From the NCBI RefSeq assembly GCF_011074885.1, contig NC_054689.1:2872443-2936442 (forward strand): a DNA stretch of 64,000 bases, in the 5' to 3' direction. The stretch is from Brettanomyces bruxellensis (lineage: Eukaryota; Ascomycota; Pichiomycetes; Pichiales; Pichiaceae). Each line of letters starts with the position of its first letter. Position 1 is the stretch's first letter. A program made the position numbers and the translations under genes. The notes under the pieces were generated by a model. It saw only the letters and a list, made by a program, of their open reading frames with translations, did not search any database and was not told where the DNA came from. Shown here piece after piece: positions 1-64,000 of this stretch.

Positions 1-480
1 TTGGAAAATCGCGGAGGGGAGTGCATTGTGCATTGTTGAGAGTGCTTAGTGCGTGGGGAAATGAGGCAGAATGGAGGCTGAAAAAAGATGGAAAAAGGTG
101 AAAGAGGATGAAAGATGATGAAAATAAAGAGAGCAAATTGCAATGAAGTGGAGGAGGGAAGTGTTAGTGTAATTAAATATATTAGTAAGGGAATACGAAC
201 ACACAGAGGGGATGACATGAGAAGGCAGGCGCGTCGATCGACGCAGTACATAAGGTCGTCAGGTATTGGGACAACCGGTAGAAGAGTGCAATATGTGCAA
301 CAATGAGGAGACAGGAGCATATAGGGTGGCGAGATAGTGGCTGAAGAGAAGAAGAGAAGTACACCAGAAAACAAACTAGTATTGAACCAAGTCATGCTGT
401 CAAAACGATAGATATATTCATATAAATAGCATCAGTACAACAAAAAGTAGTAGGCATCACAGAAATACCAGCATGAAGCA
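1..480. other. Intergenic, 3' flank of PFF1
   Basis: This stretch is purine-rich on the plus strand, with many GAAAGATG-like runs near 80-130. Only short open frames without recognisable protein character are present. I see no RNA gene or repeat here; it is probably the 3' flank of PFF1 and part of the next intergenic region. Confidence 0.5.
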
Positions 481-3400
481 CTACAAATGGACCCGGCGGG
501 AAACCTGGACAAGGCCCGGCTTCAAGTTGGTGGTGATGAAGTTTCTAGGCGTATAATGAAGCAACTCGTCGTACGCTGGAACAATTCTATGCTTATCACC
601 AGCAACAAGAACCTCAGACTGCAACTCACCCCAGAAACAGGTCACCGAGACATCCAAGCCGCGGCTTTGAACGGCATCGTCGTCATCTAGGCTGAAGGGA
701 AGCCACTGGAGAGCAACCTGGTAGTAGGGCTGGGTCCAGTTGAGCTTGTGGAGAAGTACCATGTCTATTCCCTGCATAATCTTGTAGTAGTGATTTCCCT
801 CGTCGTCTGTCGAGTAACCAGAGGGGATATTGGCTCTGATTGGCTGGCGGAAGCCCGGCTTGGTGCCCGATTCGAGCAACGACGAATTGTACACTGTGAC
901 CAGCTTGACTGGGGAGGTTCTGTTTCTGTCAGCAAAGCTGTTGTAGCCACTAGCATTAAAATCAAGCTGGCACATCCTGTTCTGGGCTGCGTGGATCCTC
1001 AAAACGGCATTCAGTGGCTCGTAGCTGCCGGAATTCTTGCTGTCTGAGTTTGAGAGCACCTCGATGTCCAAGTATTTGTCGAAGGAGTTGCCCGATTCGG
1101 CCTCACTGTCGAAAAGCCACGGTCTTTCGGCCTTGTATGTCACCGTTTCGGTTCCCTCCTTTGGGTCCTCGACAAAACGCACATCCATGTCTGTCGTGTT
1201 GTCCTGGAGGCTCGGAAGCTCGGATAGAATGCCGCTGATGAATCCGGGCCGTGCACGGAGCGTTCCGTAGGCCTCCACGTGGTCTGCGGAGCCAATATCG
1301 AGAGACGAGTTGGCAGAGACGGCCGGGAGGTCGATCGACTGGACGAATTTGACCTTTAGCGGGTTCGTATTGCTGTGCGTGGGTGCCAAAATCGTGTAAA
1401 CGGAGGCCAGGACTGCCGTTAGGCCGAGAATCGAGGCTGCCGGGGCGTTCAACTTGTGCAAAAACGGCAAAACCGGGAGCCCGAGGCCGATTGAAGATGC
1501 AACTGCGAATTTTCTCGCTGCACGTTCTCCAGACACACCATCAACTCCAGCCTGATGCATGCTGTCCAGTGCCAAGTCGCCGACTGCATAGATGAAGAAC
1601 ACGAGGGGAGGGACCACGACAAGGAACTGGATGAGCCAATCAAAGCTCTTGGAGCAGGATGGAGGCGGAGAAAGGGCGAGGTCGGCCGACGCGTCGATCG
1701 GCTCGGGGGAGACGTCCGAGAGCTCCGGGGAGCTGTTCTCGGGGGACAGGTCGGGGGTGGCCGAGTCGGCGGAATCCAGCGGCTGTTCCTGCGGCTGTTC
1801 CGGTGGAGTGGCCGGCAACCGCACGCTTCCCGGTCCCCTCTTGAGCACAAAGCCCACAACACCAACAAAAGAACCAGCGGAAAAGCACGCAAACAGCACA
1901 GTGGTGAGAAAGAGACCGGTCTTGGCATAACGGCTTTCCTGCACTGTGGCCCAGACCAAGACAATCCAGCCCCCGAGAGTGAGCTCAAGTAGACCAATGA
2001 GCTTTTGGTCGTGCACAGGCCGCAACCACGACGCAAAAGTGAGCGAAACGTAGTTGAAGAAGATGTTGAGGCACGTCAAGGCCAGCCAGGCAGATCTGTA
2101 GCTGTCGTAAAGAGGAGCTCTGCCTGGTATCTCGGCGAGAAGGCAGTGCTTTGCGAAAAGCCACGTGACGAGGGTTGAGAAGAGCAAGCTGGCGGGAACC
2201 CGGATCCAGCCTCTTGCCTGCACGTGCCAGGTGTTTTTCCGGTGTGCGATAAGGAGAAGGGCACCCAGAACGAGCGGAACGACCACGAGAAGACCGATGT
2301 TGAGGTTGACGAGTGATTCGGTAGAGATGCAGAAGAAGAACTTGCTTAGGAAGTCGAAATAGACCGCAGACGAGAGGTCTGGGACGACGAAGTTGTTTGA
2401 GATGGAGAAGTGGGGGTCGTGGGAGTCGATCTTGGAGCTTGAATCATGCGATTGGACGATATTTTGGGAGGAAGGGATGCTAGAAATAGCGTTATTAGAA
2501 ATAGCTTCAGCAGCTTTATTAGAAATAGCGTTATCAGCTTTATTAGAAATAACGTTATCAGCTTTATTTCCACCCCCAAATGCCTCCATCTGTTCAACAT
2601 ACCCAGTCACAGAAGTAAGAAGCTGCCAAAGTGAACCCTTCGAAGCATACTGGATACTATCGTGAATGGTGTGGTACAAAGCCCGGGGCTCGTAGAAACA
2701 AATGTCGATACCCCGCAACCCGTTCGCCTGGTACACGTAGTAGTCCGTCTGGGAGTGAATGACGCCGTCCTGGAAACCCTGCTGGAGCAATGAGCTGGCC
2801 AACGGGTTCTTTGCCCCCGCGTACAGCCGGGCCACCTCGTAGTCGGTCGCCCGGAGGAGCAACGCGCGGCCGCCGGACCCCGCCCCGTCGATGTTCACAA
2901 AGTACCCCGCCTCGCGGAACCACGGGTGCCGGGCAAACGACTCCGAGCCCATTAGCCCGAACTCCTCGTCGTCGTTAAAATTGAAAAGAAGGGTTCTTCT
3001 GGGCCGCGACGAGGGGTCACGCGTGTATTTCCTCAAAAGGGCAAGCATCGTCACCACGCCCATGCCATCGTCCGTCACGCCGTACCCGGCGGGCACCGAG
3101 TCGTAGTGCGCCGAGATCAAAAGCCCGTCGCCCTTCAGCCGCGCATCCGTGCCCTCCACCTTCACGAGCACGTTCGCCGGCTCAAAGTACACCACCCGGT
3201 GCTCCGTGCTCGACTCGTTGAACGTGTCCCCCTGCTTGAACATCACCGGCCGTGGCTGCTGCCCTGCGCCCGGCGCCTCCGTCCCGTACGTGCAGTACTC
3301 CTTGCCCGCGCATGCTGCCGCCACCTGCCGCAAGAGATAGCCCCGAACCACGTCGTTCTCCCGGCTCGTGTATGGGTGCGGGTGCCGCGCTATGCGCTCC

Positions 3401-3606
3401 AAGTCCGTCCACGACTCCCGGAGCGCCTCGGGCTCCGGCGACGGCACGCCTAGCGCATTGCCCCTGCTCCACGCCTCCATCGCCATGCACGCCGCGTACA
3501 CTAGCGCCAGCGCCACTGAAAGGGTTGTTTTCCTAAAGCGGAAAGCCCCGGACACCCCTGAAAGCATCTGTTGATACGATATGCTTAAGAGTTTTGCCGA
3601 AAACAA
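481..3606 (-). CDS. PFF1: Vacuolar membrane M28-family metalloprotease (Pff1-like)
   Basis: This 1041-residue protein matches the layout of the yeast vacuolar membrane protease Pff1 (YBR074W). An N-terminal hydrophobic segment (about residues 27-44) is followed by a lumenal M28 zinc-peptidase domain. Likely zinc and catalytic residues are His167 in HYDS, Asp179 or Asp180, the Glu214-Glu215 pair in DDEEFG, Asp240 in NIDGAG and His312 in YHTIHD. The rest has several membrane segments (about 430-760), a proline/serine/acidic loop rich in SP and TP sites (about 620-680), and a large C-terminal lumenal domain with many N-x-S/T sites. Residues 347-376 are a short tandem repeat of NKADNAIS-like units. 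The first ATG is used; Met14 at 3567 is an alternative start. The gene is divergent from HEM12. Physiological substrates of this family are unknown. Confidence 0.9.
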   Translation of the reverse strand: MFSAKLLSISYQQMLSGVSGAFRFRKTTLSVALALVYAACMAMEAWSRGNALGVPSPEPEALRESWTDLERIARHPHPYTSRENDVVRGYLLRQVAAACAGKEYCTYGTEAPGAGQQPRPVMFKQGDTFNESSTEHRVVYFEPANVLVKVEGTDARLKGDGLLISAHYDSVPAGYGVTDDGMGVVTMLALLRKYTRDPSSRPRRTLLFNFNDDEEFGLMGSESFARHPWFREAGYFVNIDGAGSGGRALLLRATDYEVARLYAGAKNPLASSLLQQGFQDGVIHSQTDYYVYQANGLRGIDICFYEPRALYHTIHDSIQYASKGSLWQLLTSVTGYVEQMEAFGGGNKADNVISNKADNAISNKAAEAISNNAISSIPSSQNIVQSHDSSSKIDSHDPHFSISNNFVVPDLSSAVYFDFLSKFFFCISTESLVNLNIGLLVVVPLVLGALLLIAHRKNTWHVQARGWIRVPASLLFSTLVTWLFAKHCLLAEIPGRAPLYDSYRSAWLALTCLNIFFNYVSLTFASWLRPVHDQKLIGLLELTLGGWIVLVWATVQESRYAKTGLFLTTVLFACFSAGSFVGVVGFVLKRGPGSVRLPATPPEQPQEQPLDSADSATPDLSPENSSPELSDVSPEPIDASADLALSPPPSCSKSFDWLIQFLVVVPPLVFFIYAVGDLALDSMHQAGVDGVSGERAARKFAVASSIGLGLPVLPFLHKLNAPAASILGLTAVLASVYTILAPTHSNTNPLKVKFVQSIDLPAVSANSSLDIGSADHVEAYGTLRARPGFISGILSELPSLQDNTTDMDVRFVEDPKEGTETVTYKAERPWLFDSEAESGNSFDKYLDIEVLSNSDSKNSGSYEPLNAVLRIHAAQNRMCQLDFNASGYNSFADRNRTSPVKLVTVYNSSLLESGTKPGFRQPIRANIPSGYSTDDEGNHYYKIMQGIDMVLLHKLNWTQPYYQVALQWLPFSLDDDDAVQSRGLDVSVTCFWGELQSEVLVAGDKHRIVPAYDELLHYTPRNFITTNLKPGLVQVSRRVHL
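2479..2568 (-). repeat. In-frame 24-bp tandem repeat inside PFF1
   Basis: About three and a half copies of a 24-bp unit encode NKADNVIS, NKADNAIS, NKAAEAIS and a partial copy. The units are nearly identical at DNA level, so copy number could vary between strains without breaking the frame. The repeat lies between the peptidase domain and the membrane region. Confidence 0.75.
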
Positions 3607-4334
3607 TTATCGATTGTGCCTCTTTGCTGTTAGCAGTACAAGATTTTGCTCTTTATCTGCACTATACCTGCAACAAGAAAAAAATTGAAAAACGAAAATT
3701 ACCTGCCAAACAATACTCCCCAACAAATGTAGTTGCGTTTACCAGGCAGCGGCAAAAGATCCTGTATTTATACCAAATTGAACTAAAATGAACTGATGCT
3801 GAGCTTCGGAATTGAGCGATCATGCATCCTCTTCCTGAATTACGAACCACCCACTCGACTTGAGCAATTGTGCCAATTGGGAAGGCCTGACGCATTACGT
3901 TTCATGCACGTCGTGTTTCCAGCATGGGAATGGACAATATCCTGTAATTTTCCTGTAATTTTACTGTATTTTTCTTGTGTTTTTCCTGTAATTTTCCTGT
4001 ATTTTTCCTGCCCTTTAGTGCACTTTCCTGCACTTTCAGTTGCTGCTCTCACACCTATTGTTTCTACTGCATACTTTTTATGCATACTTTTTTGCTCCAA
4101 TACCTCGCATATCTTTCCTTCTGAAATCGTCCCGGCAGTCCCCGCCGCCGCGTCGCTCGTATATAGCGAAAGCTTTTTTCTGCCTTCGTACGTCATCCAT
4201 TTCTCTGCTTGCACACACGATACATTTCTCCGCTCACGCACTTGTTATAGCACTGAGCTCTTTTTTTGTTATTTCTTGCCTTTTTCCATAGAAACAGCAC
4301 ATCTGAATCCTTTCGCACGCTGCACTACTCCGAT
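3607..4334. promoter_or_regulatory. Divergent PFF1/HEM12 promoter region with pyrimidine-rich short repeats
   Basis: The region separates two divergently transcribed genes. Positions 3946-4012 hold imperfect tandem copies of a CCTGTAATTTT-like unit of about 10-12 bp. A TATATA-like element lies near 4158, about 175 bp upstream of the HEM12 start codon. No RNA gene was seen. The promoter role is inferred from position. Confidence 0.45.
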
Positions 4335-5411
4335 ATGACCTTCGAACCACTTAAAAACGACCTTATTTTACGTGCAGCAAGAGGAGAACCAGTCGAAAGA
4401 CCTCCAATATGGATGATGCGTCAAGCCGGAAGATACTTGCCGGAATATCACAAAGTTAAGGGCAGCAGGGACTTCTTCGAGACATGCAGAACACCAGAGA
4501 TCGTGTCGGAGCTCACAATTCAGCCGGTCGAGCACTATAAGGGCCTCATCGATGCTGCAATCATATTTAATGATATTTTGGTGATACCTCAAGCAATGGG
4601 GATGGATGTCAGAATGGTGGACAAAGTTGGCCCGCAGTTTGTTCAGCCACTCCGGACCCCGGCTGATCTACACAGATTGGACTTTAATTGCGATGTTCGC
4701 AAGCAGTTAGGCTGGGCTTTTGATGCAATTACTCTCACGAGGAAGAATTTGCACGGAAGAGTCCCACTTTTGGGATTCTGCGGTGGCCCATGGACTCTCA
4801 TGTGCTATATGATCGAGGGTGGCGGTACCAAGATGTTCCGATTCGCCAAAGAGTGGATTTTCCGCTGGCCAGAAGCTTCCAAACAGCTTCTCCAGGCAAT
4901 AACAGACGTTGCAGTGGAGTTCTTGGCTCTCCAGGTTAAAGCTGGTGCACAGATGCTCCAGGTTTTCGAGAGTTGGGGTGGTCAGCTTGGCCCTGACGAG
5001 TTTAGTGAGTTCGCGCTTCCTTATTTGAGACAGATCGCACACAGAGTCCCTCAAAGGTTGTACGAGTTAGGAATTGAAGAGGTTCCAATGACTGTCTTTT
5101 CAAAGGGCTCCTGGTATGCATTGGAAGAGCTTTGTGACAGCGGATTTGACGTTGTTTCCCTCGATTGGCTCTACAAGCCCGAAGATGCAGTCAGAATTGC
5201 GAATGGCCGTGTTTCCTTGCAGGGAAACATAGACCCGGGTGTGTTGTACGGCTCAAAGGAGATAATCACCAAGAAAGTGCAGAGGATGATGCACGGATTT
5301 GGAAAACAGAGGTACATTGTCAATTTAGGTCACGGAACACAGCCATTTATGGATCCGGAGAAGATTGGGTTCTTCTTAGAGGAATGCAAACGCTTTGGGG
5401 AGAAGGAGTAG
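4335..5411 (+). CDS. HEM12: Uroporphyrinogen decarboxylase
   Basis: The enzyme decarboxylates the four acetate side chains of uroporphyrinogen III to give coproporphyrinogen III in haem synthesis, in the cytosol. The 358-residue product matches the usual length (yeast Hem12 is about 362). The two family signatures are present: [17 protein letters not shown] at residues 22-38, with the active-site arginines Arg29 and Arg33, and [16 protein letters not shown] near residue 150. The start at 4335 was chosen because homology begins exactly there; the open frame reaches back to 4266, but those 23 codons do not look conserved. The gene lies between PFF1 (divergent) and NAT1 (same strand). Confidence 0.96.
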
Positions 5412-5873
5412 GCGAGCGGGCACACAGCCACGATATTTTTTTAGTTCTTTTCTACTTGCACATATCATTTACTACACCAGTATCTTTCCTGTAGAATTCC
5501 TGTGTATAATTTACGTTCTGGGGCATCTTATACAATCCGCAATACCTTGTACTGCTGTATATATTATTCCTTACTGCTGTGTATCATTCCTTACTGCTAT
5601 ATATTCGATCGTATGGTAAATGTTCGATCTTACGGTAAATGTTCAAACCAACCACTACGGACTTCGAACCCAGCACCTGCCAAAATTCCTTATCGCGCGC
5701 TCTCAGTATTTTTCAATTTCACCCCAAAATTTTTTTTTCACCCCAGAAAAAATAGAGCAGACTTAGGTGAGATCTCGAAGTGAGTACGAAATGATCACTT
5801 GCTCGCTTTTTCATACTCTTCAGACAATCCAAGCGGCATCACATCACAGGCAAAGCACCCTATACGAACAAAA
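5412..5873. other. HEM12-NAT1 intergenic region
   Basis: This is the 3' flank of HEM12 followed by the NAT1 promoter. Positions 5545-5625 carry short TTACTGCTATAT/TTACTGCTGTGT repeats. A frame open from 5799 runs into NAT1 but is treated as 5' leader. No other gene is supported. Confidence 0.45.
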
Positions 5874-8441
5874 ATGGCATCGTTGTCAAGCCTTTTCTCC
5901 AGCAAAGATGATACACGCTTCAAAGAGGCACTAGACCTCTACGAAAACAAGCATTACAAGAGGGCCATCAAAATTTTAGATGGAATCATCCAGCACAATC
6001 CAAAGCATTACGAGTCGGTTTCACTCAAGGGATTGGCTCTTTCGAACTCGGATCTCCCAGAAAAGTATGATGCACTCAAGTACATCGAGAAGGCGTGCAA
6101 AGAAGGCGGCACTGACTCCGTTGTGTGCCACATTGCCGGATTGTACTACCGAGGATTGAAAGACTATAAGCAGGCATCTAAGTGGTACAACGCAGCAATG
6201 GAAAACAAATCTCCAAACAAGGGCATTCTCCGGGACTTGAGCTCGTGCTTGACCCAAACCCGCGACTACAAGCATCTTCTCGTGTCGCGTTTGGGCTACT
6301 TAGAGAGCCAACCGGCATACCGGGCCAATTGGACGTCTGCAGCAATTGCTCACTGTTTAAACGGTCAATATGATCGGGCAGAGGATGTTCTCACGAGAAT
6401 TGAAGACCTGGTTGCCGGCCACTTGAGCGAGGATGACCTGTTTGAGCAGTCCGAGTGCCTTTTGCTCAAAAACAGGGCCATCTATAAGCAGGGAGACGTT
6501 TCTCGTGCTTTAGAGCATTTGGAGAAGATTGCCAAATCCGGCGAGGTGGGAGACGGTGCAAAGCTGCTTGAGTACAAGGCGCAGTACCTGGAGGAGCTCC
6601 AGAGACCAAAGGAGGCCTCTTTTGTGTACAGGCGTCTCTTGCAGCGGAATCCGGACAACGCAAAGTACTATCGTGATCTTGAAAGGTGTCTTGGAACAGA
6701 CAAGATGTCTGCAAACGTCCGTTTGGCGCTCTACGAGAAGTTGTGCGAGTTTTACCCGCGTGCAGACCCTCCAAAATTCATCCCGCTCACTTTTCTTAAA
6801 GGTGAGCAGTTTGCAAAAAAGGTTGAAGAGTACATTCTTTCGCAGTTGAGGAGAGGTGCACCTGCCACGTTTGTGAACGTGAAGCCGTTGTACCGCCGCA
6901 AAAGCAACCAGAAGGTCATATACGAGGTTGCGAAGAGGTTCTACGACGAGGAGAAGTCGAAATTGTCGTCTTCCGAGACCGAAAATGACGAAAATGGCAA
7001 TCCTTTGAGGTTTTGCTGGGCCGGATACTTCCTTGCACAGCACTTTTACCGCGTGAGAGACTACGATTCAGCTCTAAGATTCATTGACGAGGCCATATCG
7101 ACGACTCCAACACTCGTTGAGCTCTACATTGTCAAAGCACGGATTTTCAAGAGGATGAATAGACTAATGGAGGCCTGCGAGACCATGAATGAGGCCAGGA
7201 AACTCGATTTGCAGGACAGATTTGTCAACACGAAGGCTGCAAAGTACTACTTGCGTGCAAACAGGGTCAAGGATGCCATCGATACCGCCTCGCTATTCAC
7301 GAGAAACGAAAAAGCACCAAATGGAGTCCAAGACTTGCATTTAATGCAATGCTACTGGTTTCTGATCGAGAGTGCCGAGGCTTACGGCAGACTTGCACGG
7401 GAAGCATTGCGTGAGTGGAGAAAAGTGAGTGTTGGGTGGGACAACAAGAAGAAATCCCAGGAGATTGATCACGAGACGGTCATGACCAGAGAGCATCTCA
7501 GAAAGAAGACATTGCACCTTGTTGGCCTCACAATTAAGAGATACAGGGCCATAGTGAAGGTCTTTGAGGAGTACGAAGACGACCAGTTTGATTTCCATCA
7601 CTACAGTATGCGAAAGGGAACTTCACGCACGTATTTAACGATGCTTGACTGGGAAGACAGGCTTTACCACCAGCCAATCTTCCTAAGAGCTGCCAAAGGA
7701 TTGACTAACATTTCCCTAGAAGTGCTCAACGACAAGCCTTTCTTCCAGGTTTTGCTCACAAACCCGGCTTTCTCGCTTAACCGAACCAAAAAGGAGAAGA
7801 AGGCCGAGGAAAAGCAAAGAGAAGAGCTTGTCAAATACTCCAAGAGCTTCCCAAATGATGCCGACGTGTTTGCTGAGGCAATATTGAGGGAACTGGCCGA
7901 TGCTCCACTCAAAAATGCAAAAAGAAACACTGCTGGGGGTTTTGCTCAGTATGCTGATAAGGGCACTGCCTTAACGAGGTTGACCGACTTGGCAAAACGT
8001 GTCAACGACGAAAATTCTCTTGACGGACAGGAGATTGTTTTCCGTGTGAATCAGTATTTCAACAAGTATGTTTTGTGTCTTCAGGCCATGAACCATGCCT
8101 ACACAGCCGACTCTTCTGCTGCTGTTGTTGGCTATCTATATCTCAATCTTTTCAAGGCCAGAACCAATAAAAGCACACCCGAAACCATCCGCAGAATTCT
8201 TGCTCTCGGCCTAAAACGTAACTTCTCTGAGCTGCTTGCTGTTGAAGATTCCGGCGATAGCGAAAAGCTTGCAGAAGGCCTAGTGCAGAACTTTTTCACC
8301 AAAAACAACTTTGCCAGTGCCGAAAATCTGGTCCGCTGTGAGCAAATCGAGCCTAGCGATACTTTTGAGAAGAGAATTCTACAAATCAAGCAGTCCCTTG
8401 ACCCTTACACTCTCAGAAGCTTGTCCTATATTGAGGATTAG
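5874..8441 (+). CDS. NAT1: N-terminal acetyltransferase A auxiliary subunit (Naa15/Nat1)
   Basis: Nat1 is the TPR scaffold of the NatA complex. It binds the catalytic subunit Ard1 (Naa10) and the ribosome, so that nascent Ser, Ala, Thr and Gly N-termini are acetylated. The 855-residue product agrees with yeast Nat1 (854). It opens with TPR-type repeats (for example residues about 20-130, with FKEALDLYENKHYKRAIKILDG), has a central FCWAGYFLAQHFYRVRDYDSAL repeat block near 375-400, and a lysine/glutamate-rich segment near 640 that is usual in this family. The ATG at 5874 is preferred over the upstream in-frame ATG at 5799, because the family N-terminus (MASLSSLFSSKD) begins there. It is co-directional with HEM12. 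Confidence 0.95.
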   Translation: MASLSSLFSSKDDTRFKEALDLYENKHYKRAIKILDGIIQHNPKHYESVSLKGLALSNSDLPEKYDALKYIEKACKEGGTDSVVCHIAGLYYRGLKDYKQASKWYNAAMENKSPNKGILRDLSSCLTQTRDYKHLLVSRLGYLESQPAYRANWTSAAIAHCLNGQYDRAEDVLTRIEDLVAGHLSEDDLFEQSECLLLKNRAIYKQGDVSRALEHLEKIAKSGEVGDGAKLLEYKAQYLEELQRPKEASFVYRRLLQRNPDNAKYYRDLERCLGTDKMSANVRLALYEKLCEFYPRADPPKFIPLTFLKGEQFAKKVEEYILSQLRRGAPATFVNVKPLYRRKSNQKVIYEVAKRFYDEEKSKLSSSETENDENGNPLRFCWAGYFLAQHFYRVRDYDSALRFIDEAISTTPTLVELYIVKARIFKRMNRLMEACETMNEARKLDLQDRFVNTKAAKYYLRANRVKDAIDTASLFTRNEKAPNGVQDLHLMQCYWFLIESAEAYGRLAREALREWRKVSVGWDNKKKSQEIDHETVMTREHLRKKTLHLVGLTIKRYRAIVKVFEEYEDDQFDFHHYSMRKGTSRTYLTMLDWEDRLYHQPIFLRAAKGLTNISLEVLNDKPFFQVLLTNPAFSLNRTKKEKKAEEKQREELVKYSKSFPNDADVFAEAILRELADAPLKNAKRNTAGGFAQYADKGTALTRLTDLAKRVNDENSLDGQEIVFRVNQYFNKYVLCLQAMNHAYTADSSAAVVGYLYLNLFKARTNKSTPETIRRILALGLKRNFSELLAVEDSGDSEKLAEGLVQNFFTKNNFASAENLVRCEQIEPSDTFEKRILQIKQSLDPYTLRSLSYIED

Positions 8442-8682
8442 ATAACTAGTCATGCTTCTTTTTTTCGGCTACACTAAGGCATTGCTGCTTGCGACTTGTT
8501 GCTCTTTCTCTAGTTCCAATTGGTACCGCTGTTGGTATTAATATCTACTTGTGTATACTAAATCAAAGAGTTTAGAGATGCAAAATTTCATGTAACCGTA
8601 ATCTAGAACCGTTCACATAATTTCATTCAAATAAAGCCTGCTCAGTTAATTACATATAAATGGGACTCTTGTTGGCAAAGCA

Positions 8683-9294
8683 TCAACTCTGGATCCAGCT
8701 CTCGACTCTGCTGCGAGCCACATTTGTGGTCATATTTAAACCCTGACGTCCAAATGGAGCATAACTAATTGTATAATATAGTGAAGCAATGACCTGGATA
8801 ATACATGCAATGGCTACACAAATATTGATAGGCCAAACCATGCTGAAAAATAGAGTGAGTAAAATGGAGCCTAGAAACGCAGCGGTGAAATATATTCTAT
8901 CTTTGGACAGTAGATGCTGGACAAAGTTGGAAAAACCATTGAGTATGGCAAAAGCGAGAAGAAATAAAACGGAGCCCAAACTCCAGATAAGTGCAAACTT
9001 GCGCGGCCGTAGAGATAGGAAGGGGAAGAGAAAGATGCAGATGGCATAACAGGCAAATGCGCCGATAAGCGCAACAACGAACAACGATAAGCGCTCAAAG
9101 TACGATAGCCCACTTCCTTCATCTCCATCCTCACCTCTTAGAAATTTCGGCAGCCTGAGCCATTGTGGCCTTGATCTAGAGCCTTGAATGCCAGATTCGA
9201 GATCTTCCCGTGCTGAATCATCCAAATGATTATCTGCTGTAGGAAGTTGAACAGGATCTTCATTATTTCCTGAGAAAGACGGTATAAATTTCAT
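8683..9294 (-). CDS. SFT2: Sft2-like Golgi membrane traffic protein
   Basis: Sft2 is a small tetraspanning Golgi protein with a role in endosome-to-Golgi vesicle fusion. The 203-residue product has a polar N-terminus (1-80) and four hydrophobic segments (about 83-200). The conserved LRPRKFALIWSLGSVLFLLAFAILNG stretch lies between the first two pairs, and the family ending YAPFGRQGLN is present. Met10 of the open frame (9294) is chosen as start, since the first nine codons (from 9321) are hydrophobic and unlike the family. It is convergent with NAT1. Confidence 0.88.
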   Translation of the reverse strand: MKFIPSFSGNNEDPVQLPTADNHLDDSAREDLESGIQGSRSRPQWLRLPKFLRGEDGDEGSGLSYFERLSLFVVALIGAFACYAICIFLFPFLSLRPRKFALIWSLGSVLFLLAFAILNGFSNFVQHLLSKDRIYFTAAFLGSILLTLFFSMVWPINICVAIACIIQVIASLYYTISYAPFGRQGLNMTTNVARSRVESWIQS

Positions 9295-9674
9295 GCTAAA
9301 AAAAGTGAGTAGAATTATCAAATCTTAAGAACCAAACAATACCAATGTTCGGGAAAACACAATTAATGTATCCGGTAGTATATCTAACTAGGAATATCCA
9401 GTGAATATGTTACTGGTCTGAAGTAAAGAGATAAATGTAAGCATTTGAAGAGAAAAGCAATTCGGTGCAAGGATGCAAAACAATTGCAGGGGAGGAAAAA
9501 ATAAATTAGATTAAATGGATGTTAGTTAGTTGACATTAAATGAAGGGAGAGGCGGGGGAAGAAAAAAAAGAACAGAATGAGTAGTCCTACTCGAGGTAAG
9601 TAACATCGTACAAAATTGCAACAAACATTCAAACGTGTTCTTATAGCTACTGGCATATATAAAATTAAACAATT
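9295..9674. promoter_or_regulatory. Divergent SFT2/NDUFB2-like promoter region
   Basis: The region separates SFT2 (minus) from the small complex I gene (plus). A GGTAAGT at 9594 and a TTATAG at about 9643 could mark a roughly 50-nt intron in the 5' leader of the small gene, but no clear branch point was found. Nothing else was recognised. Confidence 0.35.
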
Positions 9675-9833
9675 ATGGCGGCCCCTAAGATATCGAGAGC
9701 TCCAGTCCCACATGGACCAGCAATATATAGATACACGGCCACTTTTCTTGGTGCGACAATGTGGTTTTGGATCTTTTACAGAGCTAAACACGATTGGAGG
9801 GAGTGGGTCGGAATACATCCATGGGAGCATTAG
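9675..9833 (+). CDS. Small complex I subunit, NDUFB2-like
   Basis: This 52-codon gene encodes a single-membrane-span protein. Residues about 26-36 (GATMWFWIFYRAKHD region) match the conserved MWFWILYRAK core of the NDUFB2 (AGGG) accessory subunit of mitochondrial NADH:ubiquinone oxidoreductase. The end, IHPWEH, matches the HPWD(G)H ending I know from plant and fungal members. The frame is closed by stops on both sides, and the ATG follows an AT-rich leader. Family members are typically 50-80 residues, so it looks complete. It implies a functional complex I in this yeast. The assignment rests on motif recognition only; a longer spliced form cannot be excluded. Confidence 0.65.
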   Translation: MAAPKISRAPVPHGPAIYRYTATFLGATMWFWIFYRAKHDWREWVGIHPWEH

Positions 9834-10361
9834 TCATGGCATGATAATAAAGTGGCTTTGTCACTTCTTTGGGCGTTTCATATCAGGGGTTGAAAGCTTG
9901 CATTAAAATATAAAATGTTCAGTGTGTAACACAAATGGTAACAGAACTGAATTGGTTACTTGAGATGACCGAATATTGTCATCATCTATCGCTTGTCTTG
10001 TCTCCACGCAAGTGCATTTGCAGTTTATGGACACCTCATATATGATTATCCACATCCTTATATGTTGTACGATGTTTCTCACAACCATCATCATGAACAT
10101 CCGTACACCACAAAGGTCGATATTGCGTCACTCTCAACGCCTTATGTTTTCTATGCCGCTGTATAATCAAGTCAGCCGCTACGTATCTATCATACTATTA
10201 TCTATTTATTTACTTATTATTTATTTATTCTTTATGCGCTAGGAATCCTTATTATCTTATGATTATTATAGATATCTGCGACAGCCATTCTGTACTCCCT
10301 GGTACAGTGTATTGACCAATCGCGATTGTAGATATAAGTAAAGTTGGCATCACCATACTAA
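9834..10361. other. Intergenic between the NDUFB2-like and PAR32-like genes
   Basis: The region holds the 3' flanks of two convergent genes. One plus-strand frame open from 9969 to 10168 (no ATG) has an odd histidine/tyrosine-rich composition around YDYPHPYMLYDVSHNHHHEH and follows a possible splice acceptor (TTTGCAG at 10017-10023). I could not link it to an upstream exon, so it is not called as a gene. Confidence 0.35.
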
Positions 10362-10883
10362 TTAGTTGAAGGCAAATACCTTCTTGATTTTTTGTAAAAA
10401 CTTGTGGCCCCTATTGTTGGATGCATTATCCTGCAAGTTTTCCACATAACTCCTCCCAGAGGCACCCGAATGAACTGGAGAAATGTTGTGATCTATGTCC
10501 TCTCTTATGGTTGTATTCATCACATCGTTGTTGCTTTTATCCTTCTTATTTCTCCACACCATATTTCCTGCACCGCCTCGTCCCACCGAGTACACCGGCC
10601 GTAAATCCCCCATTTCGTGATCCTGATTCTGGGCATCCTCTCTATTTCGTGTCGTTAAAGGGTCCTCCTTCACTTTGTATATATTTCCGGCTCCACCACG
10701 TCCCGCTGACACTGTATAATTCCCCTCTTTGTCTGCCTTAAAACTTCCGCTTTTATTCTTTCCTTTCCTTATTCCCTCCTCCTGGAGAACAACCTCATTT
10801 TCTGCTTTCTGTGCCGTATTGGCATTCATCATATTACCGGCGCCTCCTCTGCCTACCGAAAAAACTGGATCAAGTGACGGCAT
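10362..10883 (-). CDS. Par32-like protein with RGGAGN repeats (DUF3602)
   Basis: The 173-residue hydrophilic protein carries three copies of the motif GRGGAGN at residues 11-17, 61-67 and 101-107. This motif defines the DUF3602 family, which includes yeast Par32, a phosphoprotein that responds to TORC1 and nitrogen state and inhibits Mep ammonium permeases. The C-terminus (KFLQKIKKVFAFN) is basic and could form an amphipathic helix. It is shorter than S. cerevisiae Par32 (about 295). The family link is firm; orthology to PAR32 itself is inference. A gene-poor island begins just upstream. Confidence 0.75.
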   Translation of the reverse strand: MPSLDPVFSVGRGGAGNMMNANTAQKAENEVVLQEEGIRKGKNKSGSFKADKEGNYTVSAGRGGAGNIYKVKEDPLTTRNREDAQNQDHEMGDLRPVYSVGRGGAGNMVWRNKKDKSNNDVMNTTIREDIDHNISPVHSGASGRSYVENLQDNASNNRGHKFLQKIKKVFAFN

Positions 10884-11725
10884 AGTAATATAATTGTGTG
10901 TGTGACTGTGAGTTCGTATGCTAACGCTGCGTTATTGTAAAAGGGCTCCCTTGCTTGAAATAGCTCAAAAATTCAAAGCTTTTTTTTACCTGATTTTGAT
11001 CCAATGTGAATTTCTTGTTTGCTGGCGAGTGAAAATACAAAAGATAAGACGATTTGTTTGAAAACTGACCATGAAAATGTCAATTGTTAATGAAGAAAGC
11101 GCTAGTTTGTTCAAATAGACAATATCTATCAAGATCTGGCCCAATTAGCTCTTTAAGAACGGTTGCGTAATTAATCTAGGGATGGAATTCTTTCTGTATT
11201 TATATTGCAGTAAAAATGAGTGACCCCTTTTGGATGTGGCCATCGCTTGTGTCAATCCAAAACTTTCCGGGCATTGTTCCCATCCTTATTTTTTTTTCCG
11301 TCTCCCCTCCCTTCCAAAAAAAAGTTTCCCTATTAATTACTCGTGACATGAAAATTTTCCTCCGGGAGTTTTATTCCCCACTCCTTAGGAAAGGCCGCAA
11401 TCACTTGGGAGTGGGCGGATCAGCTAAAAAAAGCTTAATGCTCCTAATCCTAAAGATAGCAACGGTGGATGGTATATTATTCTTTCTGAAAATTGCATGG
11501 GACTTTGTTGTGGCTCCTTACATTTTGAATTTATACATCTTCCTCGAGCCACATAAATGAACATAACCATATACGTCAATCTATGAAAGCTAAAAATGTA
11601 CATCATTATTCTACTTTTATTCAGTTTTGTGTGACCTGAGATTTCCGGTTTTCTAATTTTTCAATTTCCATCATTTTTTTGGAATGCATCATGACCATCT
11701 CATCGCCCTCATTCATTATTTTTTT
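10884..11725. other. Intergenic region upstream of the PAR32-like gene
   Basis: No supported gene. A plus-strand frame at 11216-11560 (114 codons) has biased hydrophobic composition and no recognisable motif, and is taken as spurious. Several homopolymer T and A runs are present. Confidence 0.4.
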
Positions 11726-12475
11726 TGTCAGAAACTAAATAATAGGGACAGTCTGTACGAGCGAATAGAATAACATCAATCACTATATATCGGCAAGATA
11801 AAATCCCTCAGTTGCTAAAGTCTAATTAATCAACAAGCTCTCTGACAATGTCAGCGAATGGATTCGCATGAGTTCTTTGAAACGTAATTCTGAAGAGATG
11901 TTAAAAGAATACTGTTCTAAACATTTTGATCTTCGCAACGTTTTCTCTTCGTACCCCCGGAGATATCATAGATGCGTCGACAGTCGCGTCTACATAAAAC
12001 TGCACTGCCTTGTTATGCCAAGAAAACCTCGCTCATAAGGATTAAGGGTATTTAAGCATGTACATTTTACCTTTTTACTTTAGTTCTTTGCCCTTTCTTC
12101 TTTGGCTCTTTTACTTTTATACTTGTCCTTCCCTTAGCCTTAAAAACACTCAATATACTAGTTAGAACGAGAAACTTCATAAAGTAATCTGCGTCACACT
12201 TGAACTAATTCACATAAATATTACAGTAGCCTCGTTATTGTTATTTTCTCTTATCTGCCTGTCTCTTCAGTTGCACTATAATACTCTCTGAGAAATATTC
12301 GCTTTCTATCTATATATTTGTTAGAGAAAATATATCTTGGATGTTTCTAGAATATTCATTGCAACTGAATAACGCCTCATAAGAATTTCACCCACATAGG
12401 GAGCTATATAATTACATTATCTTTCTCAGTGGATGCCTCTGCACACTTCATATGAAACAGAATATCATCAGAGAT
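11726..12475. repeat. Dispersed LTR-like repeat, copy 1 (family E)
   Basis: The segment begins TGTCAGAAACTAAATAA and shares long stretches with 20690-21077 in the same orientation: first about 11726-11830, then about 12225-12475. Shared landmarks include CTGTCTCTTCAGT, TTTCTATCTATATAT and TGTTTCTAGAATATTCATTG. A middle part of about 390 bp is absent from copy 2. The TG start and dispersed occurrence suggest an old LTR; no associated coding region was found. Confidence 0.55.
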
Positions 12476-12544
12476 AAGAATATTACTTAGTGAAAGGTAC
12501 GCACACCGAAACGTATATCGGATATATACACACAGATCCCAACA

Positions 12545-13372
12545 GTTATTTGTGCTATATAATGTTATACAATGTGTCCTTAGATAACCTAAGCTTGTTA
12601 ATACTTAAGCGCCTTTAATCAAATATGTTCTCGTACAAGATCCCCAACGAAAACTAACTATTCCTGTAGAAACCGTTAAATTTCTTGTTAAACTCTTCCT
12701 AACTGCATTTCAAGGCAAACTATCATTCATAAGACAATTCGGGGTAGAGATAGATGCTAGTATATATGTCTGTTCTGAATGCAGTAAATCTACCGCACAA
12801 CGATTCTAGACCAGAAAATGCAGCCAGCATTTTCCTTTGTTTCCCAGACGACAAACAGTGTCTAGTCATATGATTCTCCACATTCTGAAATTTCCTTCAG
12901 CAATAATGACCAATTGTTCTATGATAAAATAATAAATGATTCTGTAATAACTACTCCCAGATAGGCAAATGTGACCGTTTCCCAGGCAAGTCTTTGGACT
13001 CTGGTCCAGCCTTGCTCGATAAAGCTGACGGTTCGATCTCAGTCCTCGTGACCAAACTCTGAGCTCAATCATGCCGATTAAAGCCAAACATAAGAAAATC
13101 TTTTGTCAAATTAGTCAACCAACTTCCGTCAGCTAACCAAGCTCAGTTGATCGTCGTACCCAGCTAATTTAATTCAGCCAGATTACCTAGTCCCGATAAG
13201 CTCGCTTGCTTGCTTTTCGGTGATATACAAAATTATACCGGATAAAGCCAGAGATTGGTTTGGTTCCAGAATTTATCGGTTATTTTCTGCGTCTATTGAC
13301 GCGTCTTCCCAAAATTCTGAGAACCAAGCTTCTACTCAGTTGGGCGTCAAAACTATTGCCTCCTATCGCGGA
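12545..13372 (-). repeat. Decayed solo LTR of copia family B
   Basis: The plus strand here aligns along its whole length with the reverse complement of the 1094-bp LTR of element B (compare 57405-58310). Shared blocks include AACGATTC near 12800, the CAGACCAGAAAATGCAGCC-like block at about 12810, GATAAAGCC at about 13242, and the TCAAAACTAT stretch near 13350. There are many substitutions and indels, and roughly the first 45 bp are missing. It is therefore a far older insertion than the near-identical B LTRs at 41.8, 47.5 and 57.4 kb. The 73-codon frame inside it is not a gene. Confidence 0.8.
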
Positions 13373-14077
13373 TTGACCTTCAATATTTCTATTTTTTTGA
13401 AAAATCCCTATGTTCCCTATTTTCCCTCTTTTTTTTTTTTTTTTTCACATGTAATAAAATTGTTGATGTAATACATGCATAATTACCGTTGGGCCTAATA
13501 TATCTGGGCGCAAAATCTAATCATCAAAAGCACGTTCCCTGTTTCTTCATGTAGTGGCATGTGACTTTCACAATCATAGATGGTCAATGAGAGAAACTTT
13601 TCTGCTAGCATAGGATATGAATAAACTTGTAAGGTCAGTTATCATTGAAATTAACCACTACTTCAACACCAGACTTGATTTCTCAACTTTATATTTGTCT
13701 AATTCATTCCTCAGTAATCTGCTATCCTTAATGTTCCGGCTGTTTGATTTTACTTTCTCTCGTGTTAATCTTCAAAATTGAACCGAACTGGGAAAATCTG
13801 AGCATACACTTCCACTGTTTAAATTTTTTGGAAAAAATAAGAAAGATCATAATATTGTAATACAAAAGAAGTGATCAAGCATAAAGGGTCGTCAAACGTT
13901 AAAAAGTTAGATCACAAAAGAAGTGATAAAACATAAAGGGTCGTCAAAAGTTAAAAATTCGGATCAAGAGATAAAAAGAATGATCTGATCATAGCAGTAA
14001 TAGTCATGAACATACACACCAAAAAAAGGTAAAGTTAAGCACATTGTATGAGGGTGGCATATATGGCTTAGTTAAGC
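13373..14077. other. 3' flank of the permease gene, with poly-T run
   Basis: AT-rich sequence with a run of about 17 T at 13429-13445 and a 52-bp tandem duplication near 13862. No gene was recognised. Confidence 0.4.
13862..13965. repeat. Tandem duplication, 2 x 52 bp
   Basis: Two adjacent 52-bp units (13862-13913 and 13914-13965) share ACAAAAGAAGTGAT and CATAAAGGGTCGTCAAA, with a few differences. They lie about 110 bp beyond the 3' end of the permease gene. Confidence 0.75.
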
Positions 14078-15838
14078 TTATTTATCGCCTTCTTTCTCAA
14101 TATCAACCTTACTATCTTCAATATCACGATCGGCACGGATATTGGCAAGTTCGTTAAGTTTCTCCCTATCGAATTGCTGAAGCATTTTAGCGTTGTTGAA
14201 TGGATCGACAACGGTGCTCTTGAACTTCCTTGCAGAAACTTTCTCCTCGAATAACTGATCAATATCGGCAAATGTTCTGCCTTTGGTCTCTGGCAAATCG
14301 AAAAGTCCCCAGACAAACCAAATGGTTGCAAATGCAGCCCAGAATAAGCCAGATTTTGCACCCCAGTTCCACTGTGTTGAGTTTAATTGGTAAGGCACCA
14401 TGAATGCATCAAAGATACCAAAGAGATTGTAAAGATTTCTTGCGATGATAACAGTCTTGGTTCTCACTCTTCCTGAAGGAATTTCTGTAACGATACAGTA
14501 TGTAACGGGTCCAACAGTACAATCATAAACGAAACTAAGAACCAATAATATAGAACCACATGTCCAACGGACAGCATTAGTCTGTTTAACAAATCCTAAT
14601 ATTCCCATGATCCATAATAAGACACCTTGGCAGAATGTGCCCCAGATATAAAGGGTGGCACGACCAAGATTGTTTGACACAAACCATGAAACAATAGCAC
14701 CAATAATACCGATACAGTACTGAATGATACTGAAATCAAACGAGTATGATGTTGAGAGACCAGCTTTTTCGTAGAAATATGTCGATGAACCCATCAAACC
14801 ACAGCCTGTAAGCATTTGTCCAATCCAAACCATACTTGCAATTCTGGTTCTTCTGATATGCTTTTTGCTGAAACATTCCCGATAGGATCCAATATCCCCG
14901 TCCGCTTCCTCTTTATCACTAGTGAATTTCATTCTCTTTAACATGGTGTCAATGACTATTTCTTTTTGATCCGGATCCTTGATAGTAAGAAGTCTGCTAA
15001 GACTATGAGCTGCCTTAGAAACTCTGTTTTTCTTAACAAGCCACCAAGGTGACTCTGGTGCACAGAAAATAGCTATTGCAATAGGAACTGGCCAAATCCA
15101 CATGAGTCCGTAAGGAAGCCTCCAACCCATATCAGAGTGTGCTAAATTATCCTGTGAATTCTTCATGATACCAGATCCAAACAACTGGCCAAGAAGCCAA
15201 CAAACGTTAACATAACTGGTAAGATAGAATCTCATTGTCATAGGACAAACTTCAGAAGCATAGGAAACAGCCAAAGTCTGGAAGAATCCCCAAGGAATTC
15301 CACAAAGAATTTGACCAGCACAGATCATACCAAGTGACTTTGCAAAGAAGATCAAGAATATAAAAACAGCTAGAGAAAATAATGAACCAATTAAAGTGTA
15401 ACGATAACCGAACCTGTCTGCAACAGTACCAGCAATTTGCAAACCTATAATTTCTCCAACGTTGGCACACATTCCCATTGCAGATTGCCATTTTGCTGGA
15501 ATTTCCCACACTTGTGACTTAGGATTCCAAACACCAAACCGCTCACAAAATATCGGAAGAGCGATCATTGATAAGCATGTATCATATCCCTCCATAATAA
15601 TACCACTAGAGATGACAACAGACCAGATAGCTGATTTAGGATATGTAGAGAAAGCCTTCTTGAATCCCATCTCTTTCTCATCCTTTTCACCTTCTTTGAC
15701 CTGGTCAGAGGCACCTATGAAACGTGCAATAATTTCGTCATCAATATTTGAAGGAACGGAGAATTCTAACTGCTCATCCTTTCCCTTGTCAATATCTAAC
15801 TGCGAAGATGAACTATCGTTTTCTTCGTTGGTAGTCAT
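14078..15838 (-). CDS. MFS sugar permease, alpha-glucoside (maltose) transporter type
   Basis: The 586-residue protein is a twelve-span sugar porter. The polar N-terminus (1-65) is followed by family landmarks: GTVADRFGYRYTL after span 2, PESPWWLV near residue 260 before the central loop, and PETKGRTFADIDQLFEE after span 12. The PESPWWLV form and the overall length match proton/maltose symporters such as Mal31, Mph2 and Agt1. It would import maltose or related alpha-glucosides across the plasma membrane. No maltase or MAL activator gene lies nearby, unlike classical MAL loci. The gene stands alone in a 10-kb island of relic repeats. Exact substrate cannot be told from sequence. Confidence 0.85.
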   Translation of the reverse strand: MTTNEENDSSSSQLDIDKGKDEQLEFSVPSNIDDEIIARFIGASDQVKEGEKDEKEMGFKKAFSTYPKSAIWSVVISSGIIMEGYDTCLSMIALPIFCERFGVWNPKSQVWEIPAKWQSAMGMCANVGEIIGLQIAGTVADRFGYRYTLIGSLFSLAVFIFLIFFAKSLGMICAGQILCGIPWGFFQTLAVSYASEVCPMTMRFYLTSYVNVCWLLGQLFGSGIMKNSQDNLAHSDMGWRLPYGLMWIWPVPIAIAIFCAPESPWWLVKKNRVSKAAHSLSRLLTIKDPDQKEIVIDTMLKRMKFTSDKEEADGDIGSYRECFSKKHIRRTRIASMVWIGQMLTGCGLMGSSTYFYEKAGLSTSYSFDFSIIQYCIGIIGAIVSWFVSNNLGRATLYIWGTFCQGVLLWIMGILGFVKQTNAVRWTCGSILLVLSFVYDCTVGPVTYCIVTEIPSGRVRTKTVIIARNLYNLFGIFDAFMVPYQLNSTQWNWGAKSGLFWAAFATIWFVWGLFDLPETKGRTFADIDQLFEEKVSARKFKSTVVDPFNNAKMLQQFDREKLNELANIRADRDIEDSKVDIEKEGDK

Positions 15839-18800
15839 GGTTCTTTTATCCTGAACTTTTAGAAGCTCTTTTGATAACTGTATTTTTGATTACTTATGAG
15901 ATTACTAAAATATAATAGAGAAGTATCATTGTTGATCAAAACATAAGTTCCTACCTCTCCTATTTATATGTTTGACTCCGTTAAGCGGTTAGTTATAGAA
16001 TTATGCAAACTTGATTTGTTCCTCGAAACATTTTCCCCTCATCAGCAATAGAGAGGAGCGTTTGAACAATGGTTGCAATCATAGGTGATAGCTAAGTTAT
16101 GTAGCCATTCTTGCTTACTGAGGATTAATTCAACGGTGGACTATATTCCGATTTTAATGAAGGATAAAAGGAAGTTGTACGGGGATTTGTGTGAAACAAA
16201 GTAAAAAGTTCTTCGGATATTTCAGTTTTAAGATGGTGAATGATAGTAATGGTAACAAAACCCCAATTGTAAAAATGAACTTGTTCTTAAAGTTGCAATT
16301 ACTTATTGTGTGAAGTAAATGAAACAAAGAATTGTAAGAATATAATGGATATTGTTTTAAGTGTACTTATTATACACCTCAACGAAGGATAACGTACTTC
16401 CAAAGGAATCAGGTTGTAAAATCTTTCATGCAGAATCATATTCATGTCCCTGAAATTTCTGAGTGACCTTCTTTTTTTATTCAATCTAGGGTTGGTCAAT
16501 GAAATATTTCGATTAACATATTCCTTGGCACAATACGTATTGAAATCAAAACAAATTATAGAATTTCTTTCTACCCCACGGGGAATCCTACAGTTTTAGT
16601 GACATTATTTTGTTGTACAAAACTCGTACGCCCTATCATTTGAATGAATGTGTGTTAGTTCCTCTGATGAGTTACACTAATTGTTCTTTTGAATAACTAT
16701 GCTAATAATCACAATATACGAACTTCTTGTTATCTAAAACCAAAGCTATACCCTCAGTTAATGCTTCAAAGAGAGAGTCAGTCATCATGTATTTTGTTAT
16801 TGGAATCATTCAATTGTGAGCCCTAATGTCTCAATATACACAAATATGCGTTTTTTTTCTTTTTCGTTGTTCTCTTCCTTACCCCGTTTACTTCTCAGAC
16901 TGAATTGGGCTTGCGTAAGGAGTATCAATAATGCAAATTGTCCAAAGAAGAAGACAACTGTTGAGGGAAAGAAATATTTTGGTACTGCTTTTCGCTATGT
17001 CGCATTGTTCATAAGGACAGTGTCAGATTTTTTTTCCCTCAATTGGCTCCCATTATTTTTTGCGGCAGCTCGACTAATTTGACTGAACGGCTGCTGCTTG
17101 ACCGAATGGTCGCAAAAATAGAAAAAGATTACAATAAGAATGTTAATAACAAAAGTAGTGAATAAAAACCGCCAAAATTTAACAATGCAATCAAAGTTTG
17201 TCTTGGTCCTGTCAGATTTTACATAAAGCCGCAGGTGAAAAGTCTACACAATCATCTTCTATTCTTTAGATTACCACCAGACAGCGTATAATTCGACCAA
17301 CTTTCGATAAAATATACACAAAGTGAGTATAAACTATGGATAAGACTTTATATTAATTTGGGGCCAATTTTTCCAATTATGAAATGTAAGATAAAAAGGT
17401 ATAGGGGAAAGAACAATTTTGAAGAAGATGCGGTCCGTAGCTCAACTTGAAAAAACAGTCAGATACCCCGATTAACCTTAGTAAATCAAGTTGGACAAAA
17501 ATCCGAACAAGTCTGATTTATGAATTACTCTATCCATTGTGTGGCACTTCAATGTAATAACCATCCTTTGAAGAAGTCTGGTTATATGATTGTACGAACT
17601 ATTTTTCGTCGCTTTGGGGAATTTTTTTTTCGAAATTCTCTTTTTGTTGACTTCTCAGTGTTCAATCGAGCGAAACATGGGCCAATGGACAATATATGCT
17701 GGAATACGCTCCTTTGTTTGTTCTGATTCTTGGCGATTGCACATAATATTGTTTGACTTCAGCTGTCTCTTCACAGGGTTCGTTTTTTTTTTACTAGAGT
17801 TAGCAAAATTGGACAAGAATGAAATATGTTTGATACGGTCGGTAGCTAACTCAATGTACTTTCGTTGGTTTTAGCAGAAATGTTACTTCGTACTTCGTAC
17901 TTCGAACTATATGATGCATAAATCTTGGACCAGCAAGTAAAAAAAGCTTATATGTTAATTTTTTGCTATGGTAATTTATTATAGTTGACGTAAAAGTAAG
18001 AAGAAGGGGGTTGACTCTTATCCATATTCCTTCCCTGTCCAGGTGAAACTTCGAGATTTCCGCTTTCTTGAATGAGCGAAGAAGAAAAAAGCAGCTCGCT
18101 TTTATTTACTGATTATGTCTGAAAATATAATTTTTGTCTATTGTATTTCTTTTCCATGTCAAATGCACGAAAAAGTTTAGGTTTGAGCAACCACTTTTAG
18201 GGACTCAAAACTTTTTCTAAATAACGTTGGACTAGCTCAGAACTTGCAGTTGAAGCTTTGAAAATAAATCCCTGTGTAACTCAACTTACAATTCTTTAGC
18301 GGATAGTTCTATCATATATTCATATATGTCTTTGTGAAAACAATTCCAGCAATCGGCTATATTAGTATTCGGATTGATGATACTCGATTCAAACAAAAGA
18401 GCCTGATGCTCTGATAAAAAGGCAACTTCCTGTTATCATTGCCAAGAAATGCACAATTGCCCTAAAAAAGGAAGCTCAATCAATTGTTGAAGTACGGTTC
18501 AAGATATATTTCAGCTTTATAGCAATCATTCCACCAGTACAGAGTCACGATATATTGATTTGGAGTTGCAGATCCCCGTTTGCAGTTGTACTGGGGGTGA
18601 GTTTCGTCAATTCCAAGTACTTTGATTTTGCTGAACATACTTATTTTGAAGTATAAAATATTCTCCATTTAAATTGATACCCGTTTGCTCCCCCATATTC
18701 TATGAAGTGGTTTCCTTAATCAAGTATGCTGCATACTAATAGGTAATGAGAAGATCATAAAACAAGTAATTTTTCACCACATTGTGAAAGCACCTACGTA

Positions 18801-19328
18801 CTTTATCGGTGGATTTCTTAAAATCCAACAATCCACCAATGCATCTACCATACATACATTTTGAGAATTTTTTGAGAATTGATGCCACACGGAGAATCCA
18901 AGTTGTGAAGAAGGATAGATACCTGAGTTTTGTTGAAAACGGTACTATATAAGTATTGTTACCTTTTTTCTTAAAAAGCTGAAGAAAAACGACCGATTGC
19001 ATTTTAATTTGTCTTGAACCTTAATTTCATACCAATTGTATTACACGTTGACAATATATGCCATATTGTTATCAATGATTGTTATTAGTGTTTCTGAGGT
19101 TTATAACTTCACCAGGAAATAGTATCTGGTTAAAAAGATATACCATTCTTACACTGAATTATTAGCTTCACATAAAATTTATGTACCATTCATTTTATGA
19201 GTAAGTTGTTCAGAAGCTTTAATTTCATTGGATTTAATGTCTTCTCTATCATCAGCCTTTGTTTCCCAAACACACCGACTATTCTCATAAGAGAAAGCAA
19301 AAAGTGATAGAAATCAATAAAAACACAA
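15839..19328. other. Gene-poor 3.5-kb region
   Basis: This AT-rich stretch begins with the permease promoter. Only short frames occur. Minus-strand frames at 18480-18668 and 18736-19002 look somewhat protein-like (for example KVLGIDETHPQYNC) but I do not recognise them; they may be pseudogene debris. The motif CGGTCCGTAGCT (about 17432) recurs as CGGTCGGTAGCT (about 17838). A short TTCGTAC microsatellite is at 17886-17905. Confidence 0.4.
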
Positions 19329-20420
19329 TGTCACAATACCATTGAATGAATATAAACTCGAAATATAAGTGATTTCGTTCGTCAATAAACTTAAAAGAGG
19401 ATAACTTACAGGTTCAGATCAGGTTGCACAAGGAGCGTGTCAATTTCTCATCAATGTCAAATCATCTACACGTTGGCAGAGTCCAAAGGAATTTATAGCG
19501 CTTATTATAAGTATTGGACAATGTGTAGTGAAGACACAACCTCATGAGTTTGCAGCTGGTAATGCTCTAAGAACAATTTCAGCTCTAGTACGGGGTGAAA
19601 TGAGTGATAGTAGTGCTTCATCTTCAGAAGACAATGTACCTGTTAATACTGCAATGTTCCATCTTTTAGTTCCACCACCAGATAAATAAGATCAAGAGAA
19701 AAGTGCAAAACAGAGCCGGAGGAACAAGAAAGTGGAGAGAAAATACAATTCAATGTCTATAGTGATCCAAGGAATAAGAGATTTAATAGATGATATTACA
19801 TCAGGTCATGAGAATATATCACAGATGACAGTTGAAATGATATATGACAACGAGGTGTCCCTCACTCCGACCCCAGGCTCTGGAATTGTTCTTAATCCTT
19901 TACTTAAAGCCGGTTAAAAGCGGAAATTCACAGTCTTGATTACAGAAAATTACCCAAATGATATCAAGCTTTATCATAGAGCAGCGAAAAGCTGGCTGAG
20001 GCCAACATAGAAACGTTTATAATACCGTATTCCATTATTTATGCGGTCATATCAGATTTTGGGAAGGTTTCTTATTGGTGCCGGAGCAGTTTTTGCCAAT
20101 GGCAATTGTATGACAGCTTCAGGTATTGCTACTGCTTAGGAATGTGCTAAATAATACCTCACATCTGTTTTTACCGTTGCCAGTTTGTATAAATTCTCCC
20201 CAAATTGTCCATTTGACAGAGATGCACTTATAGAAGTCTGAAATTCAGGTAGAGAATTTGCCTTACAGAAATTCCGGTCTTGTTGGTAAGTGTGAAGTCA
20301 CCAATCCTATGTTGTATTATGCTTCACCCAAATTCATCGACACATATATCACAAACATTGGCTAATTTTATTTATAGAAAAAATTGTGCTTGATAACTAT
20401 CGGACTGAAGATCTGAACTT
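19329..20420 (+). pseudogene. Pseudogene of eIF2B beta subunit (GCD7-like)
   Basis: Conceptual translation gives, in order, pieces that match eIF2B beta: FVNKLKRG (about 19369), QPHEFAAGNALR (about 19540), IQGIRDLIDDI (about 19765), DNEVSLTPTPGSGIVL (about 19846), KFTVLITENYPND (about 19923), FLIGAGAVFANGNC (about 20069), FTVASLYKFSPNCPFD (about 20170) and FIDTYITNIG (about 20332). Intact Gcd7 is the guanine nucleotide exchange factor subunit acting on eIF2. Here the frame is broken by many stops (for example near 19687 and 19915) and shifts, and the catalytic family's VVIPDSAVFA segment is degraded. It therefore cannot make the protein. An intact copy must exist elsewhere in an essential-gene sense. 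It lies next to a family E repeat. Confidence 0.85.
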
Positions 20421-20689
20421 TTCATTATTTGGTTCATGAAATATTCATGGCCTTTGTCATCCATATTGTTTTTCTGCATCTCTTTTCTTTGAGAACCGGT
20501 TTGTATGGATGAAATTGCAATGAGTGAGATGCTTATAATGTTATCTTCTTAATCTTCTGTATGACTTTAGTTTGTCAAGAATAAACGTCACTTATGGTGA
20601 TTGATATATTTCAGTGTACAGGTGTTGGAATATTTTGACATATCAAATCTTATTGATCGCTTCTTTTTTTCACCCTTATTTGTTTTGGG

Positions 20690-21077
20690 TGTCGAAACCT
20701 AAATAACAAGGATTGTCTGTACGAGTGAATAGAATAAGATTAATCACTATATATCAGAAAAATGAAATTTCTCAGTTGCTAGAATTATCTCAAACTCTAG
20801 TCAATCGATAGGCTCTATGATAGATAACTTTTTTCTCGTTATTTTCTGTAATCTGCTTGTCTCTTCAGTCAGTTGTACTATAACATTCTCTGCCAACAAG
20901 TTGCTTTCTATCTATATATTAGTTAATGAAAACATATCTTGAATGTTTCTAGAATATTCATTGCAATTGAATAATTGCTCATAAGATTTTCACCCACATC
21001 TTGAGCTATATAACTAAATTATTTCTCTCTGTGGAATGTCTTTACGCACTACCTGTGATATAGAATATCATAGGTAG
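20690..21077. repeat. Dispersed LTR-like repeat, copy 2 (family E)
   Basis: The segment begins TGTCGAAACCTAAATAAC and aligns with 11726-12475 in the same orientation, with an internal deletion of about 390 bp relative to that copy. Shared landmarks include TTTCTATCTATATAT and TGTTTCTAGAATATTCATTG. It lies 435 bp upstream of MPH1. Confidence 0.55.
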
Positions 21078-21511
21078 CCGCAAATTCCCTCCCCAACGAG
21101 AACTGGTTATATTATTACATTCTTCAAGAATATATATATAAAGGCTGTATTGACCTTACTAGTATTCGGGTATACATATTTCAGATAAAGCCGTTAACAT
21201 TATGGAGGATAGGACCAAGTATTGAAATCTGAGATGCCCCCATTGATGAATGGAAATGGTGGTAATTGTAGATTCGAACATATTGAAACATCTTTTCAGA
21301 ATTATGCTCACTAAAAATTTTCCTCCGTATTTATGTACTCAGATGTCATTATTTATGCGTCGAGATCGACATAATTTGCTTTTTGCGACTCCAGGCCGGT
21401 ATTTTATTTACGCGAGCGCGATATAATTTCGTGTCTCAGTACATAGTTGATTTTAAGCAATCTGAACTACTAGTAAACCGCATACTTGAATTTTGCTTCT
21501 TTTCGTAGCAA
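21078..21511. promoter_or_regulatory. MPH1 upstream region
   Basis: Non-coding sequence between the family E repeat and MPH1. It includes ATATATATATA at about 21131 and GCGTCGAG/GCGAGCG stretches near 21358-21420 that may contain MCB-like ACGCG sites. The promoter role is inferred from position only. Confidence 0.35.
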
Positions 21512-24500
21512 ATGGATAGTGATCAGAGCTTTCTGGAGGAACTTAGTGACTGGAGTGGATCAAGCAGCCAAAATGAAAAAGAGCCGAATGCAATCAACAA
21601 ACACAGCCATGTAACACATTCCGGGCAGTGCACGCTAGATGGAGGGACAGTTTATGAAGAGGTGAAAGAGAGTGTGAGTTTCAGCAAGACGCACCATGAA
21701 TTAAACCAGGGTAATCTTGGCACAATAATTTATCCCTCCAATTTGGAGGTGAGGAAGTATCAGGAGGAAATTGTCAAGAAAGCGGTTATGGAAAATGTTT
21801 TGTGCTCTCTTCCAACGGGTCTCGGTAAGACATTTATCGCGGCAACGGTGATGCTGAATTTCTACCGGTGGGTGGAGCGGGCGAAAATAATTTTTATGGC
21901 ACCGACGAGACCGCTTGTGGCCCAGCAGATGCGCGCGTGTTACGGTATCGCGGGACTCCCGCTGGAGGACACCGCGGTTCTTGTGGGGGTTACCCGAAAA
22001 GATCGGGCTGTTCTGTGGGAGACGCGACGAGTTTTTTTTTCCACCCCGCAGATGGTTGCCAACGATTTACTTTCCGGGCTCGTTGACCCGCGAAATGTAT
22101 GCTGCGTAGTGGTAGACGAGGCTCACCGGGCTCGGGGTGGCAGTTATGCCTACTGCAAAGTTGTAGAAAGGCTTGACAAATTAAATACGAGTTTCCGTGT
22201 TCTTGCCCTAACTGCTACTCCAGGTGCAACAGTCGAATCTGTTCAGAAAGTCGTCGATAATCTTGATATATCTTCAATTCAACTAAGAACTGATAAAGAT
22301 CCTGATGTACTCCAGTACATGAATTCACGCTCACTAGTCGAAATTGACTGCGATATCACTCCGGAAATCCAGCATGCGGTGATTCTTATTTCCGAAGCCA
22401 TTTTACCTGTGTTAAAGCGGGCCAACTCCGCCGGAATTTACGATATTACTGACCCTGCGCGGATCAATCAATTCATGGCCTTGGAGAAGTCACGTGCCGT
22501 TGTTGCCAATCATAGACTTCCAGAGGGTCTCAAGTGGACATATTTCTTTATCCTACGGCTACTTTCCGAGGTTGGCAACTTTTTCCGCCGTCTTAATGTC
22601 TACGGAATTGTAACCTTTTACGGCTTTTTCCTTGACAAGTACACAGAGTTCACCACAAAGTACCAGATGAAGAAATCAACCAATAAGTTGGCGGCGTCGT
22701 TTTACTTCAGTCCCCAAATATCAGAGCTCAAAAGTTATATCGAAAAACTGATTGCCGAGGATTCGAAGAATTCTGCAAATCCTGGCCTTAAAGTTGTTGC
22801 TGGTACATTTTCCCACACAAAATTCCAGGAACTAGTTAAAAGAGTTACCACATTTTTGCAGCAGAAGGAGCATGAAAGCCACGGAAATTCATCCATAATT
22901 GTCTTCACCGAATTTCGGGACAACGCACTTGAGATTGTCCGTTGCCTTGAAAGTGCCAATAAGCTTGTTTCTTCTGCAGATTCGCACTCCAAGGATTTAG
23001 TTCGACCCCACATTTTCATCGGACAGGCGAAAGAGAAGAGCCGATTTGATGAAGAGACATTTCGGAGCACTAAAGGTCGTAAAAAGAAGAAGAACCCCAA
23101 GAAGAAGAAAAAGAATGAAAAGAATTCCGATAGTCCGTTGGCCACTCGCTTGGGATCTTCTGAAACTGCGCAGGCTAAGGGAATGTCACAGAAAGATCAG
23201 AAAGAACTTCTCTCAAAGTTTAAGGATGGCGTTTACAATGTGTTGGTGGCAACTTCAATTGGAGAAGAAGGTCTAGATATTGGAGAGGTGGATATGATTG
23301 TCTGCTTTGATTCTACATCCTCTCCAATCAAAAATATCCAGCGAATGGGAAGAACTGGTCGTAAAAGAGCTGGCAATGTTGTTATGTTGTTCAGCTCCAA
23401 TGAGCGTGAAAAGTTTGCTAGAGCAATGGATAATTATAGATGGATTCAGAACAAGATCAGGAGTGATGATAATATAATTGATCTTCACCCATCTGATAGA
23501 ATTTTTCCAAAGGAGTACAAGCCTGCTTTGGAGTACAGGAAAATTACAATTCCGGAGACTAACAAAAACTTGCTTGATGAAAACGGTGAAGATGACGATG
23601 CATTTATTGAGGAAGCTGCATCTATCACCTCAGCTCGGAAAAATAAAGCAAAGAGGAAGAGTAGAAAGCGCAAGAAGACAAGAAAAGATAGTGATGATGA
23701 TAGGCAGATGAAGCTTACCAAAAAAATGTTCATGCCTGAGAATGCACACACCGGATTTAGGCCTGCCTCTTCAATGATCAGAAAGGTTGTGAGTCAGAAG
23801 CAAAAGCAGGAAAACAAGCTAATTGAAAAGAAGAAAGAGAAAGAACTTGAAAAGGCAGATGAAACTTTGCTTAGTGATGAGGTTGAGTGTAATCGACTGA
23901 CTCCCAGCCAATTGTTTTCGGATCCACCAGAAACTACCAATGGGAAGAGTAAAGAAATTGCAAATGAACCAATCTTAATCGATCTCTCGCAGTTTACCGA
24001 CGATGAATTGAAAAATGATGATATAGGAGGGGAAGCACAGAGTGAGGAAATTTCGGAGGTTGTGAAGGCAAATAGTGAATCGAAGACAGAAGGCAGTGAT
24101 GTTCAATTTAGGGATGTAACTGATGATAAAAATAGCATACGTGCAAATGAACAAATTGAGGAAAATGAAAGTGTGGAAATTTCCAACAAAACACATAACA
24201 AGAATTTGTTTACATATAAAAAGGACAAACAGAATAATACGATTTGGAATTCGAAAGGGGAAGGGAAATCTGAGGAAATACCTACGTTACCATCTAACGC
24301 AGTGTCAGATAAATTTGCTTTTAAGGAACAGGTAGATGTGTGCAAGCAGGTTATTCCAAAAGGAGATGCAATTTTCAATATGAATTTCAAAGAACGAGAG
24401 GGCTTTATGAGCCAAAGAGAAGAAATGGAGTTTTATTCGAAATACTTTACCGATGACAAGGATTTATACTATGATCCGAGGCGCTTCAATATAATTGATG

Positions 24501-24607
24501 ATCCGTTGATCTGCATCAAAAGGGGCGGTTCTAAATTTGGAAAAGTTCCACACTCTTCAGCTTCAAATATGATGATAGAATGGCACAGAGCACTTCAGAA
24601 GGAGTGA
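21512..24607 (+). CDS. MPH1: ATP-dependent DNA helicase Mph1 (FANCM family)
   Basis: Mph1 is a 3'-5' DNA helicase that unwinds D-loops and helps error-free bypass at stalled forks. The 1031-residue protein has Walker A PTGLGKT at 101-107, the DEAH box at 202-205 (VVVDEAH), LTATPG near 240, and the helicase C-terminal motif QRMGRTGRKR from residue 610. The DEAH box plus a helical insert between the two RecA domains is typical of the FANCM/Mph1/Hef group. A lysine-rich insert (KKKKNPKKKKK, about 525) precedes the second domain's core, and a long charged tail (about 700-1000) follows. S. cerevisiae Mph1 has 993 residues. It is convergent with the AT-hook gene. Confidence 0.95.
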   Translation: MDSDQSFLEELSDWSGSSSQNEKEPNAINKHSHVTHSGQCTLDGGTVYEEVKESVSFSKTHHELNQGNLGTIIYPSNLEVRKYQEEIVKKAVMENVLCSLPTGLGKTFIAATVMLNFYRWVERAKIIFMAPTRPLVAQQMRACYGIAGLPLEDTAVLVGVTRKDRAVLWETRRVFFSTPQMVANDLLSGLVDPRNVCCVVVDEAHRARGGSYAYCKVVERLDKLNTSFRVLALTATPGATVESVQKVVDNLDISSIQLRTDKDPDVLQYMNSRSLVEIDCDITPEIQHAVILISEAILPVLKRANSAGIYDITDPARINQFMALEKSRAVVANHRLPEGLKWTYFFILRLLSEVGNFFRRLNVYGIVTFYGFFLDKYTEFTTKYQMKKSTNKLAASFYFSPQISELKSYIEKLIAEDSKNSANPGLKVVAGTFSHTKFQELVKRVTTFLQQKEHESHGNSSIIVFTEFRDNALEIVRCLESANKLVSSADSHSKDLVRPHIFIGQAKEKSRFDEETFRSTKGRKKKKNPKKKKKNEKNSDSPLATRLGSSETAQAKGMSQKDQKELLSKFKDGVYNVLVATSIGEEGLDIGEVDMIVCFDSTSSPIKNIQRMGRTGRKRAGNVVMLFSSNEREKFARAMDNYRWIQNKIRSDDNIIDLHPSDRIFPKEYKPALEYRKITIPETNKNLLDENGEDDDAFIEEAASITSARKNKAKRKSRKRKKTRKDSDDDRQMKLTKKMFMPENAHTGFRPASSMIRKVVSQKQKQENKLIEKKKEKELEKADETLLSDEVECNRLTPSQLFSDPPETTNGKSKEIANEPILIDLSQFTDDELKNDDIGGEAQSEEISEVVKANSESKTEGSDVQFRDVTDDKNSIRANEQIEENESVEISNKTHNKNLFTYKKDKQNNTIWNSKGEGKSEEIPTLPSNAVSDKFAFKEQVDVCKQVIPKGDAIFNMNFKEREGFMSQREEMEFYSKYFTDDKDLYYDPRRFNIIDDPLICIKRGGSKFGKVPHSSASNMMIEWHRALQKE

Positions 24608-25052
24608 TATTTGAGGATTGCATATAAGCAATTCTGGCGGTACTAAAGGAATTGCGCTTAGTTAATGGTAAACAGAGAGCTGGATGAGAACTAAACTTTA
24701 TATTTCAAGTTGAATCATTACTGCAAACATACCAATAATATGTAGTATGCTTTGAACTTTGCAGATCTGCCCCATAACAGAGTTCGATTTCCTTACGAAT
24801 TTAAAATATAATCAAGGACTCGTGAAAAATGAAATAAAATATAGTTTTTTTTTTTTTGCTTTTTTGTTTTTTTATTACTTCCTTGCCGTATAGTATACTA
24901 TACAACTAATGAATACGAATTCCCTTCTCTGACTTTTCCTAGGTTCTTTTATTATATTGGTCCATCACACAAGAAAAGTGATGCCACCGTTCAAAAATAC
25001 ATAAACAAAAAAATATACACTAGTTTTCACAAACAAAGAACAATGCCTGTAA
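24608..25052. terminator. Convergent 3' region of MPH1 and the AT-hook gene
   Basis: The 3' flanks of two convergent genes meet here. A T-rich run at 24846-24872 is the most prominent feature, with TATACTATACAAC just after. No gene is supported. Confidence 0.35.
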
Positions 25053-25805
25053 TCATTTCTTGCCGTTCTCAGTAGACCCTCCGGTCTTATTTTTCTTCTT
25101 ATGACGGGTGTACTTAGACTTCTGCCTTGTTTCGAGAGGTGGAAGTCTTGGTCTGCCTCTCTTTCTCTTAATCCCGCTACTCCGGAGCTTTTTTAGCTCA
25201 ATTTCCTTTTGTGTTATCGGGTGCTTTCTAGGTCTTCCTCTCTTTCTTTTTTTCACTTTACCGTCTGCAGCCACTTCATTCTTCATACCAGGAACAATAT
25301 TCGACACAACTGCCATCTGAGTAGGTAATTCTGCCGCCATTACAGATGCTGGCTGTTGGCTCTGTATTGCAGCTTGAATCTGAGGCTGTGGTGCTACCCC
25401 TTGAATTCCAGAAGGCACATATTGGGTGCTGATCATATTATTCGACTTGGCAATGCCATTCACTGTTGAGTTTGTAGGATAAAAGTTTGCATTTGTCATC
25501 GAATTAACAGAAATCTGATCATCCTTTCTATCCGAAGCTGTGTTTCCGCTGTTCTTCTGATAATTCATGGTGTTCTCCAAGTTATTCATTCTACTAGATG
25601 GTGTTGTTCTTATGTTGCTGTTATAATCGCTTGTATGTTGATATGGTTGCGGAAGGTAGTGATATTGACTCTCGGTTGTCGAGCCGTTATATTTATGCAG
25701 AAACTCAAGCGGTGGTGGAACGTTTGGGGGAAGTGTAATGTGTGGAAGCCTCTGATTGACTGAATTATTCAAGTTGATGTCTGTCTTATAAAACATCACC
25801 TCCAA
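25053..25805 (-). CDS. AT-hook DNA-binding protein
   Basis: The 250-residue protein has two AT-hooks near its C-terminus with the core RGRPR at residues 189-193 and 216-220, each flanked by lysines (KKRKRGRPRKHP and KRKRGRPRLPP). AT-hooks bind the minor groove of AT-rich DNA. The N-terminal 170 residues are Asn/Gln/Ser-rich and appear disordered, and the tail is strongly basic. The paired hooks recall chromatin and transcription cofactors, but I do not recognise an orthologue. The first ATG of the frame is used; a short upstream exon is possible, since a long AT-rich region precedes it. Confidence 0.75.
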   Translation of the reverse strand: MEVMFYKTDINLNNSVNQRLPHITLPPNVPPPLEFLHKYNGSTTESQYHYLPQPYQHTSDYNSNIRTTPSSRMNNLENTMNYQKNSGNTASDRKDDQISVNSMTNANFYPTNSTVNGIAKSNNMISTQYVPSGIQGVAPQPQIQAAIQSQQPASVMAAELPTQMAVVSNIVPGMKNEVAADGKVKKRKRGRPRKHPITQKEIELKKLRSSGIKRKRGRPRLPPLETRQKSKYTRHKKKNKTGGSTENGKK

Positions 25806-26954
25806 AAGATGTTAGCAGCTTCAACAAGATTTACCTTCTGGCTGCTAGGGTCAAACAATCACAAGAAACTACTTTCCTTGTATCTATGAAAACTGATTTC
25901 TTCCGTGGCCGCAAGTGCTTAATAATGAAAAAAGGAAAGAAATGGTGGTTGAAGATTATGTAAGTTCAGACGGATAAATAAAGAGAAAAAATAAATAAAT
26001 AAAATAAATTAAATTAAAAAATTAAAAAAGAAATTTAGAAAAAATTAAGAAAATTAAAAAGAAAAAAAATCTGAAATAAAAATCTAAAGTAGAAACTGAC
26101 AACAAAAAAATGAAAGACTCTGGAACAAAACAAAGTTCGTAGAGCGGATAACATTGAAGAAAAAAAAAAAAAAAATAATACATAAAAGTAAGAATAAAAA
26201 TAAAAAGGGGTTGAGAAAGGGGAGGGGGTCTCGCTCACATTTCTCCTACGTTCTTACACCTTGTTTTACTTTTGCGATGATTAGTGGTGTATGGATGATT
26301 ATATTATTTGAATACTTCGAGCAAGTTGCTTTATCAATAAATAGGAATCCTTTCTGACAGTAATTTCAATTATTATCTGAATTGTACCACGTAAAGATTT
26401 GTAGAAAGATACTAATACAATGTGCTTCTGGTTTATTCTTTGAAATTGGTATTTGTCTATATAAAATTAACTGAAATAAAAACCCGGTACAAACAAGTGT
26501 TACCTGTAATGTGGTCCTGAAAGGAAGTCGGAAATTAAATATGTTCATTAAGTAATTAACGCATATATAATATTTGAAAGATTATATTTCAGTTAATCGC
26601 ATCTATTACAGCATATGCTAAATACCAATTAATCGTATCTTGTAGTAATTGTGCATGTTTAAACATATATTGTTCCTTTCTTGCCAAATTTATTAGAAGG
26701 ATCTGCCTTGTAGAATTTTCCTGTCGATATAATTACAATAACAAAAAATCTAAGATGGGCCATCCTAGATTTGAACTGGTGAACTTTAGGGAGCTTTCTT
26801 TGGGATCCCAGTTAGTCGTACAAAAAGAGTAGAGGCTGTATTTTCTTCTCGTAAGTCACAAAGTACACATCACATATAAACATTTACAAAAATATCATAA
26901 GTCATTATCCATTACCCGATAGTCAGCACAGAGCTTTTACGTTTCAAGAAACCA
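25806..26954. other. AT-rich intergenic region with low-complexity A run
   Basis: Between two minus-strand genes. Positions 25976-26215 are almost pure A with AAATTAAA-type low complexity, and an A-run at 26159-26175. A tRNA-like T-arm (rc of GATTTGAAC at 26769-26777) occurs, but the rest of a cloverleaf cannot be formed. No gene is supported. Confidence 0.4.
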
Positions 26955-28454
26955 TCATACGTTACTGTTCAGATCATTTCTATTTTTAGGCGTGTTTGTA
27001 GGCCACATGGACAAACTTGTAGGTAGTTCTCCACCGTCACGTTTTCCAGTAAAACTTGTTATTTCCCTTTCAGTGTGCAGTTTCTCTAATTCTTTCTCTC
27101 TTTTTCCGTAGAGTGAGTCCATGGCAACTTCTGGCCCACTTCTATAATTTGTTGCCGAACCTGCTTTATCAAAAGGTCCCGAAATATCATTTGAGCTAAT
27201 ATCGTATTTATTGCTTTGCATATCCGCATCAGTTGGTTCCTCATCCTCCGGAGATGTTTCCGGTAAAGGCTGTCCAGTTTTTCGATCAACCCAAGGAAAG
27301 AGAACATGTCCAAAGTAAAAATGCTGAACAACTGGGAATTTGGAAAGAACTTCACCATAATACATTTTAAGCATTCCTTTTGCAATCTTCTCCCAGGTTT
27401 TTGATGTACAAACATCAAATAACAAGGGTGAATGTTCATTAAACGGTCCAAATTTGACCCGCTTTATAAATGCTATAGCGTTGTAATAAAGGTTTCGAGT
27501 TCTGTTCTGTTTCAAGATACGTGTATTTAGTACTGATGCCGGCGTGAGTCCCATACGATAATTTAGAGCCTTCATGCTTTTTTCTCCTTTCTCCAAACTA
27601 AGAAAGTCAACCATCTGGAAAGCCCCTAAAATGTAGATAAGATGAAAATGGTCATCCAAACCCCAGACGCCGTGAGACCCAGCAGGCTCTAATGTATATG
27701 TTTGTATCAGTTTCCGAACCAAATCATAATATTTTGAAAACATGACAAGGTATTCCACCCCTGTTGTTTCATTTCGCGGAAGGATATCACACATTAAAAG
27801 AGATGCGATAAATGCGAGAAACGACAATTCGTGTCCAGTTCCAAAATCTAAACGTTCTCGAGATCCAAATGAACCGAGAAAGTAATATTTAAGCTCGGTT
27901 TCAAAGTTATACGATGTATCTCCATCATTATTGGAAGCATAGTCATCCTTCAAGTACCATTTTCCTAATTCCTTACGAATCCAGTTATCTATCCTTGAAT
28001 TCAGCTTATCATGTAGATCTCTGCAGGCCATATTTCCATACCTCCGTGGTCCTTTAAACGGAGGCGTTTCCGCTATCAATGCATCCAGTCTCTTCAATAA
28101 TCGTAATACAACTTTCACAGGCTCAGACAGCTTATTAAAATCAAATTCTTGAGCTTCCTTATTCGGTAGCACTGCAGAGTTTGGATGGGTTCTGGGAGTC
28201 TTTTTATGATTCGATAATGCAACTCCAGGATGATAAGCATTCTCAAATTCTACCTGCCTATCATCTAAAACACCGGGTGGAACATCTGTAAGGCTGATTT
28301 TCTCGCAAATTAATGAAAGCGCACCACTTATGCGATCAATCGCAATCGATTTTTTAAATAGTTCCACCTCTTTAGGACCATATATTCGCTTGCACGGAGG
28401 AAGCCATTTAAGTTTCGCATCGGTTAGATCAATATGTACAAATTCTGGTTGCAT
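26955..28454 (-). CDS. RRD1: PP2A phosphatase activator / peptidyl-prolyl isomerase (PTPA, Rrd1-like)
   Basis: PTPA proteins are proline isomerases that help build and activate PP2A-type phosphatases such as Sit4 complexes, and act downstream of TOR. The 499-residue protein shows the family core: FKGPRRYGNMACRDLHD (about 133-150), SFGSRERLDFGTGHELSF (about 195-212), and GSHGVWGLDDHFHLIYILGA (about 258-277). A C-terminal extension of about 110 residues, acidic and Ser/Asn-rich, follows. An extension fits Rrd1 (about 393 residues) better than Rrd2 (about 358), but this one is longer than either. The choice between the two is inference. It is divergent from NUP192, sharing a 340-bp promoter. Confidence 0.88.
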   Translation of the reverse strand: MQPEFVHIDLTDAKLKWLPPCKRIYGPKEVELFKKSIAIDRISGALSLICEKISLTDVPPGVLDDRQVEFENAYHPGVALSNHKKTPRTHPNSAVLPNKEAQEFDFNKLSEPVKVVLRLLKRLDALIAETPPFKGPRRYGNMACRDLHDKLNSRIDNWIRKELGKWYLKDDYASNNDGDTSYNFETELKYYFLGSFGSRERLDFGTGHELSFLAFIASLLMCDILPRNETTGVEYLVMFSKYYDLVRKLIQTYTLEPAGSHGVWGLDDHFHLIYILGAFQMVDFLSLEKGEKSMKALNYRMGLTPASVLNTRILKQNRTRNLYYNAIAFIKRVKFGPFNEHSPLLFDVCTSKTWEKIAKGMLKMYYGEVLSKFPVVQHFYFGHVLFPWVDRKTGQPLPETSPEDEEPTDADMQSNKYDISSNDISGPFDKAGSATNYRSGPEVAMDSLYGKREKELEKLHTEREITSFTGKRDGGELPTSLSMWPTNTPKNRNDLNSNV

Positions 28455-28794
28455 TCTTCAGCGTAGCACCAACTTCTATTTCAAATCGCCGATAACCTTT
28501 TTGGTGGGGCTAATTTCCATCCTTACTTAGTATTGCCTTTTTTCGCTTCCTCTTCGGTTCACCTTTTTTTCTACTATTGTCTCAGAGTTAAAGGTAATGC
28601 CAAAATTTTTTGGTGGTAATTTATTTTTGGGCGCTATTTTTTTTTACTTTTTTTTTACTCTTCTGGAGTGCTAGATCTTTATGTCAACACAGTTCTTCAA
28701 GAACATCTAAAGCTAGTAAGGTACTTTATTGCATTATTTGTGACCATTCGTATTGATACATTGCCTTTGAGATATATTTCATGGTAATTTTAAA
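28455..28794. promoter_or_regulatory. Divergent RRD1/NUP192 promoter region
   Basis: Short region between two divergent start codons with T-runs at 28640-28660. No further feature is recognised. Confidence 0.4.
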
Positions 28795-31700
28795 ATGCGA
28801 CTTCACTTTTCCACCACACCATTCCAGTCTCTTTACGCGGCAATTCAAAATGAAAATTATGATGCCCAAATCACCTACATGAATTTATTGAAAGATGATC
28901 TTCTTAATGTCTTGGTTCATCCAGAAAAGAACCCCACTTCAAGAAAGAGCGTTGAGTCTGGAAAGGCTGTTTTCACTGATGGGTCACAATTTGAGTTAAA
29001 CGATCAGTTCAAAGCTACTGCACTTAAGTTATCGGATAGGCTTAATTTAGACGAGCTTATTGCTGCAGAAACCTTGTTTTATGCCTCTAAAGATGAGTCT
29101 GGAAGGCTCGGGATGCAGTTTCTTGATCTAGGACTTGCAGCCTATCATACACGTCGTCTTTATATTTTGCAAATAGTTTCCTATTACGTTTGTCGTGGTA
29201 TAATAGTGTGCGATAACGGAGAATTAGAGTGCACTATCAGTAAAAGCTTGGATGATGCCAGCTCACATTTTCGAAAAATAATATCTGTTCAATCTCCGAA
29301 ATTACTGGATTCATTCATACAAATAGAAAACGAGCTTAGAGCTACTTCACAGTTTGTTGAACGGTCAAAACTTCTTGGGACATATTATCTTGGTGGACCA
29401 ATTGCTCATGGAGTCGAATACTGTCGTGGATCACTTTATCGACAATATCAACTTCTTGGAGAAATATATTGGGGTATTACTGGGATTCAAGACTGCAAGT
29501 CAGATAATGGCCACGATGGCCAAAGTTTCAATTCTTCGAGTTTTGTTTGCTTCTCCAAATTTTTCAACCATTTGCTGTCAATGAAAATCGAGGATATATT
29601 TTCGTTATGTATTTTGCCAGGAGTACTGAGACACATAACTTGTTTGGAAAATTGGCAGGATGCGGACATAGCAACGTTTCATGCAATTGTTATAAAAGAT
29701 ACCTTAGACACTACGAAATTGGCTTCCTCACCTTTAAAAGCTTTTATTTTTACACACTTCTTGTCTCATTTCATACCCTGGTGCAAAAAATCTTCTTCTA
29801 GAAGTAAAAAATATCCATTTGAAAAATCTGTTGCCATACCATTACGCAATTGCATTTCAATTGGGGGTGCACTGGAGTATATTATGAACGTTTGCGCTGA
29901 GACTAGGGTTCGTGACCCTTCTTTCAGACTTTTTTATGATTTTAGAGCTCTTTTACAACGTCATGTGCCTCGATTAGTGCCTCTTCTTTTGGAAGATGAG
30001 CAGGACCCCAGTTCATCAACTGGGAATGGAAAGGGTAATTCAAGTAATTCCGTATTATCAAATTTTGCTAACACAACTGCGACAGGCAATATGAATATTA
30101 CTACTGAGCCATTCAATACTCAAGGACATTCCATTAGAGAAAAGGAGTTATTTTTTTTGTACCGCAAAAATCATCTTTCATTGCGGACATCCGAATTCCT
30201 TGCCCCAGTTTTCGCTGAATTTGCCTTGTCATTCATCGAAAATTCTGCCTTCATCCTGACAGAAATGCGAGACATGGAGGAGGATCTTTTACTATCATCC
30301 GACCATCCGGATTTGGACTCGATGGCCGACAGTGCTGATTTAGAAAGATTCTATATGACAGTGTATTATATCTTCAATGGTCGACCAGAATTGGGCTCTG
30401 TCTTTTGGCAGCACGCCAGCGATGGTAATATTAGTTCAGCATATGGCTTTCTTCAGTGGGGATCCCATTGTAATAGTCCACTGATTGTCTCGGTATTCTG
30501 CGTTTTGTTATCGGCTCTTTCATGTGGTCCTCAGAATGCAGTTCAGGCGTTCAACTTTCTCCAAATTACAAATGACGTTTCGGGTATCGACGATGCCAAC
30601 GCCAAAGCGAGCCCAATCGGGGGTGAGCGTGGATGCTTTTCGATTCTTGGTAAACTAAGTTGTGTTAGTTGGGCCACCATATATACTTCAATTGCTCAAT
30701 ACAACAAAGAACTTACAGGAAAAATTATGGATTCAGATAATACAGGAATAAACAACAATTCAAACACATCACCTAATATATTTTCCACATTATCTTCATC
30801 GTCAGTAACAGCTTCAAACGGAGTTACGAAAAATAGTACAAAAGCGTCCGTGCTATCTATTCCGGAGGGATCAATGGTTTTGAGACGTCGATTGGGTGAG
30901 GATTCTATCTTTTTCCTTGCAGGATTGTTTCAACTCCTTGAGAGTGTTGCAAAGAACAGCTCTCAGGCACGTTCCGGTCTTCTTTCTAGTGATGATTATC
31001 AGCTCTTAAAATTACTATCAAGATTTCTTTTTGCTTCAACACCCTTATGTGGGGCAGCCCTGTCTGTGATGGCTTCATTGGTTGGGCCATTATATACAGA
31101 AAGGCAGATGTTTTGGAAAATTCTTGATGAGTGGCTTTTTACTTATCAATTTTCCAATTCTCATGTGAGCAAAAGAGCTCAGGATGTTATCTTAGAGAAG
31201 CTAAGTAGTTATGAGGACATTCTTGGATTCGTTCGTCTTTTAAGAGCACTTTTGAAACCCAAACATGGTTCCTCATTTAAGGGTTTAGAACTACAATTTC
31301 CATCTGATCTTGGTTATCGTGTTCACAGGCCTGGTGTATCTTGCTATTTGGAGGTCACGGTCAATATTTTAAAGCAAACGGAAAAATCAACCCTTGGAAT
31401 TAACAAAAAAGTTGTTGTTGAACTTATTATTTTAGACTTATGGGTTGAATGCATCAGTCAAATCAGTCCTGATTTATCTAAGAGCTCAAATGCTGCTGGA
31501 ATAACTGATATGGATAATTTGGTTGTTGGAAAAAGTATTGTTAACTATCTTCAAGAGCATCCAGGCTCTTTAATGCTATGTCTTGCATGTGATTCATCAC
31601 TTTATGATGTGTTGTTCTCAATTTCACATGCAGGAATTGATGTTATCAATTTTCTACCTGATACAAGCCCTACAGTTTTGCTTACGAATCAGTGTATCAA

Positions 31701-34080
31701 TTTAATGAGCATCCTCTTAGATAGGCAAACTTTCCTTGTGGACGAATTGTTACCGGTATTAAGATTATCAGGAAATAAGTATTTCGATGAGAGCCTTATA
31801 TCGAGAGTTTCTTCATCTGATGGTCTTGCATCTTTGCACCAAGCTCTCATGTTAGATATTACCCTTGTGACGGACGTTTCTTTGTATATATCTTCCGGAA
31901 AGTCGGATTTAGCGCGAAATTGTTTGCAGCTTATTGCTCGTCTTTCAATTGATTCGGTTTTTGTCAACGAGACAAGTACAAGCCTCTTATGTTCCAACAG
32001 GTTGTTAACATTGTATGAGACGATTGATGATTCAAGAAGAATACGGTTAGGTTTTATACAGCAATTTGAATCTCATGGAAGTATTAACTCACGGGTGGAT
32101 GCTGATTTGAAGCTTGAAATACTTGAATATTTGGTCTGTGATTTGATTAATCGGGGAGCCAATAAACCTTGTGTTTCGCACTTTCTTCTCGGATTTGATA
32201 CTTCGAGGATGGTTCTTGGTTCTGTGTCTGATACAAATTTGGGAGATTCACAAGATACGGGTAGCATATTGTCACCACGTTCACTTTTGAAATCGATTGT
32301 ACTTGCTTTAATTGAAACAGCTAAGCTGCTGTATTCAAACGAGGGTTCTTCGTTTTACTTCATCTCTGTTCGTTTTTGCAGTTTAGCTTCACATTTACTT
32401 TTTTTGCTTTGTGATAATCCGCTTATCGGGCCTTGCGTGTTGGATTGGCTACGACAGGTTGGTGGAATTGATAATTCTTGTATTCTTTCTTTACTTACTT
32501 TTACAAGCAAGGTATACAAAGACCAACTTTGGGAGGGAAGATATTTCGATCCAAATTTTTCAAGTGAAAACGCATTTTTACAATCTGACAATGGTATTAG
32601 TCTGGCCACCCTTGCAGCATTTACCGAATACAGGTTTTATCTCATAAGATTACTTATTTTGGAGTTGCATTCGGTTTTTACAAGTGGCTCAGTTACCTGG
32701 CCGAAAAGGTATTTTGATGTTTTGATCAATCAGAGTTCTTCGATGGGCTCATCACGACTATTTGACATGTTGGATATACTTCAGTTTGAAGCACAAAATT
32801 CCGTGAAAACTCCTGATCCCTTGTTCGCAAAATTTGATTTTGCGTATATTTTGAATAGGATTCGCTGTGAGCATTATATTTTTAATGTTCCTTTGGCTGG
32901 TCACTATGATTTGTCTATTGTGGATAATCTTGTTGACCTTTACTGCAAGGAGGCACATTCCATTGGAATCGTCCAGCAAGACGAGATGAAAGACGGTCTT
33001 GCTTTATTGTCGAATGAAAAAGATGTTTTGAAGTCTATTCTTTTGGCCACAGCAGCCTTTGATGATTACAAAGCACTTTCGGTGCGGCATATCCATTACT
33101 GGGCAATTTTGGCTCAGCTTGTTACAGAAAATGGTGAAACATTGCATGTCCCTCTTGTTTCGCGGCTTTTACAACTTTCAATTCCTTTAATTGATGATTA
33201 CTTTAGTCGTGATCCTTCCTATAGTGAGGATCTTCTTTCAATGTGCTTATCGTTGTTGCATCACTTAGATCGTGTTAGCATTTCTAATGAGTTGATTTCA
33301 GCTTTAATTCCACTCGGATCCACGGCTATCACCGGTATTCGTCTTCCTGGACTTTCGGTGAGCTCTAAAGTTACATCTTATACGATTCTTACGTGGGTAC
33401 TACATCAAATGTTAATTAAGGAATCAAGAAAAGAATTAGGGCTGCTTCTGGTTGAAGTCAAGGCTTTGGGTTCAAGATTAATGAACTATATATTCAACGA
33501 TGCTCTTTTGGCGGATTCGAGTGCCTGCATTTCAGCTATTGTTCTTCTAGACACATTAACACAAGCAACTTCTTATCTTCAAAGTGATTCCAAAGATTCG
33601 AATTTTGTTATTGATAGCCTCTGTACTTCTCCGACATTTTTGCCCACTCTTTTGAAAAAGCTTGAAGTGTCACCATTTAGGGAGTCAACGGATTCTACCG
33701 AAAAGGTTGCACTCCTTCTCTTAATTCGTGTTGCCCAAACTCGGCGTGGAGCTCAGCAGCTAGTTCATCTCCAGCTTTTTTCAACATTAAACTCATCACC
33801 TCTTTTAAATATAGATCCAGATACTGTTCTTGATCCGTCCACATGCGATTCAGCTCTTTGTTTTTTGGTGCCTATATTTCGCTTAATTGATACAACCATA
33901 ATAACTTTAGGCCCTCAAAATGACATTGCTCTGAAAAATGCTTCCAACTTGTTGTGCAGTCATACAGATTTAATTCGTCCTATTTTGAAGAGTCAAGTTG
34001 TTTGTCACAGTTCTTCAAGTATTGCTGTTACTAAGGAATTAGCATCTTTAATAGTTCTCCTTCATTCACTAGTTATATAA
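28795..34080 (+). CDS. NUP192: Inner-ring nucleoporin Nup192 (Nup205 family)
   Basis: Nup192 is a large alpha-solenoid scaffold of the inner ring of the nuclear pore complex. It binds Nic96 and Nup53. The 1761-residue product is close to yeast Nup192 (1683). The N-terminus (TPFQSLYAAIQ) and the following KLSDRLNLDELIAAETLF match the family's conserved start. The rest is helical and leucine-rich, without zinc fingers or FG repeats. There are Asn/Ser-rich, likely disordered loops near 405-440 and 645-685. The frame is uninterrupted over 5.3 kb, which supports a functional gene. VPS36 follows in the same direction 271 bp downstream. Confidence 0.93.
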   Translation: MRLHFSTTPFQSLYAAIQNENYDAQITYMNLLKDDLLNVLVHPEKNPTSRKSVESGKAVFTDGSQFELNDQFKATALKLSDRLNLDELIAAETLFYASKDESGRLGMQFLDLGLAAYHTRRLYILQIVSYYVCRGIIVCDNGELECTISKSLDDASSHFRKIISVQSPKLLDSFIQIENELRATSQFVERSKLLGTYYLGGPIAHGVEYCRGSLYRQYQLLGEIYWGITGIQDCKSDNGHDGQSFNSSSFVCFSKFFNHLLSMKIEDIFSLCILPGVLRHITCLENWQDADIATFHAIVIKDTLDTTKLASSPLKAFIFTHFLSHFIPWCKKSSSRSKKYPFEKSVAIPLRNCISIGGALEYIMNVCAETRVRDPSFRLFYDFRALLQRHVPRLVPLLLEDEQDPSSSTGNGKGNSSNSVLSNFANTTATGNMNITTEPFNTQGHSIREKELFFLYRKNHLSLRTSEFLAPVFAEFALSFIENSAFILTEMRDMEEDLLLSSDHPDLDSMADSADLERFYMTVYYIFNGRPELGSVFWQHASDGNISSAYGFLQWGSHCNSPLIVSVFCVLLSALSCGPQNAVQAFNFLQITNDVSGIDDANAKASPIGGERGCFSILGKLSCVSWATIYTSIAQYNKELTGKIMDSDNTGINNNSNTSPNIFSTLSSSSVTASNGVTKNSTKASVLSIPEGSMVLRRRLGEDSIFFLAGLFQLLESVAKNSSQARSGLLSSDDYQLLKLLSRFLFASTPLCGAALSVMASLVGPLYTERQMFWKILDEWLFTYQFSNSHVSKRAQDVILEKLSSYEDILGFVRLLRALLKPKHGSSFKGLELQFPSDLGYRVHRPGVSCYLEVTVNILKQTEKSTLGINKKVVVELIILDLWVECISQISPDLSKSSNAAGITDMDNLVVGKSIVNYLQEHPGSLMLCLACDSSLYDVLFSISHAGIDVINFLPDTSPTVLLTNQCINLMSILLDRQTFLVDELLPVLRLSGNKYFDESLISRVSSSDGLASLHQALMLDITLVTDVSLYISSGKSDLARNCLQLIARLSIDSVFVNETSTSLLCSNRLLTLYETIDDSRRIRLGFIQQFESHGSINSRVDADLKLEILEYLVCDLINRGANKPCVSHFLLGFDTSRMVLGSVSDTNLGDSQDTGSILSPRSLLKSIVLALIETAKLLYSNEGSSFYFISVRFCSLASHLLFLLCDNPLIGPCVLDWLRQVGGIDNSCILSLLTFTSKVYKDQLWEGRYFDPNFSSENAFLQSDNGISLATLAAFTEYRFYLIRLLILELHSVFTSGSVTWPKRYFDVLINQSSSMGSSRLFDMLDILQFEAQNSVKTPDPLFAKFDFAYILNRIRCEHYIFNVPLAGHYDLSIVDNLVDLYCKEAHSIGIVQQDEMKDGLALLSNEKDVLKSILLATAAFDDYKALSVRHIHYWAILAQLVTENGETLHVPLVSRLLQLSIPLIDDYFSRDPSYSEDLLSMCLSLLHHLDRVSISNELISALIPLGSTAITGIRLPGLSVSSKVTSYTILTWVLHQMLIKESRKELGLLLVEVKALGSRLMNYIFNDALLADSSACISAIVLLDTLTQATSYLQSDSKDSNFVIDSLCTSPTFLPTLLKKLEVSPFRESTDSTEKVALLLLIRVAQTRRGAQQLVHLQLFSTLNSSPLLNIDPDTVLDPSTCDSALCFLVPIFRLIDTTIITLGPQNDIALKNASNLLCSHTDLIRPILKSQVVCHSSSSIAVTKELASLIVLLHSLVI

Positions 34081-34351
34081 TTATATGTATAGTTGATAAT
34101 TAATGCTAAGTTTAAACGTGTTTGGTAATTTGTATGTTGTATTTATTAAGCGTAGTCTGCTCGCCCCTGCATCTGCCGGAGCTCGCGCTTTCCCATCCCA
34201 AATAATGTAGTGCGTTTTTTTTTTTAATTTATCTTCGAACTATCTCCGGTCAGTTCATATATACTCATACGTGTTTGCCGATTTAATTATCATCGCATTA
34301 ATCGCACGCATTGACATTATCTTTATTAAATTTTTAAAGTATACAGCATCT

Positions 34352-36424
34352 ATGTATCATTCGAAATATTGGGTGCCTGTTTCTTTATCGACTGGTCACA
34401 GACCTATTTTTGAGAATCTGGAACACGATATTGTCGTTCAAGATGGAGTTGGACTCTATCAGGGTAGTGCCAAGTTGTTACAGTACCAAGATGGACGTGT
34501 ATATCTTACTAATAAGCGTATTATTTACGTTCCGGAAGCAATGGTGTCAAATTCACATAAAATAGTAGCAATTGCACTAAGGCTTTCAGTAATACTGCGG
34601 TGTATCTTCCATCCTGGATTTCTCACTTCCAGTCCCAAGGTCGAGATTGTTTTGCGTTCAAGTGGCGTCATACATCCTTCAAATAAGTTTAGCGATCAAT
34701 CAAAGATTTCTGATTCCAATGAAACGAAAAGTTTCACTGATAGCGCATTTAGCCATTTGAATCCTAATTTAGATTCAGAACTCGTGTGGATATGTCCGAT
34801 TTGTTTTCTATCGAATACACTAAAACTTGATGGTGGTTCCATTTTTAATATTAAGCATCAAATAGGTGTACCGCCAAAATGTGGTGCTTGTGGTGTTACC
34901 ACTACGTGGAATAATTTACAAAAAAGTACGATGCTCGCTGGTATTAAAAAGAGTCAAGCACATTCCAAATATACTTATGATTTACCTGAAGTTGATATTG
35001 TTAGTTTTAATAACTACCAGTGTCCACGTTGCACGTTTGTAAATCATCCATCAATGGTATGTTGCGAGATGTGTGGGACTGCTTTACCATCTAAAAAAAA
35101 GCACACTCAAATATTGGGTCATTCCATGGAAAGTCATTTGAATCAATCTTCAAATGGGAAATATGGTGCCGACTTTCGTTTGGAAGCAGATAACTTGGTT
35201 GATGATAACGTAATAAAGCTAAGTTTTCGGTTGGGTGGCGAACATAATTTCTATAACAAGCTGTATCAGGCAATAAAAGATCTTGATTGGGAAAGTATTC
35301 AAAGGAAAAATGGCGTTAATAGGGGAGTGGTGACATCATCCGTAAATAATGGAATTAACTTTTCTAAAGCTTTAGAAAATGTTGGTCCCAGCACAGGTAT
35401 TCATGGCTTACAGTCATCATTTATAAAAAAGAATTATGAGACATCACTAATTCTCAATGACTCGTTGCAGGATCTTAATAATCTTTTTGAAAAGGGGGTG
35501 CAACTCATTAAGCTTGGGCAACGGTACCAGAAAGTTCTTCTTGGTGCCGAGGAAAAGTCAATCCAATCTATCAACAGTGATCTGGAAATACTTCAGACTT
35601 CTCATAGCACGGCAAAAACCTTAACATCCATGCTTTTAAGAAAAAATAAATTCATGAGAGCGAAAGGTCAATACACGGGGATTTCAAGTTTGCAAAGTTT
35701 AAAAAGAGCGGTGGACGTCAAAAAAGGCACAAGTACCTATAAGGTTGTATATAACCTTTATCTGAAGGAGCTTTCAAGGCATATATGTGAATTTTTGATT
35801 GAAGAAGACATTCTAGAAAAGCGAAATGGTCTTATTACGTTATATGAACTCTACGCATTGTACAATGAAGCTTGTGGTTTTGATATTGCCACTCCTAAAG
35901 AAGTTCTGAAGGCGATTTTGTTGTTCTCAAAATTCAATTTCAATTATGTCATAACAGAAATACCGCTTACGAAAAAGGAAGAAAGTACTGCTTCTATGAA
36001 CATTGAATGTACTCAAAAGGTGTATATAATTTCATATAAGAAGCTTGATTCATCGTCGGTGATCGGGAAAATTTTACAGATATTGTCCGATCATCCGGGA
36101 CTATCTATTCTACAAATTCAGCAAGAGAGATGTCTTCAGATTAGTTTTATTATTATTGAGAGCTTACTTAATGAGATGTTAAATGATGGGATATTAGTGA
36201 TAGATAAAACATTACAAGGTGAATTTTTCTATCCAAATAAAATTTTAAGCCATGATGATTCTGATAGTGCCATTGCAAATCGGAACTTCAAATTGAAAAT
36301 AGGCAATAAGAAGCAAAAGAATGAAGGCACACCATCACCTATATTCAAAGCTGCATCTGATGACAAAAGTGATGGAAATCACAGAGATGATATTTTAAAA
36401 GAATTGGCTGGATTGAAGTTCTGA
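34352..36424 (+). CDS. VPS36: ESCRT-II subunit Vps36
   Basis: Vps36 joins Vps22 and Vps25 in ESCRT-II, which sorts ubiquitinated membrane proteins into multivesicular bodies. The 690-residue product starts with a split GLUE (PH-like) domain (about 1-110, VYLTNKRIIYV strand). Two NZF-type zinc fingers are inserted in it: Cys148, Cys151, Cys177, Cys180, and a second with cysteines at about 224, 227, 238 and 241 (CPRCTF...CEMCG). The C-terminal half (about 370-640) is the EAP30 winged-helix region. It is longer than S. cerevisiae Vps36 (566). The ATG at 34352 is preferred to 34271, because the first 27 codons are hydrophobic and the GLUE domain begins at YWVPVSL. It is convergent with HYM1. Confidence 0.92.
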   Translation: MYHSKYWVPVSLSTGHRPIFENLEHDIVVQDGVGLYQGSAKLLQYQDGRVYLTNKRIIYVPEAMVSNSHKIVAIALRLSVILRCIFHPGFLTSSPKVEIVLRSSGVIHPSNKFSDQSKISDSNETKSFTDSAFSHLNPNLDSELVWICPICFLSNTLKLDGGSIFNIKHQIGVPPKCGACGVTTTWNNLQKSTMLAGIKKSQAHSKYTYDLPEVDIVSFNNYQCPRCTFVNHPSMVCCEMCGTALPSKKKHTQILGHSMESHLNQSSNGKYGADFRLEADNLVDDNVIKLSFRLGGEHNFYNKLYQAIKDLDWESIQRKNGVNRGVVTSSVNNGINFSKALENVGPSTGIHGLQSSFIKKNYETSLILNDSLQDLNNLFEKGVQLIKLGQRYQKVLLGAEEKSIQSINSDLEILQTSHSTAKTLTSMLLRKNKFMRAKGQYTGISSLQSLKRAVDVKKGTSTYKVVYNLYLKELSRHICEFLIEEDILEKRNGLITLYELYALYNEACGFDIATPKEVLKAILLFSKFNFNYVITEIPLTKKEESTASMNIECTQKVYIISYKKLDSSSVIGKILQILSDHPGLSILQIQQERCLQISFIIIESLLNEMLNDGILVIDKTLQGEFFYPNKILSHDDSDSAIANRNFKLKIGNKKQKNEGTPSPIFKAASDDKSDGNHRDDILKELAGLKF

Positions 36425-36653
36425 AATTCGTTATACCGGTAGATTAATTGGATTGATCCGCCAATTAGTAGTTAATTGCAAATTCATCAGAGTAGCAAAT
36501 TATGTCCGTTAATTGAATGATCGGGGTGAAATTAAAGTAAGCAGCATAGTCCAATTCAAACGTACGGGATGCAACCGTAGCACGACTTGATTTTATTAAT
36601 TTCATAAACTTTATGTTTTATTAATTAAAAAATTGATTTCGTAATGTCACCAT

Positions 36654-38129
36654 TCATAGCTGTTCCACAGAGGGTGAGGAAGATGAAAGTGGCGTCTGCT
36701 TTGGATCATCTAGAGGCTTTTGAATCAAAGGTGATACTGAAGTATTTTTGAGCGATGGTGAAACAGTCGATGAAAGTGCGTGCCTCGCATTTGTATAAAC
36801 GTTCTTGGCAGAGCGCTTAGGATCCAAATATACTGAACCTCGTAACTCCCCCTCTTCATTCTCGGTGTATATATTTTGTTCATGATGAGTTTGTTCGTTT
36901 AAATTATTTTCATTGTCCACCAGAAAGCTTGGATGCAACTTTTTCAGAGGTTCCAGCTTTCCCTCAAACACGCTTTCGGCAGAAAAGGTTGTCTCCATGG
37001 ATGTTCTATTGTTATTGTTACGAACTTCATTTTGAATAACTCCGTTACCTTCAATCGTGTTTCTAGTCGCTTGATATATCTTTGGCCGTATTCTTGGCAG
37101 TCTTCTAATTTGATCCAACACAAATGTCTTCTCAGCCACAAATGTATCATCATATTTTGAATTATCAGTATGAAAGTCCCCAAGAAATGACAAAAGGCGA
37201 TCCCTGTTTTTGATAAGTATATCCCGTGTAGCCCTGTTCTTACGGGGATTGGCCACAAATACTTTGAAAACATCGAATGCCTCCAGTTGGATATTACGAG
37301 ATTTATCGCCAAGTAATATCATTATCAGCTTCAAATTATGCGGTGAATTTACGTATGTCGTCATCAGATTATAATTGGTCTTTGTGAGTATAAGTTGACT
37401 TAAAAGTTTAATGGATTCTCTTTTGGTAACATAATTTGGATAAACTATAAGTTTATTAATCTCATTGATGAAGCGTTCCATGTTCACTTGTATAAAATCA
37501 GAAGCTGGCTTTCTGTGTGTTGTTAATATCATGGAAAGTGTCGAGAAGGCCTCCGTAGATTTTTCAAAAGAATCGGATCTACAGTATCCAAAATATTTCC
37601 ATATTTGTGGGCTGCTCAGACACAGACAACTAATTTGTTCATATCTTAAAGCTTCTCGAAGCATACTCCCCATATTCAAGCTGACCTCAGAAATATTGGG
37701 ACCTTCCAATAGGAGTCCAATAATTTGCGGCCGACTAGTAAGGTAGTCAATGGTTGGACTGTGCTCACCTATTCTTCTTCTAAGCAAACTGCTAAACAAT
37801 GCAATCACATTCTTCCTAGCATCAAATTCAATATTCGATAGCTTGCTTAAAAGAAGATATAATACGTCCGTAGAGTATACTTCCTGCGCAAGTTCTGAAA
37901 TCTGATCTATAGTCGAATGCGATGAACTTGATACGATGATCTCTGGCCCTTTGATTTCCTTTAAATCAGGTGAAGATTCGATGATATTTCTAATATTATC
38001 CAAATACCGACTTACTTCCTCTCTCGCTTTTCTGCGGTCACCTGGTGAATCTAACTTCCCCAATTGCTCGCCTAATGCATGAACAAGTTCAGCAGGTGTT
38101 TTGGGGTTTCGCTTAAAAAGAAACGCCAT
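36654..38129 (-). CDS. HYM1: Mo25-like protein Hym1 (RAM signalling network)
   Basis: Hym1 is the yeast Mo25 homologue. It acts with the kinases Kic1 and Cbk1 in the RAM pathway, controlling daughter-specific transcription and cell separation. Residues 1 to about 345 form the armadillo-like Mo25 domain: FLFKRNPKTPAELV at the start, SNIEFDARKNVIALFSSLLRR near 100, and QLEAFDVFKVFVANPRKNRATRDIL near 290. A Ser/Asn-rich, probably disordered tail of about 145 residues follows, so the protein (491) exceeds S. cerevisiae Hym1 (399). It is convergent with VPS36, and its promoter abuts a tRNA gene. Confidence 0.92.
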   Translation of the reverse strand: MAFLFKRNPKTPAELVHALGEQLGKLDSPGDRRKAREEVSRYLDNIRNIIESSPDLKEIKGPEIIVSSSSHSTIDQISELAQEVYSTDVLYLLLSKLSNIEFDARKNVIALFSSLLRRRIGEHSPTIDYLTSRPQIIGLLLEGPNISEVSLNMGSMLREALRYEQISCLCLSSPQIWKYFGYCRSDSFEKSTEAFSTLSMILTTHRKPASDFIQVNMERFINEINKLIVYPNYVTKRESIKLLSQLILTKTNYNLMTTYVNSPHNLKLIMILLGDKSRNIQLEAFDVFKVFVANPRKNRATRDILIKNRDRLLSFLGDFHTDNSKYDDTFVAEKTFVLDQIRRLPRIRPKIYQATRNTIEGNGVIQNEVRNNNNRTSMETTFSAESVFEGKLEPLKKLHPSFLVDNENNLNEQTHHEQNIYTENEEGELRGSVYLDPKRSAKNVYTNARHALSSTVSPSLKNTSVSPLIQKPLDDPKQTPLSSSSPSVEQL

Positions 38130-38320
38130 GATTCAGTTTAAAATAAAATCTTATTCTATACTACTTCAACTGTATCACAAAGCTCTATCCCCCAGAAAAA
38201 TTGACAATATCCGAATAATTGCAATTCAGTTTCTTCTCTCTTACTTTTGTCGATGCAATCTCATGCTTTTGTCTATCACAACATCACAAAAAATAAAAAA
38301 GATAATGCAATCCGGTAATT

Positions 38321-38328
38321 AAAAAAAA
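38321..38328 (-). terminator. Pol III terminator of the tRNA-Glu gene
   Basis: Eight consecutive T residues on the minus strand begin four bases past the 3' end of the tRNA gene, as expected for RNA polymerase III termination. Confidence 0.8.
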
Positions 38329-38332
38329 TAAC

Positions 38333-38404
38333 TTCCGAAACCGAGAATCGAACTCGGATCTGGACGGTGAGAGCGACCTGTGATAGCCATTACACTATTT
38401 CGGA
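38333..38404 (-). tRNA. tRNA-Glu, anticodon CTC
   Basis: The minus strand folds as a standard 72-nt tRNA. The acceptor stem pairs TCCGAAA with TTTCGGA, followed by discriminator A. The A box is TAGTGTAATGG and the B box GTTCGATTC. The anticodon loop CTCTCAC gives anticodon CTC. The layout matches yeast tRNA-Glu closely, including its 72-nt length and no intron. A gypsy LTR begins 12 bp upstream of the 5' end, at the place where Ty3-type elements integrate. Confidence 0.95.
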
Positions 38405-38416
38405 TTTCATATCTCT

Positions 38417-38524
38417 TGTAAATGGTCGGACTGAATGTAACAAAATATTATTTTTTATAACCTGAAGTATAAGGATTCTTTAGATGATTCCCAAATCCGT
38501 CTAAAGATATATAATAGATTATTA
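38417..38524 (-). repeat. Element C 3' LTR, part 1 (outer end)
   Basis: This 108-bp piece is nearly identical to 56384-56491 of the C 5' LTR. It starts TGTAAATGGTCGGACTGAA and is cut off by the start of the element A LTR. It lies 12 bp from the tRNA-Glu gene. Confidence 0.85.
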
Positions 38525-39134
38525 TGTCGGACATATGAGAATATTACCTAGTATTAGGTAATCTATTATTATATGTCATTAGATTTATTTGTTTTGAGAT
38601 CTGAACTTATTCTAAAATAACGAAGATTTAGAATAATATCTAATAGAGACAATCCTGGATAAAATGCACTAACTGTGTATGTTAGGGAATCAGCAGAAAA
38701 ATAATTATGCGCGATCATAATTCTGTTTCTGAGAATTAAATCTTTTTTTTTATTATGTATGATTACCTCACTTTATTTTCCTTTTTATTTTTACTTTACT
38801 TTACCTCTTTTTATATAACTTGTTTCTTCTACGAAGGGACGAGACCCGATAGCCTATTTTGCAATACAACTAGTTCGACTCCACTTTGATGGTAACAGAG
38901 TAAAGGAAGTAAATTCATTTTCTTCTATGGTGATACATACACAATTGTTAGAATGTTAAAGGCATTAACATTATCACACAGACCACTTGGTACATTTATA
39001 TCCACCCACTTAGGTAACCGACCTTACAATTGTCTGAATCTCCCCGACTGCTAGGTTCTTATTAGTTCTATTAAAGAAGGAGTTTGATAGCTAAAGCCCG
39101 GGAGTAACTCATAAGGTCTCTCTTAACTCCGACA
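38525..39134 (+). repeat. Element A 5' LTR (610 bp)
   Basis: Runs from TGTCGGACATATGAG to AACTCCGACA and is repeated at 51460-52070 and, truncated, at 58465-59002. Confidence 0.95.
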
Positions 39135-39150
39135 TGGCGTCACAGACAGG
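39135..39150 (+). other. Putative primer-binding site of element A
   Basis: The sequence TGGCGTCACAGACAGG starts at the first base after the LTR. TGG is the complement of a tRNA CCA end. It predicts a priming tRNA whose 3' acceptor strand is CTGTGAC with discriminator G. I could not assign the tRNA. Confidence 0.6.
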
Positions 39151-40268
39151 ATAACCAATTTGTGTGATTTTTGTGAAGAGGCAGATGTGTATGCCATCTT
39201 TTTTTCTTTTGAATTTAGTTGAGAATTCTACGAGAAGGAATTTTTTATTATGTCTACTGAATTTCTCTCAAGAAAAATTCTCGCTTGATGAAAATATTTT
39301 CAGGTTATGCCTCCTGGGAAAATTTTCTAAGATCCGTTATGAGTGTTAACAGATTGAGAAATTTGTGTAGATCGCTGATCATATCGATTACATAATCTCA
39401 TTCATATTATCTTTATCAGCTGGTTTTTAACTGAGCTTCAGATACATTATTTCGATGCTTAAAGATGTTTAATGATTCGTTTACTTTTCAAGTGAAATCA
39501 TATTTTGCTGCGCGTGAATTGTTGTTATCTCAATTTTGAGTCAAGGAAGCTGTTCCTACTCGATATTCTTAACGAGATGATCTCATATATATTAATCAGA
39601 AATTTGTCAGAAATGGAATTACTACCAAACTCTGCTATTGATGAATAGAGCTGCTTATGCAAATGGAATTTTGTTCATAGAATACTGCAAGCCCTACTTA
39701 TTATTCTGGGAACTTACGATTGTGACAAACATTGAATTACATCAGGATGGTTTAGGAATGTTTTAGATGTTATCAGGCATGATGATTATTAGAAGCCTCT
39801 TTAGTGTTTATGTCAACATCATTGACAATGTCATTACATCTATAAAATGGTGTAGTTGCTATCACGGGGATACAGATATTTTGGCCCATCTTAGACCCGG
39901 TGTCGCTGAATCGATTAAAGGAAATTGTTCAGAATTTGATGAAATAAACGACTTAGTTGAATTTAAGAAATGGATCGAAAGAAAAGTCAAGTCTAAACGT
40001 AATGCTGCGATTGTTTCGAAGTCGCTTTCCAAGTCAATCTTTGTGACTTCCAACAAGCAAGGTTATTCCAGCATTTCGAAAAACAAGAAAAGACAAGAGC
40101 CGCCGAATAATAACCGTTCGCATGGATCTGATCATTAGAAGAAGGATCAATCTAACAAAGGCAAGAAGAATGAGAGGAAGGAGAATATGAATAATGTCAA
40201 ATTGAGCGATGAATCTACTAATATCTCCGAGTTACAAGTCCTAGGCAGCGTGCCAATGGATAGTTTGA
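39151..40268 (+). pseudogene. Element A gag region, apparently degraded
   Basis: Most of this interval has stops in all frames. A frame at 39767-40138 (123 codons) looks like the end of a copia Gag: EFKKWIERKVKSKRNAA followed by a basic Lys/Asn/Ser-rich tail, closed by TAG. The same frame stays open after that TAG up to 40302. Pol is in a different frame (+1 relative). A functional element would be expected to have a long open gag, so this copy is either mutated or depends on products of other copies. Confidence 0.55.
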
Positions 40269-41787
40269 ATACTCCGAGGCATTCGAGATTTTATCTTAAT
40301 TGATAATGGCGCTGCCATTAGTCTCACAGGTCATAGGGAATGGCTACATGATTACATGCCTTTCCGCAAGGACGATAAAGTTTTCTCTGTTGGTTATGAC
40401 GATAGTCAAAAGAAATTGGAAGGTTCCGGTAGGATAATCTTTAATTACATGGGAAATGTTCTTACACTCTACCTACACTATTATGAGGGTGCTCCTACTA
40501 TCTTTTCAGAAGACGATATCAACCGTTGCCCTGAATGCCGAATTCAGACCTACTTTCACGATTTTGGTACCAAATCTCAGACTTATTCAAAGGTTCTCAA
40601 TGTTGGAGATGAATGTATTCAGTTAGTTCAAGTTAACAAGCTATGGTATATACCAGGTGATTTTAATCAGTTTATGATTGGTGGAGGACAATTGCATATA
40701 AACAACTTACATCTTAAATTGGCTCATGCTAACCCTAGGCTAATCAAAAAGTCTATTAATCATGGGACGATTACTGCTTCGAAGAAGGAAATAAAGGAAC
40801 TTGATGAATTGCTCAGCAAAGGTTGTGTTGATTGTATGGAAGCGAAGGCAAGACGAGCAAATGCTATAGAGGGTTCAAGAGACTATTACCTGCGTCCTAT
40901 TCCTTTTGATGTTGTTTATTCCGATGTTTGCATTGTCAAGACGCACACGAGTGTTGGCGAAATGGGTTGCTTTGTTACTTTTAAGGACCAATATACTAAG
41001 TATACAACGGTTTTTATGATGAAACACAAGAGTGATGTTGCTCGTGCAGTTGATAAATACGTTCGATGGGTATCAAACCAATTTAGCAAGGAAGGATACA
41101 GAGTGCATAAAATCTTCTCAGATAAAGGTACTGAATACTTAAATGCTGAATTGAAAACCATATTAGAACGTGAAGGTATTGAACTTCATACTACCTCCGG
41201 TTATACATCTGCGTCTAATGGTGTTNCTGAACGCTTGAACTTAACGATTATGAATGATGCGCGTGCCATGTTGCATTCTGGTAAAGTTTCTCACAATTTT
41301 TGGAAGGAAGCTGTGCTATATTCAGTATTTGTCAGGAACAATCTCGTGAATGATAATATTGGAACCAGTCCGTCACTTAAACTCAAGTTTATGTCTCCCA
41401 AAACTAAGGATTTGCATATCTTTGGTGAACTTTGTGAGGTTACTTACCCTCCGAAATACACACCTAAGCTTGGGGAAAGGGCTGTTCAGGGCATATATCT
41501 TGGATGGAGCAATGAAACCTTTGGTTGCCAAGTCTTCATCCCGAATACGCCAGGAGACACACGTTACGGTACATTTACGGATACACGCCATGTTCAATTT
41601 ATGAACCCGTCTGTACTTTATACAGACTATTTTCTTACACCTCAATCACGCGTGGATGATTCATTGCAGTCACTTTATGATCCAAGAATTGAGATTTTTG
41701 CCGATCTATCTGCTGATGATGCATCAAGTGATATTTCTTCTGAGGTGCCGAGTATTGTTGGATTATCTGAAGGTCAGAATGCGTCAT
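40269..41787 (+). CDS. Element A pol, protease and integrase part (disrupted)
   Basis: This frame carries a protease-like motif FILIDNGAAISL at 40290-40325, where the usual D-S/T-G is D-N-G, and then integrase. A His/Cys zinc-binding region (HLKLAHANPRLIK...CVDCMEAK) is followed by the catalytic core: Asp in YSDVC (about 40922), Asp in FSDKG (about 41119) and Glu in the VxERLN motif (about 41229), with 35 residues between the last two. The base just before the Glu codon region is an N (41226). The first ATG is 40356. The frame is cut at 41787 by insertion of element B; the codons that follow to 41981 belong to the LTR of B. Confidence 0.85.
41783..41787 (+). repeat. Target site duplication of element B, left copy (GTCAT)
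   Basis: GTCAT directly precedes the 5' LTR of B and is repeated directly after its 3' LTR at 48588-48592. Confidence 0.97.
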
Positions 41788-42881
41788 TGTTGAAGTTGAA
41801 GATATGTGATCAGCTAAGTATGCTTGTAAAGGTATATAATAACAAGAACGAATATTGTTCTGAAATAAAAATACCTGATACAACAAAAGTATACTTAGTT
41901 GTAAACATAAGCTTGGAAGTAAAATTTACAGTAGAGCAGAACGATGAGACCGCGATAGTTTTGACGGCGAGGAAAAACTGAGCAGAAACTTGATTTTCTG
42001 AATTGGTCGATAGACGCGTCGATATTGGTCGAAGCGTTGGGGAAATCGATGAGAGAAAATCGTGCTGGCTTTATCCGGCATGGTTTGATCTTTGAAGAAA
42101 ATCGAGCAAGCTAACTTATGAGAATTAGGTTGCTAGTTCGATTAAGGGAGCTTGTTACAGTGATCAATTTGGTTTGATCAGCCAGCGCAAGTTGGTTGAT
42201 AAAATTGACAAATGAGTTTCTACGCATTTGGCTTTGGCCGGCATGGTCAAGTCAACGAACGGTGGATCTTGCATCTGACGGCTTTATTCGGCAATGTCAG
42301 GTTAACTATGGGTTCCCGGAGCTGAGGTCGAACTGAGCGCAGTGCTCGGGAAGTTCCGACGGGATCCTAAGACTCGGCTGGGAAACGGGAATAGTTACCC
42401 CACTTGGCGTAGGTATTACGGGATCAATTATTGACGAATAAAAGATCATTGATCATTGTTGCTGCAGCAAGTTTCAGAATGTGCAGAATCACCTGATTCG
42501 GAGGCATTGTTCGTCTGGGAAAACAAAGGAAAATGGTGGCTGCATTTTCTGGTCTGGGAATCGTTGTGCAGGAAATTTACTGTAGTCAGGACAGATATAT
42601 ATAGTAGTGTCTCTGCCCTGAGTGTCTTATGACTGATACTTCGCTTTGAAATATGGATGGACAACGAATTAACGAGTTTCTAACGAGTTAACGAATTAAC
42701 AAGAAAATTAACTGTTTCTACAAGAATTGTTGATTTTTGTTAGTGATCTTACAAGACTATATTTGATACAAAGCACTTAAGTATTGACAAGCTTAAGTTA
42801 TCTGAGGACACGTTATATAATAGTATATAGCACAGGTAACACGACTCAATAAAGGAAAATTTGAGGAGGGCAAATTTATCA
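41788..42881 (+). repeat. Element B 5' LTR (1094 bp)
   Basis: Starts TGTTGAAGTTGAAG and ends GGGCAAATTTATCA. It is near-identical to 47494-48587 and to the inverted solo LTR 57366-58459. TATATATAGTAG (about 42596) and an AATAAAGG (about 42849) are candidate promoter and polyadenylation signals. Confidence 0.96.
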
Positions 42882-43018
42882 GATTTCCAATCTTTCCACT
42901 TGTCGATAAATTTTTTGTTGAACTGATTTTTTGAGAAAAAAAAAAAAAAAAAAAAAAATTTATCCTTATTTTTTTTTTACTACCTTACACCTAAAATTGT
43001 TATCTATTTTATCAAATT

Positions 43019-46000
43019 ATGTCTTCGTCTACTAGAAATGAAACTAGCGCCAGAACTGCTGGCTCTGATGTTGAAGTTGTTGGTGAAATTGAAAAGGAAC
43101 CTAGAGATTATGCCAAAATCTTAAGGAGGATCAATGCTTCTCTTACTGGAAAGGGTATAAAGAACTTATTTGTTACTGGAGCTCACAACGCAAAGAAGGT
43201 TAATTCCATCATGTTCTTAAGGTTTGTCAAGGACTGGATTATTGGGGTTTTACGCAAGGATTCTCATGACACCATTGACTTTGATGACGTCAAGATGATG
43301 TTGGACTTGGACGTGACCTTGGATAGAAGGACTGAAAGAGGCCTATTCTGGGATATCATTGACACTGCCTTGAGGGAACAGTTTTCTCCAGATTTGGTAC
43401 CGCAATTGAATGAATCAGATGGATTGGATCTTCTTACTATGTTGAATCAATTGTACCAGTCGATTGTGGAGTCTCCCCTTGTGATTCAATACTGGGAAGA
43501 GGATTTAGCAAGGTGTAATTGTACACCTGGATCCTCTGTGACACTTGTGGAAACTTATCGGGAAGCTTGCGATGGTTATTTTTATAATTCAACTTTTAGT
43601 CTTTGCTGGATGATGTATAGAGGCCATAAAGAGTTGTTCCCAAAAGTGTTAAATGTTTATGAGTATGGTACTCAATGCAGGACTAAGCCTTGGTACGAAA
43701 ACCTTGATTTGATGAAGTTAACTTGGGAGAAAGTTTTGCGGAGCAATGCATCTGTTGTTGAGTCAGTGAACAGTTTGAGTTTGAGATCCGACCGGAAGAG
43801 AGAGAGGCATGATGATCAGAGAAACAAGGCTGCTGGAGGTGATCATTCGAAGAAGAAGAGGAAGAAAAACCTTCAGAAGTTGAAATGTTTTGGGTGTGGA
43901 CAGCGTGGTCATCTCAAGCATGATTGCCCTAACAAGCAGAAGGGTGGTCAGAAGAAGGGCAATGGTGGTAAAGATGAGGGAGACAGTCAGCATAATTACT
44001 GTTTCACTGTGGAAACTGTTGCTCATGTCGAAAATGTTGAGAGGAATGGTGACACTGAACATTTAAATGTGGAAGATGCTGATTTCATTTTGGATAGTGG
44101 TGCTACTTGTCATGTTGTGAAGGACGCCTCGTTATTGCGGAAGACTAGGAAGGCTAATGTCAAAATGAATTCTGTTTCGGGTGCCAAGAATATGGAAACT
44201 TGGATTGGCACTGTTGATTATGGATCGTTGACGCTTACTGATGTATATTTAGTCCCCGATAGTCAGCACAACATTATTTCGGAGATCGTGATGCTTGATC
44301 ACGGGTATGACGTCAAGAAAACCAGGGATTTGGCAGTTGTTGTTAAGGATGGTCATGAGATTCTGACTGCGCATAGAGGTTCTTCGGGACTCTTCTTGGT
44401 TGATGAACCGGCGCATGCCACGGTGTTGGTTGTCGAAGCCTTGACGGATGAACTATTGCAGATGCATCGGAATTTTGGTCACGTGTCGGCAAATCAGATG
44501 TACACATTATGCCGGGAAAAACTGGGAAGAAAGGCGTCTAAGGATATGATTAGGAAAGCGTTGGCTGGCTGCGAGACTTGTTCTAAGGAAGTGAAGTTGG
44601 CACATGGTAAAAGTCACGTGAGTACTGCACGGAAGCCGGGCGAACTCATTTGTACGGATGTAATAGGCCCCGTTTTCGGTAAATACGGACTTTTGATGAC
44701 GGATAAGTTTTCCTCTTTTATGATTGGTTATGTCCTCGACAGCCGTGCTGAGGTTTCTTCAAAGACAATCGATGGTCTTCGGACTTTTATTAATCTTTTG
44801 AAGTTAGAGAACCGGTCACCCGTCTATCTTAGGTCGGATAATGAGTTTAGGACGAGGGAACTTGAGAGTTTCTTACGTTCGCAGGGTATTATTGCTGAAT
44901 TCTCGTCTCCACACAGTTCCTACCAAAATGGGAAGGCGGAAAAATCGAACCGTGAAATTGAGGAACGTATCAGGAAGCTGTTGCAGAGTTCTGGGGTGCC
45001 TAAGTCACTCTGGCCTTATGCTTTTTCCCACAGCATCTTTCTCAATAATATGGTACCGAGAAATCATAATACAAGAAACCCTGTCAGTCTTTTGAAGAAT
45101 GCTTCTATTGAAATTCCCTCTAAATTGTTACCTTTTGGATCGGAGATTTATCTCTACAATTATGACCGAGTCCAGAAGTTGTTCAAGGAAAATCATAGGT
45201 GTGTTTTTCTAGGCTACGGCGGAAATGGAGTTGTTCCTACGGTTTCGCAAGTTGTTGCTTACCGTCTTGATACCAAGAAGGTCATTAGGTCATCGGCTTT
45301 CAAGGCTTCTGCTGAGAAATATCCATTTTTGCAGATGAAGTCTTCAGGGAACATTGGATCAGTGCCTACTGGAGTTGGTGTTGGTTTAATTTCTGGAAGT
45401 GGATCCTTGCCAGTTGTTTTTGGCTCAGGAAACGATGGTCCGGTATCGGAGAACAAGGAACTCAAGCGTGGTGTGGATAGTTCAGGTAATGGAGTTGCGA
45501 ATACTAGCAATGGAGATGCCAATTCTTCGGTTTCTGACGTCTCTCCATCAGTGAAGGATGCTTTTGATGATGGGAGTCGCTCTTCTGTTGTTGATAGTCA
45601 AGGTGGATCACCTGAAGTTAATGCTGGTAAGAAGAATTCTGTTGTTGATAAACCTGTTGGTCCAAAGCCGCCTCACATGGCAACACCCGCTGACTTTCCC
45701 CCGGACACGATGCAAGATATTATTTTTCATCGGTCAGCTCAGATGTCTGCGTCAAAGAGGAAGATGATTCATGATTATGTGAAGAAGAAACGCAAGAGAC
45801 TAGAGTTTAAGTATCTTCAAGATGACGGTCGATCTCGTGAGGTGAATATCGTTGTTGTGGAAGGTAAGTATGCGATTCCAAACACTTTTAAGCAGGCTAT
45901 GAATACTCCAGAGCGTGATCAGTGGCGTGCTGCCATTGAAGCCGAATTAGCTTCGTTTAAGTCTAGGAGTGCGTACAATGAAGTACTTCGGATCAAGGTT

Positions 46001-47482
46001 CCGAGGTCAGCTAATGTGATTACTGGGCGTTGGGTTTTTCAGGTTAAGAAGGAGCCGGATGGTTCAGAGAGATTTAAGGCTAGATTAGTGGTGCACGGAT
46101 ACAGCCAAATTTCGGGCAAAGACTACATCGAAACCTATGCTCCTGTGATGAAGCTTGATAGCTTTAGAATGGCTCTTGCCCTTGCTGCTGAGCGAGGCTG
46201 GAAAATTCGTCAGTTAGATGCCAAGAATGCGTTCCTCTATGGCAAGTTAGACCACACGGTATACCTCTGTCCTCCCGATGGCGTGCCTGTTCGTGAAGGT
46301 TATGTTTGGGAGCTCAAACGTGGAGTCTACGGTTTAAAACAAGCGCCTAGGATCTGGTATGAAACCATTAGCGAGGTTTTGGAGAAGGGAGGCTTTAAGC
46401 ATGCAGTTAAGGAGAGATGTTTATTTTACAAGAAAAACTGTATCATGGTCATCTATGTGGACGATATTATTATAATCGGTGCTAAAAAGTCAGACCTAGA
46501 CCAGGCCACAAGTGTTTTATCACATTCTTTTCACATGAAGAATCTGAAAGAGCCAAAGATATTTTTGGGCATGACTCTAGAGTGCAAGAGTGGCCGCATT
46601 AAACTTTCGGCGAAGGACACTATAGAGAGGATTTTGGGAAATTTGGATATTGATCTACCCAGAAAACCTCTTGGAACACCCATTCCCCTCTCTTATGATT
46701 TGATAGGAGAGGATACTCCGTTGTTAGACAGTACCAGGCACAGTGAGTATCGATCTGTCGTGGGTATGTTGCTATACATCAGCAATACTGTTCGATTTGA
46801 TATTGCTTACCATGTTTCTGTTCTTGCGAGCTATGTGAACGCTCCTAGGGAGATTCATTACAAAGCTGCTGAACGTGTGCTTGAGTATCTTGGTCAAACG
46901 AAATCTGCCGGAATTGTTTATCGTAAGCACGGGCGGATGTCATATGATCGTGAAGATTTTCAGTTTATAGATGCGACTGGCGATGCTACCATAAAAGTGT
47001 ATCCACCAGAAACTGAATATGTGGTCACTGGATATACGGATGCTGATTGGGGAAAGGCTGGTGATGGAAAGTCACAGTCTGGAGGACTTATTGCACTAAG
47101 AGGCAACTTGATCTCTTGGTTATCACGGAAACAATCTGTGGTGGCGCAGTCGTCTGCAGAGAGTGAATTGATTTCAGCTAATGAGGTAGCCTGTCATCTT
47201 TGTTTTTTCTCGGAGTTGCTTAATGAAATGAAACGTCCGGTTGAGTATGCAAATTTGTGCGCTGACAATCGTTCTGCGTTGACTTTGAGTAATCATTCGG
47301 GAATGAATAACAAAACGCGCCACATCAAGTTGAGGTATTTTCATATTCAGGATTTGGTGGCTAAGAAGGAGCTAAGGCTATGGTACATCAGTGGTGAAGT
47401 TAATCCTGCGGACATTATGACTAAGAGATTGGCTCCAAAGAAGTTTCGTTCTATGACTGCAAAATTATTGGAACTTAACTGA
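43019..47482 (+). CDS. Element B Gag-Pol polyprotein
   Basis: A single 1487-residue frame holds the whole copia order: Gag (1-285), zinc knuckle CFGCGQRGHLKHDC from residue 290, protease with Asp359-Ser-Gly in LDSGAT, integrase with His/Cys finger (HRNFGH...CETC, about 480-525) and core residues Asp547, Asp607 and Glu641, a low-complexity Ser/Gly/Asn linker (about 770-880), reverse transcriptase with YVDD at 1146-1149, and RNase H (SGGLIALRGNLISWLSRKQ to the end). There is no stop or frameshift between gag and pol, unlike Ty1. The excess of Gag over Pol must therefore come from another mechanism, as in other single-frame copia elements. The leader has a run of about 24 A at 42937-42958. Confidence 0.95.
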   Translation: MSSSTRNETSARTAGSDVEVVGEIEKEPRDYAKILRRINASLTGKGIKNLFVTGAHNAKKVNSIMFLRFVKDWIIGVLRKDSHDTIDFDDVKMMLDLDVTLDRRTERGLFWDIIDTALREQFSPDLVPQLNESDGLDLLTMLNQLYQSIVESPLVIQYWEEDLARCNCTPGSSVTLVETYREACDGYFYNSTFSLCWMMYRGHKELFPKVLNVYEYGTQCRTKPWYENLDLMKLTWEKVLRSNASVVESVNSLSLRSDRKRERHDDQRNKAAGGDHSKKKRKKNLQKLKCFGCGQRGHLKHDCPNKQKGGQKKGNGGKDEGDSQHNYCFTVETVAHVENVERNGDTEHLNVEDADFILDSGATCHVVKDASLLRKTRKANVKMNSVSGAKNMETWIGTVDYGSLTLTDVYLVPDSQHNIISEIVMLDHGYDVKKTRDLAVVVKDGHEILTAHRGSSGLFLVDEPAHATVLVVEALTDELLQMHRNFGHVSANQMYTLCREKLGRKASKDMIRKALAGCETCSKEVKLAHGKSHVSTARKPGELICTDVIGPVFGKYGLLMTDKFSSFMIGYVLDSRAEVSSKTIDGLRTFINLLKLENRSPVYLRSDNEFRTRELESFLRSQGIIAEFSSPHSSYQNGKAEKSNREIEERIRKLLQSSGVPKSLWPYAFSHSIFLNNMVPRNHNTRNPVSLLKNASIEIPSKLLPFGSEIYLYNYDRVQKLFKENHRCVFLGYGGNGVVPTVSQVVAYRLDTKKVIRSSAFKASAEKYPFLQMKSSGNIGSVPTGVGVGLISGSGSLPVVFGSGNDGPVSENKELKRGVDSSGNGVANTSNGDANSSVSDVSPSVKDAFDDGSRSSVVDSQGGSPEVNAGKKNSVVDKPVGPKPPHMATPADFPPDTMQDIIFHRSAQMSASKRKMIHDYVKKKRKRLEFKYLQDDGRSREVNIVVVEGKYAIPNTFKQAMNTPERDQWRAAIEAELASFKSRSAYNEVLRIKVPRSANVITGRWVFQVKKEPDGSERFKARLVVHGYSQISGKDYIETYAPVMKLDSFRMALALAAERGWKIRQLDAKNAFLYGKLDHTVYLCPPDGVPVREGYVWELKRGVYGLKQAPRIWYETISEVLEKGGFKHAVKERCLFYKKNCIMVIYVDDIIIIGAKKSDLDQATSVLSHSFHMKNLKEPKIFLGMTLECKSGRIKLSAKDTIERILGNLDIDLPRKPLGTPIPLSYDLIGEDTPLLDSTRHSEYRSVVGMLLYISNTVRFDIAYHVSVLASYVNAPREIHYKAAERVLEYLGQTKSAGIVYRKHGRMSYDREDFQFIDATGDATIKVYPPETEYVVTGYTDADWGKAGDGKSQSGGLIALRGNLISWLSRKQSVVAQSSAESELISANEVACHLCFFSELLNEMKRPVEYANLCADNRSALTLSNHSGMNNKTRHIKLRYFHIQDLVAKKELRLWYISGEVNPADIMTKRLAPKKFRSMTAKLLELN

Positions 47483-47484
47483 TC

Positions 47485-47493
47485 AAGAAGGAG
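47485..47493 (+). other. Polypurine tract of element B
   Basis: AAGAAGGAG lies directly before the 3' LTR, the position used to prime plus-strand synthesis. It starts just after the gag-pol stop codon. Confidence 0.8.
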
Positions 47494-48587
47494 TGTTGAA
47501 GTTGAAGATATGTGATCAGCTAAGTATGCTTGTAAAGGTATATAATAACAAGAACGAATATTGTTCTGAAATAAAAATACCTGATACAACAAAAGTATAC
47601 TTAGTTGTAAACATAAGCTTGGAAGTAAAATTTACAGTAGAGCAGAACGATGAGACCGCGATAGTTTTGACGGCGAGGAAAAACTGAGCAGAAACTTGAT
47701 TTTCTGAATTGGTCGATAGACGCGTCGATATTGGTCGAAGCGTTGGGGAAATCGATGAGAGAAAATCGTGCTGGCTTTATCCGGCATGGTTTGATCTTTG
47801 AAGAAAATCGAGCAAGCTAACTTATGAGAATTAGGTTGCTAGTTCGATTAAGGGAGCTTGTTACAGTGATCAATTTGGTTTGATCAGCCAGCGCAAGTTG
47901 GTTGATAAAATTGACAAATGAGTTTCTACGCATTTGGCTTTGGCCGGCATGGTCAAGTCAACGAACGGTGGATCTTGCATCTGACGGCTTTATTCGGCAA
48001 TGTCAGGTTAACTATGGGTTCCCGGAGCTGAGGTCGAACTGAGCGCAGTGCTCGGGAAGTTCCGACGGGATCCTAAGACTCGGCTGGGAAACGGGAATAG
48101 TTACCCCACTTGGCGTAGGTATTACGGGATCAATTATTGACGAATAAAAGATCATTGATCATTGTTGCTGCAGCAAGTTTCAGAATGTGCAGAATCACCT
48201 GATTCGGAGGCATTGTTCGTCTGGGAAAACAAAGGAAAATGGTGGCTGCATTTTCTGGTCTGGGAATCGTTGTGCAGGAAATTTACTGTAGTCAGGACAG
48301 ATATATATAGTAGTGTCTCTGCCCTGAGTGTCTTATGACTGATACTTCACTTTGAAATATGGATGGACAACGAATTAACGAGTTTCTAACGAGTTAACGA
48401 ATTAACAAGAAAATTAACTGTTTCTACAAGAATTGTTGATTTTTGTTAGTGATCTTACAAGACTATATTTGATACAAAGCACTTAAGTATTGACAAGCTT
48501 AAGTTATCTGAGGACACGTTATATAATAGTATATAGCACAGGTAACACGACTCAATAAAGGAAAATTTGAGGAGGGCAAATTTATCA
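47494..48587 (+). repeat. Element B 3' LTR (1094 bp)
   Basis: Same length as the 5' LTR, and differs by one base noticed (A at 48349 against G). Followed directly by the GTCAT duplication. Confidence 0.96.
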
Positions 48588-48592
48588 GTCAT
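48588..48592 (+). repeat. Target site duplication of element B, right copy (GTCAT)
   Basis: Matches 41783-41787. Removing B and one copy restores an uninterrupted element A reading frame. Confidence 0.97.
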
Positions 48593-51486
48593 CTATTCCT
48601 GTTGACAGAAAGCTCTACGACGATGCTGCTATGGAGACCGAGCTATCTGAAGATGATGATCATTCGATTGTGACAGAGCCCACATTGCGTGCTGGCAGTC
48701 CAATTGTATCCAGTTCAGACGATGACTACGAAAGTGATTCTGACTGGGTGCCAGATTCAGATGATAATTCAGACATACTGTCTACTACTTCTTCTACGTC
48801 TGAGGACTACTCTGATGATATTGAGAGCGCTGCCGACTTACGTGAAGTCTCAAACTCAGAGGAACCTCAGACTATCCAAGCATCAGACGAGAAGCCTACA
48901 GCGGAAACTACTATGCTTTTCGACTTGGATGCAGGAGATCACTCAACTCCTCAACTGCATTACAGGAAGCCAAACTTTAAGAAGCCTGCCAAGGGTACTA
49001 AACCCAAGAAAGTTTCATCGAAGCCCGCTCCTAATGCGAAGCGTTCACCTATGGTTGGTCATGCTGGTAAGATTAAGGGAGCGAAGCATTCAATGCCCCA
49101 AGCTCCTAAGGAGAACGTTAAAGCTGAGAGATCTACTGCAACTTCTACTGACGACAACCCTGTTGTCGGTGGAAAGGAATCGAACAATCTTGCTACTTCC
49201 AGAGTGACAGTTCCTGAAAATATGGAAGCACTGAGCACGTTAAATCGTCCGTTGCCCGTGGTCGAACCTGAGAAATTTGCAGTTTCTGATTCACCAAGTT
49301 TAAATGCTGGTGAAAAGGATTATCAGAGACTAACTGGACACAATCACACGGAGTCCAAGCATCATACTACGACCAGGCATCTTAACATCCCTTTACAAGC
49401 AGAACATGAAGATGATCGAGCATTACTCAACTCGTCATTGGATGGAGAAGTCAATCATTCTAAGTTACCTCAAGTTACTTCACCTCATGATACTTTGGCG
49501 GACAAATCCGGATCCTCTGGCCATAAGATATCATTTCAAGTGATTCCTGCGACTTCTGCTGGTGAAAAAGTGAAGACCGAGAAGGGTTCAAGCCGTTGGA
49601 ACAAGTCCAAATTCTCTTCCTTAGAGCCTTTTAGGACTGGAACTCGTTTATCAAGAAAACATACTTATGATGATCTTGTGAATGGGGACACCCGTTCCTC
49701 GGTGCCGTTGATTAACAGCACTCCTGGCGAATCTTCTGCTCCTGAGCGTACCTATATGGTTGCTCGGAAGAAGCCACGGATTTTTCAAGTGTTGTTAAGC
49801 GACATTTATCTCGCAGCTAATCCGAAAGGTTACAAACAAGCGATGTGCAGCAAGGACGCTGCAAAATGGAAGGCAGCAATTGATGACGAGTTTCACTCTC
49901 ATCATATACATAACACATGGGATCGCAATCCAATTCTTACAGATGATCCGAAAATTTTGAATTGCTGCGTCTCCACAAGTTGGGTTTTTACCGTTAAATC
50001 TGATGGTCGACGCAAAGCACGTCTCGTTGCTCGCGGTGATCACCAGAAGGAGAATACATATTCAATTACATTTTCTCCAACTCTTCGACCAGAGATCATG
50101 AGAGCGATTTTTGCTCTTATTGCTACTCAGCATTGGTTTATGGCTCAGTTTGATGTCAAAACTGCTTATCTATACAGTCCTATTGATACCGAATTGTACA
50201 TTTATCAGCCTCAAGGGTATTCTACCCACACAAGGCATGCAAAAGTGCCATCCGGCATGAGGGTGGTCTATAAGCTTAACAAAGCTTTATATGGTCTCAA
50301 GCAATCGGGCAATTTGTGGCATAAGGAAATTCAGAAACATTTGGCCAAAATTAATTTTGAAAGTTCCCACCCTTTTCCATCCACCTACATTCATAAGAAT
50401 CGGAATGGAAAAGTCGATTGCGTTGTTGGTTTATTTGTGGATGACATTATTGTTGGCGCTTCGAATAAAGCTATACTGGACAAAGTTTACAAACATATAT
50501 CTGGTAAATATGAGCTTAAAACGATCCAACCTGATAAGAAGACCAATTTACAGAAGTTTTTGGGGATTGATCTCACTGTGGAAAGATTAAAGGATGGTCG
50601 TGTGAAAAATATTAAGCTATGTCAGTCTGCCTATATCGAAGAATTCGTTGAGAAGCTTCACCTTACTTTTGCTAGAAGCTGTGCTACTCCGTTAAGTCCA
50701 AATTTCTACTTCGATACTGCGGGACATCCGTTAGAAGCTACTAAGGAGATGCTTAATAAGGCAGTCAGTGATTTTCGACGCAAAATTGGTTGTTTATTAT
50801 ACGTCGCGGTTATGACAAGGCCTGATATTGCTTATGCTGTTGATTACTTAGCGCGTTTTTCGACGTATCCTCATCGTCTAGTCGTTGATCAGTTGAAACA
50901 TGTTTTAAACTACCTCTATCATAGTCGTTTCAAATCTATCATTTATCAACACACTTCGGAAACTAAAATGGATCATTTGATTTGCTACTCAGATAGTGAC
51001 TATGCTCAAGATCCGATTACAAGGAAGTCCATGAACGGATTTCTCATCATGTTTTCGGATGCACCTCTCTATTGGAAGTGCCAGTATACCCCATTGGTCT
51101 GCAAGTCATCTACTGAGGCGGAACTTCAGGCAATTTACCTACTTTCTAATGAGCTTGAATGGTTTCACCCTCTCATGAAGTTCATGTCCGCTTATCAAGG
51201 CGAAGGAAATTATCCTGAACTTTTAGTGGATAACAAATCCGCTGTTGATACGATAGTTTATGGTAACTTTTCACCAAAATCAAAGCCATACGCTGTCAGG
51301 TTGAAATGTTTAGAAGAACGATTTGAAGAGAAGCGTTTCATTATCAAACACGTTAGTACGAAGGACCAGTTAGCTGATATTCTTACTAAACCTATTACTA
51401 CCAAGGTATTGGGTAAGTTAAGGAGCATGATTATTCAGATGCTACAAATCAAGGGAGCGTGTCGGACATATGAGAATATTACCTAG
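48593..51486 (+). CDS. Element A pol, reverse transcriptase and RNase H part (disrupted)
   Basis: This is the continuation of the frame broken at 41787; the phase is conserved across the insertion. The first in-frame ATG is 48631. An acidic then Lys/Ser-rich linker (about 1-370 from that ATG) leads to copia RT: WVFTVKSDGRRKARLVARGDHQ, FDVKTAYLYSPID, LNKALYGLKQSGNLWHKE, and the catalytic FVDD with Asp604 and Asp605. RNase H follows (SDSDYAQDPITRKSMNGF, KSSTEAELQAIY, VSTKDQLADILTKP). The stop lies 27 bases inside the 3' LTR. The domain sequence resembles the Ty1 group more than element B does. Confidence 0.88.
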
Positions 51487-52070
51487 TATTAGGTAATCTA
51501 TTATTATATGTCATTAGATTTATTTGTTTTGAGATCTGAACTTATTCTAAAATAACGAAGATTTAGAATAATATCTAATAGAGACAATCCTGGATAAAAT
51601 GCACTAACTGTGTATGTTAGGGAATCAGCAGAAAAATAATTATGCGCGATCATAATTCTGTTTCTGAGAATTAAATCTTTTTTTTTTATTATGTATGATT
51701 ACCTCACTTTATTTTCCTTTTTATTTTTACTTTACTTTACCTCTTTTTATATAACTTGTTTCTTCTACGAAGGGACGAGACCCGATAGCCTATTTTGCAA
51801 TACAACTAGTTCGACTCCACTTTGATGGTAACAGAGTAAAGGAAGTAAATTCATTTTCTTCTATGGTGATACATACACAATTGTTAGAATGTTAAAGGCA
51901 TTAACATTATCACACAGACCACTTGGTACATTTATATCCACCCACTTAGGTAACCGACCTTACAATTGTCTGAATCTCCCCGACTGCTAGGTTCTTATTA
52001 GTTCTATTAAAGAAGGAGTTTGATAGCTAAAGCCCGGGAGTAACTCATAAGGTCTCTCTTAACTCCGACA
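51460..52070 (+). repeat. Element A 3' LTR (611 bp)
   Basis: Same sequence as 38525-39134 apart from one extra T in the T-run at about 51679. Confidence 0.95.
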
Positions 52071-52568
52071 GAATCATTCTATTCATTCATTATTCTATCT
52101 AATCACTTTTTTNTCTCCCTCTCTCTTTCTAGAAAAATAACTAAATCATAATCTAACCTTGCCTCTGTATCACAGGAGGGCAAGGGCGCATATTTATATT
52201 AAATGGAGAATGACACTTCTTCCATTTCTCTTCCAATTTCATACAATAACAAATTGTATGCCAAAGAGGAATCCATCCTGTTTGGGAACATCACATTATG
52301 TGAATTCAGCATAACCCGCGATCATGCAAAAACCTGTTGTTTTGCATATGCAGTCGCCACACGAATATTAGTCAGTTTATTCCGATGTAGCTCTTTCTTA
52401 TTGTCTTTCGGATCACTATCCTTTCAGTACGCTTTATTTCTTATTCGCGCTTCTCATAAATTATTTCGGAAACTATTTATATCTTTCCGTGTTACCTAAT
52501 CAGGTAAATGAATTCATTAATATTTTATCTGGCTTTAAACCAATATGCGCTTGGTTTGACCCCTTACA
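52071..52568 (-). repeat. Element C 3' LTR, part 2 (inner end)
   Basis: Matches about 56553-57060 of the C 5' LTR and ends TTGACCCCTTACA. Compared with that LTR about 60-70 bp are missing at the junction with element A. The plus-strand frame at 52203-52499 also occurs in the other LTR and is not a gene. Confidence 0.85.
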
Positions 52569-52963
52569 TTACCGCCGTTTTTTAGAAAAATCGTCCTCGA
52601 TTTATAATTTTTTAAAATCTCACAAAACATTTAGATATCTTCGTAAGCATTGCCTGGTCTTAGCATATTTCCTTCTTAGGAAAATGAAATCATATGATAC
52701 GTACAAGTATCTGATATCTTTGTTGGAGTCATCAATTCAAACAAACGTTCATAACTAGTCTTAACAATCAAAGTATGTCATAGGTATCTAACAAACATGT
52801 TTTGGAGAGCAATCTTGCTCAAAGACTTCATATGTCTTGTATCAGTTAATACCTGCTATACCAATAATTTCACAAAGTCTGTCTCGAACTTCGAGATCAG
52901 TGTGCGGAGGTTCTTTGGGGTAAATAGCATCTTGCTTTAAGTATGGTTTGAACCATCTTACAT
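52569..52963 (-). pseudogene. Frameshifted 3' end of element C pol
   Basis: After the pol stop at 52966, another minus-strand frame continues the family's expected end: MNVRWFKPYLKQDAIYPKE then PPHTDLEVRDRLCEIIGIAG, up to a TGA near 52844. Element D carries the same region in frame (FNVRWFRHFLQQNAAFPRV). One frameshift near 52975 and later stops thus separate the C-terminal, chromodomain-like tail. The rest, up to the LTR, holds a plus-strand 89-codon frame (52489-52758) judged spurious. A conserved block GATCGAGGACGAT-like precedes the LTR in both C and D. Confidence 0.7.
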
Positions 52964-55900
52964 TCATAGTCCTATTTTTGTAAGGTTGGATCTGAAATCA
53001 ATTTCAAAAGTGTTCGGCCCCTTGGGTCTCACTATCTTAAAAGGTCCATAATAGACTGGTAAAATTTTTTGGTACCGCCGCTTAATACCGAAAGCGTTGC
53101 GGTTGACTAAGACATAGTCACCAACCTTAAATGTATGATCACGTACATGTCGATTATACTGAGCTTCTTGCGAGTGTTGCGACTGGACGATGTTATCTTT
53201 AACCTGTCGACCAATTAATTCAAGTCGTCTCACAAAGTCTTCTGCTCTAGGACTGTAACGGTTTGAGTCAATAATATCAGCGGAGATATGAGCTGGAGAA
53301 TCAGGATTATATCCTTGAGCAACGTAAAATGGACTATAACCTGTCGAATTCTGAATAGCACTATTATAGGCAAACTCTGCCATGGGTAAAATCTTATCCC
53401 AATCATTCAAAGCATTTCGTGCTAACTCTCTAATAAGAGTATCAAGTATCTGGTTAACTCTTTCAGTTTGACCATCAGTCTGTGGGTGATTAGTAGTAGA
53501 CATTAACGTATTCGTTCCCACTAATTTAGTAAATGTGTGCCAAAATCTATTGACAAATCTTATATCCTTATCAGAAACAAGCGTAGTTGGAAATCCATGT
53601 AATCGGTAACTTTCTCTAACAAACAATTGCGCACAGCGTTCCGCATCAAGATTATCATCTGTCGGAATAAAATGTGCCATCTTCGAGAAACGATCAATGA
53701 TCACCATAATCATATTATGATTTTCGTGGGTTCTAGGTAAACCGGTNACAAAATCCATACTAACATCTGTCCAACGTCCGTTTGGCACAGGTAGTGGATG
53801 AAATAGCCCAAATGGCTTTTGAGTGGTTGTCTTACTGCGAGCGCAAACATTGCAAGCTCCACAGAATTTCTTAACCTGTCGTAACATATTAGGCCAATAG
53901 AACATGTCAGATAGTGACAAATATGTCTTCCAATAACTAAAGTGTCCTGCAGACGGAGAATCATGACATTGTCTCATTAGTCGATCGCGGATAATCTTAT
54001 CATTAGGTATTACTAACCTGTGTTCCCCATTTACGCTGGGTGAGAAGTAAAGTAGCTTATTCCTATACAGGAAGTGTTTAATATAGTTCCGAATAAGTGG
54101 ACTAGGTGTCTTATGGTCTTTCAAAGTGTTATAAACCTCTGCAAACTTCGTATCTGCTGAGTATCCTGCTATAATATTTTTCTTAAGAGCTGAGTTCCAA
54201 CGGTTTAATACCAATGTAGCGAGTTGCTGATCAACTGCTGCTTTCTTTAGAACTGCTGATAAGTCAAAGTAAGCGATAGAAGCTAAGGTGACCTCACTGT
54301 CATCCATGGGCTTTAATAACGATAAGTTTGGATACCTGGATAATGAATCAGCCGCTGTATTTGTCTTACCTTTAATATATTCAATTTCAAAATCGAATCT
54401 TGTAAGAAAATCTAGCCATTTCGCAACTCTCATCTGAGACATGGAATTTTGATATTTCACATATTTCAAGCTGCGATGGTCGGTCTGAATAATAAACTTT
54501 TTATCCATCAAGTAATAACGCCATGTTTTTAATGCTTCAACTATAGCTAAAAATTCACGCTCGTAGATCGAATAACGCATCTGAGCTGGTAGTAATTTCT
54601 TTGAACCATAAGCAATGACACCACGAACTTTTCCTTCGGGGTCTAGTTGTTCTAAGACATAGCCTAGCGCTGTCCCGCACGCGTCGGTGTGGATTCTAAA
54701 AGTGTAGTCTCGATCCCATATTGGATGAACTAATAAAGGCGCTGTAATTAAGGCTTGCTTAAGTTTTTCGAAGGCTTGTATCTGTTTATCATACCAAGTC
54801 TCGTTTCCTGCCACATAATTATGTAATGGAACGGCTATCTTCGAATAGTCTTTGATAAATCTGCGATAAAATCCGGTGAGACCTAAAAACGATTGAACAT
54901 CTTTCTTGCTCTGCGGCATAGGCCAATTTTTAACGACTTCGATCTTCTCAGGATCAGTCTTAATTCCATCCGGAGAAATAATAAAACCTAGAAATTTTAA
55001 TTGCGAGAAGAAAAACTCACATTTGCGCTTTTTCGCGATAAGGTGATTCTGTCTTAATAACTCTAAAACCTTTTTCACATGGCCAAAGTGTTCTTCAACA
55101 CTCTGCGAATAAATCAATATATCGTCAATGTAGACCTTCACAAATTTCGAAATGTAAGGCTGTAACACATTATTCATCATTCTCTGAAACGTTGACGGTG
55201 CGTTCGTAAGTCCAAAAGGCATGACAATCCATTCGAAATGCCCGGAGTCCGTAGAAAATGCAGTCTTTTCAATGTCTTGTTCAGCTATCCTGACCTGATA
55301 GTAACCTGACATAAGATCTAGTTTCGAATAAACATTCGCTGCTCCCAAGTCTGTAGTAAGACGCTCAATGTCGGGAATCGGAAACTTATCTTTAATAGTA
55401 TTTTCATTCAAGGCTCTGTAATCAATACACAAACGTAATGAGCCATCTTTCTTCTTAACAAATAACACTGGACTATTAAATGGACTAACGCTTGGGCGAA
55501 TAAATCCCTGGCGCATAAGCTGAGAAACTTGCCGAGTCAACTCTTCTAACTCTGCATGAGATAATTTATATTGCCGACGATAAGCTATTTTATTCGGCTC
55601 TTGAAGAATAATTCTATGCACAAGACTTCTACTTGGCGGTAGATCTGTAGGTAATTCATCTGACACGACATCTGAAAACTCGTTCAAGATCTGTTCTCTA
55701 TAGCTATCTAAGCCTTNAATCTCTTCTTCNGGAGANATAGAAGTATTCTCTGTAGTAAGTGTCTGAATATATAGCATTCGAAAATCGCTATCTTTAGATC
55801 TGATTTCCTTCTGGAATTGCAGATAATTTAATACTGGCACATCTGTGCTTTCTGATTCGGAAACATTAGGTACGCCTATCTTGTTCCAATCAATATATTG

Positions 55901-56311
55901 CTGGTACTTTCTAATAAAAGGTAGACCGAGAAACGTGTCTCGCGTCGGAATATCAATAACATAAAACGAAATAGAAACATTCAATTCAATACTTAGACTA
56001 AGACATAAATTTAACTTAATAGATCCTTCAGTCTTTAAAATATGTCCCACAGCACTAACCTCAAGAGGTAGGCCTGGATCTAACATATTCAGTAGATCAA
56101 AATCTTTAAGAACTTGTAACGAAATAAAATTGGCAGATGCTCCTGAGTCTAAAATAACCTCAGTAGTATATTTGCCGTTAACACAAACAGGAATTTTAGG
56201 CCTTGTGGCCGTCACAGGATCTGAAATATCCGTGANCATCAAGGAATCATGTCCTTCTTTTAACCGCTCTGGTAAGAGTGTATCTATCTTCTGTTTTGTC
56301 TGTTCGCCCAA
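52964..56311 (-). CDS. Element C Pol: protease, RT, RNase H, integrase
   Basis: The 1115-codon frame has protease DSGA at 55-58, RT with YIDD at 394-397, RNase H (HTDACGTALGYVLEQ, TDHRSLKYV), the H2C2 zinc finger (RLMRQCHDSPSAGHF...CGACNVCARSK, about 765-825), and the integrase core with Asp in SMDF, Asp in LVSDKD and Glu in TERVN; 35 residues lie between the last two. The frame has no ATG at its start: it opens after a TGA and would begin at TTG 56311. Only 72 bp separate it from the 5' LTR, so gag is absent. The C-terminus is cut by a frameshift. Unresolved bases at 53747, 55717, 55730, 55736 and 56236 fall within it. Confidence 0.9.
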   Translation of the reverse strand: MGEQTKQKIDTLLPERLKEGHDSLMXTDISDPVTATRPKIPVCVNGKYTTEVILDSGASANFISLQVLKDFDLLNMLDPGLPLEVSAVGHILKTEGSIKLNLCLSLSIELNVSISFYVIDIPTRDTFLGLPFIRKYQQYIDWNKIGVPNVSESESTDVPVLNYLQFQKEIRSKDSDFRMLYIQTLTTENTSXSXEEEIXGLDSYREQILNEFSDVVSDELPTDLPPSRSLVHRIILQEPNKIAYRRQYKLSHAELEELTRQVSQLMRQGFIRPSVSPFNSPVLFVKKKDGSLRLCIDYRALNENTIKDKFPIPDIERLTTDLGAANVYSKLDLMSGYYQVRIAEQDIEKTAFSTDSGHFEWIVMPFGLTNAPSTFQRMMNNVLQPYISKFVKVYIDDILIYSQSVEEHFGHVKKVLELLRQNHLIAKKRKCEFFFSQLKFLGFIISPDGIKTDPEKIEVVKNWPMPQSKKDVQSFLGLTGFYRRFIKDYSKIAVPLHNYVAGNETWYDKQIQAFEKLKQALITAPLLVHPIWDRDYTFRIHTDACGTALGYVLEQLDPEGKVRGVIAYGSKKLLPAQMRYSIYEREFLAIVEALKTWRYYLMDKKFIIQTDHRSLKYVKYQNSMSQMRVAKWLDFLTRFDFEIEYIKGKTNTAADSLSRYPNLSLLKPMDDSEVTLASIAYFDLSAVLKKAAVDQQLATLVLNRWNSALKKNIIAGYSADTKFAEVYNTLKDHKTPSPLIRNYIKHFLYRNKLLYFSPSVNGEHRLVIPNDKIIRDRLMRQCHDSPSAGHFSYWKTYLSLSDMFYWPNMLRQVKKFCGACNVCARSKTTTQKPFGLFHPLPVPNGRWTDVSMDFXTGLPRTHENHNMIMVIIDRFSKMAHFIPTDDNLDAERCAQLFVRESYRLHGFPTTLVSDKDIRFVNRFWHTFTKLVGTNTLMSTTNHPQTDGQTERVNQILDTLIRELARNALNDWDKILPMAEFAYNSAIQNSTGYSPFYVAQGYNPDSPAHISADIIDSNRYSPRAEDFVRRLELIGRQVKDNIVQSQHSQEAQYNRHVRDHTFKVGDYVLVNRNAFGIKRRYQKILPVYYGPFKIVRPKGPNTFEIDFRSNLTKIGL

Positions 56312-56374
56312 GTTATTACCCTCATTTCATGAGTGCTCATGTTCCTGCTGCTGGAAAGTTGAATCTAACCCGAT

Positions 56375-56381
56375 GCTACCA
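56375..56381 (-). other. Primer-binding site of element C (initiator Met tRNA)
   Basis: TGGTAGC on the minus strand is complementary to the GCTACCA 3' end of yeast initiator Met tRNA, the primer used by Ty1 and Ty3. It begins two bases from the LTR end. Confidence 0.75.
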
Positions 56382-56383
56382 AA

Positions 56384-57060
56384 TGTAAATGGTCGGACTG
56401 AAGGTAACAAAATATTATTTTCAATAACCTGAAGTATAAGGATTCTTTAGATGATTACCAAATCCGTCTAAAGATATATAATAGATTAATAAGATTGTTA
56501 TCTGATACTTTTCGTATCCTTTCATATCTCTTATCTCATAGCTCTCTATGAACTATTATATTTTTTCATTATTCTATCTAATCACTTATCTTTTCAATCC
56601 CCCTTTCTAGAAAAATAACTAAATCATAATCTAACCTTGGCTCTGTATCAAAGGAGGGCAAGGGCGCATATTTATATTAAATGGAGAATGACACTTCTTC
56701 CATTTCTCTTCTTCCATTTCTCTTCCAATTTCATACAATAACAAATTGTATGCCAAAGAGGAATCCATCCTGTTTGGGAACATCACATTATGTGAATTCA
56801 GCATAACCCGCGATCATGCAAAAACCTGTTGTTTTGCATATGCAGTCGCCACACGAATATTAGTAAGCTTGTTCCGATGTAGCTCTTTCTTATTGTCCTT
56901 CGGGTCACTATCCTTTCAGTACGCTTTATTTCTTATTCGCGCTTCTCATAAATTATTTCGGAAACTATTTATATCTTTCCGTGTTACCTAATCAGGTAAA
57001 TGAATTCATTAATATTTTATCTGGCTTTAAACCAATATGCGCTTGGTTTGACCCCTTACA
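56384..57060 (-). repeat. Element C 5' LTR (677 bp)
   Basis: Bounded by TGTAA and TTACA; on the plus strand it runs TGTAAATGGTCGG to ACCCCTTACA. It is repeated in two parts at 38417-38524 and 52071-52568. Confidence 0.9.
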
Positions 57061-57064
57061 GGTT

Positions 57065-57365
57065 TGTAAGGGGTCTGCTTTGGTTTGAACCTAAATTATT
57101 TTAGATTATGTAAGTACAAAGTGATTTGTGTGTTTGTTTTGCAGTGTTGAATCAAACCACTAAAAGATGAAGTATTGTATGTTGTAAAATAGTGTTTTTA
57201 GAATGTTATGATGTAATTTAAGTAAGTGCGGAAGTAATGTATAATGAAATAATCAACTAGTTTGTATTCACTAGGATATAGATAAAAGCACCCCTTTGTA
57301 TATGTTTATAATTTGGAGTGTTATTATATTTATTTTAATGACTTGTTTTTTATTTGTTTTGTTTG
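57065..57365 (-). repeat. Gypsy LTR piece of element D type
   Basis: The plus strand at about 57205-57355 is the reverse complement of 63833-63970, which is part of the D 3' LTR. Shared landmarks are GATGTAATTTAAGTAAGTGCG, ATAATCAACTAGTTTGTATTC and AAAAGCACCCCTTTGTATATG (compare, inverted, 63885-63930). The piece starts TGTAAGGGGTC four bases after the C LTR and is cut by the solo B LTR. Confidence 0.7.
57361..57365 (+). repeat. Target site duplication of solo B LTR, left copy (GTTTG)
   Basis: GTTTG precedes the inverted B LTR and recurs directly after it at 58460-58464. Confidence 0.93.
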
Positions 57366-58459
57366 TGATAAATTTGCCCTCCTCAAATTTTCCTTTATTG
57401 AGTCGTGTTACCTGTGCTATATACTATTATATAACGTGTCCTCAGATAACTTAAGCTTGTCAATACTTAAGTGCTTTGTATCAAATATAGTCTTGTAAGA
57501 TCACTAACAAAAATCAACAATTCTTGTAGAAACAGTTAATTTTCTTGTTAATTCATTAACTCGTTAGAAACTCGTTAATTCGTTTTTAATCCATATTNCA
57601 AAGCGAAGTATCAGTCATAAGACACTCAGGGCAGAGACACTACTATATATATCTGTCCTGACTACAGTAAATTTCCTGCACAACGATTCCCAGACCAGAA
57701 AATGCAGCCACCATTTTCCTTTGTTTTCCCAGACGAACAATGCCTCCGAATCAGGTGATTCTGCACATTCTGAAACTTGCTGCAGCAACAATGATCAATG
57801 ATCTTTTATTCGTCAATAATTGATCCCGTAATACCTACGCCTAGTGGGGTAACTATTCCCGTTTCCCAGCCGAGTCTTAGGATCCCGTCGGAACTTCCCG
57901 AGCACTGCGCTCAGTTCGACCTCAGCTCCGGGAACCCATAGTTAACCTGACATTGCCGAATAAAGCCGTCAGATGCAAGATCCACCGTTCGTTGACTTGA
58001 CCATGCCGGCCAAAGCCAAATGCGTAGAAACTCATTTGTCAATTTTATCAACCAACTTGCGCTGGCTGATCAAACCAAATTGATCACTGTAACAAGCTCC
58101 CTTAATCGAACTAGCAACCTAATTCTCATAAGTTAGCTTGCTCGATTTTCTTCAAAGATCAAACCATGCCGGATAAAGCCAGCACGATTTTCTCTCATCG
58201 ATTTCCCCAACGCTTCGACCAATATCGACGCGTCTATCGACCAATTCAGAAAATCAAGTTTCTGCTCAGTTTTTCCTCGCCGTCAAAACTATCGCGGTCT
58301 CATCGTTCTGCTCTACTGTAAATTTTACTTCCAAGCTTATGTTTACAACTAAGTATACTTTTGTTGTATCAGGTATTTTTATTTCAGAACAATATTCGTT
58401 CTTGTTATTATATACCTTTACAAGCATACTTAGCTGATCACATATCTTCAACTTCAACA
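57366..58459 (-). repeat. Solo LTR of copia family B
   Basis: A full-length 1094-bp B LTR in reverse orientation with a GTTTG duplication on both sides. It is the product of insertion of a B element followed by LTR-LTR recombination. It differs from the 41.8-kb copy at few positions and has an unresolved base at 57598. The 63-codon minus frame within it is not a gene. Confidence 0.95.
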
Positions 58460-58464
58460 GTTTG
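58460..58464 (+). repeat. Target site duplication of solo B LTR, right copy (GTTTG)
   Basis: Matches 57361-57365. The next base begins the truncated element A LTR. Confidence 0.93.
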
Positions 58465-59002
58465 TGTCGGACATATGAGAATATTACCTAGTATTAGGTA
58501 ATCTATTATTATATGTCATTAGATTTATTTGTTTTGAGATCTGAACTTATTCTAAAATAACGAAGATTTAGAATAATATCTAATAGAGACAATCCTGGAT
58601 AAAATGCACTAACTGTGTATGTTAGGGAATCAGCAGAAAAATAATTATGCGCGATCATAATTCTGTTTCTGAGAATTAAATCTTTTTTTTTATTATGTAT
58701 GATTACCTCACTTTATTTTCCTTTTTATTTTTACTTTACTTTACCTCTTTTTATATAACTTGTTTCTTCTACGAAGGGACGAGACCCGATAGCCTATTTT
58801 GCAATACAACTAGTTCGACTCCACTTTGATGGTAACAGAGTAAAGGAAGTAAATTCATTTTCTTTTATGGTGACACATACACAATTGTTAGAATGTTAAA
58901 GGCATTAACATTATCACACAGACCACTTGGTACATTTATATCCACCCACTTAGGTAACCGACCTTACAATTGTCTGAATCTCCCCGACTGCTAGGTTCTT
59001 AT
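58465..59002 (+). repeat. Truncated element A LTR
   Basis: Matches the first 538 bp of the A LTR with a few differences (for example near 58865-58873) and lacks the last 70 bp or so, where B-LTR sequence takes over. Confidence 0.92.
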
Positions 59003-59569
59003 TGATAAATTTGCCCTCCTCAATTTTCCTTTATTGAGTCGTGTTACCTGTGCTATATACTATTATATAACGTGTCCTCAGATAACTTAAGCTTGTCAAT
59101 ACTTAAGTGCTTTGTATCAAATATAGTCTTGTAAGATCACTAACAAAAATCAACAATTCTTGTAGAAACAGAATCACCTGATTCGGAGGCATTGTTCGTC
59201 TGGGAAAACAAAGGAAAATGGTGGCTGCATTTTCTGGTCTGGGAATCGTTGTGCAGGAAATTTACTGTAGTCAGGACAGATATATATAGTAGTGTCTCTG
59301 CCCTGAGTGTCTTATGACTGATACTTCGCTTTGAAATATGGATTAATAACGAATTAACGAGTTTCTAACGAGTTAATGAATTAACAAGAAAATTAACTGT
59401 TTCTACAAGAATTGTTGATTTTTTGTTAGTGATCTTACAAGACTATATTTGATACAAAGCACTTAAGTATTGACAAGCTTAAGTTATCTGAGGACACATT
59501 ATATTACTAGTATATAGTACAGGTAACACGACTCAAATAAAGGAAAATTTGAGGAGGGCAAATTTATCA
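59003..59569. repeat. Inverted (foldback) B-LTR structure
   Basis: Positions 59003-59170 are the reverse complement of the last 168 bp or so of the B LTR. Positions 59168-59569 then give the last 400 bp or so of the same LTR in forward orientation. The arms 59003-59170 and about 59398-59569 are thus inverted copies around a loop of about 230 bp. The switch occurs at a shared CAG. Flanks (CTTAT left, AATAC right) do not match. Confidence 0.88.
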
Positions 59570-60009
59570 AATACTAACTTATATTAAGATATATAATATA
59601 GCGGTGATAGTCTAAAGAAAGAGGTAAAATAGTAACAAAATAATAATAGGGTGAGAAAATACAAGGGGTGCTGCTAGACCCCTTATATATTCTTACTCGG
59701 GGAAAGGTCACATATCCGAAATATGGGCAATGACCCCTTCCAGGTAATATAAAAAGTAATAAAGGCAGTTCGCATAGCTTTAATATCAGTGAAATACAAT
59801 GAAAGTGATAAAATATAAAGTAATCCTTAGATATAATTGGTCAATGATGTAAATAAAGAGAAAATTTCCCGAGGTTGTACGGTGAACAACAATTGTCTTT
59901 GTAATATTCTGCGGATGGTGAAATATTCCAACAAATTTCCTTTCGTGAAAAAAATAAAATTTGATTTGTGCGGGCCGTTTTATTGTTAAATGGCTGGGAA
60001 GAGTAATTC
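59570..60009. other. AT-rich spacer, possible old gypsy LTR end
   Basis: No gene was recognised. At 59668-59692 the sequence CAAGGGGTGCTGCTAGACCCCTT contains a 7-bp inverted repeat and resembles motifs of the gypsy LTRs (AAGGGGTGC and GACCCCTTA). It may be a gypsy LTR remnant. Confidence 0.35.
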
Positions 60010-60640
60010 CATATGTCTTGTATTAATTACCATTATGTAAAGCCTTGTATAATTCATACAAAATAATTAACATAATACATAATATAATACATAATATAAT
60101 AGATGTAATTAAAGATAATAATTTGATATAAGTATTTAAACTAAATTCAGTATTAATAAAATATGAATTATTAGGATGAATGAACATTTATAATATAATG
60201 GTGTAACCCATATACCTAAATATAAATCTTTGATTAGATAACCAATAAATATACTTAATAATGCTAAAATAGTCATAGGTGTATATACATTAATATAGGA
60301 TTTTATTTTAAATGTAGATATATATATATTTAGGATTATTAGATTTATCAAAGAATAAATAATAAATTAATCTAATATAATAAATAGAAGTTAAGTAGTT
60401 GAGCGCAAAGCAAATCAATAAATTATATATCCAGTTAAAGTATATGAACCATACAAAAAGTTTGAATAATAATTCTTACTTGGCTCATAGTAGATAAAGC
60501 TATTATTATTTTTTTCTGATATTGAATTATATTCTATTATAAATGAACATCTTATTAATAAATATTACCCCTGCTATTACTAAACATGCAGCACGTAATA
60601 ATGATGAAACTGAACTTGGCATTATTATTATAAATATTTA
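60010..60640 (-). pseudogene. Nuclear copy of mitochondrial nad5 (NUMT), fragmentary
   Basis: On the minus strand, pieces of NADH dehydrogenase subunit 5 occur in gene order: MPSSVSSLLRAACLVIAGV (about 60620-60564), then in another frame RCSFIIEYNSISEK (about 60550), then TPMTILALLSIFIGYLIKDL (about 60275-60220), and, shifted again, EFSLNTYIKLLSLITSIIL (about 60150-60090). ND5 has the matching segments near the middle and the C-terminus; the part between is missing or scrambled. A TGA at about 60413 reads as Trp under the mitochondrial code (IYWFA). Stops and shifts exclude function. Nuclear location is inferred from retroelements on both sides. Confidence 0.72.
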
Positions 60641-61991
60641 TTATTTATAAAATAAAATAAAGATAAATATAATGTTAATATTAATTTTTCTCCCCTAAGA
60701 GATAATATAAGTAATGCTTTATATACTTTTAAGGGGAGAAGAAATATTAACATACTTATTTCCTCTCTTTATTAACCTTATTATCTCTCACTTTATTTNN
60801 TTATCCTTTATCGTCTTTCCTTATTTTTATTTATTTTATTATTATTCCTTACAATTACATAATCTTAGAATATTAATAATTAATAATATTTAGATATAAA
60901 TATAAAATAATTATATAAAGTTATAATAAAAATTAATTAATAAAGAATAAAAGTTAAGAATTCATCATAATATTAAATATTATAATATCTGTTTAGAAGA
61001 ATAATTATAGTATATTTCACTTGTAGTTTACTGAGGTTCTTTCTTTCCTTTATTATATTTATTTCCTTCATTAATTATTCTACATATATTTTTTAAAATA
61101 TCTACAACTTTTATTTTTTTTATACCTCGATTTATATAAATAATTATATCTAGACTTTCATTTCTCATACTTCTTCTTTATTATTGTAATACTATATATT
61201 TTTATCTTTTATATTTTGTCAAAACTGTCGTAACCTATGAGTTATAATAATGATTTATATGTTAAAAACGCGTAAAGGTTCAACTGGTATTTGATTATTA
61301 TAATATGTGAATCAAATTAATGTTCAGACAGATATGAGAAATAATTTGCGGGGAAATTTTTCCTGTGAAATAAATTTCTCCCTAATCTACTTTCGGCTGA
61401 GAATGACCTATTCCACTTCTGCAGAAAATATCTCTTATATGTATGTACTCCCTTTTCCTTATATACTATGTGTCTCTTAGAAGGGATGACGACTTCATTG
61501 TGTAATTTGCAATGTAATTCATATAAGGAAATCCATCTTGAAGTGAACCTTCAGCTGAAACCAAGAGTAACCTTTGGGTTCTCGCTGGATTACAATCGTG
61601 TTCGTAAGGACCTTATTTTGTTATGGGGTTTAATGAATGGTACCCAAATTTAGAATGAAGCTAATTAATTTGTGTAAGGATGGTATGTCGACTAGCTAAG
61701 ATACCGATTCCTGGTGTATGAAGTTACAAAACTCAGTGACACGAATAACAATCAATAATGATATCAATATGGACAATACTGTCAACTTGTGATACAATGA
61801 ATATTAAATTAAGATCAATTCAAATTAAAAAATATATATTAGCTTGTCTTCCTTCAACTCTTTCAAGAAAAAGGAAGTATTTGTTACGTAGAATAGTTTT
61901 GGCAAAACTCAGATATCCCTTTTCACAAGTGGAATTCTCTGTGTTCGCATCAATTCTTCAGAAATTATGCTCTAGTTAGAATTTCTAAAAA
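60641..61991. other. Very AT-rich region, probably mitochondrial-derived in part, plus unassigned frames
   Basis: 60641-61250 is extremely AT-rich, with a hairpin CTCCCCTAA...TTAAGGGGAG (60691-60738) of the kind found between mitochondrial genes, and two unresolved bases at 60799-60800. This may extend the nad5 NUMT. Plus frames at 61468-61653 and 61758-61979 encode no recognisable motif. The second lies just upstream of the element D remnant. Confidence 0.4.
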
Positions 61992-62140
61992 TGCGCGAAA
62001 TCCGACACTAAAACGCAGGACCTTCGTCATTATGCTCAGCAATTCAGATATCATAACAAATTACTATATTACACTACTTTTTTGGATAGCGAGTATTCTA
62101 GATTAGCTATTCCATACGATAAAAGATTAAAGATTTACTT

Positions 62141-63454
62141 GTGAGGCAATGTCACGACTCCATTACTGCAGGACATTTTGGATATTTCAAGACTTTCGAG
62201 CTAGCTCATAAAATGTTTTATTGGCCTAAAATGTTAAACTATATTAAGTCGTTCTGTAAGTCATGCAGCGTTTGTCAACGAAATAAGACCTCTAATCAAG
62301 CTGTCCAAGGACTATTTTCACCATTACCTATACCGGAAGGTCGATGGACCGATGTCTCTATGGATTTTGTTACTGCTGTTTCGAAAACTATTCGAGACCA
62401 TGATATGATTCTGGTTATCATTGACAGATTTACTAAAATGGCACATTTTATTGCCACAGATAAAACTCTAGACGCACCACGTTGTGCACAGTTATTTTTA
62501 GCCGAATGCTTTAAGCTTCATGGCATCCCACACCGTTTAGTGTCGGACAAGTTTTGGTATACATTTAATAGTATGGTAGGTACTTCCCTACTCATGTCTA
62601 CGACAAATCATTCGCAGACAGATGGCCAAACTGAACGTGTCAATCGCGTTTTAAACCAATTAATTCGCACATATTGTGCTAATGGCTTGACAAGCTGGGA
62701 CACTATGCTTCCTATGCTAGAATTTGCTTATAATAATAGTATACAAAAATCATCAGGCATGACTCCGTTTGAGCTCAGCCAAGGTTATAGACCTACTTCA
62801 CCTACTTTTATATCAGGAGTTGATAGCTCTAGGTATAGTCCTAATGCTGAAGAATATGTCAAACGCATGAAACTCGTTATGCAACAAGCCCAAGATAATT
62901 TAGTTTTAGCTCAACATCATCAGGAATTACAACATAATAAGAAAGTTCGCACTCATGATTTTAAAGTTGGAGATCTCATACTTCTAAACAAGGATTGCTT
63001 CAACCGGAAATATAAATATCACAAAGTTTTACCAGTTTTCATCGGACCTTACAGAATCATTAAACAACAAGGTGATAACGCATTTGAAATCGATTTCCCA
63101 GAAACTGTACATACAAAACGTGTTTTCAATGTCCGTTGGTTCCGTCACTTCCTTCAACAGAATGCCGCATTCCCTCGCGTTCCTCCTCGCACAGACCTCG
63201 AAATTTTACAACGATTGAGTGAAGTTACAGCTATTGCCGCTTACGATCGCGAACATCAAACTTATGACGTCCATTGGAAAGATTGTGATCCCGAACATAG
63301 TACTTCAATTCCAACATCNTACCTTAACAAAATGCCATCCCAACTTCGTTCCACATTGATGACCAACTTAGGACACTTAATCCGTTTACAACAATACGAA
63401 GATCACTCAAAGGATGAATTTGGCACACCACCGGAGGGTTACACAGTCGATTAA
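62141..63454 (+). pseudogene. Element D integrase fragment
   Basis: The 437-codon frame starts at RQCHDSITAGHF, the H2C2 zinc finger, with preceding residues (RLAIPYDKRLKIYL) in another frame, so one base has been lost near 62140. The core retains Asp in SMDF, Asp in LVSDK and Glu in TERVN, but only 28 residues lie between the latter two instead of 35. Seven residues matching DIRFVNR of element C are missing near 62550. The C-terminus (VRWFRHF to the end) is a chromodomain-like tail with a TYDVHWK strand. An unresolved base lies at 63319. It is unlikely to be active. Confidence 0.82.
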
Positions 63455-63529
63455 TGCGATTTATAACATTTTGAAATTTTTTTTAAGAGTGGTAACGATC
63501 GAGGACGATCTTTTTGCAAAGCGCGGTAT

Positions 63530-64000
63530 TGTGAGGGATCGAACAAGGAAAAGTCACGTGTTATCCAAATGGTTACGTAATATTATGAGCGAAGCAACAT
63601 GAGCGAATTATTTATTAAAATTGGACGATGAGATGCAAATATTTTATTAAGCAGAAAAACGAGAAAATATTAATGAGTATTTAGTCTTTTTGGAAAACTC
63701 AAGATGAAGATAAGAAAGAAGAAGCAACAGCTTAGATAAGAAGAAGATAGAAAAGAATAAGAACAACAGAGATAAGAATAAGGGAAAATATAACAAGAAG
63801 ATAAAAATAAGAAAACAAATAAAACAAATAAAAAACAAGTCATTAAAATAAATATAATAATACTCCAAATTATAAACATATACAAAGGGGTGCTTTTATC
63901 TATATCCTAGTGAATACAAACTAGTTGATTATTTCATTATACATTACTTCGCACTTACTTAAATTACATCTTATCAACATCTTTAATTTAATATTATACA
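63530..64000 (+). repeat. Element D 3' LTR (partial, continues beyond window)
   Basis: Begins TGTGAGGGATCGAACAAGG after a GATCGAGGACGATC block that C shares in front of its own LTR. About 63833-63970 recurs inverted at 57205-57355. The end lies at or beyond 64000, where the sequence reads TATTATACA. The minus frames at 63647-63885 are low-complexity shadows. Confidence 0.75.

Follow-up and report, generated by a model that had tools for sequence, protein, structure and literature searches.

A nested retrotransposon cluster at a possible centromere of Brettanomyces bruxellensis, with one clean insertion and signs of LTR recombination around it

A window of 64,000 nucleotides of the beer and wine yeast Brettanomyces bruxellensis, by which we mean the whole stretch of DNA that was analysed (assembly GCF_011074885.1, NC_054689.1, positions 2,872,443 to 2,936,442, forward strand), carries three LTR retrotransposons lying one within another, here called A, B, and C. 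How was such a nest built? A sequence-only reading had answered that C, A, and B inserted cleanly one after another, A and B very recently. The nest is real, but within it the inner layer alone can be read as a clean event. We consider it probable, if well short of certain, that the window holds a mixed-family cluster at a possible centromere, in which differing targeting of the families was followed by LTR recombination, and in which B would be primed by the 5' half of tRNA-Ser(IGA). The contigs discussed below are called C1, C2, C4, C6, C7, C8, and C9, and the window lies in C8.

Element B (41788..48587, plus strand) is a Ty1/copia-type element of 6.8 kb with two LTRs of 1094 bp (41788..42881 and 47494..48587, plus) and one long open frame of 1487 amino acids (43019..47482, plus), in which Pol_BBD and RVT_2 exceed the Pfam cut-offs. 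Matches of this frame to a zinc knuckle and to the integrase core (rve) are under the cut-offs; the weak rve match precedes RVT_2, which is the Ty1/copia pol order, and residues 533-720 match an integrase chain of PDB 7z0h (Ty1). The perfect GTCAT duplication bounding B that the sequence-only reading had reported was seen in our sequence comparison (41783..41787 and 48588..48592, plus), and its claim that the pol frame of A is in phase once B is taken out was borne out, the left frame ending at 41787 on codon position 1 and the right frame resuming at 48593 on position 2. The left part of A pol (40356..41787, plus) holds a retroviral SH3-like domain (PF25597) and an integrase core match (PF00665) that is weak, under the Pfam cut-off, and the right part (48593..51486, plus) holds the reverse transcriptase RVT_2 (Pfam), again the Ty1/copia order. 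The unoccupied site is present in two other copies of A (C6 at ~4.8 kb and C4 at ~831.3 kb), which are uninterrupted and have a single GTCAT. Because of the duplication, the kept phase, and this unoccupied site, the insertion of B after A is established as far as sequence can establish it. Protein searches with A and B found no named yeast relative.

The nest is part of a longer cluster that reaches the contig end at position 64000. To the right of C lie a solo B LTR (57366..58459, minus) with a GTTTG duplication (57361-57365 and 58460-58464), an A LTR fragment (58465..59003, plus; bases 1-539 of 610), and two end fragments of B LTRs that face opposite ways (59003..59569; 59003-59171 minus, 59169-59569 plus). 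These are followed by an A+T-rich block (59570..61222; GC 0.217, with a minimum of 0.163 in 500 bp), two dispersed LTR-sized repeats of other families (~403 and ~385 bp; 61223..62015), and another gypsy-type pol remnant with integrase zinc-binding and SH3 domains (62141..63454, plus; Pfam). The A+T-rich block, possibly a mitochondrial insert, is matched from 60040 on only at the start of contig C1. The stretch 60040..63970 (plus) is common to C1:3-3934, an overlap of 3.9 kb at 99.3% between the end of C8 and the start of C1, and it probably joins the contig end to C1. The cluster probably continues into that contig, and the window would be the left part of a multi-family LTR-retrotransposon cluster of ~39 kb if C1 follows C8.

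B is almost confined to such clusters. The first 313 bp of its LTR have 25 matches and the remainder 32; all of the former and 30 of the latter lie in the middle of C9 or within ~27 kb of a contig end, the exception to this confinement being one decayed fragment 25 kb away. Seven contigs bear B, C9 (3.85 Mb) in mid-contig and the other six near an end. Besides C8 and C1, C4 and C6 overlap end to start, over 7.9 kb (97%). The end of C7 and the start of C2 showed no such overlap; the blocks that they have in common, of 1.9 and 5.0 kb, are also found on C6. Since C7 and C2 are not joined in this way, the clusters number four or five, and a single cluster on each chromosome is unproved. The likening of LTR clusters of this species to centromeres is already in print: in strain UMY321, solo LTRs were found gathered in regions as long as 40 kb and likened to Debaryomyces hansenii centromeres, and most elements were called close to Tdh5, while the available part of that account is without a split of the families by cluster confinement, primer sites, or the present nest (PMC7313668). 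AT-rich LTR clusters holding about half of the copia sequences were also described in Ogataea (Hansenula) polymorpha, which belongs, like B. bruxellensis, to the order Pichiales but has short LTRs of 290 bp, as far as the available text goes (PMC3866509).

The B clusters are possible centromeres. Somewhat unlikely, in our judgment, is that they are instead gene-poor havens or repeat-rich contig ends that collect insertions. That six of the seven B-bearing contigs carry B near an end, where repeats break assemblies, that all 11 ambiguous bases of the window fall inside the cluster, and that the clusters have blocks in common would all be expected of such places. Functional CEN loci of this species have moreover been reported elsewhere, CEN1 and CEN2 being single-copy segments of ~0.9-1.3 kb with plasmid-stabilising activity; a heading of that paper reports association with the centromeric histone H3, and no statement that these loci are LTR clusters was found in its available part (PMC4999066). 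However, the C9 cluster is in mid-contig, A and C are equally repetitive yet dispersed, and the four or five clusters come close to the four chromosomes reported for strain CBS 11270 in the accessible portion of its description (PMC6493715). The A+T-rich block is limited to the C8/C1 cluster, where GC falls to 0.18; in the other cluster stretches that were fetched, the 1-kb GC minima are 0.273-0.297.

A and C, unlike B, are enriched just upstream of tRNA genes elsewhere in the genome. In the window, a tRNA-Glu(CTC) gene (38333..38404, minus; ARAGORN; Rfam RF00005, 56.3 bits), beside which Rfam detected nothing over 37801-64000, is the likely target of both, with the end of C 12 bp from the 5' end of the mature tRNA and the start of A 120 bp upstream. 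Genome lists were made from the best 40 of 64 candidates scored for the C LTR and the best 40 of 134 for the A LTR, and among those listed were 21 full C and 41 full A LTRs, the two LTRs of a single element being counted separately. When at least 63 tRNA genes found independently of the A and C loci were used, 7 of these 21 C LTRs lay upstream of a tRNA gene at a distance of no more than 20 bp (random expectation 0.35%) and 8 of these 41 A LTRs no more than 300 bp upstream (random expectation 0.6%); none of 32 B pieces was within 1 kb of one. By the same count, 33 of the 41 A LTRs and 14 of the 21 C LTRs have no tRNA gene within the stated distance, which speaks against this targeting. A second set of 75 genes, which adds 12 from fetched loci and is biased because those loci were picked for A and C, places 10/21 C and 17/41 A LTRs among those listed near tRNA genes, and in this biased list the distances from A fall into two groups, 85-120 and 168-202 bp.

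These distances recall known elements. C, a Ty3-like gypsy element, would insert ~10-12 bp upstream of tRNA genes, as Ty3 of Saccharomyces cerevisiae inserts just upstream of Pol III genes, at a distance of a few bp. Ty1 is a copia element found upstream of tRNA genes, and its primer-binding site is that for initiator tRNA-Met. A is like Ty1 of S. cerevisiae in its position upstream of tRNA genes and in the two distance groups, but its primer-binding site (39135..39152, plus; TGG and 15 nucleotides complementary to the 3' end) fits tRNA-Ser(GCT). The layering of the nest may result from differing targeting of the families, B being targeted, perhaps, through chromatin. C and A may also resemble Tj1 of Schizosaccharomyces japonicus, an LTR element directed by Pol III that builds up in centromeres via tRNA genes; Tj1 is a fission yeast element, called Tf1-related in the available part of its description (PMC4600332), and the parallel leaves B unexplained.

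The internal region of C (52569..56383, minus) is of the Ty3/gypsy type. Its pol frame of 1115 amino acids (52964..56311, minus) contains reverse transcriptase, RNase H, integrase, and a weak protease match (Pfam) in the order RVT_1, RNase H, Integrase_H2C2, rve, which is that of Ty3/gypsy elements (Metaviridae), and it matches the Ty3 gag-pol structure PDB 7q5b with an E value of 3.9e-184. The primer-binding site TGGTAGCATCGG (56370..56381, minus), two bases inside the LTR, is complementary to the 3' end of initiator tRNA-Met, the primer-site type of Ty3. The window copy differs from Ty3 in having no gag: its internal bases 51-84 occupy the place of ~1.1 kb of the copy at C9:2660649, where a 348-codon frame in the gag region matches Retrotrans_gag. 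Gag is also absent from the copy at C8:539312-543130, and at C8:2068061 the gag region is present and broken into two frames. BARE-2 of barley is an LTR element without functional gag that is thought to borrow the Gag of another. C is like BARE-2 in lacking a functional gag, but is a yeast gypsy element from which the gag region is absent.

Element A (38525..52070, plus; B inside) has a 5' LTR of 610 bp (38525..39134) and a 3' LTR of 611 bp (51460..52070) with one extra base; their alignment gives one gap and no substitutions, in agreement with the single T of difference noticed before. That A splits a C LTR holds as a matter of position: C-type pieces in minus orientation adjoin it on the left (38417..38524, of which 38417-38521 is 96% identical to 56384-56488 of the right C LTR) and on the right (52071..52568, nearest to L038/L035 among 13 aligned C LTRs). 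It does not hold as a simple insertion. We found no target-site duplication at A, whose flanks are TATTA on the left and GAATC on the right, and 58 bp of C LTR lying between the two stop points in all nine unbroken C LTRs measured (61 bp minus 3 retained) are absent here. Nor was a target duplication found at C (flanks TCTCT and GGTTT), whose two LTRs carry diagnostic bases of different C sub-lineages; the right copy (56384..57060, minus; 677 bp), nearest to L023/L024, has a 14-bp insertion absent from the 13 other aligned C LTRs. In two other C elements the paired LTRs are 100% and 99.85% identical and the outer flanks match (ATTTT and TTATT).

The order C, A, B had been read from these junctions. 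B after A stands, and C before A stands as a position, A ending in C-type LTR on both sides; because the duplications are missing, 58 bp are gone, and the C LTRs differ in sub-lineage, A and C cannot be read as one clean insertion followed by another. They look like products of LTR recombination: after the insertions, recombination among neighbouring copies would have reshuffled A and C, and would leave perfect LTR ends with no target duplication, a 58-bp loss of C LTR at A, and C LTRs of mixed sub-lineages. The nesting of A in C recurs, 14 of the 41 A LTRs among those listed adjoining C pieces, four of them on both sides. GAATC, the right flank of A in the window, is the duplication of an A copy at C7:541164 and also the right flank of A at C7:631925, each with a C piece adjacent, and the A copy at C1:16230 sits at position 573 of a C LTR and has TAATC. 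Against recombination stands its need for two A insertions, which are not both visible.

A single insertion of A whose duplication was lost by a flanking or integration-linked deletion of C LTR, with no recombination between A copies, strikes us as unlikely. It would account for the missing 58 bp by one event and agree with the near-identical A LTR pair, but the deletion would have had to halt precisely where an intact LTR ends, each breakpoint coincides with or adjoins a site of A insertion elsewhere, and a deletion at A leaves the missing duplication of C unexplained. Less likely still, and in our view quite improbable, are the three clean insertions of the sequence-only reading: they fit the duplication and phase at B, the C-type sequence at the ends of A, and the near-identical A and B LTR pairs, but not the missing duplications at A and C, the 58 bp of LTR lost at A, or the differing C sub-lineages. 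The uniformity of the A family also weighs against them, the 41 full A LTRs among those listed being 99-100% identical to the window copy (further full ones in fetched loci show 95-98%). An assembly collapse of separate copies, suggested by a contig that stops 4.4 kb beyond where the A+T-rich block begins, by the ambiguous bases within the cluster, and by blocks common to several clusters, is very improbable overall and unlikely at the B/A junctions, as it would not yield a perfect 5-bp duplication with kept phase and the adjacent solo B LTR has a GTTTG duplication of its own.

If LTR recombination reshuffled A, its age cannot be read from LTR identity. The claim that at least two events are very recent is supported for B, whose LTRs differ, as had been noticed, by one substitution (in 1094 bp aligned), and fails for A, because the A family is nearly uniform and the two LTRs of a recombinant need not share one insertion. 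The dating proposed with that claim, done on the single substitution of B with a yeast mutation rate, gives 0.07-15 million generations for B, a range too wide to use.

B also stands apart in its primer-binding site. This site (42882..42896, plus) fits the anticodon stem-loop of tRNA-Ser(AGA) and has a cytosine opposite wobble base 34, a match that is apparently new. This cytosine is found in all nine LTR-flanked sites identified, and adenosine is encoded at base 34 in all three tRNA-Ser(AGA) genes found; a cytosine there fits inosine, as in the edited tRNA, and not the adenosine of the gene. Reverse transcription of B may, judging from this site, be primed from the 5' half of tRNA-Ser(IGA). 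Three other LTR types have such primer sites, two of them with copia pol matches nearby. Titles and abstract beginnings of mostly open-access literature yielded nothing on priming by half-tRNAs that involves inosine or tRNA-Ser, and passages of PMC13191261 and PMC2194720 were not relevant to it either. Ty5-like elements at yeast centromeres have, in the available part of their description, a primer site complementary to the anticodon stem-loop of initiator tRNA-Met (PMC12711049). B resembles them as a copia element in chromosome-internal LTR clusters with a primer site against a tRNA anticodon stem-loop, but its tRNA is Ser(AGA), not initiator Met. An exact search of the whole genome for the initiator-Met anticodon pattern hit two tRNA genes, both initiator, and nothing else; mismatched sites would escape it. 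We propose tentatively, and with the balance slightly against us, that B may be a centromere-seeking copia element outside the Ty5 type, and that B and the three other LTR types may be primed by the 5' half of tRNA-Ser(IGA), their sites keeping an inherited A-to-I imprint.

The nest itself is ordinary retrotransposon layering. This one locus separates two routes by which a cluster is built, that of families drawn by tRNA genes (C and A) and that of a family nearly confined to clusters (B), whose insertion into A kept the phase and made a 5-bp duplication. Should the clusters prove to be centromeres, the sequence of B would offer an easy way to mark candidate ones in a yeast with a strain-variable karyotype. 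If the priming proposal is true, the DNA of the elements would record an RNA modification of their host. Primer-binding sites would offer a genome-only test of whether priming by half-tRNAs leaves a record of modified bases in the DNA of elements.

B, a copia element (41788-48587), lies inside another copia element, A (38525-52070), with GTCAT flanking it on each side, and its LTRs (1094 bp each) are one substitution apart, nearly identical as first noticed. The phase of A is kept: the last base of the left frame before B is codon position 1, and the right frame, past one GTCAT, continues in position 2. The B site is unoccupied in A copies on contigs C6 and C4, where the sequence is uninterrupted with a single GTCAT. 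The duplication, the kept phase, and the unoccupied site together settle that B was inserted after A. An A element on C6 (L011, L012; C6:1172-2265, 18145-18507) is broken at a single point; each broken end carries a B LTR piece and the two halves face opposite ways, as would follow an inversion between B LTRs.

The sequence-only reading had placed this pair in a clean nest of three, with A in turn inserted into an LTR of the gypsy element C; the inner layer held, but the outer layers are not clean, as the flanks of A and of C are unmatched. Neither outer end of the A LTRs is truncated (38525, 52070), but the flanks of A are TATTA and GAATC, and the 58 bp found between these two points in all nine unbroken C LTRs measured are absent at the window A. 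Among 21 A LTRs checked, eight are each bracketed by a 5-bp duplication of their own, and a full A on C5 is flanked by GCGGA at both outer sides; of the 11 that are left, six are lone LTR ends that run into internal sequence. The flanks of the window C do not match each other either. Among 19 C LTRs checked elsewhere, a duplication is present at 12 and absent at three, and four belong to two complete elements with matching outer flanks (ATTTT, TTATT) and LTR pairs 100% and 99.85% identical. The window C pair (left pieces 38417-38524 and 52071-52568; right LTR 56384-57060) shows 93.7% and 96.2% identity over its two parts; in a comparison that took in 13 C LTRs, the longer left piece was nearest to L038/L035 (97.8%, 97.4%), the 105-bp left piece to L029/L033 (98.1%), and the right LTR to L023/L024 (96.5%). 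Such fine LTR differences need care, because all 11 ambiguous bases in the window (41226, 52113, 53747, 55717, 55730, 55736, 56236, 57598, 60799, 60800, 63319) fall inside the LTR-rich cluster (chance 4e-5 under an even spread). GAATC recurs as the duplication of one A (C7:541164) and as the right flank of another (C7:631925), both adjoined by C LTR pieces, and a solo A LTR at C1:16230 (L010, C1:16145-16945) interrupts a C LTR at position 573, where it has a clean duplication, TAATC. Thus, both window A breakpoints coincide with, or directly adjoin, sites used by A insertions elsewhere. We infer that the LTRs of different copies recombined; such reshuffling of A and C would account for the unmatched flanks, the missing 58 bp, and the unlike C LTRs.

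C lies 12 bp, and A 120 bp, from the tRNA-Glu(CTC) gene (38333-38404) at the left edge of the cluster, and the L010 arrangement beside a tRNA-Gly gene mirrors this edge. Proximity was counted with 63 tRNA genes found by an Rfam model, blind to the elements, and among the full LTRs in the lists of best matches, the two LTRs of one element being counted separately. For C, 7/21 were within 20 bp of a tRNA gene (11-12 bp; random 0.35%), and for A, 8/41 were within 300 bp (85-184 bp; random 0.6%), all upstream; none of the 32 B pieces was within 1 kb of these 63 genes (random 1.3%). Adding 12 tRNA genes from individually examined loci gives a biased count of 10/21 and 17/41 listed LTRs, respectively. 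C pieces adjoin 14 of the 41 listed A LTRs, on both sides in four; seven of the C pieces entered into this count were from individually examined loci. From this proximity and abutment, the genome often has A nested in C beside a tRNA gene.

Among solved structures, the pol of C is nearest to Ty3; the C primer-binding site matches initiator tRNA-Met. In the window C (52569-56383) pol is open and gag is absent, and the junction removing ~1.1 kb is shared with C8:539312-543130. The same stretch holds an open 348-codon frame matching Retrotrans_gag (E 2.5e-8) at C9:2660649, and is split into two frames at C8:2068061. Because its LTRs are identical and it has a 5-bp duplication, the gag-less copy at C8:539312-543130 probably moved without its own gag, using Gag from another copy.

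The internal region of B opens with GATTTCCAATCTTTC. Exact genome matches to AAAGATTNGAAATC, a pattern that sites with other differences escape, number 14: three with A at N, one with T, and 10 with G; the reversed pattern, as a control, gave one. All three A matches are inside tRNA-Ser(AGA) genes, ARAGORN found no tRNA at the T match, and none of the nine G matches other than the window's B was in a tRNA gene. In nine of the 10 G matches, the sequence immediately before ends in CA, the position expected of a primer-binding site after an LTR; the LTR ends are of four kinds, and five of these nine matches are 2.7-3.1 kb from DNA matches to B pol (64-68% identity). These tRNA-Ser(AGA)-type sites, of four LTR types, include 42882-42896 and loci L070, L072, L074, L075, L076, L079, and L081. 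The tenth G match, L080 (C9:173186), has no CA end; L080 and L073 (C7:994930), both outside ARAGORN tRNA genes with no LTR-like CA end before them, are perhaps due to chance. The N corresponds to wobble base 34 of tRNA-Ser(AGA), which is inosine in eukaryotes. A C opposite base 34 fits inosine, either by copying of the edited primer or by selection for pairing, and with four LTR types only we regard this as a lead rather than proof. Unlike Ty5, for which an initiator-Met anticodon site is called diagnostic in an excerpt of PMC12711049, B does not have that primer site; in the genome search, the exact pattern was found only in the two initiator genes.

The genome comprises 13.1 Mb in nine contigs; the window corresponds to C8:2872443-2936442, and its final base is also the final base of C8. 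C2 and C3 have exactly 460000 and 585000 bases, which suggests that contigs were cut by hand. B LTR matches (25 to the first 313 bases, 32 to the other 781) sit in mid-C9 or no farther than ~27 kb from one end of C1, C2, C4, C6, C7, or C8, and neither part matched C3 or C5. The one exception is a decayed B-like LTR copy (~75%), in two pieces, at 12.5-13.2 kb of the window (12545-12998), 25 kb left of the cluster; the window has a further repeat pair (12240-12468, 20838-21071). An MPH1-type helicase gene (21512-24607) shares 99% identity with a protein of Brettanomyces bruxellensis. The last 4 kb of C8 equal the C1 start at 99.3%, and 7.9 kb at the C4 end match the C6 start at 97%. The C7 end and the first 15 kb of C2 have blocks of 1.9 and 5.0 kb in common (98-99.9%), but these are also present on C6 and do not match end to start, so that the B clusters number four or five. 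C1 and C9 also have 3.9 kb in common at 99.2%. Four chromosomes are given for strain CBS 11270 in the abstract of PMC6493715.

If C1 follows C8, the cluster spans ~39 kb from the tRNA-Glu gene to the tRNA-Gly gene at C1:16959. A+T content is extreme in the C8/C1 cluster only; a block at 59570-61222 (GC 0.217), otherwise found only at the C1 start, is a candidate centromere core or foreign insert, e.g., mitochondrial. Two functional CEN loci of ~1 kb, described in part of PMC4999066 and not placed on this genome, were counted against a centromere reading. That reading is not new, since a passage of PMC7313668 likens B. bruxellensis LTR regions, which reach 40 kb, to centromeres; what is added here is that B is confined to the clusters while A and C are dispersed.
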